From Petasospora fabianii (lineage: Eukaryota; Ascomycota; Saccharomycetes; Phaffomycetales; Wickerhamomycetaceae): a DNA stretch of 64,000 nucleotides. The DNA lies in NCBI GenBank assembly GCA_022641835.1, contig CP048715.1:372001-436000 (forward strand), in the 5' to 3' direction. The position numbers and the translations under genes were made by a program. Shown piece after piece: positions 1-64,000 of the stretch; the first letter of the stretch is position 1; each line of letters begins with the position of its first letter. The notes under the pieces are model-generated. The model was given only the letters and a program-made list of their open reading frames with translations, was not told the origin of the DNA and did no database searches.

Positions 1-1561
1 GATTGTTTCTGGCAATGCTAGATTGTAACTTGACCAGCTTTTGACGGCTCTGCCTCTCTCTTCTCAACTTCTCATTCCACTCATGTGCAACATCCTCACC
101 ATCACTGGCTACATGGCTCTCCGTAAACTTAATCTTTCTTTGACTAGGCTTGACCTTAATGTTACTCCATTTGGGTGCACCAATGTCGCTAGATTTTTGC
201 TTATGTGAACCATGACGTACCTTGCCTAGTTTGGTTTGAATATAAGTGTCTGAGCTCCCTCTGATGTTGCGATCCTTGATCTTCTTTTGGTGCAAGCGAT
301 CCTCTAAACGGTTACGAATCTCTTCAATCTTCGTCTTTGCCAATTCGTCGTCCCTTTCATCATTTTCGACAGCAGTAGTGTTACTAGCTTCACGTCGAGA
401 TAACTTGTCGTGTTGAATATCCTTTCCATATTGGCTAGATGAGTATTTTCTACGACGTGGAGAGTAGCCCTGGTCCTCAAGATTTGCTCTGTTCTCCTTC
501 ACAATGGACAATGGAATCGTCAACTCTTCAAGTGGGGCCAACTGCGTGTTATGATTCGCTCTTGATATCACCTTACCATTCACATGATCTGTACGTTTCT
601 GTAACAGTACTCTCTTATTTGGAATCTCTGACGAAGAGATTGCTTGGTCGAACAAACCTCTTTTCACCTTGGAAGTACTCCTATCATATGCCGGGAACAA
701 CAACAAGTTGGTCAAGTCATCCTTGATCTTGATGCAGAAACTCTGACTTGTCGATTTCACGTTGAGAGTACAGAAAACTCCATGAATCAACTGGCTCATA
801 TTGATGTCCTGAACCCAAGTCTTGGCAAACTCGTCAAAGAAAACGTTCAACTCATGATCGGTCACAATGGTTCTGGGTCCCATTAATGGGATACTAACCT
901 CCTTGCTACTAGCAGTCTCAGTGCCACTTTTAAACAAAAACGCAATCAGAGGTACACCATCCCGAACGGCGTGGGCAAACATCGGTAAGCTGTTACTTTT
1001 CGTTGTCAAAATATTAGGATTCAAAGAGTCTGGATCAAATACTCCATTTGAAGGAATTGGCAAGATCAACAGGTAATCAACCAATGTAGATAAGCCTGGA
1101 AGAGTGAATGGCGCAGATGAATCAATGAAATTGGCATACATCAGTCTTGATTGAGAAGTCGGCATATTGAGAGGATCAGAAGTGTTGAACACGAAGTATG
1201 GTATTGTCTTTTCTGGGACCAAGATATCCAAATGAGATTTGAACAGCGGGTTAGCATATCTGAACTTCTTTGCATATTTCACTAAGTCCTTATAACCCAA
1301 TGAGTTAAGAGTGCGCTCAGTGATATGGCTTCTGGGTATGACGAAGATATCATGATCAGGTTGATAATTTTGCGCTTGATCTGGATCACTCAATAACAAC
1401 GACACCAGCTCCTTTTTCAAATGAACTGTGAACTCAGATATATTCTCATTCTGGGAGTTGGTAGACGGGTTTGAAAGCTCAGAACTGTCGTTTGCGATTG
1501 GGACAGCAAAGGTTAAAGCGATATAAGACAACACAAGGGCTGGTATTGATATTTTAAACAT
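1..1561 (-). CDS. Secreted protein of unknown function, C-terminus cut by window edge
   Basis: An open frame of 520 codons begins at the ATG at 1559-1561 and runs off the left edge without a stop. The first ~19 residues (MFKISIPALVLSYIALTFA) form a typical signal peptide, so the product should enter the secretory pathway. The middle holds several NxS/T sites and only two cysteines that I noticed, near residues 260-270. From about residue 298 onward it becomes basic and polar, with dibasic or tribasic clusters (KVKR ~298-301, NKR ~317, QKR ~323, RRRK ~370, SRR ~389). These resemble Kex2 processing sites. The C-terminal part visible here is Lys/Arg/Glu-rich. I do not recognise the family. It could be a wall-associated or Kex2-processed secreted protein; the processing is inference. 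It is divergent from REV1. Confidence 0.75.
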   Translation of the reverse strand, partial: MFKISIPALVLSYIALTFAVPIANDSSELSNPSTNSQNENISEFTVHLKKELVSLLLSDPDQAQNYQPDHDIFVIPRSHITERTLNSLGYKDLVKYAKKFRYANPLFKSHLDILVPEKTIPYFVFNTSDPLNMPTSQSRLMYANFIDSSAPFTLPGLSTLVDYLLILPIPSNGVFDPDSLNPNILTTKSNSLPMFAHAVRDGVPLIAFLFKSGTETASSKEVSIPLMGPRTIVTDHELNVFFDEFAKTWVQDINMSQLIHGVFCTLNVKSTSQSFCIKIKDDLTNLLLFPAYDRSTSKVKRGLFDQAISSSEIPNKRVLLQKRTDHVNGKVISRANHNTQLAPLEELTIPLSIVKENRANLEDQGYSPRRRKYSSSQYGKDIQHDKLSRREASNTTAVENDERDDELAKTKIEEIRNRLEDRLHQKKIKDRNIRGSSDTYIQTKLGKVRHGSHKQKSSDIGAPKWSNIKVKPSQRKIKFTESHVASDGEDVAHEWNEKLRRERQSRQKLVKLQSSIARNN

Positions 1562-1994
1562 AGTTGTGCAGAGAGAAGTGAGTCTCATATATGAGTCAAA
1601 AATCTACATGTCTCTCTCGTTTGATAGCTTGTCTGGAAGTGGTGGAATTAAGCTCATTGTTTTGTGGAGATGGGGCAGCTGCAAGGGAAAGGCGTAGGAA
1701 CCTACTGTGCTCAATTACACAAAACGGGCCACCTGGCGCATTGACCCTTCCAGACTAGATACCAGGCTAATATTGATATCTCAGTGATGACTTCAAACCA
1801 GATACAGGCATAAATGAGACAATCGAGTGCAATATACATAGAAGAGACGCGGTCAGATGCGTCAACAAACTCCAGATTGTGGTGTCTGGGTGTGTCAACT
1901 AAGCTCAAGGCTTTGATGTCATCGAGCTCTTCTTGGTTATCTGTACCTCAACCGTAAAGTTTCTTAGCATCAAAGCAAGACGATATGTGTTGTC
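1562..1994. promoter_or_regulatory. Divergent intergenic region, secreted protein / REV1
   Basis: This stretch of about 430 bases separates two divergently transcribed genes and must hold both promoters. I see no conserved RNA gene or coding exon. The short minus-strand open frame at 1711-1908 has no recognisable content. Confidence 0.5.
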
Positions 1995-4900
1995 ATGTCT
2001 CAACAAGATCTCGATGCTGACCTGAGCCAGCTCTCCAACAAGAGCTTTATTACCTCACTTGGTGATGACGAACTCTTGGAGCTCATCAACAAGCTTAGTC
2101 AACGCAGGCAAGCACCAGCTCCGCATCCTACTGATACAGAAGAAGATACAGAACATGACACTGAACATGACACTGATGTTGATGAAGCACTACATGCAGA
2201 AATCCAAGAAGACATCCTCCCCACAAACATCCCTCCACTTGACACCGACGACTCTGGCGTCCAAGAGTCCACGCTCTCATTGCCACTTGCACAACCACCG
2301 GAGTCTGACCAATCACTCAGCGGATCCGCCCAAGATCCAAATGAAAAGATAATCTTTGGTGACTATGAGTCTTATTTTGCTAATAAGGCGCACAATCAAC
2401 AGATTGAGGATGAGAAATACCTCGAATGGGACCGGAAACGTCGTGAAGTACAGGGAATTGATGCCCAGCGCTCAGATATCTTTCAAGGTTGTGTCATATA
2501 CGTCAACGGTCACACGAAACCCAGCATTGCTACAATACACAAGCTAGTTATTCTCCACGGTGGCAAGTTCATCCATCATCTGAGTGCTAAGGGTGCAGCT
2601 ACGCATGTTATTGCCAGTCGACTGACTCCGAGAAAGAGGCTCGAGTTCAAGAATTACAAGGTTGTGAGACCAGAATGGGTGACAGACTCTGTTGATAAGG
2701 GGAAAAGGATGAGATGGCAAGACTACACTGTTATCAACAATGAGTATGGTCAGAAACAGCTGCCGTTTAATGCTAAGATATCAGAAGAGGAAAATGACAA
2801 TGATTTAGATGATGAAGGTGAAAGAAGGCATCTCAACGATGATGATGGTCCTCAGGAGTCTAAACCAGCACCAGAAGATCTTGAGGACGTTGAGACTGAT
2901 TTGAAGCCACTTACTCAACCCGCAGACCCAATCACAACAACGGAAGAAGTTACAATCACCATTGATGCCAAGCATCCGGACTTTCTCAAGACTTTCTTCG
3001 CCAAGTCAAGACTCCATCACCTGAGCACATGGAAGGCAGACTTGCGAGCAGAATTCCTTGCCAAAGCCATGAAACAGGCCACATCCAAGCCCCGCACTCA
3101 ACGCACAGGGACTAAGTTGATCATGCACGTTGACTTCGATTGTTTCTTCGCTACGGCGTCCGCACTTAAGCATCCAGACATTGATTTCAAGAATACACCA
3201 GTGTGTGTCTCACATGGTGGATCTTCTGCCTCCTCGACTGCTGACATTGCCAGCTGTAACTACGTGTGTCGTAAGTTTGGAGTAAGAAATGGGATGTGGA
3301 TCAGATCTGCTAAGAAGTTGTGTCCTGAACTTGTGTGCTTGGACTACGATTTCCCCACATATGAAAAGATATCTAAGGAGTTCTATGAGATCTTACTTGA
3401 ATTGCAGTCAGACTGTATACTTCCTGTGTCCATTGATGAAGCGCTGTTAGAAGTGACTTCCCTCATTCATGACCCATCTGATCTCGCTCATGTTGAAAAT
3501 TTCGCCCAGTCGTTAAGACAAAAGATATACGACAGGACAAAATGTACAGCCAGTATTGGAATATCGTTCAATGTCCTCCTCGCCAAGCTCTCTCTGAGAA
3601 GGGCCAAGCCAGATGGGTTCTTCTACCTCCGTGATAATATTCAAGATTTTATTGACAACTGTGCTCTCCGTGATCTCCCCGGTGCAGGTGGTTCTATCGA
3701 ACAAAAACTCATCAATGAGCTGTTTCCACATGGATCAACCCGGGCTCCATCCGTCTATGATCTTCGTGGTCTTGATAAGTCGAAGTTAGAGAAGTTGTAT
3801 GGTATCAAGACTGCACAGAAACTCTACGACTACGCGCGCGGCGTGGATCATACATCCATTGACATTGCCAAGGATCCCCAGCAGTTCATGAGGAAAAGTG
3901 TGTCGATTGACATCAACTGGGGTATAAGATTTGATACAATCCAACAGATTGATACCTTTTTGTTTGATGTTGGTAAGGAGATCAGCTCCAAGCTCATCAA
4001 GATCAACATGGTTGCCTCCCAAGTGACTCTAAAGGTGTTAAAGAGAGCCAAACATGCGCCTGTTGAACCACCAAAGTTCTTGGGCTGTGGTGAGTGTGAT
4101 GCATTTAGTAAGAGCTCCAGACTTGGTGTCGGAACGGATGAATATCGTATCATTGGTACCGAGGCAAGAGCACTTTTCAGACACATTGGTTGTGATCCCA
4201 AGGAGTTGAGAGGTGTCTCTATTCAAGTTAGTAAGCTGAGTGTGAAGAAGAACGATAATCAAAAGAGGTTGCCGTTTTCAAAGATTGACTATGAGACATA
4301 CAAGAAGCAGAAGGTGACGCGTGAGTCTGAGATTGAGAAGGCGAAAGAGAATACTGATGGTGTTCTTGATCAGAACACTACGCATGAGGAACAGGCGGAT
4401 TCCACACAATATGACATTCCGGCCGATGTTGACTCTTCTATTCTCAATGAACTCCCGTCATCAGTGCAAGCCAAGATCCGCAAGCAGCACGATCGAGATC
4501 TTCAATCAGTCGCCGCCATTCCAAAAGAAGTCGATCTCAAAGTGTTCAATCAGCTTCCAGAAGAGATACAGGGGGAACTTCGGGAAGAATTACGACGCAG
4601 AAACATTCAAATCAACCCGCGTACGCCCAGTAAGTCGAAGAAAATCTATCTTCAACAGCTTTTCACCTCGACCAGTCAACCATCTTACGTCAGAGTTGTA
4701 TCGCCACGCAAATCCCCGTCTAAGAGGAAGCTCCGTTCTCCATCCAAATCACCTGAAAAAATCAACGTTCCATCGTCGATGTTAAACCCTCCACCTGCAC
4801 TCCCACCGCTACGTCCAGATGACATTGACGAGTCGGTACTGGCCGAGCTACCTTCTTCTATCCGTGCCAACATTCTTCAAGAATGGGAAGCCTACGAAGC

Positions 4901-5258
4901 TGCAACTAAGACCGAGTATGCAAAACTCAAAGAACGCATTCCTATCATGCAGCACGATCCTGTCGATAGGCTTATATTGGCGTCTCATTTCACTCGCCTT
5001 GTTGAGCCGTTAGAGTTTCAGAAAAAGAGGCGGCCAGCCGAGGTTGTCAAGCTTGTAAGTTCATGGATTGCAAAGACGAAGGCTAAGGGCCCTCATAAGG
5101 ATGATTTACGATTGTTTGAAGAGTACATGAATAGTATCAAGACTGAGAATTATGTGTTTTATTTAGGAGTGGTTAAGAGGATGACGGATGTTATGGAGTC
5201 GGAGTCCGATGTTTGTGATATGTGGTGGGATGTACTCGGGAAATTGACAGGGGCTTGA
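1995..5258 (+). CDS. REV1: DNA repair protein Rev1, translesion deoxycytidyl transferase
   Basis: This is a Y-family polymerase that inserts dCMP opposite abasic sites and scaffolds polymerase zeta during mutagenic bypass in the nucleus. In order: an acidic N-terminus; a BRCT domain (~159-248, with the invariant W in RPEWVTDS); the catalytic palm starting ~375 with the metal-binding motif DFDCFF and the second motif SIDEALL (~479); then little-finger sequence. The C-terminal third has three ubiquitin-binding motifs built on a D-x-x-[VI][LF]-x-x-LP core (~814, ~847, ~946) and a C-terminal domain that in the family binds other polymerases. At 1,087 residues it is close to the usual size (985 in S. 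cerevisiae). The ATG at 1995 is preceded closely by non-coding sequence. It converges with PYK1. Confidence 0.95.
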   Translation: MSQQDLDADLSQLSNKSFITSLGDDELLELINKLSQRRQAPAPHPTDTEEDTEHDTEHDTDVDEALHAEIQEDILPTNIPPLDTDDSGVQESTLSLPLAQPPESDQSLSGSAQDPNEKIIFGDYESYFANKAHNQQIEDEKYLEWDRKRREVQGIDAQRSDIFQGCVIYVNGHTKPSIATIHKLVILHGGKFIHHLSAKGAATHVIASRLTPRKRLEFKNYKVVRPEWVTDSVDKGKRMRWQDYTVINNEYGQKQLPFNAKISEEENDNDLDDEGERRHLNDDDGPQESKPAPEDLEDVETDLKPLTQPADPITTTEEVTITIDAKHPDFLKTFFAKSRLHHLSTWKADLRAEFLAKAMKQATSKPRTQRTGTKLIMHVDFDCFFATASALKHPDIDFKNTPVCVSHGGSSASSTADIASCNYVCRKFGVRNGMWIRSAKKLCPELVCLDYDFPTYEKISKEFYEILLELQSDCILPVSIDEALLEVTSLIHDPSDLAHVENFAQSLRQKIYDRTKCTASIGISFNVLLAKLSLRRAKPDGFFYLRDNIQDFIDNCALRDLPGAGGSIEQKLINELFPHGSTRAPSVYDLRGLDKSKLEKLYGIKTAQKLYDYARGVDHTSIDIAKDPQQFMRKSVSIDINWGIRFDTIQQIDTFLFDVGKEISSKLIKINMVASQVTLKVLKRAKHAPVEPPKFLGCGECDAFSKSSRLGVGTDEYRIIGTEARALFRHIGCDPKELRGVSIQVSKLSVKKNDNQKRLPFSKIDYETYKKQKVTRESEIEKAKENTDGVLDQNTTHEEQADSTQYDIPADVDSSILNELPSSVQAKIRKQHDRDLQSVAAIPKEVDLKVFNQLPEEIQGELREELRRRNIQINPRTPSKSKKIYLQQLFTSTSQPSYVRVVSPRKSPSKRKLRSPSKSPEKINVPSSMLNPPPALPPLRPDDIDESVLAELPSSIRANILQEWEAYEAATKTEYAKLKERIPIMQHDPVDRLILASHFTRLVEPLEFQKKRRPAEVVKLVSSWIAKTKAKGPHKDDLRLFEEYMNSIKTENYVFYLGVVKRMTDVMESESDVCDMWWDVLGKLTGA

Positions 5259-5641
5259 CAGGTCTTGCTTTCATTTCAGTCTTGATACGATGCTATGAGT
5301 AATGAATAATGATGAATGATGTAATATTGAGCTGGCTGTGATGTAGACTTAGACCCAAAACAACATCAGTAGATAATTGGTTAGTATTGTCAACTAGATC
5401 AGCCAAATCAGTACCCCGGAATAATCCCCAGAATGTCGCGCGCATGAGCTCAAGATGAGACGTTTCATGAACATGCGAACTCAATGGGACCAAGTCCGGA
5501 CGCACTCATATAAACTTAGCCACTACGCAAATTCTTGAGTTGAATCTATCAAAACCCTTTTTCAAAAATCTCATTATGAACGAAAAATATAAACCAGCGA
5601 CATCAAACCATTCATCTCTATATTCAGAAAGAAAGACCATC
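5259..5641. other. Convergent 3' intergenic region, REV1 / PYK1
   Basis: About 380 bases lie between the two stop codons and should contain both 3' ends. I see AT-rich stretches near 5300-5340 and 5560-5600 but no further gene. Confidence 0.5.
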
Positions 5642-7162
5642 TTAAGCCTGGATCAATCTAACAGTGTTAGAGTGACCAGAACCCTTGGTCCAACCCTGAA
5701 TGCAGACAACGTTGTCACCCTTCTTCAAGATACCGAGGTTGATGGCATCCTGGATACCATACTGCAATCTCTTCTCGACATCCTCCTGCCAGTTCTCAAC
5801 AGGTGGCTCCTTGTACTCGAATGGATACACACCACGGTACAAGTGACAGAATCTAGCAGCTCTTTCGTTTCTGGTAACCATGATGATTGGGAGGTCTGGT
5901 CTGTACTTAGAAACCAATCTAGCGGTGGTGGCAGAGGTGGACAAAGTGACGATGGCCTTGGCACCATTCTCGGCAGCAGCGGCAACGGCAGAGGCGGAAA
6001 CGGTCTCAACGTTAGAGAGTGGCTTCTTGGTCAAGGTTCTAATGTCATCATAAAGAGATGGGTAGGCAATGGCCTTCTCAGCAATCAAGGCAGTGTGGTG
6101 CATCATGGTGACAGCCTCCAATGGGTAGTTACCCTTAGCGGTCTCACCGGAAAGCATGACACAGTCGGCACCATCCAAGACGGCGTTACCAACATCGGAA
6201 ACCTCAGCACGGGTTGGTCTTGGGTTATATGTCATGGACTCGAGCATCTGGGTGGCACAGATAACTGGCTTACCAGCCAAGTTACACTTAGCAATCAACT
6301 GCTTCTGGACAACAAACACCTGTGGGGCTGGGATCTCAATACCCAAGTCACCACGAGCAACCATAACACCATCGGTCTCAGCAAGAATCTCGTCAAAGTT
6401 GTTGACACCCTGCTGGTTCTCAATCTTGGCGATGATCTTGATGTCCTTACCATCCTCACCGAGCACCTCTCTGATGGTCTTGATGTCATTAGCAGTTCTA
6501 ATAAAGGAGGCAAAGATCATGTGAACTCTGTTCTTGACACCAAATCTCAAGTCAGCCTTGTCCTTCTCAGAGAGGGCTGGGAGATCGACATCGGTGTTTG
6601 GCAAGTTGACACCCTTGTGGGAGCAGATCTTACCAGCGTTGATGGAACGAACCTTAAGGGTCTTCTCATCTGGGATGTCGAGAACCTCAAAGGAGAGGAC
6701 ACCATCATCAACGTAAATGACACGGCCCTTCTCAATAACCTTGGTGATGTTCTTGTAGTCGATGTACATGATCTTGTCATCACAGGCCTTGGCGTACTTG
6801 TCGTCGGTAGTGAAGATCATCTCGTGACCAACGCCAATTGGCCAGTCCTTCTCATCAGTGGTGGTACCAGTTCTAATCTCTGGACCCTTAGTGTCGAGGG
6901 CAATGGCAAGTGGACGACCTGGGTAGAGCTCCTCGGACTTTCTAGCGTTGTCAATGACAGACTGGTGGTACTCGTAAGAACCGTGAGAGAAGTTCATACG
7001 AACAACGTTAAGACCAGCTTTTCTAAGCTTAACCATCACCTCAGCATTGTTGGTCTTTGGACCAATGGTACCAATGATGGCAGTACGACGAAGGTTGTTC
7101 TCTGGGGTCTCGGAGACGTCGAGGGAGGCCAACCAGCCGATCTTGGAGTCCTGTGGATGCAT
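5642..7162 (-). CDS. PYK1: Pyruvate kinase
   Basis: This is the glycolytic enzyme converting phosphoenolpyruvate and ADP to pyruvate and ATP in the cytosol (PYK1, also called CDC19). The protein is 506 residues, the family length. It carries the signature motifs [52 protein letters not shown] (~265) with the catalytic lysine region just before it, and [17 protein letters not shown] chose the ATG at 7160-7162 (MHPQDSK). The frame extends 15 codons further, but only from a TTG, and the family N-terminus aligns with the ATG. Codon choice is strongly biased, as in highly expressed genes. A TATA box lies about 95 bases upstream. It converges with REV1 and lies downstream of PRP42 on the same strand. 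Confidence 0.97.
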
Positions 7163-7255
7163 TGTGATTGTACTTGTAGATAAAGTGCTTGCTAAGCTTG
7201 CTGACAACAGAGTCCCGTGAGGGTGCGTGGCCTGGGCTGCCCGGGTTCTCGCGCC

Positions 7256-7265
7256 CTTTTATATA
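7256..7265 (-). promoter_or_regulatory. TATA box of PYK1
   Basis: Read on the minus strand the sequence is TATATAAAAG, about 95 bases upstream of the PYK1 start codon, the expected position for a strongly expressed yeast glycolytic gene. Confidence 0.6.
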
Positions 7266-7573
7266 CAGAAACTTTTTTGGCGGAATGACCACCACGCAAC
7301 GACGATGTCCGAGGGAAATCTAGGGGAGGTTACCGTGGCAACGGGCACATGGACTCTTTCTATATACATTTATTTATTTACAGAGATGGAACTCACGAGA
7401 TGGATAGGAAAAGTCAATGGGAGATACTCTCACTATTGCGTCATCATGTGTACACACACACAACGTCCCCACTCACTCTAGCAAGTCCAACCACCCAGTT
7501 ACCGATAAGAGCTCTTCCGACTCGCCGAACCGCACCGCAACATCGGGTCATCACCGCGAAGTCAGTTGATACC

Positions 7574-7628
7574 ACTCATCTCATCTCATCTCATCTCGTT
7601 TCTCATATTATATCATATCATATCATCT
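7574..7628. repeat. CTCAT / ATATC pentanucleotide microsatellite
   Basis: Four to five consecutive CTCAT units are followed after a short interruption by imperfect ATATC units. The tract is simple sequence in the PYK1 upstream region. Confidence 0.8.
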
Positions 7629-7719
7629 CGCGCTACGTGTCACGTAAATACACACTGGCAGACGTTCCATTCCTTACATCACCAGTTACCAATTCCACTC
7701 AAAGTCATCACACAACGCG

Positions 7720-9213
7720 CTATACACCCAGCGCAGCCGTGCTTCTCGCGTAGGCATCACGGGCATCAAGCAATCCATGCTCCGTTCTCCACCATACAAT
7801 CAGCTCATGTTCACCAACTTCCTTCAGGGCTTCCTGGTAAACTTTTTCTCCATCTTTAGCGTACGACAGCATTAGAACCCAGAATTGCGGTGAGGCCCTG
7901 AGTGAGTCCTTGCAACCTTCGAGCAATGCAGGCAAGTCCATCTCGAGCAACTTGAATCCTAACAAGTGTCTCAGTAAAGCAATCCCCAACTCGGCCGGCT
8001 TATCATTAAGAAGACTAGTCACAAACTTGACATAATCTTCACTCTTCACCTCCTGTTGTGACATGAGTAGGTACTCCACATTCATCAATTCGATCAAGAG
8101 CTCCACATTCTCACCATTCTTAGAAAGAGATGCAAGTATAAGATCCCTCGCACGGATGTAGTTCTCTAGTGCCATCTCGATCTTAATCAATTTTAACTGA
8201 ACTGGCACCAAGTTGGCATCTGTCATGAATCCAAGAGCTGTGTAAAGAAGGTTCTTTGCACTTTGGAGCTTGCCATTATGAATGTAGTATTCGGCAAACT
8301 TGAGCCAAACGTTTGGATAGTTTGCCGTTGGAATCAGTGCACGATGATACAACTGTGTAATCTGGGGCTTGGTCAAAGCGTTGATCTCCATATAACTCAA
8401 GTACTGGTCCCAATTGACAAGATCCTGATATGATTGATATACCCTTGGCACATAGTATTCCAATTTCACATTCTTCTCGTATTGATACATCTCAAACGTC
8501 TTAAATTGTGTCGTGATGTATAAATCAGTATACGTCTTCTTTAACTTGGCTCTCACATCGTGGAACGTTGCATCCGTCCACTCGGAACGTGCATCAACTT
8601 TCAATTTCTTCTTCAGCTCCGTCGAGTCCACAATCTTTAACACGGTCTCCTTGTCCTTCAGTGTCTCAATTCCAGCAAACAATAACTTGAAAAAATATCC
8701 ATAGTTGTACAATGGGATCTCAGTACATTTCTTCAACAAGTTCCACCAAAAGGTGCTCTTCCCATGGTATGCCTCTTCAAACTCCAAGTACATCCTCCAA
8801 AATTCATAAGCATGATAGTGATAACCACACTTCTCCTCAGCTTCCCTAAACCACTTCAGCACAGACTCATATCCGAGCCCAACTTCCTTGATAAACTTCA
8901 AATACTCACACCACACTTTTAAACTCCATGGCAAAACACTGAGTGCCCGGCACCAAACCATCTTCGCTCTACCAGTCTCACCGAGTTGAAATTCCTTTTG
9001 TGCATACAACACCCAGTACTGTTCCAAGAACGGATACTTCAAAAGTAATTGATCAAGCGTTATCCGGAATTGCGAGAGTTGAAGTGTTGTTGATGATTTC
9101 GTAAGGTGTGAGAGGGCATGTTGTGTGAGGTCTTCCCAATGCGCAAAATCTGACGAGTCATTAGCAAGTGCGAGGGAAAGCGTATCCCATGAGGACTGCT
9201 CGGGTTGTGTCAT
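7720..9213 (-). CDS. PRP42: U1 snRNP protein Prp42 (HAT-repeat)
   Basis: This is a component of the yeast U1 snRNP, which recognises the 5' splice site; Prp42 pairs with Prp39 as a HAT-repeat dimer scaffold. The 497-residue protein is built throughout of half-a-TPR repeats with recurring W and Y positions (YWVLYAQKEF, WCEYLKFI, FWRMYLEFEE, VWLKFAEYYI). Several stretches match S. cerevisiae Prp42 in order: a KCTEIPL segment, a KKKLKVD segment, and HRALIP followed by VWLKFAEYYI. That is why I choose Prp42 over the paralogue Prp39. It is somewhat shorter than the S. cerevisiae protein (544). The start is the first ATG, at 9211-9213. Confidence 0.85.
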   Translation of the reverse strand: MTQPEQSSWDTLSLALANDSSDFAHWEDLTQHALSHLTKSSTTLQLSQFRITLDQLLLKYPFLEQYWVLYAQKEFQLGETGRAKMVWCRALSVLPWSLKVWCEYLKFIKEVGLGYESVLKWFREAEEKCGYHYHAYEFWRMYLEFEEAYHGKSTFWWNLLKKCTEIPLYNYGYFFKLLFAGIETLKDKETVLKIVDSTELKKKLKVDARSEWTDATFHDVRAKLKKTYTDLYITTQFKTFEMYQYEKNVKLEYYVPRVYQSYQDLVNWDQYLSYMEINALTKPQITQLYHRALIPTANYPNVWLKFAEYYIHNGKLQSAKNLLYTALGFMTDANLVPVQLKLIKIEMALENYIRARDLILASLSKNGENVELLIELMNVEYLLMSQQEVKSEDYVKFVTSLLNDKPAELGIALLRHLLGFKLLEMDLPALLEGCKDSLRASPQFWVLMLSYAKDGEKVYQEALKEVGEHELIVWWRTEHGLLDARDAYARSTAALGV

Positions 9214-9656
9214 GGGGAACTTGGTATGTGTTAGATTGATATAAGGGAGGATGCTTAGAACTCTAGTTGATGGGCATGATGATGTCTCTTGGGCCTCGAA
9301 AAAGTTCGCGCCAGGATTTGACCGCTGCTAATATACGCAAGTACTACAGTGGCTACTAGCGCATTTTATACAAAAGAAACTAGCTACAAGCAACATTAAC
9401 ATCGTTCTGTTCAAATTAAAAAGATTACATTGTGTATATGGCATAAAAAACGCCGCTCAGAAAGAAAAGACAAGAATACATGAAGTACAGCGAATGAACA
9501 GTCATTCATACCCAGAGCCCCAGAACAAAACAAGAACAAAGAGTAACATTGGGGCAAGCCTTACATAAAAAACAACCATTCAAATAGTATAGCAAGAGGA
9601 AAAGCAAAAGAGTAATTAACACACTAGTGTGTTTTGCAAATTTTCGTATCATAAAA
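9214..9656. promoter_or_regulatory. PRP42 upstream region and BOI2 3' region
   Basis: About 440 bases lie between two genes on the minus strand. It should carry the PRP42 promoter and the 3' end of the BOI2-like gene. It is AT-rich toward 9380-9650; no gene is seen. Confidence 0.45.
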
Positions 9657-12314
9657 TCAGATCTTACCACCATTCTTCTTCACCCCTAATGCAGCCTGAG
9701 CAGCTGCCTGTGATGTACTCAACACTCTCGAACTCTGCTGACGTAAGACACCAGCATTGTATGGCTTGCTCTTGAATTCCGGATCAACTGGACTTTGGGC
9801 AGCAGACGAGTTGCCAGACTTGGTCGAAAGTGGAAGGTCATATGGTGATGTGAACTGATGCTCATGATTAAGGACAGGAGTCATATCTGAAGTGTTGGCG
9901 GTTGTGTTTGGTGAGTGCACTGGCATGTTGGAATCAAATGAATCGGTATCTGGAGACCCAGATGAGTTCCCGGAGAATTCAGTGACCAATGATGGTTTGG
10001 ATGTGAGATCATGTCTCTCGTTGTTTCTAGCCTCCTCTCTCTTCTTCGCAGTCTCACGGGCCTGAGCTAGTAACACCTGGGCCCTCTGAAGAGACACAGT
10101 TGGAGTGGCACAAGAACTCAATACAGGAACAGACTCATCAATGTCGATTGTAGCCTTGATCAATGCCGCCATCCATGTTCTCATCTCCTCCTTAGTCTCA
10201 ACAGCAAAGTAGTGAACCTTCGGTTGTGTAAAGGTCAGCCCCTTTCTGGATCCTGGAGCAGGTGGGACCAACTTGAAGCAGAATTTACCATTACCGGTAC
10301 TAGCAGCATATAACGACACCAATTTATCATCATCTCTAGCTGGCAATACCTTGTGGGATGTAATGTCAATCAAACCACGCTCTTTTGTATCATTCAGAGA
10401 TGAAAAGTAAGACAACCGAGTGCCATGAAGTGTAAAGTAACGCTGCTTCCAAACACCAACGGCAATACCACCTCTCTTGGCCATCCAGCCAAAGCAATCA
10501 GCAGTCTTAATAGAATCAGCTGGTGTCGTATGCTTGATACCTTCCATAAATGCCGACGTTTCCTTCTTGTTGTTCTTCGATGACGAGATGTTTCTCAACG
10601 TCTTGGCCCTCACAGCCTCAGAAACAGATCTCTTTGATGGTGATTGTGGTGGAGCAGAGCCATTATTCACTGATTCCTTTGCACTGACTGAACGTCTGTC
10701 CTTTGTTGGGGACATTGAAGATCTTTGATTAATCAGTGGTGTGTTGTTAGCACTACTGTTGTAACCATTCTTACTTGGAGACTCTGTGAAGATCACAGAA
10801 GCAGGACGTGACGTCTTGTTGTTGCTGTTACCAAATCCATTGGACATGAAGGAAAATACAGATGAATGACGACGATGAGCCTGGCTGGCATGTGATGAGT
10901 TTCTGGTGTGGCCCTTGTTAGCCACATTGACACTTGAAGATCTGGAATGTGTGGCATCCATGTAAATACTCGAGGCAGGACGAGCATCGTTCATATGGCC
11001 CAGCAAATCGGCAGTAGATGCACTTTTAAGACCACGCGACCCAACCCTTGAATGGGAGATATCATGAGAGGATTTTCTGGAGTGTCCCATGTTGTATGCT
11101 GGGTTGATATCGTAAGATGGCTTTCTGGAGTGGCCCCTAGATGCGGAACCTTCATAAACGGAATGTCTTTGCATTGTTGGGGTAGACTGGTTCATCTCAA
11201 CTGGGGATGGATAAGATGGTGGAGCCGGAGCTCTTCTTGGTGACAGGAATTGTGATTCAAGTGGTGAGGCTGGTGGTTGTGGCACTTGTGAGCTTGGTGG
11301 CTGCATAGAGACTCTAGAGCGAGGAACAGACATTGGGTGCTGGTGTTTAGATGACTCAGGAATGTCATCAAGTGATCTTGATTTCTTTCTGGCATGACCG
11401 AGGGGACGTGTGAATGCATCAAGGTCCTCTTCAAGATTCTGTTTACTGTCATTCTTGTAAAGTTCAGGAGCAGCCTGCAGACCATAACCGTTTTGATGCT
11501 CGTCGTTAGCACCCATATTAGCTGGCTTGACCAGCTCTCTTAGAGCTTCGATTTCCTTGTAAATCTCAAATCTCGTACCGAAGGAAGTAATGTCCAACTC
11601 CTTCAAGTAGGCCAACTCCAACTCGAGCAAGATGGATCCTGTAATCTTATGCTTTGCGAACTGACCAGATGACTGTTCATCAAAGCCAAGATATGAGAAA
11701 TAAGATGTAACTTGCTCTGGACTCCAGGACTCAACACCTTCTGGGTTCAAAGACTCCTTAGAATCCGTACTGAGACGTCTCTCTGTCTTGATGTCTTCCG
11801 AGCCAGCTTCTGTTCTGAGCTCTTCGAGAGCCTTATCAATGTCTGATAAAGCCCTTGTAACAGCACTTGGCTTGGTTGGCTGTAACTGTGATCCCTCCGG
11901 TATAGAAGGTGAGTTTTTGGTATAATCATCGAACTTTGGAGCTCTCATTGATGTTGGAGTACCCACTGCACTCTTCTGAGAAATCGGTGACTGCAAGGAA
12001 CCAGAGGTTGGAGACGCGATTCTTCTGGAACGTGACCTCAAGAGCGAAGGTCTTGATAAACTTGGAAGCAGTTGTGTGAAAGCCTTCGGATAGAGGCCGA
12101 CGGAGCCTGTGCTGAGGGACTTACCCATATACCACCCATCGTTGTACTCCTTGTCATCTGATATCACTTCAACCTTGTCCCCCAGTCGCAACGTCAACTC
12201 ATCTTCAAGTCTGGCGTTGAACTCCTTGATGACCTGGTACACGGCTCCAGTAGCCTGTGCTTCAAGCTCCGTATTGATGGTGGGAAGAGCTGGTCTACCT
12301 CCGTCAGAGCTCAT
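9657..12314 (-). CDS. BOI2: Boi1/Boi2-type polarity scaffold (SH3-SAM-PH)
   Basis: Boi proteins bind Bem1, Cdc42 and the exocyst and promote polarized growth and vesicle fusion at the bud cortex. The 885-residue product has the diagnostic order: SH3 (~25-85, YQVIKEFNARLEDELTL through WYMGKSL), SAM (~195-260, SWSPEQVTSYFSYLGF), a long Ser-rich middle with a proline-rich Bem1-type segment (~345-385, PQPPASPLESQFLSPRRAPA) and repeated RKSSHD/RNSSHA-like serine sites, and a PH domain (~605-730, FGWMAKRG through YFAVETKEEMRTWM). The repeated basic-Ser motifs are plausible kinase sites. S. cerevisiae has two paralogues; I cannot decide between BOI1 and BOI2, and one ancestral gene is likely here. 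It is divergent from COQ5. Confidence 0.9.
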   Translation of the reverse strand: MSSDGGRPALPTINTELEAQATGAVYQVIKEFNARLEDELTLRLGDKVEVISDDKEYNDGWYMGKSLSTGSVGLYPKAFTQLLPSLSRPSLLRSRSRRIASPTSGSLQSPISQKSAVGTPTSMRAPKFDDYTKNSPSIPEGSQLQPTKPSAVTRALSDIDKALEELRTEAGSEDIKTERRLSTDSKESLNPEGVESWSPEQVTSYFSYLGFDEQSSGQFAKHKITGSILLELELAYLKELDITSFGTRFEIYKEIEALRELVKPANMGANDEHQNGYGLQAAPELYKNDSKQNLEEDLDAFTRPLGHARKKSRSLDDIPESSKHQHPMSVPRSRVSMQPPSSQVPQPPASPLESQFLSPRRAPAPPSYPSPVEMNQSTPTMQRHSVYEGSASRGHSRKPSYDINPAYNMGHSRKSSHDISHSRVGSRGLKSASTADLLGHMNDARPASSIYMDATHSRSSSVNVANKGHTRNSSHASQAHRRHSSVFSFMSNGFGNSNNKTSRPASVIFTESPSKNGYNSSANNTPLINQRSSMSPTKDRRSVSAKESVNNGSAPPQSPSKRSVSEAVRAKTLRNISSSKNNKKETSAFMEGIKHTTPADSIKTADCFGWMAKRGGIAVGVWKQRYFTLHGTRLSYFSSLNDTKERGLIDITSHKVLPARDDDKLVSLYAASTGNGKFCFKLVPPAPGSRKGLTFTQPKVHYFAVETKEEMRTWMAALIKATIDIDESVPVLSSCATPTVSLQRAQVLLAQARETAKKREEARNNERHDLTSKPSLVTEFSGNSSGSPDTDSFDSNMPVHSPNTTANTSDMTPVLNHEHQFTSPYDLPLSTKSGNSSAAQSPVDPEFKSKPYNAGVLRQQSSRVLSTSQAAAQAALGVKKNGGKI

Positions 12315-13700
<1,386 letters not shown>

Positions 13701-13784
13701 GATATGCATCTACGGTAATTTCCTGTATATACAAAAGAAATACGAACCACGTTATGACAAGATCTGTAATATGTATAATACATC

Positions 13785-14590
13785 TTAGGCAGAGAACTGG
13801 TTGAACCAGTAAACCATGTCAGAGAAAGCCTTCTCCTTAGCGTACTTCACAACTGGGTCAGAAATGTCACCTCTAGCAGCGAAACCATGAGTGACACCAG
13901 AGAACAAGTCGACCTGGTATCTGGCACCGATCTCCTGCAATTTAGCCTCAGTCTGGTGTCTCAACTCGGTCGTGAAGATTGAGTCTGTCTCAGCAGCAGA
14001 AATCAACAATGGCTTCTTGACAGCAGCAACCTCTTCAATAGTGACAAAGGATGGGTGAGCAGCAGCGGCAGCAGAGGCATATTTGCCCTCAGCGATCTGG
14101 TGGATGGCATACTTCGCACCATAGCAGTAACCAACGACACCAAGGAACTTGTAGTCAATGTCGGCCTTGAGAGCGGCAAGGAAGTCCTCGACGATTGGGG
14201 AAGTGACCTCTGGACCGTGGTTTGGCAACCACTTGGACAAATCGGTCTTCTCTGTACAGTCATCACCCTTCAAGATGTCAGGGATGAGAACGTAGTAACC
14301 AGCCTTAGCGAACTCATCAGCAATGAGGAGGACATTGTTGAAACGGTTACCGTAAATATCAGTGAGGATGACAATGATCTTGTCAGACTTTGTGCCGGTA
14401 ATATAGGTGGAAGAGCCATAGATCTCCTCGTGTTTACCGGCTGGTTCGCCCTCTATGCATCGTTAGTATCACAGGCTTGGTGGGTTTTGCTCTTGGCACA
14501 TAGGGGTGTGGGGTTGACCCAGGTGTATAGTGGCAACATACCATGACGCATGCCCTGGGGGCAGCAAGCACCTGGTGGATTAGAAGCCAT
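13785..14590 (-). CDS. AIM2: Aim2-like dienelactone hydrolase family protein (two exons)
   Basis: Exon 1 is 14542-14590 and exon 2 is 13785-14452, separated by an 89-base intron with GTATGT donor, TACTAAC branch site and TAG acceptor. Joined, they encode 238 residues beginning [16 protein letters not shown], closely resembling S. cerevisiae Aim2 (246 residues). This is an alpha/beta-hydrolase of the dienelactone-hydrolase family: the nucleophile elbow is GYCYGAKYA, with Cys as nucleophile as in the family, and the catalytic His is in [11 protein letters not shown]. Asp in the AAETDSIF region completes a triad. The physiological substrate is unknown; the S. cerevisiae protein is found in the cytoplasm and with mitochondria. 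A TATA box lies ~95 bases upstream. It converges with COQ5. Confidence 0.92.
14453..14541 (-). other. AIM2 intron
   Basis: The minus strand reads GTATGT at the 5' end, TACTAAC at 14462-14468 and TAG at the acceptor, and removal joins the two frames in phase (split Glu codon). The branch-to-acceptor distance is short. Confidence 0.92.
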
Positions 14591-15348
14591 TGTGTGAATT
14601 GGTTTGGAATTGGACGTTGTTGAGACGTTCTCAGTGAGTGCAACTGTTATGTAAGATCACTGTTCGGAGAGCGGATCCGAATGTTTTTATATGTTCGGCG
14701 GAGCACGGCCAAAACTTGCCCTACAGGAGACCTAGCTCTGCAAAATGCTTGCTGTCGAGTATAGGTATTTCCAAGCGCTGTCGAACCACAACGCTTTACA
14801 AATTCTACAGGTGGCTTGCACCAATCCGAAAAGCCCCAAGTGTACGTAACCCTAACGAAATCACCAACAAGATACACACCAGCCGTTGGCTGACAATTGT
14901 GCCTGGCTCTACAGCACGGTCTTACAAATCTACAGCTGGCGCGCTTAACTGTCGGCAACTGAACAGCGATCGAGGTATCACAACGACAGAGGCACTGAAA
15001 CGTCTATAAAACTTAGAAATGACTATTTGAATGTCTTTTCTCACTGGTCAATCATTACTGTCGTTGTTGGTCAATTATAAATTGCCTTTTGATGTGGCTT
15101 TTGCGCTTTGCCTGGCACGTGATACCGACTACTCTAATACTCGCCGTTATTAACAGATGGTAAGTGAGTATATTCAAAAAGATATAGTAGTGTACAAATA
15201 AGAAACTGAAAGTAACCCCGTTCTTTCTTAAATTTAATGGACCCGAAATGAAAAAGCAAAACGATAATGCAAAGACTTTGAAATATACCCCTCAGAGGTT
15301 CAAGTTTCCTTTCTGAAACCAATGAAGCGAAAACCCTCAATTTTAGCT
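14591..15348. other. Intergenic region, AIM2 upstream / FLC 3' side
   Basis: This region of 758 bases lies between two minus-strand genes. It contains the AIM2 promoter and, from about 15150, AT-rich sequence that should be the FLC 3' region. The open frames at 14638-15009 and 14647-14958 have no recognisable content, and I found no tRNA T-arm. Confidence 0.45.
14684..14691 (-). promoter_or_regulatory. Probable TATA box of AIM2
   Basis: The minus strand reads TATAAAAA about 95 bases upstream of the AIM2 start codon. Confidence 0.45.
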
Positions 15349-17613
15349 TCAGAAACGATTGTTATTGTTCTGTCTTGCCTTAGCATATGGATTTTCGTAT
15401 GGGTTGTTGACAAATTGGCTCGAAAAGTTGTTATTGGAGTTACTGTCGTTGTAGAAGCCAGAGCCGTGGTAGGCAGTGTCGTTAGTGAAAGAAACGCCAG
15501 CAGGCTTGGACAATGGTTGAGTTCCGTAAACGGCACTGGCTGGTTGCACCACGTTAGCGCTGTTCAGAGAGTTGGCACGGTCCCTTGGGAGACTTCCCTG
15601 TGGGAACTTGGTCGAGTCCTCGTCACTCTCAGACTCACGGAGCTGCAACTGTTGAGGCTGCTGACCGGACAACACGGATTCACCAAGGGCGAGCAACTCG
15701 GTATCCTTCTTGTCGGACTTCTCCAATGCTGTGGTTCTTGGAATGAATGACACTCTGTCGTCCTTCATTGGCTGATATCTGGTATCTGGGTTCTTGTACA
15801 CCATAGCGAGGATACAGGTGACAATGGTAAAGATCAAGAGGAAAAGCGCAAACACAGCATTGACAACGAAAAAGACAACAGCAGAGACAGATGAGACGAC
15901 AGCTGGTTGACCAAACAAGTTAGAGAAGAACAAGAAGATGATGGAGTTGATGAAGTTGATGAGGTGAACCATGATGTTGAAAGCGTTGGTTCTCTTGTCC
16001 ATGTATGGTCTCTTCCAGCACAATGCGACAAAGTATACAAGTTCAATGATGAAAATACAAAGAGCCTGTGCTTTACCCTTCTCTTGCAACAATGCGACAA
16101 AGATGGAACGCAAGAACAAGTAGGTAAACATTGGGACCAACCACCAATAACGTTCGGCCTGGAACTGCACATACAAGAAGCCAAATCTGTTCAACACCTT
16201 GGCGTCACCATAGAGCAAATAAGCTGGGGTCTTGTGGTTTCTTGCGGATTTTCTTCCAATCTGAATGACTCTAACGACACCGTAGAGTAACAAACCAAAG
16301 ACGATGACAAACATGAAAATGGCAACAACAACGATAGCTGCGGAATCACGCTCTGTGAGCTGCCAAAGACAGAGCAAGGAAATCTGTGGGAAGGCAATGA
16401 GAACCAGTCTGAACAGAGTACCCTTAATGATAGTGGACCACTGCTTTCTGAAGTCATGGAACTTGTGCTGCTTTATGGAGCCAGATCTGATTAAAATCTC
16501 AATCAAACCCTTGAAAGTGACAATCAAGATCAGCAAGACAAACAAGAAGAAAAGGAAGAACACGATACCAGTGAGGAAGAAGTTTGAGATCTCGATGTTC
16601 GCCAAGTATGAGACTCTCTGAATACCTCTCAAGACCAAAATCTTGGACGTCAAATCATCGGTGTTGCGCTCATCAGTGTTGTACAAGTTAGTGTCATCAA
16701 TAGTATCATCATAGGCCAACTCAGCTCTCTTTGCGAAAGCAGAGGCAATTCTTGGGGCCATAGAAGCAATGCCATCGATAAAGTCTCTCTTCTGGACGGA
16801 AATGGACAACATGTTCTTGTTCTCGATGACAACAGTGGAGGTACCACCAGTGGCCTGAACGTACCACTTAAGAGCGTTTTGCATGAATTTAGCACTGATG
16901 ATACCCATAGACCATTGGAAGTTCTGAGCCCAAGCAGCAGCAATAGGTGGAACCTTAGAGACACCCATCATCGATGTGATGGCCAAGTTCTGGAAGTAAA
17001 CGAAAAGAGAGATAGAGTTGGAAGCAATGTGGGCAGCAGTGTTAGAGTGTCCAATAACGGAGATGACACCAGAAGTGATGAGACCGAGACCAGAAATGGC
17101 AGCGATAGGCCAAGAAGCGTACTTGGTCTGAACGGTCTTACCGTTGGAGAGCACAGCCTCGACACAGGCAAGTGGGGTGTCAGTATCGTTCTGATTATAA
17201 GCAATGACTCTGACACGGGCATCGAGATCAGGAACGGTATAAGCGATACCTGGAATCATACTGGAGACGGATTCTGAAATTTCGATGTTGGAACTGATGT
17301 CGATACGACCGGCACCGGCAGAGATAGGACAAATCTCTTCAAGGCCTAAGTCACAGAGGTCGACGTCCCTCTCGATAACATTCAAACCGTACACGATGAC
17401 AGACACTTTAGCAACGACATTACCAGTGATTGTGGTCAGAGCGTTAACATCGTAAACGACCGTACTGTTACTTGGATAGAACTTGACATCAAAGTATGTA
17501 GCTGTGAGCTGGGAATCAGCCATACATGTCAAAAGGGAAGAGGTCTTGATGTACTTTTCAGCAACAGCGTTCCCGAGGAGGAAAAGTGTCAAGAAAAGCT
17601 GGAAGACCTGCAT
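15349..17613 (-). CDS. FLC2: Flavin-carrier / TRP-like membrane protein (FLC family)
   Basis: Flc proteins are fungal TRP-like polytopic membrane proteins of the ER and cell periphery, needed for FAD import into the ER, wall integrity and calcium homeostasis. The 754-residue product has a signal peptide (MQVFQLFLTLFLLGNAVA), a Cys-containing lumenal ML-like domain (~20-165), then about nine hydrophobic segments from ~168 to ~620, including the long segment FFLTGIVFFLFFLFVLLIL and the family motif ERYWWLVPMFTYLFLRSIFV. A hydrophilic cytoplasmic tail follows (Ser/Asp-rich, ending in an Asn-rich run). S. cerevisiae has three paralogues; I cannot assign one with certainty, and FLC2 is the closest general match in size. 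It is divergent from RPN14. Confidence 0.88.
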   Translation of the reverse strand: MQVFQLFLTLFLLGNAVAEKYIKTSSLLTCMADSQLTATYFDVKFYPSNSTVVYDVNALTTITGNVVAKVSVIVYGLNVIERDVDLCDLGLEEICPISAGAGRIDISSNIEISESVSSMIPGIAYTVPDLDARVRVIAYNQNDTDTPLACVEAVLSNGKTVQTKYASWPIAAISGLGLITSGVISVIGHSNTAAHIASNSISLFVYFQNLAITSMMGVSKVPPIAAAWAQNFQWSMGIISAKFMQNALKWYVQATGGTSTVVIENKNMLSISVQKRDFIDGIASMAPRIASAFAKRAELAYDDTIDDTNLYNTDERNTDDLTSKILVLRGIQRVSYLANIEISNFFLTGIVFFLFFLFVLLILIVTFKGLIEILIRSGSIKQHKFHDFRKQWSTIIKGTLFRLVLIAFPQISLLCLWQLTERDSAAIVVVAIFMFVIVFGLLLYGVVRVIQIGRKSARNHKTPAYLLYGDAKVLNRFGFLYVQFQAERYWWLVPMFTYLFLRSIFVALLQEKGKAQALCIFIIELVYFVALCWKRPYMDKRTNAFNIMVHLINFINSIIFLFFSNLFGQPAVVSSVSAVVFFVVNAVFALFLLIFTIVTCILAMVYKNPDTRYQPMKDDRVSFIPRTTALEKSDKKDTELLALGESVLSGQQPQQLQLRESESDEDSTKFPQGSLPRDRANSLNSANVVQPASAVYGTQPLSKPAGVSFTNDTAYHGSGFYNDSNSNNNFSSQFVNNPYENPYAKARQNNNNRF

Positions 17614-18264
17614 TCTTAGACTTTTCCGTGATCTGTGTCGGGAAAGGAGGGAAATTTAGGACAACAAGTATGTGACAGGATGTGGAGGGGGGGTCTCAGA
17701 GATATGCCTAGATTAGAACTGATCTTCTTCTTGTGACTTGTAAATCCGTTTGTATGTGTGTGTGCTCGAGTCCGAGATTCAGCACTTGTGGCAGGTAGGT
17801 GACGTGGAGTTCCCAATACTCGTGGATAAAGTAAGGGGGCGATTATCTTTGTTAGACCCTTGATCTTTGGCACCTGTGTAGGAAGCTTGTAACAAATGAC
17901 AATTTTTGGAAGTGCAGATCAGAGCGCGTTCCTTTCGCGCTCTCCCCCAAAGTCCCCTCGTTCTTGCCTTGGCCACTGCCCAGCCTTCCCAATTTCTCTG
18001 CCCAGCGCGAGGCGGTGCTCCGCCCAGAAAAATCAACTTCCTGCCTGGAGTTATTTTTAGCGCATGTTCCAGGAAGGTGCACCCTCATTAGCTGCACTAG
18101 CCACAGCAGTTTCACTAGCCACACATTACCTCTTTGGGACAGCTGTGGCGGTACAACATCTCACTCTCAATCTATGATCTTCGAGACTTGGCTATATGTA
18201 GAGTGTGGAGAGATGGCGGAGAGAGAGTGCCACTGGGCTATTGTTTGCGCCTTGCTGATAGACT
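17614..18264. promoter_or_regulatory. Divergent promoter region, FLC / RPN14
   Basis: This 651-base region holds both promoters. I looked for the Rpn4 site GGTGGCAAA expected of proteasome genes and saw no exact copy. No gene is visible. Confidence 0.45.
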
Positions 18265-19449
18265 ATGACCACGGTCAGCATACAGCCATCCTTCTTGGAT
18301 GTTATACGAGACGTAAAGGAAGGCAGTTGTGCGGAAGACTCGTTCTGGGTGAATATCATCTCATCTAAGGACCTTGAAGATGGAGAATCCCGGGAAGAGA
18401 TCATTAACGTTTCCATGCAGGGTGATGAACTATCGTTCAGCAACGACAGTGGTGTGAAATTTGAAGCATCTAAGTCCCCTCTATCATATAAATTGACCAT
18501 TGACGGCAGATCTCACTCTCTACGGGCTCCAGTCAAGACCATCGCCACAGGGGTCAGTGACACGTCCGCTTTTGATATTTCCCCTAATGAAGATCGCTAC
18601 ATCCTCGGGCATACTTCAGGTAAGCTCACATTTGGATACACATCTGCAGATGAATCAAATGCACCTGTAATTGTTCAAGAGGCTCACCTCAGCTCTGTGA
18701 TCAAGTCTCTTTTCTTCCCCTCTGGAAAAGTGGCACTCACAGCTGGTCTCGACTATCAGATCAAGATCTGGGATGTTACTGACGGTTCATGTCCACGTTT
18801 ATTCTCGGGTCACAAGGGTCGCATTACAGATCTCAAAATGGTCGAACGAGGTCGTAATTTTATCTCATCGAGTGCCGATGGAACTGTCAAGTTGTGGGAC
18901 TGTGGGTCAGGCAATAACATTGCCACACTTAGGAGATCACAATCTATCAAGGATGGTGTAACTGCATTGGACATTGGTGTCGGGGAGACAAGCATCATAC
19001 AAGCAAAGAGTACTTACGAGTTTGGGACTTTGGGGAAAAACGTGTACGCTGGCCATGAGTCTGGTGTTGTGACTATATTTGACCTTGCATCGAGAGAGGA
19101 ATCCTTGGCCCTGCCAAGTCAACGCTCAGCAGTTGTGTCGTTAGGCGCAGTTTCAGAGGAAAATACACTCTACGTTGCCTATGAAGAAGGCACCGTTGCA
19201 TCGTGGGACTTAAGAAAGCCAACTGAACCTCTGGTGAAGGTGGATCTGGAAGCCGAGCTGAATAGTATGGCACTCGGCTCCCAAAGTCTCGTGGTTTCCT
19301 ACAACACGGGATTTGTGGTCGAATTAGACAAGTGCACCCTCCAATCTAAAGCTGTAATGGTCGGGACAAATGATGGATGTAGGCTAGTGACTGGTCGTCA
19401 CAATACCTTCTACCTCTCAGGTTCAGACGATGTAATCTACAAGTACTGA
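18265..19449 (+). CDS. RPN14: Proteasome base-assembly chaperone Rpn14 (WD40)
   Basis: Rpn14 (PAAF1 in mammals) is a WD40 chaperone that binds the Rpt6 C-terminus and guides assembly of the 19S regulatory particle base. The 394-residue protein has an N-terminal extension of ~90 residues followed by a beta-propeller. Repeats are visible as GH-to-WD spacings: AFDISPNEDRYILGHTSGKL, LTAGLDYQIKIWDV, GHKGRITDLKM followed by SADGTVKLWDC, GHESGVVTIFDLA, EEGTVASWDLRKP and a terminal SGSDDVIYKY blade. The match to S. cerevisiae Rpn14 (417 residues) is at family level, strongest in the IKIWDV and VKLWDC repeats. The start is the first ATG of the frame. It converges very tightly with KAP122 (51 bases between stops). 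Confidence 0.85.
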   Translation: MTTVSIQPSFLDVIRDVKEGSCAEDSFWVNIISSKDLEDGESREEIINVSMQGDELSFSNDSGVKFEASKSPLSYKLTIDGRSHSLRAPVKTIATGVSDTSAFDISPNEDRYILGHTSGKLTFGYTSADESNAPVIVQEAHLSSVIKSLFFPSGKVALTAGLDYQIKIWDVTDGSCPRLFSGHKGRITDLKMVERGRNFISSSADGTVKLWDCGSGNNIATLRRSQSIKDGVTALDIGVGETSIIQAKSTYEFGTLGKNVYAGHESGVVTIFDLASREESLALPSQRSAVVSLGAVSEENTLYVAYEEGTVASWDLRKPTEPLVKVDLEAELNSMALGSQSLVVSYNTGFVVELDKCTLQSKAVMVGTNDGCRLVTGRHNTFYLSGSDDVIYKY

Positions 19450-19500
19450 TTTAACGAATGCACAGGTTGTCTATGATTTCGTATGTACACTTCTTAACTC

Positions 19501-22500
19501 TTATGCAGTGTTCCAGTGCAAGCCGTTCGACTCCTGCCAGAACTTCTTCAATGCGTCATTAACGAGTCTAGCTGTTCCTCTTGTCACCAAGATTTTCTTA
19601 ATAAAGACATCCTTCGTGTTCAGATCATGCTTACCAAGACTAATTCTCTCAGCGTTAAGTTTGTCCAAGGTAACGTTCAACCACTGTTTCAAGTGAAGTT
19701 GGTGTTTCACGACCAAGAACACAAGAACCAAACCGTATTGCTCCAAGTCAGATCTCGCACAGTCAAGAACACCTCTGAACAGGTTCTCCACCAGAGAAAG
19801 GCCAATGTCCTGCTCAATAAAGTTTCTCAACACAACTTCCTCCTCTTGTGTAGTCTTAGAGTAGGAGCCCAAAAACTTTTGCCAGAACTTACACACAGAT
19901 TTGATAACAAACTTTTCCTTTGACATCAACAATGGTAAGGCAGTACTGATCATAAACCTCATAGTCTCAATTTCACGCATCAAGAACCCAATTCTGTGGG
20001 TAACAACAGCAGTAAACAGCTCGACACATCCCTGAAGCAAATCTGGATCTTGTTGGATGAATCCAAACTGATCAGCAGCAAAAGTTTTAAGCAGTCCAGC
20101 CACCTCCTGATCAGTCAGCTGAGAATCACTATGTTTCTTCTTGCGCAATCCACAGTTGAGCAGCGAGGAAACAAGATCAAGCAGATACTGGTATGACTTT
20201 TCCAAGTTACAACGATGCATCTTCTGCATAGCATACTCCATAATGCTGTTGTACGGCAATGCGAATGGACCAAAGTCTTCAAGTAGACCTGTTTGCAAGA
20301 TACTGACAGCAGTGCGGGTCAGATCATTGTCATAAGCAAGCATGTCAGTATCCAATGTGAACACCTTAAGTAGATCCATAACTTTGTGATGAATACGTGT
20401 AGAGTTCCCTGAACGCCAGTACTGCATCAAGCTGGCAAACTCAGTCTCGTGATCGAGGTACATGTCATCGGGAGTGGCAACACCCTTGGTGAGCTCGAGA
20501 ATAAGAGCGAATAAAGTGTTAACGTTCGCAAGTTCATCACCAGTGAGTTGATTCTGAGCAGCCTTTTGAAGGTAAGGTTGGGATGTGTTCTCGATCATGA
20601 CGAGGAGGTTGTAGATATATGCTTCTTGAGAGGAAGGATCCGGCATAGATTGAATGATGCAGCCCATTGAATTGATGAACTTCTCCCTAGTGTATGAGTT
20701 GATGGATGGGTTGTTTACAACTTCCAAGAGCATTGGCTCAAGAAGTGGAATGCTCGTAACGAGTTTATCTCTGCACGAGTCACAAATGTTCATGATAGTT
20801 CTTGAAATAAGAAGCTCAAGAGATGGATAGCGCTTCAAGCATGTGAAAAGATACTCCACGACAGCATTGACATACTTTTGATCCCTCTTCTTGTAAAAAA
20901 ATTCAAGCTCCCCAAGGAACTTGATGCTGTACTTGACGTGTACATCGGTGGCATTGTGATGTGAAATAAGTTCAGAGTACCTATTCATGAAGTTGGCTTC
21001 AAAGATCTTATCAATACTGGCAAGTGTTTGGGATGTCGATTCAGTCATGCTTCCTGAGATATTTGTCAAAAGGAAGAAACTTGTTTCAATCTGGTTGAGG
21101 TCGTTGCTTGATGCAATGGCGGAAGTGAGGCCATCATAAAGGGAATCACCAACCTCGGTGAATAAATTGTCAAAGATGTCGGCCACATTTTCTCTAAATC
21201 TTGCAAATTCTTGTTCAACGTCCTTGAATCCCGGGGAGTTGATCACTGAGAGGGAAATCTTGTCAAAATAGATTCTTGTCAGTTCTCCGAAGAGCGTTCT
21301 CGATTTGCCCATAATATTATCCAGAGCGACTGGATCACCCTTAACTCTTGCGTTAATCGAGTCCCTATCCTGTGTAAACACATCCACCACACGGGCCCAG
21401 AAATCTACCATATTTTTGGAAATTTGTTCCTCGACAATTGGCTTGAGTGGGAAGTTTGTAAGATTGAGAAGGAATTGAAGGAAATGGTCGTTATCCTCAC
21501 CAAGAAGTCTCATTGTCATCGTGAGTTCATCGCTTTCCAAGTACTTAGCAATGAGAAGAGAGAATTTGTTAAGCGACTCATAATCCTCCTCCTGCATGAA
21601 TTTGTTGATGACTCCCATCGTCCACTCTGTGGGGATCATCTGTTGGAATTTATATCTTAATGGATGATTCATCAAGAATGGATTCTCTTCAAACAACAAA
21701 GTCAAGAACTCAATGCACTTCATTTGTACCTCGTCCTCAGAAGAATGGAAAAGTGCCAAAACACGCTCGAATAAATCATTAATATCAGTGTAGCGGACTT
21801 GAGAATTGTGCTCGACAAAGCTGACGTACTGAAACCAGACCGACATACTCTGTAATGCTGAAAGCTTCATGTCCTCATTGCCAGACTCCAGATTGAAAAT
21901 TATGATGTGCTTGATGATTGGATATATGTCATGGAAAATGCGATCGTGGATTGTGGCTTGCGGTGACTTGGTCGACTTAAGACTGTATTCATTAGTATGA
22001 TCTTGAACAAGACCAGATCCGAAATCCAAAAGAAGCGAGTTGGATGTATTGTCTTGCAAAAGAGATGGGAGAACCTGATTCAAATCCACTTCTTGATCGA
22101 GTGCTGGCGCAGAGTTGGTGGAGAGGATATATGCAAGGGCACAGATTGGTGTCTTCCAGATAGGAACGCTGATCTCTGAGCTAGCGTAGAGAATACAGAG
22201 ATTTTGGAACATTTTTCTGATAATGAACATGTTGGGGACATTCTTGACCCGACGATCGTGAACGAGTCTAGCTGTATGTGTGAGCATGGTAGGAAGAAAC
22301 TCGACAGGATTTAAGCTTTCCCAGCCTGCCTCTTTGAAGGAGGTGAGTGCAACAGTGTAAGTGAGAGCACCAAAAAATTGGCAGTTCAAAGAGAGGCCAT
22401 CTGTTCCCAAAAGCTTATCGGCAAGGATAACACTTCTTGGCGAGTGCTGAAGTTTCTGGAGTTGTACTTGGACAATCTCCTTGGATTCTGTATTGGAGTA

Positions 22501-22643
22501 GAGGCTCTCGATGAGCTAGAAGAAATGGTGTTAGTAGATCTCTTCATACGTCAGCCTTAGGCTCTCCTTTCAAAAAGTCACAAAAGTGACCGAGAAACAC
22601 TTACAGGAACCAACTGCTCCAAAGTTACGTTATCAACGTCCAT
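19501..22643 (-). CDS. KAP122: Karyopherin-beta, Kap122/importin-13-like (two exons)
   Basis: Exon 1 is 22605-22643 (13 codons, MDVDNVTLEQLVP) and exon 2 is 19501-22515. The 89-base intron has GTAAGT, TACTAAC and CTAG, and the joined protein is 1,017 residues. The N-terminus reads as an importin-beta repeat helix pair (LIESLYSNTESKE, then NCQFFGALTYTVAL), which resembles importin-13/Kap122 more than Mtr10/transportin-3. The rest is all-helical HEAT-type repeats, including the family motif NICDSCRDKL. In S. cerevisiae Kap122 (Pdr6) imports TFIIA and shuttles through nuclear pores in a RanGTP-dependent way. Family assignment is firm; choosing Kap122 over other karyopherins is by N-terminal pattern and length. 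Its stop lies 51 bases from that of RPN14. Confidence 0.78.
22516..22604 (-). other. KAP122 intron
   Basis: The minus strand has GTAAGT at the donor, TACTAAC at 22530-22536 and TTCTTCTAG at the acceptor. Without it the large frame has no ATG at the position where the family N-terminus lies. Confidence 0.9.
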
Positions 22644-23641
22644 TTTCCCCGTGTAACACTAGAGAGCCAACTTCCAGGGCAGTATTCCTAGAACCGAGAC
22701 ATCGATCAGATTTTTGGCTGTCTGGTACCCTTGTGGCGCGTACCATTCTCCGCGAATTGGCATGCGCAGCATTAGCGCTAGAGCACTATTTCACACTAGT
22801 GCACAAGTCCTTACAAGATAATCAGGAATGGATCATCTCGCTTTGACCAGTGTCGGTTCTGCCAGCAATCACAAGAGATTCTAGGGATTATTTATATGCT
22901 GAGTTCCTTATTGGCCTGCCGCATAAGAAGCGTTTTCAAGGATTAGCTGGTGCAGTCTTGGTCTTCTGAGGAAGGAAACCTGGACATCCCCTACTTCCCA
23001 CATCCTTACACCCGTACACCCTTTTCACTTAACTAGGAATTAAACTTTTAACCCATTAAGATACTTTCTAGATATCTTTAGCAATCTCAAAGATATAAAA
23101 AAATCTAATATGATTTTTGAGCTAAAGAAACCCGCTCAAATCTAGTTTTTTGGTTGATTTTTGTAGAAGCTAAGCTTCAAAATGGGGTCTTTCAAGCATT
23201 TCGTATATCTGAGATGAAACTACTTTAAAGTATCGAGATAAGAAAGAATGCCTATTTTGAGCCTGAAAATACATCTTACGTTTGGGAACTGACTGTGAAA
23301 CACTTAAATAAGAGTTTCCCTCTGTTACCAGTGATGCGTTGTCAGTTAGAGCCAATTAACTATAAGCAGGTTGTAGCGTCCAGTACTGGCGACGTCAGGG
23401 GCCGGCTATAGTCGGGCTGGCATGTACAACTAGCAGCTAGTTTTCATTGCTCAGGGCGTTCAGGGCTACTACGGAATTTTAAAAACAGACTTTACTAGTT
23501 GGAAACAATAACTTTAAATCAACAATAAATAAGAAGTTGACGAGGCATTCACGGAAGCCAGCTTTCCTGTATCAAACAGATAGGGTGGATGCCTGCGCAG
23601 GTCTCAGTAGCCACTTCTAACAGTTGTACACTGTGGAAAGA
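22644..23641. other. Intergenic region, KAP122 upstream / ACS1 3' side
   Basis: This region of just under 1 kb lies between two minus-strand genes. The KAP122 promoter should lie at 22650-23000. The part from 23030 to 23350 is AT-rich. No gene, RNA or mobile element is recognisable. Confidence 0.4.
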
Positions 23642-25660
23642 TCACTTGGATTTGTCCTTGACAGCAGCAATGAGTTGCTCGACAACCTGTGGGTTTGACA
23701 AGGTACTCACATCACCAAGTTGGTCCTCTTCACCAGCCAAAATCTTTCTCAAGATTCTTCTCATGATCTTACCTGATCTGGTCTTTGGCAAGTCATCAAC
23801 CAAGATGATCAACTTAGGAGCAGCAAATGGACCAATCTCCTTACGCACTGTCAAGATCAACTCCTTGGAAATCTCGGTGGACTTGGAGGCGCTGGATTTG
23901 TCCTTCAGTGCAACGAACGCGGCAACAGCTTGACCAGTCAACTCATCGGCGAAGCCCACAACTGCAGACTCGGCAACAATTGGGTTTTCCAACAAGGCAG
24001 CTTCAATCTCAGCAGTGGACAATCTGTGGCCGGAAACGTTGACCACATCATCAACTCTACCCAAGATCCAGTAGAAACCATCGCCGTCACGGGCAGCACC
24101 ATCACCAGAGAAGAAGAAGCCTGGATATGGCTTGAGGTAAGTGTCAAGGAAACGGTCATAGTTCTTCCAGATAGTTCTGGCAATTGATGGCCATGGTGAT
24201 CTAATGGCCAAAATACCTTCAACATTAGGTCCCTTAAGTTCCTCACCAGTAGTTGGATCCAAAATCATTGGTTCGACACCAAAAAATGGCAAAGAGGCAG
24301 AACCTGGCTTCAATGGGGTAACACCAGTGATACCTGTGATCAGCTGGGAACCTGACTCCGTCATCCACCAAGTGTCCAAAATTGAAATCTCCTTCTTACC
24401 AATTTGTTCATAGTACCACTCCCAGACCTCAGCTGCGATAGGTTCACCGACAGAACCGAGTGTTCTCAATGACGACAAGTCATGGCCCTCAATGTAAGAG
24501 TTACCGGCTCTCTTAAGCAATCTAAGGGCAGTTGGGGCAACATAGAACTGTGTAACCTTGTACTGCTCGACAATTTCCCAGTAACGAGAGTAGGATGGAT
24601 AGGCTGGTGTACCTTCAAAGACAACAGTTGTTGCACCGTTAAGCAATGGACCGTAGACGACATAGGTGTGACCAGTGATCCAACCGATATCACCAGCCGT
24701 GAAGAAGATATCCTCTGGGTGCAAATCAAAGTTGTACTTGATAGTGATAAGAGCACTTAGCAAGTAACCGGCTGTGCAATGCTGGATACCCTTTGGAGAA
24801 CCGGTGGAACCAGAGGTATAGAGCAAGAACAATGGGTCCTCAGAGTTGACAGGAACAGGTGGGAAGTATGGACCGTACTTCTTGGTCTCCTCGTGCCACC
24901 ACAAGTCTCTCTTTGGATCAAATGGAACGTGATTTCCAGTTCTCTTGTAAACGAGAACGTTAGTGACCTGTGAACAGGACTTGAGAGCCTCATCAACAAT
25001 CTTCTTAGTCTCAATGGTCTTTGAACCTCTCTTGGACTCATCAGCAGTAATGACAATCTTGGAGTGGGCATCGTTGATACGGTCTCTCAAGGAAGCAGAG
25101 GAGAAACCAGCAAAGACTACAGAGTGAAGAGCACCAAGACGGGAAATGGCCAACAATGTGACAATGGCTTCAGGAATCATTGGCAAGTAGACGGCAACGG
25201 TGTCACCCTTACGAACTCCCAAGCTGTGCAAGATAGCAGCAACCTTTGAGACATCCTTGAGTAACTCACCGTAAGTGACTTGTCTTCCCTCACCTGGCTC
25301 ATCGGCTTCGTAGACGATGGCAACCTTATCTGGGTTCTTGAGAGCGTGTCTGTCAACACAGTTGTAGGATGCATTCAATTGACCACCAACAAACCATGCA
25401 GCAACATCGCTGTTGACAAAACCCTTCTCACCGTCTGGGTACTTAGCAGTGGTGAAAGGAGTAATCCAGTCCAAGTTCTCCTTGGCAAGATCTCCAAAGA
25501 ACTTTGATGGGTTGTCAATGGACTCCTTGTACATCTTCTCGTACTGGGCCATTGAAGCTATGTTTGGCTCCCCTGGCCTCTTACGGTTGTTCTTTGGAGG
25601 TTGAATTGCATTGATTCCCATGAGATGGGCATTGTCGAGCTTGGTTGTAGATTCAGGCAT
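23642..25660 (-). CDS. ACS1: Acetyl-CoA synthetase, Acs1 type
   Basis: This enzyme makes acetyl-CoA from acetate, ATP and CoA for respiratory acetate use and protein acetylation. The 672-residue protein has the AMP-binding loop [11 protein letters not shown] (~282-292), the adenylate-forming motif TESGS, the hinge [13 protein letters not shown] (~531-543) and the C-terminal motif [12 protein letters not shown] (~630-641), whose lysine is the regulatory acetylation site in the family. Many segments match S. cerevisiae Acs1 better than Acs2 ([42 protein letters not shown]). It lacks the long Acs1 N-terminal extension. A TATA box lies ~75 bases upstream. It is divergent from RFA1. Confidence 0.95.
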
Positions 25661-25733
25661 TGGGAAAGGCGTGATATCTGGAGGGGGGATGAGGTTATTG
25701 CTGATTGAGGCACTCGAAGAGCGGGGCCCCTGG

Positions 25734-25740
25734 CTTTATA
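25734..25740 (-). promoter_or_regulatory. TATA box of ACS1
   Basis: The minus strand reads TATAAAG about 75 bases upstream of the ACS1 start codon. Confidence 0.5.
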
Positions 25741-26526
25741 TGAATACAAATCTTGCCCCACAATAGCTGTGATCACAAATAATTGTTGAGTGCACCAATG
25801 CGGGACGCACAGATTTCGTGATTATGGGGCAATAATGCCCGCATGCAGGTTCCCCTCAGTGAGTTAGATCGGTCGCCGTCATTTCTAGGGAACTCAGGGT
25901 TTTAGGTCGGCTTGGGACAAAGTGTCCTTTTGGTGGTTCAGTTAGTGCCGTAACTCTTTTCGAGCTATTTCTTTGGGGACATCTTAGTGGAAGTCAAGAT
26001 CACAATTACCATTCTCAACTCCAAGGACTGAGTGCGCAGCATCAGAGAAAGGGGCTATCACCGGTTGATCGGAGAGCACTAAGACGCAATTGTATGCGCA
26101 AATCGCTACAGGAACCGATTAACAGTTATTCTTCACCATCATTATTTGAGAGCCGTCAACATTAAAGCATGTGTCTCGTTTATTTCGGTAGCTCCACCCC
26201 CCACCTTTACCCCCCGCATCGCGCTGTAGTGCACAAGCTCTCATGCGAATGGTCTTCTGTGTTTGGCCCGAAGGTTAGCCGTAAGGCCGGATAAGGGGCT
26301 CACCTTCAGCCAATTTCATGCATGTGTATAGTTTGGTTGCCACTTGTGGATGCCCGTGACAAAGTTCCCTTCAAACGAGCAGTTCGTGCGGGAGAGCTGA
26401 TGACCGTTGATAAAAATGTGGGGCAAGCTTGGTCTGGGCAGATTATTTTGTTGGCCTTGCTGGATGACTCAGCTGACACTATTAAGCTGAGATAAGCGAG
26501 TTATAACATCCGCACACCAACATTTG

Positions 26527-26554
26527 ACGCGTTCTTCAATTTGCAAATACGCGT
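26527..26554. promoter_or_regulatory. Two MluI cell-cycle boxes upstream of RFA1
   Basis: Two exact ACGCGT sites stand at 26527-26532 and 26549-26554, 130-155 bases before the RFA1 ATG. Related CGCGTTT and GCGCGT sequences follow at about 26560-26583. ACGCGT is the binding site of MBF, which drives replication genes including RFA1 at G1/S in S. cerevisiae. Confidence 0.7.
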
Positions 26555-26681
26555 GTGTTTCGCGTTTGCCGGTGGGTGGCGCGTCAATTAAAAACAACGC
26601 GGTTCGCCACCCATTTGTCTTCAGCAAGTCTTGAACTAGCCATCAATCAGGCCCTTAGAACCCAACAACATCATTTCAGTC

Positions 26682-28496
26682 ATGCCTGAAGCTGACATCA
26701 AACTTGACACTGGAATGTTAAAGCGCCTCTTCGCAGAGGAGAGCGTTTGGACCACCAAGCCTTCGATCAAAGTACAAGTAACAAACTTCAAGGTCATCCC
26801 CAACGAAGCCGGCAAAAGACTTCGTCTTTTGATCAGTGACGGCTCTTTCACCACTCATGCTGTCATCAGACCAGAAGGTGTGGAGAAGGCAGAGTCATCC
26901 GGTTTGGCCAAGTCATCTGTTATTACTATTGATGCCTACGATATCGAGAGAATGGGTCAGGCTAACAAGCACGTTGTGATTATTTCTGATTTGACCGTCT
27001 TGCACACCACCGTGGGAAAGCTTGGCGGTAACCTCACAGGTATTGACGACTATTTCAAGTCTCACCCAGAAGAGGATCTTTACGTTAGCACTGAAGCTGA
27101 GTCTACTCCAACTCCTGAAGTTGCTGCCCCAGCAGCTCCAGCGGCTACCTCAACAACCGGCCCACAACGTTTTGCTGCCCCACAGGGCAACAAACCAGCC
27201 AATTTGTATGCCATTGATCAGCTGTCACCATACCAGAACACATGGACAATCAAGGGTCGTCTCTCCTATAAGGGTGACATGCGTACTTGGTCCAACCAGA
27301 GAGGTGAGGGTAAGCTCTTCAATGTGAACTTCCTCGATGAGACCGACGAGATTAGAGCCACCGCCTTCAACGAAAATGCTGACAAGTTCTACAACTTGTT
27401 GCAAGAAGGTAAGGTGTATTATGTTTCCAAGGCTAGAATCCAGCCAGCCAAGCCACAATTCTCCCACCTCAAACACCCATACGAGCTCCAGATGGACAGA
27501 GACACAGTTATTGAGGAGTGCCAGGATGCGGATGGTATTCCAAAGTTGCAATATGACTTTGTCAAGCTTTCTAAGGTGCAGTCTCTCGAAGCTGACTCTA
27601 TCATTGATGTTGTTGGTGTTATCAAGGAGGTGAATCCAGCCTTCCAGATAACATCCAAGGCTGGTAAGTCATACGACCGCCGTGACATCACCCTTGTTGA
27701 TGATTCCCAATTTGCTGTATCCGTGGGATTGTGGAATAAGTATGCCAAGGAGTTTGATATCCCAGAGGGTACTGTTGTTGCCATCAAGGGCTGCAAAGTC
27801 TCGGACTTCAACGGTAAGACATTGTCTCTGACCCCTGGTGCTTCTGTGTCGGCCAACCCAGGTACTCCAGAGGCCTACACAATCAAGGGCTGGTATGACG
27901 CCCAGGGCCGAAACGAGCAGTTCCAGAGTTTGAAGAGTGAGATGACATCGAAGAAGAGTTCTCTTGCTGATCGTAAGACCATTTTGGAGGCACAGAACGA
28001 GGAGATCGGTGCCGGTGACAAGCCAGCTTACTTCTCCACTAAGGCGACAGTCAACTTTGTCAAGACTGATAACTTCAGTTATCCAGCTTGTTTGACCGAA
28101 GGCTGTAATAGAAAGGTCACTGAGCAAGGTGATGGTACCTGGAGATGTGAGAAGTGTGATATGAACCACGCTGTGCCTAACTACAGATATATCTTGACGT
28201 TGTCTGTCATGGACACTACAGGACAGATGTGGCTGACACTCTTTGATACCGAGGCTACCACGGCCCTTGGTGTGAATGCTAATGAGATGCACAGATTGAA
28301 AGAGGATGACCCTGACAAGTTCTCCCAGACCATGAGTCAATTGCAGATGAATGAGTACGACTTCAGAGTCAGAGCAAGAGAGGACAATTACAACGGAACT
28401 ACCAGAATGAGATACAACGCTGTCGGTATCAACAAGGTCGACTACACCGCCGAGGCAGAATTCTTGAGTCAAAAGCTTTTGAAGTTGTCCACTTGA
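26682..28496 (+). CDS. RFA1: Replication protein A large subunit
   Basis: This is the 70-kDa subunit of the RPA heterotrimer, which coats single-stranded DNA in replication, repair and recombination. The 604-residue protein shows the N-terminal protein-interaction OB fold (~1-105), a Pro/Ala-rich linker (~130-165), DNA-binding OB folds A (~185-290, starting DQLSPYQNTWTIKGRLSYKG) and B (~300-415), and the C-terminal fold C with the four-cysteine zinc ribbon CLTEGC...CEKC (~469-491). The frame starts at the first ATG. Length is close to the S. cerevisiae protein (621). The upstream MluI boxes suggest G1/S transcription. Confidence 0.97.
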   Translation: MPEADIKLDTGMLKRLFAEESVWTTKPSIKVQVTNFKVIPNEAGKRLRLLISDGSFTTHAVIRPEGVEKAESSGLAKSSVITIDAYDIERMGQANKHVVIISDLTVLHTTVGKLGGNLTGIDDYFKSHPEEDLYVSTEAESTPTPEVAAPAAPAATSTTGPQRFAAPQGNKPANLYAIDQLSPYQNTWTIKGRLSYKGDMRTWSNQRGEGKLFNVNFLDETDEIRATAFNENADKFYNLLQEGKVYYVSKARIQPAKPQFSHLKHPYELQMDRDTVIEECQDADGIPKLQYDFVKLSKVQSLEADSIIDVVGVIKEVNPAFQITSKAGKSYDRRDITLVDDSQFAVSVGLWNKYAKEFDIPEGTVVAIKGCKVSDFNGKTLSLTPGASVSANPGTPEAYTIKGWYDAQGRNEQFQSLKSEMTSKKSSLADRKTILEAQNEEIGAGDKPAYFSTKATVNFVKTDNFSYPACLTEGCNRKVTEQGDGTWRCEKCDMNHAVPNYRYILTLSVMDTTGQMWLTLFDTEATTALGVNANEMHRLKEDDPDKFSQTMSQLQMNEYDFRVRAREDNYNGTTRMRYNAVGINKVDYTAEAEFLSQKLLKLST

Positions 28497-31400
28497 ATAC
28501 GAATATTTTGAGACATGGTTCACTACCAATACTTTGTTATGATTTCACAACGTTTGCGGCAGGGTCAAAGTCTGTTTAACGTTCCTTCATTTCTCCACTG
28601 TATTTACTCTCGCTTGTGGCCAACCGGACTTGTAGTTGCAGTTCGTCAAAGCAACGTGCTGCGATTCGATGTTGGTGTGAGAAACGAACAGTGTCTCACA
28701 TGGCTTTGCTTGTGCTGTTTTTTTATTTCCTTCTTCCGAATTTTGATGCCCGTTACTGTGCTTATGTGTAGTTGGTTGTCGAATTGTGCGTGTGATTAGA
28801 GCCTGGTGAGGGTGCTGGCTACGACTTGCGGGTCACTACGTGTCACGCCTACCTGTAAGAGAGGACTGTGGTAGCTGAATGCCGAACAGAGGCAGCGGGA
28901 GAGCCAACGGGGTCGCTAAAGTTTCAAACGCTGCGCACCCGCTCACTTTGATTTCGGGAGCTCATGAAACAACCTGGTCGATCTAGTGTGCGGTTTATCA
29001 TATGAGAACTAATTCTAGTCACTGGGCCATCAAAAGGTGAATTTTGTTCTGAGCTGTCCACGGCTCCTCGGCATCACCACGGAGATAATAATTTTTTTAT
29101 ACGGCGCATGAGCGCTTAAACCCAAGCCGTTCAGAAGTAGTTCAAGCTCATACTACCGCTCTCGTGGTTGAAGCTAGAGTTGGATTTGTGTTGTTCAGTT
29201 AACGGAAAGAGATAAGAGCGCATCAAAAAATATGAAACCTTACCATAGATCACATGTGTTGCAGTCTGTAGTTCATCGTGTTCCCTGCAAGTGTGCAGCC
29301 GAGGTCAAGAATCATCATGAGTCTACCATTGCCGCATGCGAGCGGTCTGAAGTTCGACTCATTGGGGGTATGGGGGATACAGGAGACAAAGGACGAAACC
29401 TTTCAGGATTGAGTCGGCGATGGACAGAAAAATCGATTGCCAGACAGCCGCCGTACACCTTTTATCGCCTTTTGTACATCGCTGAAGCGTGCATGGGCCG
29501 TTGACAACGCAGCGAGCGGCATGTATGGAGGTGGACAACAAGATTTAGGCGGAAATGTGGAAGCAGTGGCTCGGTTAGATCAACGATAAGCCTCTCAATC
29601 TCCACTCCGTGTTTCAGCAGGGCTATTTGGCGCAGACATCGGGTTGACTGCGGTGGAATCTTTCCACAGGGCCTTGTAGTGTTGCCCCCCTCCGGCACAG
29701 GCACAGGTACAGCTCCTCGTAAAGAAGCCCATCCCATCGAAGGTTATTGGGAAGCCTACATGCTACGTGTTATTGCTCTCCTGAGAGCCGCTATTGCCAA
29801 CTATCGCAGGTCTAGTCAAAGCTGTTGTCATCCACCGCCGAGGTTGGTTTCTCTACAAGATCTGATGCGATATGGTGGACATTCCCTTTTTTGGGGATCC
29901 ACTGCTCTCTGCAAATGGGGGCTGTAGATCATGCACGGATATGCAATGCAATATTCTCGGTTCGTATTCTCGCCTTTCTCTACCCACGATACCCTGAATT
30001 ATTTACCCATTTGACTCAATTGAGTGACCACGTTTCCCCAAAAATCCTCTCCACTGCTTGCAAGACCGTAGCATGATGTATCAGCTTGAGACTGGACTGG
30101 TTGTGGAGGCCGGCGCACAGGGAACATACTCTCCGGGAAGATATGGAGGACCGCAAGGAGATTTTAGCGAACTAGACCTCAGGTCTCGAGCGTAATGGTT
30201 ATATTGATGAGCGTCTCCCTTCACAATTCCTTGTAAGCTGAACGATTACTAGAGCGTTTGGAACAGAGGATCGTAGAGACCGATTGATAAGAAGCAATAG
30301 GAAACGAGAGGCGGTTAGGTAACTCGTCAATACACGAGCAGGCATGTCTCAGGATTCGCGATGATCGAATGTATACTGCGTCACCATCGTGTGGCAGGCA
30401 CTCAAGGAGACCAGGTTATCACTTAGCCGTCAACCAAATTCACCTCAGGCGATACGATGTACACTTACATATTCACTCAACTGAAGGTCCCTTGCAACTT
30501 GGTTAGCAGTTAGGTCGTTGAGTAGTCATCGCAGAAGTCCACGTCACCACCCCCTGTCGACAAGCAATGCATTTCGCAGAATCCAAAATCACATAGACGA
30601 GCCTTGGACTGGATTAAAGAAGGAAACGTAACATGTTCTGATCATCAAGACATTGTAAGACGTGTGTGTACTCTCTAAGGTACCTGTGTGCTGGTAGAAC
30701 GGATCAAAGTCCCTCAAGTTAGCCGGGTTGGACAAAATACTAAAAAAGCCCCACTTCCAATTGAACCGGACCAAAGCAGAGGGGGCGGGAACACTGAGAG
30801 ATGCGCCCGACACCGAGACAGCATCAGAATACTGGCAAATATCAAGACCTCATATCTAATTGATCCGGAGTTGCTAATACCACTTCAATTTATTTTAGCG
30901 CTACCAACCGAGAACAGTCAACTTTGGGGTGATAGAGGCGTGATGTGGACAACTTTTTGCCCACTTGCAGCAGGAGAAACATCAAGCCACACATTTGAAG
31001 CTAATATGTGACATGGGAATTCACGACTCGAACCAGATAGATTTTGGATCACTGCTCTTCTCTTCTGCTTGAGCAAGTAACACTACTACACTATACGTCA
31101 TTCCACTCGAGTAGTTTCTAGAGCTAGATACAAACATACCACCAAAGCCAGCCTTCCACACCTGATGGTATTGTGTGGTGCTTCTCGAATAGAAGTGGTC
31201 CAGGAATAGTCAGTCATGGACAGCCTTCCCGAAGTTCTTCAAGATCTCGACTGCTCGCCTCGCATGTGGACATGTGCACTCCAACACATGCCTGCTTGCT
31301 TTTTATCAGGAAAAGAAACAGCACCACCTCGATCGTTCTTAACTCCGGCTACCAGCAGCATACACGGATTGACCCATACGTCGCAGTGATTTGAAGAATT

Positions 31401-31802
31401 CTTTTCTCTCAGAGCAGTACTGATTTCTCATACCCCGTCCCCCAAGAGAACGTTTCCGGTCCTGAAGAGACTTCTGAGCGCCTTTACAAAAAAGAAATTT
31501 TGACCGTTGAAGGAGAAGCAGCACGATGGTGCAGATCACGGCTTATGATGCAGAAACACGCATGCCCATCTTGATCACATCCAGGGCTTCGTGCGTGATC
31601 GCTTGTTCTTCCCGTGTTTTGGGCCGTGGTATGTGTGCAGCCAGGCGTACACCTGTGATAATATGCTTCTAGAAGTAGATCAAAATCTGGAGCTTGATCC
31701 CCCCCAAAAGCCCTACCAGGCGGACGTCAGGGGTGGGGGGAAAACAAGCAAATTTAACCATTGCCTATCCTTAACCTTTTAAAAAAAGGTGCTTCCAAAG
31801 AG

Positions 31803-31836
<34 letters not shown>

Positions 31837-32057
31837 CCCTACGATTTTATGGTACAAACTAGGTGTCCTCTGATGTACATACATTGTGGGTTTACATACT
31901 ACAGACTTTTAATTAGATCCCTACACTGAAGCTCGACCAGCTTCCAGTGAACTATTACGTCTCAATTCTTGCACTTGATCACACCCAATCTCATCCCAGT
32001 TCATCACACATACACAGATTCCAATCATCCATCATCAGTCTTAGATTCTCACACATC
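28497..32057. promoter_or_regulatory. Long gene-free stretch upstream of the adhesin gene
   Basis: About 3.56 kb lie between the RFA1 stop and the adhesin ATG. No open frame here resembles a protein; the longest are ~60-110 codons and of random composition. I found no tRNA, snRNA, LTR or transposase remnant. The first few hundred bases are RFA1 3' sequence; the rest is best read as an unusually long regulatory region, as known for FLO11 in S. cerevisiae. A dinucleotide repeat lies about 220 bases before the ATG, and homopolymer runs flank it. Confidence 0.45.
31804..31834. repeat. (CA)n microsatellite
   Basis: An uninterrupted CA dinucleotide run of about 15 units lies upstream of the adhesin gene. 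It is probably length-variable between strains. Confidence 0.95.
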
Positions 32058-35000
32058 ATGAGGTTTTTAAGTGCTGCCTCATGGGCTATCGCCTCACTGA
32101 TGAGTACAGGGTTTGTTTCTGCTTCTCAGACCTGTCCCACGAACTCCATCAGCACGACGTGTACTAATTTGAACTTCAACTACCATGCTAAAAACTCCAA
32201 CACGCCTCCGGCTGACATATCCATCACATCTGTCACCTGGATCAGCGGTACCACTTATCAGGTTAACATTCATTTCTCTGCCAATGTTCAGACAATGTCT
32301 TTGAAGTCTCTTTCTGAGCTCAAAATCATGGGGAGCATCCAGAAAGTCCTGTACTCTTACAACAACAAAGTTGCTCTCATATCGGACCCAAACACCTGGG
32401 ATGCATCAGTCAGTGTCTCTATCTCACCAGATGCGCATGGTAACGTCTTAATGCCATCATTTCAGGTTCAGTACGATTGGTGTTCTGCTGGTGTTACCGA
32501 TAAGTCGGAGTGTAGTTCTTGGCACTATGCTACTTCTTACGACTACATCACTGGTTGTAACAACTATGATAACAACGGTAACTCGCAGACTGACTCTCCA
32601 TCTTACTACTGGCCAGATCAGTGCGCTGCCCGCACGACTACTTCTCAAATGTCGCCATTGTTGTCTGCATCTTCCACTTCGAAGACATCCTCAACAACCT
32701 CTACTTCTTCAACACCTACCACTTCCACATTGAAGACCACCACCTTCTCGCCTACACAGGCAACTACATCCTCTACAGCTAACACTGGTACGGTGGCTTG
32801 CTACGCCCAGTGTGGTGGTTCTGGTTATTATGGCGCAACAGGCTGTGCTAGCGGATGTTATTGCCAGTCTGTGAATCAGTGGTATTACCAATGTACGCCA
32901 GGTGCAACAACAACCGCGCAGACCACTTCTTCATCCCTGTATTCCACAACATCGAGCTCTGCGGTGAAGACAACACCCATAACTAGCTCGTCAACGACCT
33001 CCACCTCCTCGAAACCAACACCCACGGTGAAAATATCCACCAGCTCTTCAAGCTCTGCACTGACAACTACCGCTAATACTGCTACAGTGGCTTGTTATGC
33101 ACAATGTGGTGGATCAGGTTATACGGGTGCTACTAATTGTGCCAGTGGATGCTACTGTCAGTCTGCCAACGATTGGTATTATCAGTGTACCCCTGGTACG
33201 TCGACTTCCTCAGTGATTTCCACATCGACCTCTACGTTAAAGACTTCTACCAGCGCTACCACCATGTCCTCCACATCGGTGACATCCTCCTCAACTAGTG
33301 CCAATACTGCTACAGTGGCTTGTTATGCACAATGTGGTGGATCAGGTTATACGGGTGCTACTAATTGTGCCAGTGGATGCTATTGTCAGTCTGCCAACGA
33401 TTGGTATTATCAGTGTACTCCAGGTTCGTCTACGACTTCACGGGCCACCGCTTCAGGGATTTTCACCACGAGTTCTAAAATGATGTCCCCCCCTATGAGT
33501 TCCTCTGTGGCAACGACGTTGAGTTTTACGGTGATCACTTCGTCAACACAAACAATTTCTTCCTCTTTGCCTATCTCAGAAACTTCTATGGTGTTGACTT
33601 CTCCTGTACAGATTACCTCAGTGGCAGTTGCGTCAAGTTCATCGGTAGTGGTCTCGTATATACAGAGCAGTAATTCGGTGAGTACTCTAACAAGCACTAC
33701 TGGAACAACCTCCTCAGGTCTCATCATCACTTCTTCATCCCAGACAACGCCACATTCAAGGCCTTCAGCCTCACCGGTGCAGACCTCGACTACCAGCTCC
33801 TTTAAAATTGACCCGAGAAGCACGTACTTCTCCACGATTGGTAAGACAAATACCTCCACAGAAACGACTGGGCACGGATTTGGGAAGTCTTCTACTTTCT
33901 TGGCAGGGGCATCCTCAACCGTACCTTCTTCCGCGACCCCAATCGTGACTCCCAACTCTGGCTCAACATCCGATGTGATCTTCTCATCAGTGAGCCCTTC
34001 CCTGGGCACAATGACTGCTGCGGCTGCATCCAGTAAGGATGCCTCCCCTGTGATTTCGTCTTCTACGGGAACAGCTGACTTTGGCTCCTTCTCCAGCTCG
34101 CTGGCGTCGCCCGATTATTCCTCCGGGACAACCACCGTCTTGAGCTCATCTTCTGCAACAACAACTGAAACTACTGCAACCACCACCACCACCACCACCA
34201 AAGAGGCTACTGCCTCACATGGTTGCGTTGTGTATGCTACTGCTAAGTGCTCGTCCGACTCTTTCACCGACACCAGCGGTACCAAGAACATTCCATATGC
34301 TGATATATCTGTCACTACTGTCACCATCTTGGGAGATGGAACCTACAAGGTTACCATCAAATTCGTTGCAGGAGAGCCATTAATGTCCAGGTCTTCTCTC
34401 TCTTCGTTGAAGATTATTGGTAACATTCAGAAGACCCTGTACTCATACAACCAGGATGTTGTTTTGATTACGGATCCATCTGAGTGGGAGACTGATCTCG
34501 TTGTTTCGGGTGTTCAGGGGTCTTCTTCGAGCCAGATCTGCATGCCATTATTCCAGATTCAGTACGATTGGTGCGCCGAGGGAGTCATAGATTCAAGTGA
34601 GTGCTTTTTTTGGAAGTATGCAAAGTCCTATGACTATGATGTTGGTTGTACATCACAAACCAATTCTCCAGCTTATTGCTGGAACATCCAGGATGCTTGT
34701 GCTGTTTCTCCATCCAAGGGTATTTCCTACCAGGTTACTTCTACTGAAACCAGTTTATCTCAGGGGGCTGAGTCGTCTTCTCAGGATACCCCTGAGATGA
34801 GCACTACCTCATCGTCTCACGACTCTTCTACTCTGGGTTCTTCTTATGAGGGTGTTGGGTCCTCTTCTCAGGGTATCTTCTCTTCTTCATCCCTGAAGGT
34901 TTTGACTTCCGCATCTTATGTTACATCACAGACTAGTATGGACACGACTCGTGCCTCTTCTAATGGTGCTCTCTCTTACTCCGAGACAATGTCGGAGGAC

Positions 35001-38000
35001 GTTCCATCTGCCTTTGAGACCATTACTTCTGTTCCAAACCATGCCTCCACCTCTGCTTCAGAGTCCTCTATACCTTGGTATAAGTCATTTTATTCTTCCA
35101 TGTTCTGGTCTTCTGAGGAGAGCATTACTTCTTCATCACATGATGCCCCTTCATCTCGTTTCTTCGAGTCCTCTGCTTCAGTTGATCTCTCATCTGCCTA
35201 CGCGCCGTCCTATGCTGCCTCATCTGGTCATGCTTCTGAGGCCTTGTCTGTTCCAGTTGCCTCCTCATCTGGTTCCTCATATGTACTAACCGGGTCCTCC
35301 TTTATTTATAGCTCCTTTGAGTCCAACTCCTTCTCTGTCACCTCCTATCACGAGTCTTCTGCTCTAACTGGCTACTCCTCTGCTCATGGCTCATCTTCTG
35401 TTTATGCCTCTGAGGAGTCTTCTGAGCCTACTGGCTCTTCTTCTGGCTACGTCTCTGAGGAGTCTTCGGAACCATCTGATTCGTCTGAGGAGTCCTCTGA
35501 GCCAACTGGCTCTTCATCCGAGGTTAATGATGGCTCATCGGGCTTCCAGTCCACTGTTACTTGGGCGGGTGGGTCAACTGTTGTGACACTTCCAGATCAA
35601 TCCTCTTCGGACGCTGAGGGTATATCCTCATCGCTCGATTATTCTAGCCGTGAGGCTGAGCCAACTGGCTCCTCTTCCGGCTACGTCTCAGCGGAGTCCT
35701 CTGAGCCAACTGGCTCCTCTTCCGGCTACCTCTCTGAGGAGTCTTCTGAGCCAAATGGCTCTTCTTCTGAATACGCCTCTGCTGAGTCCTCTGAGCCAAC
35801 TGGCTCCTCTTCCGGCTACGTGTCTGAGGAGTCCTCTGAGCCAACTGGCTCCTCTTCCGGCTACGTGTCTGAGGAGTCCTCTGAACCAACTGGCTCCTCT
35901 TCCGGCTACGTCTCTGCGGAGTCTTCTGAGCCAACTGGCTCTTCTTCTGCATACGTCTCTGAGGAGTCTTCTGAGCCAAATGGCTCTTCATCCGAGGTTA
36001 ATGCTGGCTCATCGGGCTTCCAGTCCACTGTTACTTGGGCGGGTGGGTCAACTGTTGTGACACTTCCAGATCAATCCTCTTCGGACGCTGAGGGTATATC
36101 CTCATCGCTCGATTATTCTAGCCGTGAGGCTGAGCCAACTGGCTCTTCTTCTGCATACGTCTCAGCGGAGTCCTCTGAGCCATCTGGCTCTTCTTCTGGC
36201 TACGTCTCTGCTGAGTCCTCTGAGCCAACTGGCTCCTCTTCCGGCTACATCTCTGAGGAGTCTTCTGAGCCAACTGGCTCTTCTACTTCTTCATCACATG
36301 ATGCCCCTTCATCTCGTTTCTTCGAGTCCTCTGCTTCAGTTGATCTCTCATCTGCCTACGCGCCGTCCTATGCTGCCTCATCTGGTCATGCTTCTGAGGC
36401 CTTGTCTGTTCCAGTTGCCTCCTCATCTGGTTCCTCATATGTACTAACCAGGTCCTCCTTTATTTATAGCTCCTTTGAGTCCAACTCCTTCTCTGTCACC
36501 TCCTATCACGAGTCTTCTGCTCTAACTGGCTACTCCTCTGCTCATGGCTCATCTTCTGTTTATGCCTCTGAGGAGTCTTCTGAGCCTACTGGCTCTTCTT
36601 CTGGCTACGTCTCTGAGGAGTCTTCGGAACCATCTGATTCGTCTGAGGAGTCCTCTGAGCCAACTGGCTCTTCATCCGAGGTTAATGATGGCTCATCGGG
36701 CTTCCAGTCCACTGTTACTTGGGCGGGTGGGTCAACTGTTGTGACACTTCCAGATCAATCCTCTTCGGACGCTGAGGGTATATCCTCATCGCTCGATTAT
36801 TCTAGCCGTGAGGCTGAGCCAACTGGCTCTTCTTCTGCATACGTCTCAGCGGAGTCCTCTGAGCCATCTGGCTCTTCTTCTGGCTACGTCTCTGCTGAGT
36901 CCTCTGAGCCAACTGGCTCCTCTTCCGGCTACATCTCTGAGGAGTCTTCTGAGCCTACTGGCTCTTCTTCCGGCTACGTGTCTGAGGAGTCCTCTGAGCC
37001 AACTGGCTCCTCTTCCGGCTACGTCTCTGAGGAGTCCTCTGAACCAACTGGCTCCTCTTCTGCATACGTCTCTGAGGAGACCTCTGAGCCAACTGGCTCT
37101 TCTTCTGCATACGTCTCTGAGGAGTCTTCTGAGCCAACTGGCTCTTCTTCTGCATACGTCTCTGAGGAGTCTTCTGAGCCAAATGGCTCTTCATCCGAGG
37201 TTAATGCTGGCTCATCGGGCTTCCAGTCCACTGTTACTTGGGCGGGTGGGTCAACTGTTGTGACACTTCCAGATCAATCCTCTTCGGACGCTGAGGGTAT
37301 ATCCTCATCGCTCGATTATTCTAGCCGTGAGGCTGAGCCAACTGGCTCCTCTTCCGGCTACGTCTCTGCGGAGTCTTCTGAGCCAACTGGCTCTTCTTCT
37401 GCATACGTCTCTGAGGAGTCTTCTGAGCCAAATGGCTCTTCATCCGAGGTTAATGCTGGCTCATCGGGCTTCCAGTCCACTGTTACTTGGGCGGGTGGGT
37501 CAACTGTTGTGACACTTCCAGATCAATCCTCTTCGGACGCTGAGGGTATATCCTCATCGCTCGATTATTCTAGCCGTGAGGCTGAGCCAACTGGCTCTTC
37601 TTCTGCATACGTCTCAGCGGAGTCCTCTGAGCCAACTGGCGCTTCTTCTGAATACGCGTCTGAGGAGTCTTCTGTACCAACTGGCTCCTCTTCCGGCTAC
37701 ATCTCTGAGGAGTCTTCTGAGCCTACTGGCTCTTCTTCTGCATACGTCTCTGAGGAGTCTTCGGAACCATCGGATTCGTCTGAGGAGTCCTCTGAGCCTA
37801 CTGGCTCGTCTTCTGGCTACGTGTCTGAGCAGTCCTCTGAGCCACCTGGCTCCTCTTCCGGCTACGTCTCTGGGGAGTCCTCTGAACCATCTGGCTCTTC
37901 TTCTGGCTACGTCTCTGAGGAGTCTTCTGAGCTAACTGGCTCTTCTTCTGCATACGTCTCTGAGGAGTCCTCTGAGCCAACTGGCTCCTCTTCCGGCTAC

Positions 38001-40713
38001 GTGTCTGAGGAGTCTTCTGAGCCAATTGGCTCTTCTTCCGGCTACATCTCTGAGGAGTCTTCTGAACCAACTGGCTCTTCTTCTGAATACGCGTCTGAGG
38101 AGTCTTCTGTACCAAGTGGCTCTTCATCCGAGGTTAATGATGGCTCATCGGGCTTCCAGTCCACTGTTACTTGGGAGGGTAGGTCAACTGTTGTGACACT
38201 TCCAGATCAATCCTCTTCGGACGCTGAGGGTATATCCTCATCGCTCGATTATTCTAGCCGTGAGGCTGAGCCAACTGGCTCCTCTTCCGGCTACGTCTCA
38301 GCGGAGTCCTCTGAGCCAACTGGCTCCTCTTCCGGCTACCTCTCTGAGGAGTCTTCTGAGCCAAATGGCTCTTCTTCTGAATACGCCTCTAACTGGCTCC
38401 TCTTCCGGCTACGTCTCAGCGGAGTCCTCTGAGCCAACTGGCTCCTCTTCCGGCTACCTCTCTGAGGAGTCTTCTGAGCCAAATGGCTCTTCTTCTGAAT
38501 ACGCCTCTGCTGAGTCCTCTGAGCCAACTGGCTCTCTTCCGGCTACGTGTCTGAGAGTCCTCTGAGCCAACTGGCTCCTCTTCCGGCTACGTCTCTGGGA
38601 GTCCTCTGAACCATCTGGCTCTTCTTCCGGCTACGTCCCTGCGGAGTCCTCTGAACCATCTGGCTCTTCTTCCGGCTACGTCCCTGCGGAGTCCTCTGAA
38701 CCATCTGGCTCTTCTTCTGGCTACGTCTCTGAGGAGTCTTCTGAGCCAAATGGCTCTTCTTCTGGCTACGTCTCTGAGGAGTCCTCTGAGCCAATTGGAT
38801 CTTCTTTTGCATACGTCTCTGAGGAGTCCTCTGAGCCAACTGGCTCCTCTTCCGGCTACGTCTATGAGGAGTCTTCTGAACCAGCTGGAACATCGTCCGT
38901 CTTTGTGTCTAGATTCTCGGACTTGCAATCGACGACGACCATGGCGGCTGTGTCCACTGTGGTTACATTAGCTTCTGAGACACCCCCGCCCGACCTATCT
39001 ACTAAAGTTTCAGATTCATCGAAGTCATCCTTTGAGGAAGGTCCTCGCTCTGATCACAAACCATCCAGCGGTTCTACTTCTTCTGTCGTAACTCCTGAAG
39101 CTGAATCATCTGATGGCATTTCTGCGTCGACTCTGAGATCTCGCCATGCAATGAGCTCATTGGTTCCGTCATCTACTGCTGCCGATGTCGTGTCAGGCGA
39201 ACCTTCAAGCACTGACATTGCCTCTCACACTAAAGCTGCTTCTACAGCAGACGGAGGTCTCAACCCATCAAGTGTGGACTCTATTGATACTTCCATGGTT
39301 ACTGCTGTGACTTCAACATCCGATATTTGTCTCGTTGCGAGGTACGAAACCGCCACACAGAACGTGCTTACGGTGGCTCCTGCTTATGATCACTATAGTA
39401 GTATCACGGGCTGGACTGACTCTACAACGGAGATGCTCTTCATTACAACTAGATGTTTGGAGAGCTCTGAGTTCACCTCTATCTCTTACTTCTCTAGCTA
39501 CCTTTCTGGTCTGGATGTGACTTATGTGACGAGTGACCTTGTCATAACCTTTATCAGTACTAGTACATTAAAGGTTACACAGACTTCTACTGGTACTTTG
39601 ATGATCTCAACAGCTTCAAATAGTGCCCCCGCTACATTCTCTGGGACTGATCCAGTTACTCGCATTGAAACAGTTACTACTACGGGATCTAACGGCCTGC
39701 CATCTACAGTTATAGTTACGGAGATTGCATCAACAAGCTCTGCTATCAACCAGGGATACTGTGCTGTTACCAATGCTTACACATCTGTTGACGACTCTGG
39801 CTCATCTGTGATTGTCACTAAATCCAGCACCGTCCTTTGCGTGGGAACTACAACATTCAGTGATGCTATTGCGACTTCCAGTATGTCTCGAAAGACTATC
39901 ACCGACGCAGAGGGGAATGTTCATACCTTGACGCTCTCTGAAGAGCCGTCATTCATACCGGGATTTACTCCTGCAGAGACTGGTGCCTCGAGTTTAGTGG
40001 AGACTACTCCAGGAAGCTCTTTCACTACTCCTACTCCTTCAGGTGTTCCATCTCGTGATCCTCCTGGGAGTATTCCTTCTACAGGTGTCCCGTCTAGTGC
40101 ACAGCCTGGCGGGGTTCCTACTGGTGCGACAGTTACATTCACATCGAACGGTTCGATCGTTTCTACTGTTGTATCTTCGGACCCTGCAACCGAATCGACT
40201 ACCTCTTTGTCTACCACAAACATTTTGAATTCCGTTCAGACATTGGCTGCTGATGGAACTGCTGTCACGTCCACTGCTTCTGTTCCTCCAGTTCAGTCTA
40301 CACCTATCGGTTCCCCATCTGCGCCTACCTCCATCTCCCCGGCTATGGCCTCATCCGACGCTACAAGGAAGACGTCTTCAGCCATTGAGACTACAAAGCC
40401 TTCCAGTGTTGTAACCGGTACTGACTCTGATGGCTCTGTGTACACATTCACCGTTACGGAGACTTCGTCTGCTGTTACTCCGGCTGGTGCTCGCAATACT
40501 GTGGGTACTGTTACCGATGGAGCGCCGGGCCAGACCGACTCGACAGCTGCTGCGGCTGATGGTGCGACTGAGACTTCTTTTTCCGCTGATGGAAGCGGTA
40601 CCGATATTCCAGTTATCGAAACAAGCAGTGGTGCGGGTTCGCTTTCAATACCTTTCATGAAGGTGTTCTTGTCCACTGTTCTTATTATTCTCACTCTCTT
40701 TTCCACGATTTGA
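32058..40713 (+). CDS. Giant Flo11-domain / CBM1 cell-surface adhesin (frame disturbed in repeats)
   Basis: The ATG at 32058 begins a signal peptide (MRFLSAASWAIASLMSTGFV). Then come a Flo11 domain (~32124-32630; key pieces VTWISGTTY, SLKSLSELKIMG, FQVQYDWC, GCNNYDNNGNSQTDSPSYYW), three CBM1 modules in Ser/Thr linkers (~32785-32900, 33080-33195, 33310-33425), a long Ser/Thr linker, a second more divergent Flo11 domain (~34213-34710), a Ser-rich stalk with 15-residue SSEPTGSSSGYVSEE-type repeats (~35390-38900), a conserved C-terminal segment (~39320-39940) and a GPI signal ending in a hydrophobic tail (~40645-40710). Flo11 domains mediate homotypic cell-cell adhesion; CBM1 binds cellulose. The first frame stops at 38432 and the C-terminal frame opens after about 38600, because of four length changes at 38390-38600. 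With them set aside the product would be about 2,890 residues. Function is inferred from domains; no S. cerevisiae gene has this architecture. Confidence 0.85.
32124..32630 (+). other. Flo11 domain 1
   Basis: Encodes the N-terminal fibronectin-III-like adhesin domain. It shares with S. cerevisiae Flo11 the WIS-x-TTY strand, the SLK-x-L-x-x-LKI strand, MP-x-FQ-x-Q and GCNNYDNxGxSQTD, with paired cysteines near both ends. It lies directly after the signal peptide, the usual position. Confidence 0.9.
32785..33427 (+). repeat. Three CBM1 cellulose-binding modules
   Basis: Modules at ~32785-32900, ~33080-33195 and ~33310-33425 each encode the CBM1 pattern YAQCGGSGYxGAT followed by C-ASGCYCQS and a WYYQC end. 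All six cysteines and the aromatic residues that form the flat binding face (first Y, then W and Y near the end) are kept. Copies 2 and 3 are almost identical over about 120 bases, differing by one silent change that I see; copy 1 is more diverged. Each is followed by a Ser/Thr-rich linker. Confidence 0.88.
34213..34710 (+). other. Flo11 domain 2
   Basis: A second, internal Flo11-like domain with its own cysteines: VTTVTILGDGTYKVTIKF, SSLSSLKIIGNIQKTLYSYN, MPLFQIQYDWC and a CTSQTNSPAYCW end. It is clearly homologous to domain 1 (shared SLKI/KIMG, IQK-x-LYSYN, QIQYDWC) but quite different in DNA, so the duplication is old. Confidence 0.85.
35126..35671 (+). repeat. Segmental duplication in adhesin, copy 1
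   Basis: This 546-base block recurs at 36284-36829, exactly 1,158 bases (386 codons) away. I see one difference: G at 35292 versus A at 36450, changing Gly to Arg. The near identity indicates a recent in-frame duplication. Confidence 0.9.
36284..36829 (+). repeat. Segmental duplication in adhesin, copy 2
   Basis: Second copy of the 546-base block at 35126-35671. It places a non-repetitive segment (SRFFESSASVDLSSAYAPSY and following) in the middle of the repeat stalk for a second time. Confidence 0.9.
38273..38508 (+). repeat. Perfect 118-base tandem duplication that shifts the frame
   Basis: Bases 38273-38390 and 38391-38508 are identical. A length of 118 is not a multiple of three, unlike every other repeat step in the tract, and the first reading frame ends shortly after the junction. 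This is where the frame disturbance of the adhesin gene begins. Confidence 0.9.
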
Positions 40714-40991
40714 TGACCTTTTAGCCTTTTGTTTTTCTTGTTATGCTGTTGTTGTTTGATTTGTTCTTCGGACTATTTTTATGTCATTTTCATGTCACCC
40801 GTGATGGGATGAGAAATCGTTTTCTTCATACTCTATCTGTTATTATATTAGGTACAAGCGATTGTTTTTATATGCATTACACAAGTTTACTTTTATTACA
40901 CTGGCATAGGCAGAGCTGACTCTCATAATAGACCCATTGCTTAGTTCTCATTACCTGATATATATAGACGTAGAGGCGCATTGAATCCTTC
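40714..40991. other. Convergent 3' region, adhesin / URN1
   Basis: An AT-rich 278-base spacer lies between the stop codons. It contains T-rich runs and a TATATATAG sequence near 40961, as expected for two yeast 3' ends. Confidence 0.4.
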
Positions 40992-42305
40992 TCAGCTCAA
41001 AATTTGGCTTGTCAATTCCATTATGAGCCGAATTCTCGTCTTTACATCAACAACAAAGTATTTTGTAGCAAACTTGAGACCCTCAGATATATCCAATGCG
41101 TCTTCAATTCCACAGAGGGTATCGTATGCTTCATCATCAGTCATGACATCAACCTTGTTAAGATCGACAGCAGACAGCACATCCTTAGCACCATTAGCAG
41201 ACAGAACATTCTTTTTGAATATCTTCACTGATAAGTGTGTCTTGAAGATTTTCTCTCGTTCAGTCTGATTTTTCTTTGTGAATATGACATACTCCTTATA
41301 AGCTTTCTCTTTCTCACGATCACTGAGCGAGCACTTATCCAGCTCAATCTTCCACTTCTTCTTGAAATCGAGATAAAATCTATCACATTGCTTGCTCTCC
41401 AGTAGTCTCATAAACTCCACAAATGGTGGATCACTCCTTCTCGTAGTGATATTGGCCTCTTCGGAAGTCGTCCTTGCGGAGATGGCGAGGGAGCACCATG
41501 TATCAAACAGTCTCTTTCTCTCCTTGTTGCTCTCCACTTCAAGGAATCTTGGGTCGTCGATGACCTTGAGAGATTCAATTTCCCACGTACTGTATGGGTC
41601 CAAAGATGATTCTTGGAGCATTTTAAGGAATAAGATCTCGGCTTGTTCGATGTCATGCACGTCATTAGTATTAGCGTTAGTGCTGGTTGTTTCGACCTCT
41701 TCATCCGAGGAGATACCGTCTAGGTCACCAAGATCAAAGCCATTTCCAGTATCTGAGGACGTATTTGAATGGTCTGAATCTGATTCAAGATCAGCTGAAG
41801 GAACCGGTGTCTCATCAGCTGGGTCGTCTGCTTTTGAGGGAGGAACTTCAGAGCTGCCGCGCTCCTCTACATCTTCGTCGTCCTCCTCATCATCTTCATC
41901 TTCATCTTCACTCGAAGAGTATCCGGATACAAGCCCTGTGATCTTGGGTACAAGCGGCCCTTCTACTGGTGATATCTTTTCATCTTCTTGAGGGTCTGGA
42001 TGGACCTCATCCTGGATAGCTTGAGATGAAGGCTCTTCGACGCTATGTGTAACGGCAGTGGACAACAGGACATTTGAGGCATCGTCATCAATGGCGAGAC
42101 CTCTAGCCTTAGCTGTGAGGAGCAGTAGTGATCTTCGATCAACACGACTGATGGCATGCCGTAGCTCATCGTCGTCTGCCCTCCAAACGGACTGTTTCGT
42201 GGTTCTGTTGTGATAGAAGTGCGAGCCATCGGAGACGACAATGGTGCTCCACTCGGAGTCTGGCAGGTCAAGTTTGAACATGGGCCGTACCATGGTACTA
42301 TACAT
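40992..42305 (-). CDS. URN1: Urn1-like WW/FF-domain pre-mRNA splicing factor
   Basis: S. cerevisiae Urn1 associates with the spliceosome (NTC-related complexes). The N-terminus holds a WW domain (EWSTIVVSDGSHFYHNRTTK then SVW, ~18-40), followed by a long acidic low-complexity region with Asp/Glu and Ser runs. The C-terminal half holds an FF-type domain (~265-310, LDPYSTWEIESLKVIDDPRF, then NKERKRLFDTWCSLAI) like the single FF domain of Urn1. I take the first ATG, at 42303-42305, giving 437 residues; the ATGs at 42293 and 42281 are also possible, since the family starts close to the WW domain. It is divergent from PRE9 across about 210 bases. Confidence 0.82.
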   Translation of the reverse strand: MYSTMVRPMFKLDLPDSEWSTIVVSDGSHFYHNRTTKQSVWRADDDELRHAISRVDRRSLLLLTAKARGLAIDDDASNVLLSTAVTHSVEEPSSQAIQDEVHPDPQEDEKISPVEGPLVPKITGLVSGYSSSEDEDEDDEEDDEDVEERGSSEVPPSKADDPADETPVPSADLESDSDHSNTSSDTGNGFDLGDLDGISSDEEVETTSTNANTNDVHDIEQAEILFLKMLQESSLDPYSTWEIESLKVIDDPRFLEVESNKERKRLFDTWCSLAISARTTSEEANITTRRSDPPFVEFMRLLESKQCDRFYLDFKKKWKIELDKCSLSDREKEKAYKEYVIFTKKNQTEREKIFKTHLSVKIFKKNVLSANGAKDVLSAVDLNKVDVMTDDEAYDTLCGIEDALDISEGLKFATKYFVVDVKTRIRLIMELTSQILS

Positions 42306-42516
42306 GGTCTTAATATGATAAAGAACGAGCAATTACACTTCAAAGCCTTCTACAGTGAGAGAAGATTACCGTATCGAAGAGTGCCTAGGACAGGACCCCA
42401 CCAAAAAAATCCCCCGCGAAAATCAATATGGCAAAACAAAACTCAAAGGTGGCGAACTGACTGGCGACACCACCGCGTATGGTTCAACCATCCTAATCCA
42501 GCGCAATTCACATACA
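42306..42516. promoter_or_regulatory. Divergent promoter, URN1 / PRE9
   Basis: A compact spacer of about 210 bases holds both promoters. A proteasome-element-like site is at 42448-42456. Confidence 0.5.
42448..42456 (+). promoter_or_regulatory. PACE-like element upstream of PRE9
   Basis: The sequence GGTGGCGAA differs by one base from the Rpn4 site GGTGGCAAA that coordinates proteasome genes in S. cerevisiae. It lies 60 bases before the PRE9 ATG. Rpn4 site preference is known to vary among yeasts, so function is plausible but unproven. Confidence 0.45.
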
Positions 42517-43415
42517 ATGGGTTCCAGAAGATACGATAGTCGAACCACAATCTTTTCACCAGAGGGTCGTCTCTACCAAGTACGTTTTTCGCTTGTTTGA
42601 TTATGGTGCATTGACGCTTTTGGAGTCGCTCATGTCTCTCTAGCGAGTGGCGTTGATCAACTCACCACGATGATGCTTTCAATTCGGCCAAAATACCATA
42701 TACTAACGTGATGTAACAGGTCGAGTACGCACTAGAGGCCATCTCACATGCCGGTACATGTATTGGTATTCTTGCAAAGGATGGTATCGTGCTCGCAGCT
42801 GAGCGTAAAGTGACCTCGAAGCTCCTCGAGCAGGACACTTCTGCTGAGAAGATCTACACTCTTAACGACAACGTTGCCATTGCCGTTGCTGGTATGACTG
42901 CCGATGCCGGTATCTTGATCAACAGTGCTCGTGTCAAGGCACAGAACTATCTCAAGACGTACAACGAGGATATCCCAGTCGAATTACTCGTGCGTCAATT
43001 GTGTGATGTTAAGCAAGGATATACCCAACATGGTGGTCTGAGACCATTTGGTGTTTCTTTCATATATGCTGGTTATGATGAGAGATATGAGTTCCAACTC
43101 TATACGTCGAACCCATCCGGTAACTACTCCGGCTGGAAGGCTACGAGTATTGGTGCCAACAATGCCGCAGCTCAGACGTTGTTAAAGCAGGATTATAAAG
43201 ATGATATTACACTGAAAGAGGCTTCTGAGTTGGCGTTGAAAGTCCTATCTAAGACGATGGACTCTGCCTCGTTGACCTCGGAGAAGATTGAGTTTGCCAC
43301 TGTGTCGAAGAACTCACAGGGAAAGATTGTCCAGCAGGTTTGGAAGCCTTCTGATATCGATGCTATGATCAAGTCTTCTGGCATTGTGAAGAAGGATGAG
43401 GATGACGAGGAATGA
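42517..43415 (+). CDS. PRE9: 20S proteasome subunit alpha-3 (two exons)
   Basis: Exon 1 is 42517-42579 and encodes [20 protein letters not shown] plus Q. Exon 2 is 42720-43415 and starts [12 protein letters not shown]. The joined 252-residue protein matches S. cerevisiae Pre9 along its length, including the alpha-subunit signature [20 protein letters not shown] that gates the 20S core, [47 protein letters not shown] and the acidic tail KKDEDDEE. Alpha-3 sits in the outer ring of the 20S core and its N-terminus holds the gate closed. The splice falls within the signature, so the long exon-2 frame alone lacks a proper start. Confidence 0.97.
42580..42719 (+). other. PRE9 intron
   Basis: This 140-base intron has GTACGT at the donor, TACTAAC at 42701-42707 and AACAG at the acceptor. 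Removal restores the conserved RLYQVEYA junction exactly between codons. Confidence 0.95.
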
Positions 43416-43755
43416 ACGAGTTGTGTCACGCTTAATATACAAAGGGCTTGAAGAAAAGATGAAGCTTGATCTCTGAGCGGGTTGTAGTGGCTACTCAAAG
43501 AATTGTTGAAACCCAAAATCTTCGTGATTATAAACGACGGACGAAGAAGTAAACTAAAAAAAAGATAACAACAACGGGGTATAGTGAGAAATACTACAAG
43601 TACCGCATGCTGACGTGCCAATGAGATGTTAAGTCCTCGACTAGCCCACTGGACATATGGTCTGCAGACAGAGATCTTGATGCAGTCTTGTAGAAACACC
43701 GGCAAACACAGACAGTTTACTCTCTTTTGAAAATTGATCACAATTTGGAGACTAC
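43416..43755. other. Convergent 3' region, PRE9 / small secreted protein
   Basis: This 340-base spacer lies between stop codons, AT-rich around 43520-43570. I see no gene in it. Confidence 0.4.
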
Positions 43756-44001
43756 TTAGTTGATGGTGATGGTAGTTTCAGTTTGTGATGATGTGGTTGG
43801 AGTGACGTTACCGTTACAAGTGTCGATGAAAGTGACAATCTGGTAAGTGGTATAGAGGAGGAGGGTGGAGCCACTATTACCACCCTGCATGGTGTTAACG
43901 ATGGTGTTTGTTGTGGGAGATGGAGTCTCACAAGATGTCACTGTCTGGGCGTATGTGGCAGCCACAAGGGAAGCGAGGGTGAAAAGAGTGGAGAAGTGCA
44001 T
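43756..44001 (-). CDS. Small secreted Thr/Ser-rich protein
   Basis: From the ATG at 43999-44001 the frame encodes 81 residues: a clear signal peptide (MHFSTLFTLASLVAATYA), then a short Thr/Asn-rich mature part with two cysteines (TVTSCETPSP and FIDTCNG) and a Thr-rich end. There is no GPI-attachment tail and no repeat. The T-V-T-S-C-E segment is reminiscent of small yeast wall mannoproteins such as Ccw12, but the similarity is too short to prove kinship. A TATA box (TATAAAAAG) stands 82 bases upstream, supporting a real, possibly strongly expressed gene. The frame extends upstream through a further ~19 codons that look like leader sequence rather than protein. Confidence 0.65.
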   Translation of the reverse strand: MHFSTLFTLASLVAATYAQTVTSCETPSPTTNTIVNTMQGGNSGSTLLLYTTYQIVTFIDTCNGNVTPTTSSQTETTITIN

Positions 44002-46944
44002 TGTTGTATAGTGTGGTTGAAGTGAAAATGGGAAGGGTGAGGGCAGTGTGGGAGACAATTGATGAGATGGACGAAACGCTTGCTTTTTATACAGTGCTAA
44101 TATTTGGTTCTATGCTTGCCTCATCTCAAAAAGCTGATACATTGTGTTTATTATACATTGACGCCCCGTGCCCCAAGAGCCAACGACGAGAGTATTCTAC
44201 ACTTTCCACTTTTGTCCTGAAGAATGGAGTTCGGCCTGCAGCGGATGCCACAAGTGGCACCAGAAAAGCCCGGGGAAAGGTGAGATTTGAGAGTAAAATT
44301 TGTAAAATAGGGCCTCAAAACAACAAGGTGCAGATGTAGCGAGCGCCGGATCTGGCGCTGTGCCGTTGAGAGCTCCATTGTGCTGTCCCATTTAGGTAAT
44401 CGTGATGAGTCCGAGCACCACCTACGGAATTCTGCTATCGAAAGCAGGAAAACACCACATGTCACAGGATAGCGGAGATGATACATGCTTGATTGAATGG
44501 AAGGTAATAATGAAGCATGAGACGTCATATCTTGTAAAAGATGGAAGAAAGACACAATAGGGGTTCATAGAGGCCGGTTGTGTGATCCATGATGAAACTA
44601 AGTGATTAACTGAAGAGCAGCACTACCAGTGTAACTCATCATCTAATAAGATAAACCTCTTCTTCCAGTGCTTTAAACTCTCTCAGTGCTTAAAACTCTT
44701 CCTATCTGGCTAATGTGTGCACTTATTGTTTGGACCCTTGTTTCTAGGGACACTTTATAGTATGCAGTCAATTTGAAAACCATAGCGCCTGGGTTAGGAA
44801 TAAACATCGGGTTCTCACAAGGTTACACCTCAACACCTCAGATATTATGTGGCTTTAAACATAGTCCCCACTATTACCAATCTCTGAACCGTAAAAAACC
44901 AAATGAGAAACAGAGCGGTGACAGCACACTCCACGGATAGGCGAATGTTCCTAGCTGTAAGAGATTGACGCTTTCAACTGTATTACTGCGAGGGGCACAA
45001 CAGGGCCAGAGGAGTCACAGGGCTAAGCCCTAACACATCACACAGAAAGTCCTGTTGCCTCAGATCTCTTGAGCAGTTCGAAAAAAAACAAGTGGTAATG
45101 GATACTAGTCCAGATGATATCTATAGGTTAGAACTTCCTAGGTCCAGGCTGAGTGCGCTCCGCTATTTGATTGAAACGCGTTGAGTCGCGTAGGCGAGGA
45201 CAGAGCAGGACGACGTACCGGCGATCTGTATCCAGGGGGTATGTCTGGACATCTCATGAAACTGACATGTCACTAGTACGGTCTGTACTGAGAGAGAAAA
45301 AGTGACAACATTTTATCGACCACGATGAACGACTAGCTGAAGACGTAAGGGCTAAACAAACAGGAACTCTTAACTCTCTCTTCATGCTTCACGTGTAAAA
45401 CGATTTGTCTCCGCATCGGGACGCGCTCACGTCTTGCGAAGCATAAACAATAGCGCACTAGCACCTTGAACAAGAATACGTATGTACAATTATTCCGAAT
45501 ATTCAAGATGGCAGAGATGCACCAATGTTGCCGTGTCTCTCTCTTTTTTTTTTTCTCCTGTTGTTCATTCTCTCTTAACCGACATTGAGCGAGGCAGTGT
45601 TATGTCTACGACTTTGTCTATGAATTGTCTAGGCGAGCGACATCAACAGGGCTTGCAGGGCTTGCAGGTCTCGGGAGGTTGGCGTTGTTGACAATTTCAT
45701 TGGGAGGCCAAGGGCCAAGGTTGAAGCACAGCCCACATACCCTGATAAGCGTGTTGAAATGCTTCAACATATAGTGTGTGTGGTTGCGGAGCTTGGTGTA
45801 GGGCCAAGCGTTTGCGACTTTCAGGCTCCTTGGCTTGAAGGGAGGGATACAGCGAGAGAGGCCCGAGAGCCCCGAAGGCAGACTCGATAACAGCGTCTTA
45901 ACCTTCAACTGCACAATTTACCAAACAATCCATATTAGCATCGAACTACCTAATTTGAGAGTCGAGTCAGCCCTAGATCTACCCGCTCCCCCTGCGACAC
46001 GTCTGTCAAACAGTCGTGTTTGTGAGTGGTTGGTGCTTGTCCGATTTCAAGCCCAATTTCGCATGTCCTGTGTCCCCTGGGCAGCTTTCTTTTTCTGATT
46101 TCCACTGCATTTTTTTTTCTGATGCGTCCGGTGCCGCCGCATCGGGATCCCTGCCGTAGCTAAGAAGGTCACCCGGCTGTGTCGCGAATGCGCTCGATAT
46201 GGACATAATGACAAAAAATAGCAACGGGACAGGGGAGGGGTGGGAAGGAGAGAGAGAGGGGACACGGAGAAACCGAGAACAAACAAAAAAAAAAAAAAAG
46301 AAGTATTCTGCTGTGTGTACAGCAACGCGCCCAAATCCAAAGAAATCACTTCAAACAAGTGACCACCCTCTTCTACCCTTCAGCAGGCCCCGTTTACCAC
46401 CACCTCAAACCACAACCTGCCAAGGACACCGCACAGCGCAGTCTTCACGCACACATTTCACCAACTCACACTTCTAACACGGCCAACAACCTTACAGCGC
46501 GTGATCCTGACACACAGAGCTAGCCGCCCGTGTTTCGTCTCACCGTTCAGCCAACAAGGAAGCACAGCCTTTGATCCCCTTCGTAAAAGCACAAGGAATC
46601 ATCACTACGTATCTCCATCTTCCCTTAAAGGCATTCTCACACAAAGAGAATTCTATCCTCATCTCTTGGACTTGAACCGCCGGGCTCATTCTCTGATTTC
46701 TGTCTGATACATCACCGTGTCCCTGTTTTGCAAGTTGATCTCACCAAAACACACGCACGAGAATCCCCAACACTACTACACTCTTTTTCCCCCTCTTCCC
46801 GCCTCAAGTCTCTGAGATATAGATACTCTTAGGAACTACACACGCTGATTATCTTGTCTTTCATCACTCGCTTTTGCAACACACACCCCACACAACACAC
46901 TATTTACCAAACCCGCTGAGCAACAATATATCAACACATTTATA
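44002..46944. promoter_or_regulatory. Long gene-free divergent region upstream of KRE6
   Basis: About 2.9 kb lie between the small secreted protein and KRE6. Nothing in six frames resembles a protein, and I found no tRNA or snRNA signature. The last 550 bases (46380-46944) are rich in C and A with few G, typical of a long yeast 5' leader. An A-run lies at about 46286-46300 and a short GGGCTTGCA duplication near 45650. Both flanking genes act at the cell surface; the region may hold a complex promoter or an unrecognised non-coding RNA. Confidence 0.4.
44083..44091 (-). promoter_or_regulatory. TATA box of the small secreted protein gene
   Basis: The minus strand reads TATAAAAAG 82 bases upstream of the start codon. 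Confidence 0.5.
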
Positions 46945-48999
46945 ATGTCTACAAGAAATTTGACGGACCGCTCACCAGTGGGTAACAGCACAGAGTCTGA
47001 TGACTCCGAACCAAGAAACCCATTCATTCAAGATGAACTCAACTCCCTTGAGGAGACAAACTCGAGCGAGGGCTCTAGCAGTTCCAACTTGAACAAGAAG
47101 CCAGCAAAACCATTCATTGACTATAACGGTTACTACAGTCAACATGGCTCTTCCAACTCTCTCAACCAAGTTACAAACTCTTATTCTTCATCGAACTTGT
47201 CTGCCCTCAACCAACAACAGCTCAGCATCGCCAAGGATGTGTACTCTCCACCAGAGTACGACAGGTACCCTTCAATCGGAGGGTCCAGAGCTGCCTCCAT
47301 GGCCGCATCAATAAACTCACAAGCTAACCTACTTGGCCACCAGAAAAAGAACTCTCTCATATCACACAACTCATCTAACAATTCTGACACTTCTTCGAAT
47401 CCATTCCTGGTTGATGCAGACTTCAGTCCGTTTGGTGGATACCCAGCATCTTCATTCCCATTGCACATTGACGAAAAGGAGCCAGATGACTACTTGCATA
47501 ATCCGGATCCAATTGCTGATGCATACGCCGACAAACACAGATTCATGAACGACTTGAAGAATATGGATAAGAGATCCACTGGTGGTCTTCTTGGTCTGCT
47601 GTTCTTGTTCCTCGGTGCCATTGCATTGTTCATCATTCTTCCAGCTCTCACATACTCTGGTGCATTGGACCACGAGAAAGTTGAAAATGTCATTGAGATC
47701 TTGACATACTACGAGTATCCAACATTGTCTGCTATCAGAAAATCGCTCATAGATCCAGATACCCCAGAGAGTGCATACACCAGAGACTCTAAGGATGGTG
47801 ACTCTTGGAAACTTGTTTTCTCGGATGAGTTCAATGCCGAGGGCCGTACTTTCTATCCAGGTGATGACCAGTTCTGGACAGGACCAAACATCCACTACGA
47901 TGCTACTAAGGATTTGGAATGGTACGACCCAGATGCTGCCACTACTAAGAAGGGTTACTTGGAACTTAGAATGGACGCATTTGAAAATCACAACTTATTC
48001 TACAGATCTGGTATGCTCCAGTCATGGAACAAGATGTGCTATACTCAAGGTATTTTGGAGGTGTCTGCTCAGTTGCCAAACTATGGTAATGTTACTGGTT
48101 TGTGGCCAGGTATCTGGACCATGGGTAACTTGGGTAGACCAGGTTACTTGGCTTCTACTGAAGGTGTCTGGCCGTACACTTATGAATCCTGTGATGCCGG
48201 TATCACCGCTAATCAGTCTTCCCCTGATGGTATCTCTTACTTGCCGGGTCAGAAGTTATCTGTCTGTACATGTGATGGTGAAGACCATCCAAACCAAGGT
48301 ACTGGTAGAGGTGCTCCAGAGATCGATGCCCTGGAAGGTGCTGTGGATACCACCGTCAAAGTCGGTACCGCTTCTCAATCTATGCAGATTGCTCCATTCG
48401 ATATTTGGTACATGCCGGACTACGAATTCATCGAGATTTACAACCAATCGGTTACTGCCATGAACACATACGCTGGTGGTCCATTCCAACAGGCTGTTTC
48501 CGGTGTCTCTACTTTGAACACTTCTTGGTATGAGTATGGTGACACTGGCGGTCATTATTTCCAGAAGTATGGTTTCGAATACCTCAACGACAACGATGAC
48601 GGTTACTGCATGTGGTTTGTCGGTGACAATCCAACCTTCACCGTGTACTCCACTGCTCTCCATCCAAATGGTAACATTGGCTGGAGAAGAATTTCCAAGG
48701 AGCCAATGTCCATCATTTTGAACTTGGGTGTCTCTAATAACTGGGCCTACATTGATTGGGCATCCCTCATGTTCCCAGTCACCATGAAGGTTGACTACGT
48801 TCGTGTTTACCAACCAGAGGGTGAGGAGAACCTCACTTGTGATCCAGAGGGATACCCAACTTATGATTACATCCAAAACCATCTGCCTGCTTACCAGAAT
48901 CCTAACTTGACTAGCTGGGCCATGGCTGGTTACGAGAAGCCAAAGAACATCTTGACCGGTAACTGTAAGAGTTCTAAGTACTCCCTCAAGAACGATTAG
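46945..48999 (+). CDS. KRE6: Beta-1,6-glucan synthesis protein Kre6/Skn1
   Basis: This type II membrane protein of the secretory pathway is needed for wall beta-1,6-glucan. The 684-residue product has a ~210-residue cytoplasmic Ser/Asn-rich N-terminus, one transmembrane helix (~213-238, GLLGLLFLFLGAIALFIILP) and a lumenal glycoside hydrolase family 16 domain (~270-660). The catalytic motif is intact: E459-I-D461-A-L-E464. Other Kre6 signatures include WKLVFSDEFNAEGRTFYPGD, LWPGIWTMGNLGRPGY and GYCMWFVGDNPTFTVYS. Several NxS/T sites are on the lumenal side. S. cerevisiae has the paralogues KRE6 and SKN1; a single ancestral gene is likely here. The upstream leader appears long. Confidence 0.95.
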   Translation: MSTRNLTDRSPVGNSTESDDSEPRNPFIQDELNSLEETNSSEGSSSSNLNKKPAKPFIDYNGYYSQHGSSNSLNQVTNSYSSSNLSALNQQQLSIAKDVYSPPEYDRYPSIGGSRAASMAASINSQANLLGHQKKNSLISHNSSNNSDTSSNPFLVDADFSPFGGYPASSFPLHIDEKEPDDYLHNPDPIADAYADKHRFMNDLKNMDKRSTGGLLGLLFLFLGAIALFIILPALTYSGALDHEKVENVIEILTYYEYPTLSAIRKSLIDPDTPESAYTRDSKDGDSWKLVFSDEFNAEGRTFYPGDDQFWTGPNIHYDATKDLEWYDPDAATTKKGYLELRMDAFENHNLFYRSGMLQSWNKMCYTQGILEVSAQLPNYGNVTGLWPGIWTMGNLGRPGYLASTEGVWPYTYESCDAGITANQSSPDGISYLPGQKLSVCTCDGEDHPNQGTGRGAPEIDALEGAVDTTVKVGTASQSMQIAPFDIWYMPDYEFIEIYNQSVTAMNTYAGGPFQQAVSGVSTLNTSWYEYGDTGGHYFQKYGFEYLNDNDDGYCMWFVGDNPTFTVYSTALHPNGNIGWRRISKEPMSIILNLGVSNNWAYIDWASLMFPVTMKVDYVRVYQPEGEENLTCDPEGYPTYDYIQNHLPAYQNPNLTSWAMAGYEKPKNILTGNCKSSKYSLKND

Positions 49000-49479
49000 T
49001 GAACCAAGTCATCCTCAATTCTTCCAGCACGAAGCCATCTTGCATGTTATTCTATCAATACACGATGTTGTTGAGTAAGAGATATTATCGTCTTCTCATC
49101 CGTTGTTGCTGTTGTTCTTCTCCTTTCGTCATACCATGGTGTGTTTGCACCCATATCCTTCTTGGCTTGGACCCCATTTGCCATCGCTCACTCCATCATG
49201 TCATGATCCACTTTGATTTAAGGTTATTTACTATGGTCGTTTCCTCTTGGGTCCTTTTCTCTATGCATTGTTTCCGCACCCACATCTCTACCTCCTCTCA
49301 AGATTCAGAAATCAAGATTTGTCGTTTTCCCCTTTGTGTTTTTTTACATGTTCAGTTGCTTTTCACGTGAGCTATCAATAGATGGAGCGTATATACTACT
49401 CTATTACACTTGTAGCTAGATAATATTGGTGACAATATCCAAAACGACGTTCATTGTGTGACCATCCAACTATATTAGA
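49000..49479. other. Convergent 3' region, KRE6 / MED21
   Basis: This T-rich spacer of 480 bases lies between two stop codons. The open frame at 48999-49370 is Cys/Leu/Phe-rich and of random character. Confidence 0.4.
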
Positions 49480-49911
49480 TCATTGCTTGGCCTTTTTCGC
49501 TTCAATCAAGTCTGAACTAAACTCAACAACAAGCTCATTAACCCACTCCAGTAAATCTTCTTTCTTCCTCACAGCTTCTACTTTTTGCGCCTGAACATGC
49601 CTTAGCTCCTCTTGCAACTCAACAATCTTCTTAACCTGCTCTGCTTGACTGACACCTGCACCAGGCAGGGAATCAATCAATGCAATAATTTGTCTTGATT
49701 TCAGTATCAGATCCGTACTTAGTTCATTTATCGTAGCCTTGAACTCCTCGGCAGGCGGTGGCTGAACTGCACCGGGATCCAAGTCTCGAGCGGGCTCTTC
49801 GTCCGGCAGAGGGGCAAACGTATGATGCGTGTCGACGTAGTGCAAGGTTGCACAGAATTGTTCGACTAGTTGGTCGAGACATATCTGAAGTTGTGTGAGT
49901 CTGTCAGCCAT
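49480..49911 (-). CDS. MED21: Mediator complex subunit 21 (Srb7)
   Basis: Med21 pairs with Med7 at the hinge of the Mediator middle module and is essential for RNA polymerase II transcription. The 143-residue protein starts with the conserved MADRLTQLQICLDQLVEQF, followed by YVDTHH, a variable acidic/proline loop and two long helices (FKATINELSTDLILKSRQI, then a coiled coil VELQEELRHVQAQKVEAV through WVNELVVEF). Length matches the family (140 in S. cerevisiae). It is divergent from VMA22 with 177 bases between start codons. Confidence 0.95.
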   Translation of the reverse strand: MADRLTQLQICLDQLVEQFCATLHYVDTHHTFAPLPDEEPARDLDPGAVQPPPAEEFKATINELSTDLILKSRQIIALIDSLPGAGVSQAEQVKKIVELQEELRHVQAQKVEAVRKKEDLLEWVNELVVEFSSDLIEAKKAKQ

Positions 49912-50088
49912 TTTAAGTTAGTTGACCTCCGCGTGAGTAGGAGAGGTGATTGTGAGAAGTACCGTTGGCGTGGTTTTCTGGTCATGTTTGTTTTCTTAAG
50001 ATTTGTTCGTCTCCGCGGTTTAAGTATTCTCATCACTGCCGCCATCTCCAACATCATTCTTACCCACGCAAGAACGCTACAGAGTACT

Positions 50089-50943
50089 ATGACTAGCCAG
50101 AATAGCGTCAATCTTCCAGATCCAGTGGATGAACTTGCTGATGATCTCTTTCCGAACCATCTCTCGCTCAACGTGTCTCCCGACTACCCTTACACTAATG
50201 AGGACATCTTACTTGAGAGATACCTCGAGTTATTGAACACGTACACCCGACTCAGGGTGGAATTGAACTCGTGGATGAAGGATGGATTCATTGAGGTGTC
50301 AAGAGCAAACTATGTGAGTGGGAAGAACTTTGGTAGAGATTACTGGGACGAGAAGGTCGTCGCTACGAGAAAGACGAATATCTTTTGCAAGTCTGAGAAG
50401 GAGCCTGAACAGGAACCGGCGGATAATGCTAAGACGATTGTTCAAATGGATGGGAGTGGGTCTGAGAAGGCTAGTAGCTCTGAGGAGGGTGATGATGGAA
50501 GAAAGAGCAAGAAGAAAGGTCTCAGGGCAAGACTGGGGCTGAAGAGAAATAAGGCGCAGAGTGAAAAGGCGGCTCCACTCACAGACATTAATCAGAACCA
50601 GCCGAGCTCAGAATCGCATAAGGAGAACTCCGCCTCAACGATGTCCAATTCCGACAAGAAGGCTGCTGTAACCTCTGGGACAGCGGCACAAAAGGGTGAG
50701 AAAGAGGAAGAGAGAAAGGAAGAGGAAGATAAGGGAAAGAAGAAGGCGTACGACCCTATCAACATGTTTGGTGTCCTTGTCCCATATAATCTCCGCATTG
50801 CACAGGCCTCATTCCAACGCTCGATAGGAACAATGGAGAGACTTGTTGAAACACGAAGGGAGATTGACGAGTTGATTTTGAAGCTTGGGTTTGACAAGAC
50901 GTGTATACCTGCCGGAAGTTCTACCTTATCGGATGCTACTTGA
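50089..50943 (+). CDS. VMA22: V-ATPase assembly factor Vma22
   Basis: Vma22 works with Vma12 and Vma21 in the ER to assemble the Vo sector of the vacuolar proton pump. The 284-residue protein has the family's two conserved ends: an N-terminal helical part (ERYLELLNTYTRLRVELNSW, then DGFIEVSRANY and GRDYWDE) and a C-terminal part (YDPINMFGVLVPYNLRIAQA, then SFQRSIGTMERLVE). Both align with S. cerevisiae Vma22 (181 residues). The extra length is a charged Lys/Glu/Ser insert (~100-220), a low-complexity middle. The ATG at 50089 is chosen because upstream in-frame codons run into the MED21 promoter and read as random hydrophobic sequence. Confidence 0.88.
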   Translation: MTSQNSVNLPDPVDELADDLFPNHLSLNVSPDYPYTNEDILLERYLELLNTYTRLRVELNSWMKDGFIEVSRANYVSGKNFGRDYWDEKVVATRKTNIFCKSEKEPEQEPADNAKTIVQMDGSGSEKASSSEEGDDGRKSKKKGLRARLGLKRNKAQSEKAAPLTDINQNQPSSESHKENSASTMSNSDKKAAVTSGTAAQKGEKEEERKEEEDKGKKKAYDPINMFGVLVPYNLRIAQASFQRSIGTMERLVETRREIDELILKLGFDKTCIPAGSSTLSDAT

Positions 50944-51236
50944 TATTGATTGAATGGAAGAGCCTGGCGAATGTCTATTTCATGGCGTAGTAAAAAAACA
51001 GAATATAATTGTGGTATCTATGATGAATGAATGAATGAGTGAATGAACGGTCGTAAAATTCGTCAAATGAGTAAATCGTGGTAGGTAAAAGGACAAACAT
51101 GGCAGTGGAACATTGAACACGGAAGCGTAAAAGGCAAAGCAACAAGCAAGTTATAAAGTGGTCAGCAAACAAACGGAAAGCATAAAAAGTTAAAAGAAAG
51201 TGCAAGATCAAGACTCAAAAGAGAAGGCAAGAGGAC

Positions 51237-52637
51237 TCAAAGCATCGAGACAGTCTCATCATCAACATGACTGTCAATCTTATCACTTCCAACCTCGGTT
51301 TCATCGTCTCTCTCATCTTGCTCATCCTCTTGCTCATCAACGTACTCCTCGTCTCCGCTCTCAACATCGAGGGTACTCAAGATTCTCAATCTCTTCCCCA
51401 AGTCACTCATCTCCCCACCGATATCTCTACTCATTCTGCTAACCTCTGCAGCACGACTAACTAAAGCCTCGTCACTCTTCATGTGCCATTGTTGCAAAGC
51501 CTGCTGAAACTCTGGGCCTTCATCAAACGAGGCATCCATTGTGTGACTGAAAGTATCGATTTGTTCTCTCAACGGTGTCTGGAGCTGTAATAGGAGGCTC
51601 TGTCTGATGGCATTCTCTGTTAATGGGACGGTCAAGTCGATGTTTGAGTGGGAATGGAGGTAGAACTTGGCAGGGGAGGAGAGCTCTGGTGTATCGGAGG
51701 AGCTGTAGATCCATGACTGACGGACGACATTACCAGGAGATGGGGTATCCCATAGAAGTGTGTCGTTGTGTTGCTTGATGCATGGGGTAGTGGAGGACTG
51801 ATCTGGGCCAGAGGAGCGTTGGGAGGTATACTCTGGGTTGCACTGTTTGGAGATTTGGTATTTTTCAAATCTTGTGAGTTGCTCAATAGAGGAGGCAGAG
51901 GTTGTGTGGTGGTGAGAGTGGGTGTTACGGCGAGATATGGCTCTTGTTGAGGTGGCTGTGGTGGATATAGAGGCATGACGCGTCGTTGAGAACAACGAGG
52001 TGGACTGAGAGGCTGAGCGAGGAATGGTGGTTAAGGATGGTCCACTGGATGAAGATGTGGATACGTTGCGGGATGGAGCTGTGCGGTTGCAAGATACAGC
52101 CTTGTGAGCTGCTGAAGTATCGTCCGTCACTCCTGGTGATGGCGAAGGGTCAGCCTTTGAGTGTGTCGATGCCACAGGGATTTCAAAGGTCTTGTTGGTG
52201 ATGGCGGAGTCCTTACCAACATGGGAGATATGGGAGAAGCCGTAAGGAGTGGAGATTCTGGATTTGAGTTTCTGCTTATCACGCTCATTCTCCTTGTCGA
52301 CGTTCATGAATGATTTTTTGAAGACATGGAGAAGCTTTGCAGCGCTCTTCTTGGTACTGAGCTTGTTGCGCTCATCATTCTCCTCCTCCTGGGCACGATG
52401 AGCCATGAGTGTGGAGAAGTAGGACGTTGGAGGCAATGGGGGAAGTTCGACGTTGTTGCGGGAGCCCAAGATCGGGGTGTCGCTGTTGAGTACCTCTACA
52501 TTGGGAAGAGAGATGTTGTAGAGTTTGTCACGGTTGTCGTCTTCGAGCCATATAGAGTCCATCTGAAGTGTGGCCATTGTGGCAGCTGTAGTGTTGTTGT
52601 GTATTGTTCTCTGGCTGGAGTGCCTGTGAGAAATCAT
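51237..52637 (-). CDS. GIC2: Gic1/Gic2-type Cdc42 effector with CRIB motif
   Basis: Gic proteins bind GTP-Cdc42 and phosphoinositides at the bud site and help polarise septins and actin. The 466-residue product has, in family order, the N-terminal motif QMDSIWLEDD (~25-34), the LNSDTPILGSRNNVELPPLP block (S. cerevisiae Gic2 has INSDKPVLSNKKNIELPPLS), a basic Lys-rich stretch (~95-125) that in Gic2 contacts PIP2, and a complete CRIB motif ISTPYGFSHISHVG (~127-140). A long Ser/Thr-rich region and an acidic C-terminus follow. S. cerevisiae Gic1 and Gic2 are 314 and 383 residues. The ATGs at residues 21 and 26 are alternative starts. The upstream region carries three MluI boxes. Confidence 0.9.
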   Translation of the reverse strand: MISHRHSSQRTIHNNTTAATMATLQMDSIWLEDDNRDKLYNISLPNVEVLNSDTPILGSRNNVELPPLPPTSYFSTLMAHRAQEEENDERNKLSTKKSAAKLLHVFKKSFMNVDKENERDKQKLKSRISTPYGFSHISHVGKDSAITNKTFEIPVASTHSKADPSPSPGVTDDTSAAHKAVSCNRTAPSRNVSTSSSSGPSLTTIPRSASQSTSLFSTTRHASISTTATSTRAISRRNTHSHHHTTSASSIEQLTRFEKYQISKQCNPEYTSQRSSGPDQSSTTPCIKQHNDTLLWDTPSPGNVVRQSWIYSSSDTPELSSPAKFYLHSHSNIDLTVPLTENAIRQSLLLQLQTPLREQIDTFSHTMDASFDEGPEFQQALQQWHMKSDEALVSRAAEVSRMSRDIGGEMSDLGKRLRILSTLDVESGDEEYVDEQEDEQDERDDETEVGSDKIDSHVDDETVSML

Positions 52638-53259
52638 ATGGATAGAGGATGAAGAGGACTTTTAAAGGTACAAGAAAGGTCCCATCAGGTCCCCCCCTGT
52701 GAGAATAGTGCATCCACTTTTTTTCAGACGCGTCGGAGGATATTTACGCGCGGGGCGGGGCGCTCAGACGCGTCTTTACCAGGTGGAGAAATAACTTTAA
52801 AAGGCACTTTAGCTAAATTACTTTTGGCTGGGTCATATGTTACGCGTTTGGGTAAGCAGTAAATATTGTCTAGCTGGTGTGGTTTAGCTATGTCCCTTTA
52901 AAATGAAGAAGAGCGCACCATCTATCGCTCTTCCTGCGCGTACGTCTCTTTTGGCCCTGGGCCTGGCCCTGCGTATGCCTCCGCTGCCGCACACGAGACG
53001 CGATGGGGTCTCCTGACACGAAAGACAATGTGAAGTCATTACTACGAACTCAATGTGAGGGTGCAGGTAGCCATCGTTAGCTGCTTGTTTATGAGAAAGA
53101 GAGAGTAATTGAGAGTATCAACACTTGTAGAAACAACTCTCGCTTACCTACAGATCAAACTTAAAAAAACGGGCCGTCTAAGGATCAACCCTTTAATGCA
53201 ACTCTATTCAAAATCATGCACAACGACATATACATAGCTAACTGAAGCTTCGACCGCGA
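52638..53259. promoter_or_regulatory. GIC promoter region and RPP1 3' side
   Basis: This 622-base region lies between two minus-strand genes. The half near GIC is CG-rich and carries the MluI boxes. The rest is plain, with T/A runs near 53160 that should be the RPP1 3' end. Confidence 0.5.
52728..52847. promoter_or_regulatory. Three MluI cell-cycle boxes upstream of GIC
   Basis: Exact ACGCGT sites are at 52728-52733, 52768-52773 and 52842-52847, i.e. 90-210 bases upstream of the GIC start. The first two sit in the longer palindrome GACGCGTC, and an ACGCGC lies between them at 52746. In S. cerevisiae GIC genes are transcribed in late G1. Confidence 0.7.
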
Positions 53260-54114
53260 TCACTTCATCTCCTTTAGCTTCCTCATCTGTTTCTTGAAAA
53301 CATCCCCACCTTGAACTTCAGTGATGCTTCTCTTCATGCCCTTCCCGGTTTCTTCAACGACATCTTCACCAACCATCACGGTTTGTTTATAACTCAATCG
53401 TCTAAGTCTTCCACTCAGCAGTACCCTTGAGCTCTTCTCCATAACATCCCTCTCCATACTTCTCTTGAATCCAACAAGCTCAAGCATCCCATAAACATCC
53501 TTAAATGCCCTGACTCCAATACTACCCTTTGCACCAGAGCTCACAACCAGATTCTGATGTCTCGATGCTCTGACCAACTGTGTAACACTATTCAAGCATT
53601 GAGCCCTAGTGTTCTCACTTGCACCAGTGACAAGTCCAGCATAGACAAATTCGAGTTTCACACCACGCGATACGGCACTACCGATGGTCTTATGTTTCAA
53701 GAAGGCCGGAAGACGCTTAGTATACTCAAATGTGAGAACGTCAATGTCAAGATTTGAACATGCGAGCATTAGTGCCTTTTCAGAGGTCGGTAATACTGAT
53801 ACAACGTCAAAGGAAGATTGTAGCTTGGAGAGTGATTGACCAGCAGATGGCTCATCGATCACGATCGTGATTCGTGTGTATAGTTTCAGTCTATCTGAAA
53901 GGTCTGTGAAATGGGAGAGATCAATTGGATTCAGGTTCGTAGTGGGGAGCTTTGTGGATTGCGGTAGGGTAAAGTTTAGTGCAACATGTGTGTATCCTAG
54001 TGCAGCAAGTGTTGTTAATGTGTTCTTGAGTGTGATGATGGCTTGAGGAGTGGGTGGAGTTGTGTAGGATGTCTGTGGCCATGGCACGTTGAGGTCCACT
54101 AGCGGTGGAGACAT
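53260..54114 (-). CDS. RPP1: RNase P / RNase MRP subunit Rpp1 (p30)
   Basis: Rpp1 is a protein subunit shared by nuclear RNase P (tRNA 5' processing) and RNase MRP (rRNA processing), with a PHP/TIM-barrel-like fold. I start at the ATG at 54112-54114, giving 284 residues beginning MSPPLVDLNVPWPQTSY, which aligns with S. cerevisiae Rpp1 (MLVDLNVPWPQNSY). The frame extends 30 codons upstream with leader-like sequence. Other matching segments are LAALGYTHVALNFTLP, LKLYTRITIVIDEPSAGQSL, LACSNLDIDVLTFEY, LPAFLKHKTIGSAVSRGVKL and SSGAKGSIGVRAFKDVYGML. The tail is basic. Confidence 0.95.
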   Translation of the reverse strand: MSPPLVDLNVPWPQTSYTTPPTPQAIITLKNTLTTLAALGYTHVALNFTLPQSTKLPTTNLNPIDLSHFTDLSDRLKLYTRITIVIDEPSAGQSLSKLQSSFDVVSVLPTSEKALMLACSNLDIDVLTFEYTKRLPAFLKHKTIGSAVSRGVKLEFVYAGLVTGASENTRAQCLNSVTQLVRASRHQNLVVSSGAKGSIGVRAFKDVYGMLELVGFKRSMERDVMEKSSRVLLSGRLRRLSYKQTVMVGEDVVEETGKGMKRSITEVQGGDVFKKQMRKLKEMK

Positions 54115-55503
54115 GATTGAGCTGAGTGTGGCTGTGTATGAGGGTAGGTGAAATTTGCGTTGGACAGAAGTAGGCTCCTTATATTCTGTGTCAATAATTG
54201 ACAAAATGAGATAATTTTAAGGCAGTGTAAGCTCTTAAATGTTTACTTCTACCCGCTAAAAGACTGTAGAGATGCCCTCCCTCTCAGGGGAAACTTTTCA
54301 GATGAAGCGTGCGCGAAAAATCAAAAAAGAAAGGGTGTCCGGGTGTTCCCTTTTTTCCTCGGATCTTATGATCAATATACACTGTTGATCTGATGAACTA
54401 TTTGTCCTTGATCTATGACTTTGGCTGATACTATGGTTGGTAATGCTATAATTTACCCTAAAATATATATTTATGCATTTAGTGTTAATGAAGTTATACT
54501 ATAGATCATCTTTTAAACAGACGTGCAGCTCCAACATCAAGACAAAAAACAGATAATTCCGGCGGCATCAACTAATGTTGTAAGACGTTGATTAGCTAAC
54601 CTCAACGGTTGATTGATTGATTAAAAGGGTAAAAAGAAACATAAAAATACATATAAACCTGCTTGAAAAGATATGAAGAATCACTTAAACACACCAAAAC
54701 TAAAAATCTTCATCAGTTAATTCTATACATAACAAACTTCCCAATCGGGTAGGTGGTTATATAAAAAGGGTTGCCCAGGCAGCCGCGGAGAGTGATTTCC
54801 CCCCCGAAAAAAGGAATCACAAAAAACAGCACAAAACAAATGAAGCTTGTCGGACGAAAAAAGCACCTGACGAGGCCACGTCATCCGCCTACACAGACCA
54901 GAAAGAGCCATCAAGAGGTTCTGTACACAGCAAGAGCGTCTCCAGCGTGCTGACTTGCTCATCTGTCGTCCTTCAAGCATTTCCAACGCTTCGCAGGTGT
55001 CCATTTTAGCGCCAGATCACCACTCGAACGCGCCCCGTCAAATACCAGCGATCTGGCTCAGAAAACGAGCAGATTACACCTTCCCACACTATACATAGCC
55101 GCTACCAACTCGTTGTATCGTTTGGTTGTACAAAGATACAAATCGTCTACAACTGGCTCTGCTGTTGAAATCTAAATTTATCTCATTGGTGTCCACTGAC
55201 GATCCCATCACCTGAATCCTTCTCCTGATTGACATTCACCAACACAACACAACTCGCTTATCAGCACCGATATAGCACAATCAAGCTTCAATATCAGTGA
55301 CAACTTCGCTCATCATTTTACACACTCTCCACCAGAGTCTCTCTCTCTTTCTCCATAGATCATTTCGTCAACGTCTACGTCCGGTCGTCGAAGTGTTCCA
55401 AACATAAAGAAGAAAAAAGAAAGCTTAAGCAAGGATCAAGTCATCGACATAGAGTCTTGTGCTTGAAGCATTCATAAATCGAAGTTGCAACATCACACTA
55501 GTA
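54115..55503. promoter_or_regulatory. Divergent region, RPP1 / YCK2
   Basis: The region spans about 1.4 kb. The part from 54200 to 54700 is AT-rich and unremarkable. The last 350 bases before the YCK2 ATG are C/A/T-rich and low in G, as in long yeast 5' leaders. The open frame at 54723-55004 has no recognisable content, and I saw no RNA gene. Confidence 0.45.
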
Positions 55504-56997
55504 ATGAGTCGTATTAACAACGCAGCTTCAGCAGCTGCAGTCGCTGCATCATCAGCTGCTGCTGTCAACAACATCACCAACACGCATTCATCATCTCAGC
55601 ACGCCTCTCACACAAACGGCTCATCGAGTGGTCATTCCGGCAGTGGAAACACTTCCACTATCGTTGGTCTGCACTACAAGATTGGCAAGAAGATTGGTGA
55701 AGGTTCATTTGGTGTTATTTTCGAAGGTACAAACATGATAAACCAAGTGCCGGTCGCTATCAAATTTGAGCCACGCAAGACCGAGGCACCACAACTTAGA
55801 GACGAATACAGAACGTACAAGCACCTCAACGGTTGTTATGGTATTCCACATGCTTACTATTTTGGTCAAGAGGGCTTGCACAACATCTTAGTTATTGACC
55901 TTCTTGGTCCATCTTTGGAGGACCTGTTTGATTGGTGTGGTCGTCGCTTCAGTGTCAAGACCACAGTTCAGGTTGCTGTTCAGATGATCTCTCTTGTGGA
56001 GGCTGTTCATGCTAACGATTTGATCTACAGAGATATCAAGCCAGATAACTTTTTGATTGGAAGACCGGGTCAACCAGATGAGAATCAGATCCATTTGGTT
56101 GATTTCGGTATGGCTAAGCAGTACAGAGACACCAAGACGAAGCAGCACATTCCATATAGAGAGAAGAAATCACTTAGTGGTACTGCCAGATACATGTCCA
56201 TCAACACACACTTGGGAAGAGAACAATCCAGAAGAGATGATCTAGAGGCTTTAGGTCATGTGTTCTTTTACTTCCTTAGAGGACAGTTGCCATGGCAAGG
56301 TTTGAAAGCACCAACTAATAAGCAAAAATACGAAAAAATTGGAGAGAAAAAGAGAACAACGCATGTGAACGATTTGGGACAAGGTTTGCCTAATCAGTTT
56401 AGTCAGTATCTAACATTGGTGAGAAGTTTGGGTTTCGAAGAGACGCCGGACTATGAGAAGTATAGACAGTTGCTTATCTCTGCATTGACCGATGTTGGTG
56501 AGACCATGGATGGTACTTACGATTGGATGAAGTTGAATGGGGGTAAAGGTTGGGATTTGACTATCAACAAGAAGCCAAATTTGCACGGTTATGGTCATCC
56601 AACACCACCAAACGAGAAAGATCGTCACCATCGTCAACAGAGAAGAAACAGACACTTGCATCAACAAATCCAACAACAGCAAGCCCAACAGCAACAATTG
56701 GCTCAGCAGCAAGCCCAGCAGCAACAAATGCAGCAGCATAGCCAAATGGCTACCAGTAATCTTCAGCAGTCACAGGCTCAGCAGCCATTGAACACAAGCA
56801 GTGCATTGAACCAACAGCAGTTCCAGAACAAGCAGCCTGCTCCTATTAGAGAGAAGGTAAACTCCTCTAGTGGTTTGACTGATCACAACAACAACCACAC
56901 TGGCAGAGCCAACAACATCAACCAAAATGTTGCTGAAGATGAAGAGTCATCCAAGTCCAACAAGGGTATCTTTGGCAAGATACTATGCTGTTCTTGA
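55504..56997 (+). CDS. YCK2: Plasma-membrane casein kinase I Yck1/Yck2
   Basis: Yck kinases are palmitoylated plasma-membrane kinases acting in glucose sensing, endocytosis and bud morphogenesis. From the ATG at 55504 the protein has 497 residues: an Ala/Ser/Asn/His-rich N-terminus (~1-52), the CK1 kinase domain (~55-345) with IGEGSFGVIFEG, the VAIKFEP lysine, YRDIKPDNFL (~174-183), DFG (~200-202) and the CK1 signature SLSGTARYMSINTHLGREQS, then a long Gln-rich tail (~380-450) and the C-terminal CCS, whose cysteines are the palmitoylation site. The frame upstream of the ATG starts only at a GTG. S. cerevisiae YCK1 and YCK2 are duplicates; this is probably their single-copy counterpart. Confidence 0.93.
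   Translation: MSRINNAASAAAVAASSAAAVNNITNTHSSSQHASHTNGSSSGHSGSGNTSTIVGLHYKIGKKIGEGSFGVIFEGTNMINQVPVAIKFEPRKTEAPQLRDEYRTYKHLNGCYGIPHAYYFGQEGLHNILVIDLLGPSLEDLFDWCGRRFSVKTTVQVAVQMISLVEAVHANDLIYRDIKPDNFLIGRPGQPDENQIHLVDFGMAKQYRDTKTKQHIPYREKKSLSGTARYMSINTHLGREQSRRDDLEALGHVFFYFLRGQLPWQGLKAPTNKQKYEKIGEKKRTTHVNDLGQGLPNQFSQYLTLVRSLGFEETPDYEKYRQLLISALTDVGETMDGTYDWMKLNGGKGWDLTINKKPNLHGYGHPTPPNEKDRHHRQQRRNRHLHQQIQQQQAQQQQLAQQQAQQQQMQQHSQMATSNLQQSQAQQPLNTSSALNQQQFQNKQPAPIREKVNSSSGLTDHNNNHTGRANNINQNVAEDEESSKSNKGIFGKILCCS
56640..56820 (+). repeat. Polyglutamine-type CAA/CAG tract in YCK2
   Basis: Mixed CAA and CAG codons encode several Gln runs with Ala and Met interspersed, in the kinase tail. Such tracts vary in length between strains. 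Confidence 0.85.
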
Positions 56998-58872
56998 TCA
57001 TGCCAATCATGATGGTGATTACGATCCCATCAACGAATAAAAAAATCTCGTCATGCAACTCAAGTTTCAGGATTTATAAACAGTACCACTTGACTCTGCT
57101 CCTTCTGATGCGTTGTTCTATGTGACTCTGTCCGCTTGCTTGCTAGCTTGTTGTTGTTCTTCTTCTTCTTCCTTTCACTAATTTATGTCATTTGTCTTTT
57201 ACTCTTGTTTAATTCCTTTGATCTTTGTGTTTCATCGCTCATTTTTTATTTTACTCATTTTTTTTTTTATTTGTCGTCTATCGCAATCTGGCATATATCA
57301 TTGGCGTCTCGAAGATGCCCTTGATTCCTATCACTTGTTTTCTTCGTTATTCACGTTCTCTTTTGTCTCCATATACATATGGTACTGTTGGTATTACTTC
57401 GCCATAGTTGCATTAGGGCTTTGATGTTATTCTGTAATTGGTTTAAACTATTAATCTCGCCTTGATATGTTGTGTAAGTGTAGGCAAATAATAGAAGCTG
57501 GGGAAAAACGACTTGTTGCGATTAAACAGCTGTAAGCAGCATCTCACTAGTGCAGGAACTCAGATGAGATGAATTTAGGGGCTGATCCCCGATGTAGAGA
57601 TCATACTACTGATAGGGTACTCATCTTATCATAGTATGGCATCTTAACTTAACAAGCCATTTGACCAAGTCATTTCGTTCGTTTATTGCGCCCAGAGAGT
57701 AAAGTAGAAATCTGTCGAGGAAATTTTGAAACCGGGGCAACGATATGTACTCCGCTGTGTGACCAAGCTGGTCCCGGCTGAGCCTAACTGGGGTGTCTCT
57801 CTTGCCTTGCTCACTCGCAATGTCAATGGCGTCGAGCTTGTTCAATTGAATGATCAGTAAGGGTTCATTCGATGCAGCAAAGTGTGACGATGACTGTTAA
57901 CTCTACACTATTCGCTTAAGCTCGGCTTTTGCGCGTCGTATCGGGCATGTGCTGAAATTTGTCGGGCCGAGAGCGTGAGGTGGCGGGAGGGGGGAAAGCC
58001 GGTCTAGCCGTGTCGAGTTGCAGTGGTTGAAATTGAAGCTGGCTTATGTGAGGGAAGTTGGGGAGAGCGATGGGGTACTCCCCGTGTCTGTGTAGGGACA
58101 AACCAGGGTCTTTTCAAGAGTGTAGTGGTTTCTGTGATATATAGGATGAGGTTGCGGGCATGTGCGAGTTTCCAGAGTTCCAAGGATTCTTTGTGTTGCG
58201 AATACTGGGTGTCGATGCTGAACGAGCGCACTTGAGTTAGTACCCAACCAGCCTGGAACGCCCATCATCAGCTCTACACTAAGTATCACAGAGTCTTCAA
58301 CGTTACAAGTCCTACAAATCTTCAACTTAAAAAGAATACATGTGCATATGCTATAAAAAGCAGCGCAAATGGTTCGTCAAACGAGCCAGTCATTAATATA
58401 GCAATCGCTTCAAACAATTCTCGAGACAACAACAAGTACACATACCTCCCACGTTAAACAGCAATGTCATCAGCTAGAAAAGCAAACGATACATTGTCGA
58501 GAATGGGAGCAATGTGTCTTGTCTAGCATTAGACAAAAGAATGGAATTAAAAGACGTGAAAGAAAGAAAAGAAAGGTATGGGGATGGTGATGGTGGCGAG
58601 ATTGTATGACAAAACAGAACACCAACCAAGCTTTGGAATGGGAAATGATGGAAAACGTGTGTTGAACAAAGGTAAGAGAGATAGTCTAAGAGCCAATAGT
58701 TCAAACCACAATCTCCTCATTGTAAGTGGTATTCCAAGTAGTGCGGCGGGTGAGCTGACAAAGTCATAGCTGTAAATAAATGTGTGTTGGAACAGGTGGG
58801 TGAAATTTTAAAGGTAGTTGGGGGTATACGTAATGACAATCAAATTTGGTTGATAATCAAAGTTTCTCAAAC
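56998..58872. other. Unusually long convergent gap, YCK2 / NCE102
   Basis: This region of 1.9 kb lies between two stop codons, far longer than other convergent gaps here (51-480 bases). The first 450 bases are T-rich YCK2 3' sequence. Between about 57,620 and 58,330 the minus strand holds several adjacent open stretches in different frames with protein-like composition (for example SFSIDTQYSQHKESLELWKL near 58,200 and NKLDAIDIASEQGKRDTP near 57,820). A TACTAAC stands at about 58240-58246 and a GTATGT donor-like site near 58,445. I could not build a convincing gene from these. A small spliced gene, a decayed gene or an RNA gene are all possible. Confidence 0.3.
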
Positions 58873-59376
58873 TTAAGCAGAGATGGTTGGAATACCACCA
58901 GACTTTGGAGTGGACTTAGAGCCGAAGGCACCACCTCTAAGCAAGGAGTAAGTGGAAAGGAATCCAGAGAAGAGGAAAGTGAAGAAGGCAAAGAAGAGGA
59001 AGGCAGTAGAAGCCTGAGCCTTTCTGCATCTGTCAGTGGAGCCCTGGGTAATGCTGTTGTGATCCAAGTAACTCTGGTTGGTACAAGAGTGAACTCTGAT
59101 ACCGACAGCCAATGCAACAGCAGAGGCAAAAGTGAAGATGAGGTTAAGAACGTCAAGGATAAGCAAGATCAATGGCCAAGCGAGGAACTCAATGAAGTTG
59201 GCAAGGAGACCATAGATAGAGGAGAAAACGATACCAAAGACGGCAGCGAAGATGGCAAAGTTAACTCTAGAGTTGCTGTGCTCCTGACCGTGGATAAGGG
59301 AGCCGGTGAGACCGAGGACGATCACGAGGCAGGCAAAGTTGAAAGCACGGAGGCCAATGTCGATGAACTTCAGCAT
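58873..59376 (-). CDS. NCE102: Nce102, eisosome-associated MARVEL membrane protein
   Basis: Nce102 is a four-span plasma-membrane protein of the MCC/eisosome that senses sphingolipids and was first linked to non-classical export. From the ATG at 59374-59376 the product has 167 residues, close to S. cerevisiae Nce102 (173). Matching segments are RVNFAIFAAVFGIVFSSIYG, LLANFIEFLAWPLILLILD, FTFASAVALAVGIRVHSC, NSITQGSTDRCRKAQA and the C-terminal GGIPTIS. Four hydrophobic helices are evident. The frame extends further upstream only through leader sequence. A TATA-like TATATAA lies about 130 bases upstream. Codon choice is biased, suggesting strong expression. Confidence 0.95.
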   Translation of the reverse strand: MLKFIDIGLRAFNFACLVIVLGLTGSLIHGQEHSNSRVNFAIFAAVFGIVFSSIYGLLANFIEFLAWPLILLILDVLNLIFTFASAVALAVGIRVHSCTNQSYLDHNSITQGSTDRCRKAQASTAFLFFAFFTFLFSGFLSTYSLLRGGAFGSKSTPKSGGIPTISA

Positions 59377-61022
59377 TGCGGGATGTATGTGGAGTAGTAT
59401 ACGGGTGGAGGAGCTCTTGGCTGTGTTTGTTAAAGAGAAGAAGAAGAAGAAGAGGAGAGGAGGGCGGTGTTGTTGTGACACGAGGATGTGGGCGGTCCCC
59501 TGGATGTTATATAAAGGGCTGGCAAGTTCGGCGCCCGACCCGAAATGGCAGTGCGCAAGTCGCCCGCATGAAGCGGCAGCCGGCGCAAGCAACCCGAGAC
59601 GTGTAAGCTTACAAAGCGCTGGGGAACAATATTGAGGTTCTCATTAAAACCAATGGCGTTAACAAAATGACATGAATCTCTTTATTAGCGCTCACAGAGT
59701 AGTAATAGTTCCTTCTTACAGGGGGGCTCTTCTTACTACTTGGTCCGCGCACCATGCTGTTTCGCCAGTCTGCCAGATTTCTTCTTCCGGAAGCTTTGTT
59801 TACCAATTTGGTGCAGTCGCATCGCCCAAAGAGGAAACCAGACTGAAACTGGCAAATGGCGTACATTCTAGCACAGCGTTTGGGCCTTCTCTCGCGGCCC
59901 TCGAGCTCTGGAGAAACTTGTGACGAGGGATTGAGGCCCTGGGGGCGTCGACGTCCCTCAGGGAGCACCCCTGTTGCAAAGAAAGCATCATCATCATCTC
60001 CACGCTGACACCGGCAATACAGCACTCGAGCGAGCAACAATGCCTACCGATTGGGCCGCCATTTTTGATCGGCACACTACAAAGACGTTGCCGTTGCCAT
60101 TGCGCGCGCCCCTCGGGTGGAAGTAGAGGGTCACAGCTTGCTCTCGAGTAGTGGACATATCTTCTTCCCCCCAGTCAAACCGTTCATACTCATCCACCCC
60201 CACCCCCTGGCTTACGAGGCACCGGGTTTCACGCAAAGAACAGCAATAGGATAAGATCGTCGGTGGCACTTTTGTCCCGAACCCGAAATTAGGAAATGGG
60301 GTTGTGATGTTTTCGCCAATTTTGGCGCAATGATGAAATTTGCCTTCGCTCATCTCACAGTTTGTTGCCCCGGCAACTTTTTACGAAAAAAAATTACATG
60401 TTGACACTTTCCCCAGTTTGGCACTAACGACTTCTCTAACTCGAAATCAAAACAAACAAGTTACGACAAACAGGGAAAATGGGACGGAAACCCTCCATGC
60501 ATCTACATGGGTATAGCCGATGAGACGGCAGAGATAGGCGATTAGGCGAATTTTGATATGCACCTTTTGCTGTTCTTACAATGTCGTATAGCCAGCCAGC
60601 AAGTGGATGAACGAGGATCTGATAACATACAGCCCATTATAATGTGTCTTATTATGTATTTTTTCACTAATGACGGTAAAGTGGCCCTCATACACGTTCA
60701 GAAGCGCAGCTTACCTGGTGCATCTCTTAGCTAACTACAGAGTTGATCTGTGCATCTCTTAGCTAACTACAGAGTTGATCTTATCAACTTGAAATGAGGT
60801 CATAGTTGATATACCTTGTCATCATTACATATAGGCAAACACTTCTCCGTATGATTGGCCATATCGAGCGAGTTCGCGAAAATCATAGCTCTCAAAATTT
60901 GGACTTTCAGGTACAATAGCAACTAACAGGGGGGCGGCAGCGCGTAAAATCTATCTGTTTTGGTAAGATCCGATAGCATTTAGTAGGGCATTGTTCCGTT
61001 TATAGACCATTGAAGTATCATT
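59377..61022. promoter_or_regulatory. Divergent region, NCE102 / NCA2
   Basis: The region spans about 1.65 kb. It holds a TATA-like element near 59507-59517 for NCE102 and a 32-base tandem duplication at 60719-60782. Open frames at 59609-60353 on the minus strand are Arg-rich and unrecognised. I see no RNA gene or mobile element. Confidence 0.45.
60719..60782. repeat. 32-base tandem duplication
   Basis: Two adjacent copies of a 32-base unit (60719-60750 and 60751-60782) begin TGCATCTCTTAGCTAACTAC and differ only at the last base. This is a recent local duplication in the NCA2 upstream region. Confidence 0.93.
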
Positions 61023-63158
61023 ATGGCTTCGGGAATAATCAATGACTTCCTCCAAGAGTCATTGTCTCACTTGGAGGCGCAATCCACCCAAGTACTCGAT
61101 GAGCTTGCTGAACTCCACATTCACGACTCCACAATCTCAATCTTGACCCCATTGAGTGCTGATTCAGATGGCGTGAACAACAATCGTCCCCAGTCACCAC
61201 AATTGGATAATCCAGAGGTTCAAGATGCTGTTAACAAACTGGAAGTTGTCCAATCGAGTTTCTCGGAGATCAGCGCCCTTGTCATGGAGTTGAAGAACCC
61301 ATCAACCTCATCCCAGAGTTCTGTAAAGTTGAACAGCAAGACTATTGGCCTCAAAAAGGTCACAAAACTGCTTGAACCATTTAAGAATGGATCGGTGGTC
61401 AAATCTGTCTCATCTCAGCTTCAAACATCGTCTGCTGCAGGTATCATCAGTGTTCAGGAATTGAAGATTGTGTCAAAATTAGAGGAGCTCATCTCACTTT
61501 ATGCATTAGTTGCCCTGTATCAAGTCACTCTCACAAATTTGCTCAAATCCACACTCCCACTATCAGATGATCTACTCTACTGGGAATTGACATCCTCCAC
61601 ATCGTGGAGAATTCTCCTTTATTCCCTTCAGACCTTGCCTCTGCGCACTGAGTCCCTTGCTGCCCATGTCTTTGAAGATTTCAAGGCTGCCGCTGCTCCC
61701 AACGTGGAATCTCTTAACATTAGTATCCCACAGTTCATCACTACCAACTTCCCAGGATTCCAGAACACGTACAAGCTCTTCATTCACTATAAGAACCTTA
61801 TTGTCAACTCGTTCTATAACAACCTCATTGCAAACAACGTGAAGGGCTTTTATAAGCTTCTTGGATCTCGAAACAGACAGCATGTTGGTCTACTGGGTCA
61901 CAGAAGAATGAAACCTACAATCAAGAACTATCTCAATGTGTTGCTTGGTGCGCCATTTAACTCAATTGTCCAAGAGCTAGAAAACAAGAAGGAGACTGCT
62001 CGTACACTTCATGATCAGAATGCTAAAGATTTGGGATCACTCTTGAGAACAGTACCAAACTTCAAGGAGAGCAAGCCTGATTCACAAAGAGTGGAAGATG
62101 GTATTAAAGATCTTCAATCGTACCTCTCATCTTCCACTACTGTCTCAAATGACATCTTCACCGGTCTCTATGAGCTCTCCTCTACCATCATCCCAGAATC
62201 CAAGATCTCTCTCTCCTCTAAGACCACCTCATTCAAGAAACCATCCTTCTTGGTACGCTACTGGCCCATTCTTCTTGCCACTTTACTCTATGGCCCACGC
62301 ACTGTGGCATCTGCAGTTGCGAACCGTGAGGCTGTGATCCTATTCATCCAGAAGAATGTTATTGATACCATCTCCGGATTCTGGAATAACTGGATCCTCA
62401 AGCCCGTAAATAACATCCTCTCCACGATTCGTCATGATGACAATTCAGAAATCTCCATCATGTCCCAAAAGTCGCTCGACTCAGACCTTGACAGTCTTAA
62501 GAGAATGGTTATTGAGTACACAATTGAAAACTCACCAGAGTACAAGGGCATGAAGAGCACTGATATTGAGCTGTTGAAGCATGAACTGGACACAATGGTA
62601 TCATCTGGCGATTTGACTCCGATGATGAAGGGATATGAAGAGGATATCAAGAAACCTATCAAAAACCTCGTGAGTGGGAGACTTCCCCGTGCTTTACTGA
62701 TCCAGTTACAAAAGACAAAGGTTGATGGTGCCGTTGCCATTAGCGGAATCGACAAGTTGTTGAAGAGTCAGGAGCTTGTGTTTGGAATTGTTGCTGCTTC
62801 TCCTTCCTTTGTGATTTTGGTTTATGTTCTTGGTGCCGTGAATGCGTATGTGAAGAAGGGTTACATTGCTAGAGGTACCGGAGAGAATAAGTTGATTGTT
62901 TCAAGAAACTTGAACAATATTGAGAGATTGCTGGGATCTTTAGAAGGCGTTGAGACCGACCAGCTGGATTTGCTGAATGGTCAGCTTTTACTCGAGATCA
63001 TCTCTTTGAGAAACGCTGGATTATTGTTGGTCCCTTCTAACAGAAGATCAGAGTGGGTGAGAGACATTAATGACCTCGTTGACTCCAAAGCTCCCACTAA
63101 GGCCAGACTTCACACTATTACAAGAATGTACCATGTATATGGTTCGTTCTTCTCTTAA
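61023..63158 (+). CDS. NCA2: Mitochondrial protein Nca2
   Basis: Nca2 is a mitochondrial membrane protein which, with Nca3, controls expression of the mitochondrial ATP6/ATP8 genes in S. cerevisiae. The 711-residue product (616 in S. cerevisiae) is mostly helical, with the NCA2 family core in its second half: RYWPILLATLLYGPRTVAS (~411-430, first membrane segment), SGFWNNWILKPVNNIL, SQKSLDSDLDSLKRMVIEY, a KPIKNLVSGRLPRALLIQLQ motif, a second hydrophobic segment GIVAASPSFVILVYVLGAV (~588-606) and the ending LRNAGLLLVPSNRRSEWVRD. The first ATG of the frame is used. It converges with the LSB1-like gene. Confidence 0.92.
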   Translation: MASGIINDFLQESLSHLEAQSTQVLDELAELHIHDSTISILTPLSADSDGVNNNRPQSPQLDNPEVQDAVNKLEVVQSSFSEISALVMELKNPSTSSQSSVKLNSKTIGLKKVTKLLEPFKNGSVVKSVSSQLQTSSAAGIISVQELKIVSKLEELISLYALVALYQVTLTNLLKSTLPLSDDLLYWELTSSTSWRILLYSLQTLPLRTESLAAHVFEDFKAAAAPNVESLNISIPQFITTNFPGFQNTYKLFIHYKNLIVNSFYNNLIANNVKGFYKLLGSRNRQHVGLLGHRRMKPTIKNYLNVLLGAPFNSIVQELENKKETARTLHDQNAKDLGSLLRTVPNFKESKPDSQRVEDGIKDLQSYLSSSTTVSNDIFTGLYELSSTIIPESKISLSSKTTSFKKPSFLVRYWPILLATLLYGPRTVASAVANREAVILFIQKNVIDTISGFWNNWILKPVNNILSTIRHDDNSEISIMSQKSLDSDLDSLKRMVIEYTIENSPEYKGMKSTDIELLKHELDTMVSSGDLTPMMKGYEEDIKKPIKNLVSGRLPRALLIQLQKTKVDGAVAISGIDKLLKSQELVFGIVAASPSFVILVYVLGAVNAYVKKGYIARGTGENKLIVSRNLNNIERLLGSLEGVETDQLDLLNGQLLLEIISLRNAGLLLVPSNRRSEWVRDINDLVDSKAPTKARLHTITRMYHVYGSFFS

Positions 63159-63374
63159 AGACAGAACTACGAATGAACATATCTCAAGGTATAAAAAAAA
63201 TCGTGGACTCATGAAGTGTATATATAGTGTGAATACCATCAAATTGATCTACCTCAGCCTAACAATAGCATCACGCAACCAAAAAGACAAAACCGGCGTA
63301 GACGGGACCATTCGTACCCGTTAAAACGAATGAAAAATCATGAAAAGAAAATACAACGTATAACTTCACTCGCT
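63159..63374. other. Convergent 3' region, NCA2 / LSB1
   Basis: A short A-rich spacer of 216 bases with both 3' ends and no gene. Confidence 0.4.
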
Positions 63375-64000
63375 TCAGAAGATAGAGTTGACAATGTCAG
63401 AACCGATCGTGGCACCAGCACCAAAGATGGCAGCATTACCCAATTTTGAGCCAAACTTTTTAAGATGACCGCCATGGTGCTGCTGCTGTGGTTGCTGTTG
63501 GACGTCTTGTCCCTGTGGTGGGAATGGTGTGCCATTGTTAGGATATACCGGATAGCCATTGTTGTATTGTTGTGGTGGCATCTGCATTTGCATTTGCTGT
63601 GGTGGCATCTGAGAATACGATGGAGCTGGAGATGGTGCTGGTCTGGCGTCGAATGTTGGCTTGACGTAGTTCGATGGGAACATACCAGTGCGTCCGTTGC
63701 ATGTACCCCTCCACCAATCTGGGGATGTGTGCTCCAACACCTGAACTTTGTCACCTACTGTCAATGAGAGGTCCTCCGGCTGCTGGGCGGCATAGTTGTA
63801 GAGCACTTCTACATACTCAGCGTTTGTCGGCTGAGGCTGTAGTTGCTGAGTCTTCTCTGGTGGGTAGGATGGAGCAGCCTCGACGTGCGATTTGTCTTGA
63901 GATGGGGTGGCGGAGACGGAAGGGGCCAAATCCACTGGGGCGTTACCACTTTGGTAACGGTCAGGGAGAGCATCCATCACCTGATTGAAGAAGTTCTCAG
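63375..64000 (-). CDS. LSB1: Lsb1/Pin3-type SH3 protein, N-terminus cut by window edge
   Basis: Lsb1 and Pin3 (Lsb2) bind the actin regulator Las17 through an SH3 domain and influence prion induction in S. cerevisiae. The frame continues to the right edge without a start: the last visible codons read ENFFNQVMDALPDRYQ, matching the conserved helix before the SH3 domain, so the gene begins beyond 64,000. The SH3 domain follows (EYVEVLYNYAAQQPEDLSL, DWWRGTCNGRTGMFPSNYV). Then come a Pro/Gln-rich region with PPQQMQMQMPPQQY and the distinctive C-terminus FGSKLGNAAIFGAG followed by GSDIVNSIF, nearly as in S. cerevisiae. The two paralogues cannot be told apart here. Confidence 0.92.
   Translation of the reverse strand, partial: ENFFNQVMDALPDRYQSGNAPVDLAPSVSATPSQDKSHVEAAPSYPPEKTQQLQPQPTNAEYVEVLYNYAAQQPEDLSLTVGDKVQVLEHTSPDWWRGTCNGRTGMFPSNYVKPTFDARPAPSPAPSYSQMPPQQMQMQMPPQQYNNGYPVYPNNGTPFPPQGQDVQQQPQQQHHGGHLKKFGSKLGNAAIFGAGATIGSDIVNSIF

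Follow-up and report, generated by a model that had tools for sequence, protein, structure and literature searches.

Two open reading frames on the forward strand, ORF A and ORF B, make up a putative adhesin locus in the window, by which we mean the whole 64-kb stretch of DNA that was analyzed (Table 1). The first-pass annotation had described a Flo11 domain, three CBM1 modules, and a second Flo11 domain in one locus. Searches with PF10182 and PF00734 found all of them (E = 1.1e-46 for the first Flo11 domain, 8.6e-21 for CBM1, and 4.2e-32 for the second Flo11 domain), and all lie in the single unbroken ORF at 32058-38432, which begins with the ATG at 32058.

Table 1. Features of the adhesin locus, with positions in the window
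Feature	Position	Strand	Content or basis
ORF A	32058..38432	+	2124 codons + stop; leader, Flo11 domain 1, three CBM1 modules, Flo11 domain 2, most of the stalk
Signal-peptide-like leader (aa 1-23)	32058..32126	+	Hydropathy plus a V-S-A motif of cleavage type
Flo11 domain 1 (Pfam aa 35-181)	32160..32600	+	PF10182, E=1.1e-46; PDB 4uyr, E=3.2e-31; 5fv6, E=2.7e-27
Ser/Thr-rich linker	32637..32798	+	Composition: S 30%, T 36% (aa 196-245)
CBM1 module 1	32799..32903	+	Pfam and PDB sequence search (core)
CBM1 module 2	33093..33197	+	Pfam and alignment (core)
CBM1 module 3	33321..33425	+	35-residue core the same as module 2; 113/117 bases alike over a wider stretch
Ser/Thr-rich spacer from CBM1 array to Flo11 domain 2	33426..34211	+	Sequence
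Flo11 domain 2	34212..34712	+	PF10182, E=4.2e-32; 48.8% identical to domain 1 (79/162 columns)
Ser-rich acidic stalk	34713..38904	+	45-bp (15-aa) repeats; six GFQSTVTW elements
Frame-broken patch	38390..38600	+	Four reading-frame changes; first at a 118-bp duplication junction
ORF B	38566..40713	+	Stalk end and Ser/Thr-rich C-terminal part; first Met is residue 126; lacks a separate leader
GPI-type tail	40624..40710	+	Small residues, then a hydrophobic end (hydropathy)

A secretion leader and a GPI signal on one chain are typical of Flo11-type adhesins. The leader here is mildly hydrophobic (Kyte-Doolittle mean of 1.18 for residues 3-18), and the mean is 2.06 over the last 18 residues of the GPI-type tail, with the end at 40713. 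Hydropathy therefore suggests both signals, with the frame-broken patch between them. The signal peptide and GPI-type tail that had been annotated in one locus were recovered to that extent, but the tail is out of frame as sequenced, with four breaks in 38390-38600. ORF B was ruled out as a separate secreted protein, because its first Met comes only at residue 126.

A Pfam scan of 32058-38384 and ORF B found no catalytic domain and, among hits with E values up to 1, no PAN/Apple domain. The sub-cut-off rows in the locus were ACOX_C_alpha1, Big_3, ArAE_1, and TnpW. There was no Rfam match at gathering cut-offs in 28400-41000 and no match from a tRNA scan of the whole 64-kb window. A collection limited to prokaryote genomes returned 91 pattern matches, none of which encodes a relative by tblastn, a result that does not bear on yeasts.

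By gene content, the surroundings of the adhesin are an ordinary yeast stretch. Pfam matches were found for 18 of the 20 other ORFs scanned in the window. The neighbors include a REV1-type polymerase, pyruvate kinase, PRP39, COQ5, a TRP-type channel, acetyl-CoA synthetase, replication protein A large subunit, a proteasome subunit, KRE6/SKN1, VMA22, RNase P p30, and NCA2. An ORF at 58873-59640 on the reverse strand may encode an Nce102-type membrane protein. A short one at 43756-44109, also on the reverse strand, has a Thr-rich body as well as a leader-like stretch and perhaps encodes a small secreted or wall protein. The KRE6/SKN1-type gene for beta-glucan synthesis (46945-48999, 851.6 bits in Pfam) is about 6 kb 3' of the adhesin. 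GPI wall proteins are usually anchored to beta-1,6-glucan. The linkage may be chance. The GC content is 46.4%, and CTG presumably encodes Leu, which it fits at conserved sites. The 3561-bp gap upstream of the adhesin is no evidence of a FLO11-like long promoter, given that the gene calls leave two more gaps of similar size (3529 and 4025 bp), in part through uncalled genes. A (CA)15.5 tract at 31804-31834, approximately 220 bp 5' of the ATG, is a possible length-variable promoter element.

Flo11 domains and the repeat stalk

Both Flo11 domains scored far above the 25-bit Pfam cut-off for PF10182, domain 1 with 159.1 bits and domain 2 with 111.8 bits. A PDB search with domain 1 matched four distinct sequences, all named Flo11, and the best were 4uyr (40.0% identity) and 5fv6 (38.0%). 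We take 5fv6 to be K. pastoris Flo11A, that is, the same protein as 5fv5. A structure model of domain 1, built from a two-row alignment, had a pLDDT of 46.6; it was unusable and was discarded.

Structures 4UYR and 5FV5 are the Flo11A domains of S. cerevisiae and K. pastoris, respectively (PMC7156268). The S. cerevisiae domain has sixteen conserved surface aromatics, twelve of which are involved in adhesive growth, and changing Y111, Y113, Y118, Y133, W144, and Y196 jointly to alanine abrogated single-cell adhesion (PMC7156268). Our comparison took in those six residues out of the twelve. Domain 1 keeps three (Tyr at 111, 113, and 196, with Ala, Ser, and Leu at 118, 133, and 144). Domain 2 keeps two (Tyr at 111 and 113), with Val, Ser, Cys, and Cys at 118, 133, 144, and 196. 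It has Cys at two aromatic sites of band II, where none of the three residues checked is kept. However, the K. pastoris Flo11 domain, which is functional, has aromatics at three of the same six positions. Therefore, position-by-position loss is compatible with function. Flo11 domains from several yeasts confer adhesion (PMC7156268, PMC8621652).

The stalk is 36% Ser and 6% Thr. Its 15-residue motif matched 27 times in ORF A and, by a slightly looser pattern, six times in ORF B, so the repeat stalk of the earlier description is present. No Pfam family matched 34713-38384, and the flocculin repeats PF00624 and PF13928 had no Pfam match there or in ORF B. Those repeats occur in only some members of the Flo11-type adhesins and are optional for the class (PMC8621652). 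As defined in the same source, a Flo11-type adhesin has PF10182 near its N terminus, above cut-off, and a Ser/Thr-rich repeat stalk, and we found both here. Within 35126-36829, stalk segments of 379 and 166 bp each have an exact copy 1158 bp away. Exact copies of this length read as a recent internal duplication.

CBM1 modules

The Pfam scan placed CBM_1 (PF00734) on three stretches of ORF A with 74 bits, and a rescan of 32637-34211 alone gave 81.6 bits, again on three stretches (cut-off, 20.6 bits). Module 1 aligned without gaps to the CBM1 of T. reesei Cel7A in a PDB sequence search (1cbh; E = 1.9e-7). By 1cbh numbering, every module retains the cellulose-face residues Y5, Q7, N29, Y32, and Q34, and Trp replaces Y31. 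The function of Y5, Y31, Y32, Q7, N29, and Q34 in CBM1 is given in PMC3532174, and subsets of the binding residues are named in PMC4577117 and PMC8010709. Cys 8, 19, 25, and 35, which form the two disulphides, are also present. The profile match, the four Cys, the aromatics at 5, 31, and 32, and Q7, N29, and Q34 together mark the modules as CBM1. Each module has additional Cys at 4 and 23, which could make a third bridge.

At E values up to 0.01, module 1 matched 12 distinct PDB sequences. Each of the 12 is a plant-wall enzyme or the CBM1 of one, and the enzymes concerned are cellulases, cellobiose dehydrogenases, a glucuronoyl methylesterase, and a xylanase. The five weaker rows, up to E = 1, were a cellobiose dehydrogenase, a xylanase, and three ubiquitin hydrolases.

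The structure model of CBM1 had a middling pLDDT of 69.2. A fold search with it returned 21 matches with E values of at most 10, and not one reached E = 0.001. Ranks 1 to 7 were three Cel7A CBM1 entries and four cellobiose dehydrogenase chains, each with a probability of at least 0.93, and the best was 1cbh (E = 0.056, TM 0.61). The other 14 rows, mostly cystine-knot peptides, had probabilities of 0.16 or less. The fold search lends weak support to the CBM1 identity.

Modules 2 and 3 have the same 35-residue core and are identical at 113 of 117 bases, and their duplication is evidently recent. Between modules 1 and 2, 32 of 117 bases are different, yet only 5 of 39 residues are. When we placed 32 changes at random in 20,000 trials, the mean number of changed residues was 20.4 and the minimum was 12, so no trial gave five or fewer. 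Although this null takes no account of transition bias or codon use, it lies far from the observed value. Therefore, the CBM1 modules have evidently been under purifying selection since the old duplication that separated modules 1 and 2.

The frame-broken patch in the stalk

The first-pass annotation was silent on frame breaks in the stalk. The stalk motif stays in one frame up to about 38389, and the frame first shifts where the two copies of an exact 118-bp tandem duplication (38273-38508) meet. Three further changes follow before about 38600, with one intervening stretch that is a single motif. By eye, each of these last three is a one-base shortfall against sister repeats. As sequenced, ORF A stops at 38430-38432, and the GPI-type end in ORF B is out of frame with the adhesion domains. 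The frame is open from the end of the patch to 40713. Across the 600 codons of the non-repeat C-terminal part, from about 38900, this frame has no stops, whereas the other frames have 18 and 37 on the same strand and 23, 12, and 74 on the opposite strand. An intron over the patch was ruled out, because the strict splice-like patterns GTA[TA]GT, GTATG, GTAAG, and TACTAAC had no match in 38300-38700 and a loose branch-point pattern matched just once, at 38389.

The four changes fall within about 210 bases, between open ORFs and alongside an exact duplicate. This suggests a fault in sequencing or in the assembly of a poorly resolved repeat rather than decay, and we infer that the break is an artifact or very recent. 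If the gene were truly broken in this strain, then its product would stop in the stalk at 38432, would lack a GPI signal, and would be secreted or lost. The four frame changes and the stop can be read that way, and FLO11 stalk repeats are said to recombine often (PMC8457840, citing Verstrepen 2005). However, we consider a broken gene unlikely, given that damage is confined to so small a part of an 8.7-kb locus, beside the duplication, and that the 3' ORF has stayed open for about 600 non-repeat codons. An assembly chimera of two adjacent Flo11-type genes might also explain why there are two Flo11 domains and why the repeat array is imperfectly resolved. This is very improbable: both domains and the CBM1 array are in one unbroken ORF, more than 3 kb upstream of the suspect patch, and the two domains share only 48.8% identity. 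In any case, the five folded modules are all 5' of the patch and are unaffected by the frame breaks.

Proposed function and comparison with known systems

We propose that the locus probably encodes a Flo11-type, GPI-anchored adhesin with a CBM1 array that tethers cells to cellulose. After export, the C-terminal tail would anchor the protein to the wall. The long, repeat-built stalk would keep the N-terminal modules away from the cell, with the three CBM1 modules at its tip between the two Flo11 domains. The CBM1 array would bind a flat crystalline polysaccharide, most likely plant cellulose, and three weak sites would add up through avidity. Flo11 domain 1, and less surely domain 2, would bind Flo11 domains of kin cells. 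We infer export, anchoring, and cellulose binding from the features described above. The broken stalk frame and the incomplete set of aromatic-band residues count against this reading.

The CBM1 modules may take ligands other than cellulose. If the array bound chitin or beta-glucan in the walls of yeasts or other fungi, then the protein would serve adhesion between cells or between fungi instead of tethering the yeast to plants. Flo11 domains already mediate cell-cell contact (PMC7156268), and CBMs as a class bind chitin and beta-glucans too (PMC3532174, PMC4577117). However, the face residues agree with those of the cellulose-binding Cel7A CBM1, and the PDB matches of module 1 up to E = 0.01 were without exception to plant-wall enzymes or their CBM1. 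Therefore, we regard a fungal-wall ligand as improbable, and a cellulose tether as the most likely mechanism on present sequence evidence.

The adhesin interpretation in the first-pass annotation is partly borne out, by the domain identities, the single ORF, the intact cellulose face, and purifying selection on the CBM1, but such fusions are already on record. Adhesins of the Flo11 plus CBM_1 kind were listed in 2018 and 2021 (PMC6308950, PMC8621652). CBM_1 is named in the legend of Fig. 2 of PMC6308950, among 13 architectures of the Flo11 family. Table 3 of PMC8621652 has proteins of Candida inconspicua (A0A4T0X4H6), Pichia kudriavzevii (A0A099NZM2), and Wickerhamomyces anomalus (A0A1E3NVU9), each with one Flo11 domain and two or three CBM_1. 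The adhesin described here has in common with them the joining of Flo11 to several CBM_1 modules. However, one Flo11 domain is listed for each of them, whereas two flank the three CBM1 modules here. Multiple Flo11 domains in one protein are known from K. lactis, C. lusitaniae, and C. intermedia (PMC8621652, PMC6308950). We did not find the order Flo11, three CBM1, Flo11 in the accessible text of PMC6308950 or PMC8621652, and in the latter the comment on these CBMs is limited to bringing enzymes near substrates. Among the papers listed by a search of openly accessible journal articles, none tested CBM1 function in such an adhesin. As judged from its sequence, which supports this well, the adhesin is a further member of the listed kind, with the order Flo11, three CBM1, Flo11.

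The Flo11A proteins of S. cerevisiae (4uyr) and K. pastoris have the Flo11 domain in common with the locus but differ in part of the aromatic-band residues. To our knowledge, each has a single Flo11 domain and no CBM1. The T. reesei Cel7A CBM1 (1cbh) shares the module and its binding face with the adhesin. However, it belongs to a cellulase, whereas we found no catalytic domain in the adhesin, which also has two more Cys per module. In a comparison of 60 fungi and 7 oomycetes, CBM1 was concluded to accompany wall-degrading domains in fungi and adhesion domains in oomycetes (PMC3532174). The yeast Flo11-CBM1 adhesin is an exception to this rule, though one already on record. If cellulose is bound by its three CBM1 modules in living cells, then a budding yeast would be employing a part best known from cellulases purely as glue.

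A parallel may be CBEL of the oomycete Phytophthora parasitica, a surface protein that is nonenzymatic, carries two CBM1, and takes part in adhesion to cellulose. Knock-down of CBEL affects adhesion to cellulosic substrates (PMC3532174). The likeness would be one of function only. In CBEL, CBM1 is joined to PAN/Apple, and the adhesin, in which we found no PAN/Apple domain beside the CBM1, falls outside the CBEL-type CBM1-PAN class. More tentatively, there might be a division of labor, with Flo11 domain 1 recognizing kin, the CBM1 triplet anchoring the colony to plant cellulose, and Flo11 domain 2, with Cys at two of its band II aromatic sites, in another role. Such a protein, a separately evolved yeast counterpart of CBEL, would link the choice of partner cells to the choice of substrate. 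The cellulose tether itself, if it exists, would be a direct basis for the attachment of yeast to plant matter, parallel to that provided by CBEL in oomycetes.
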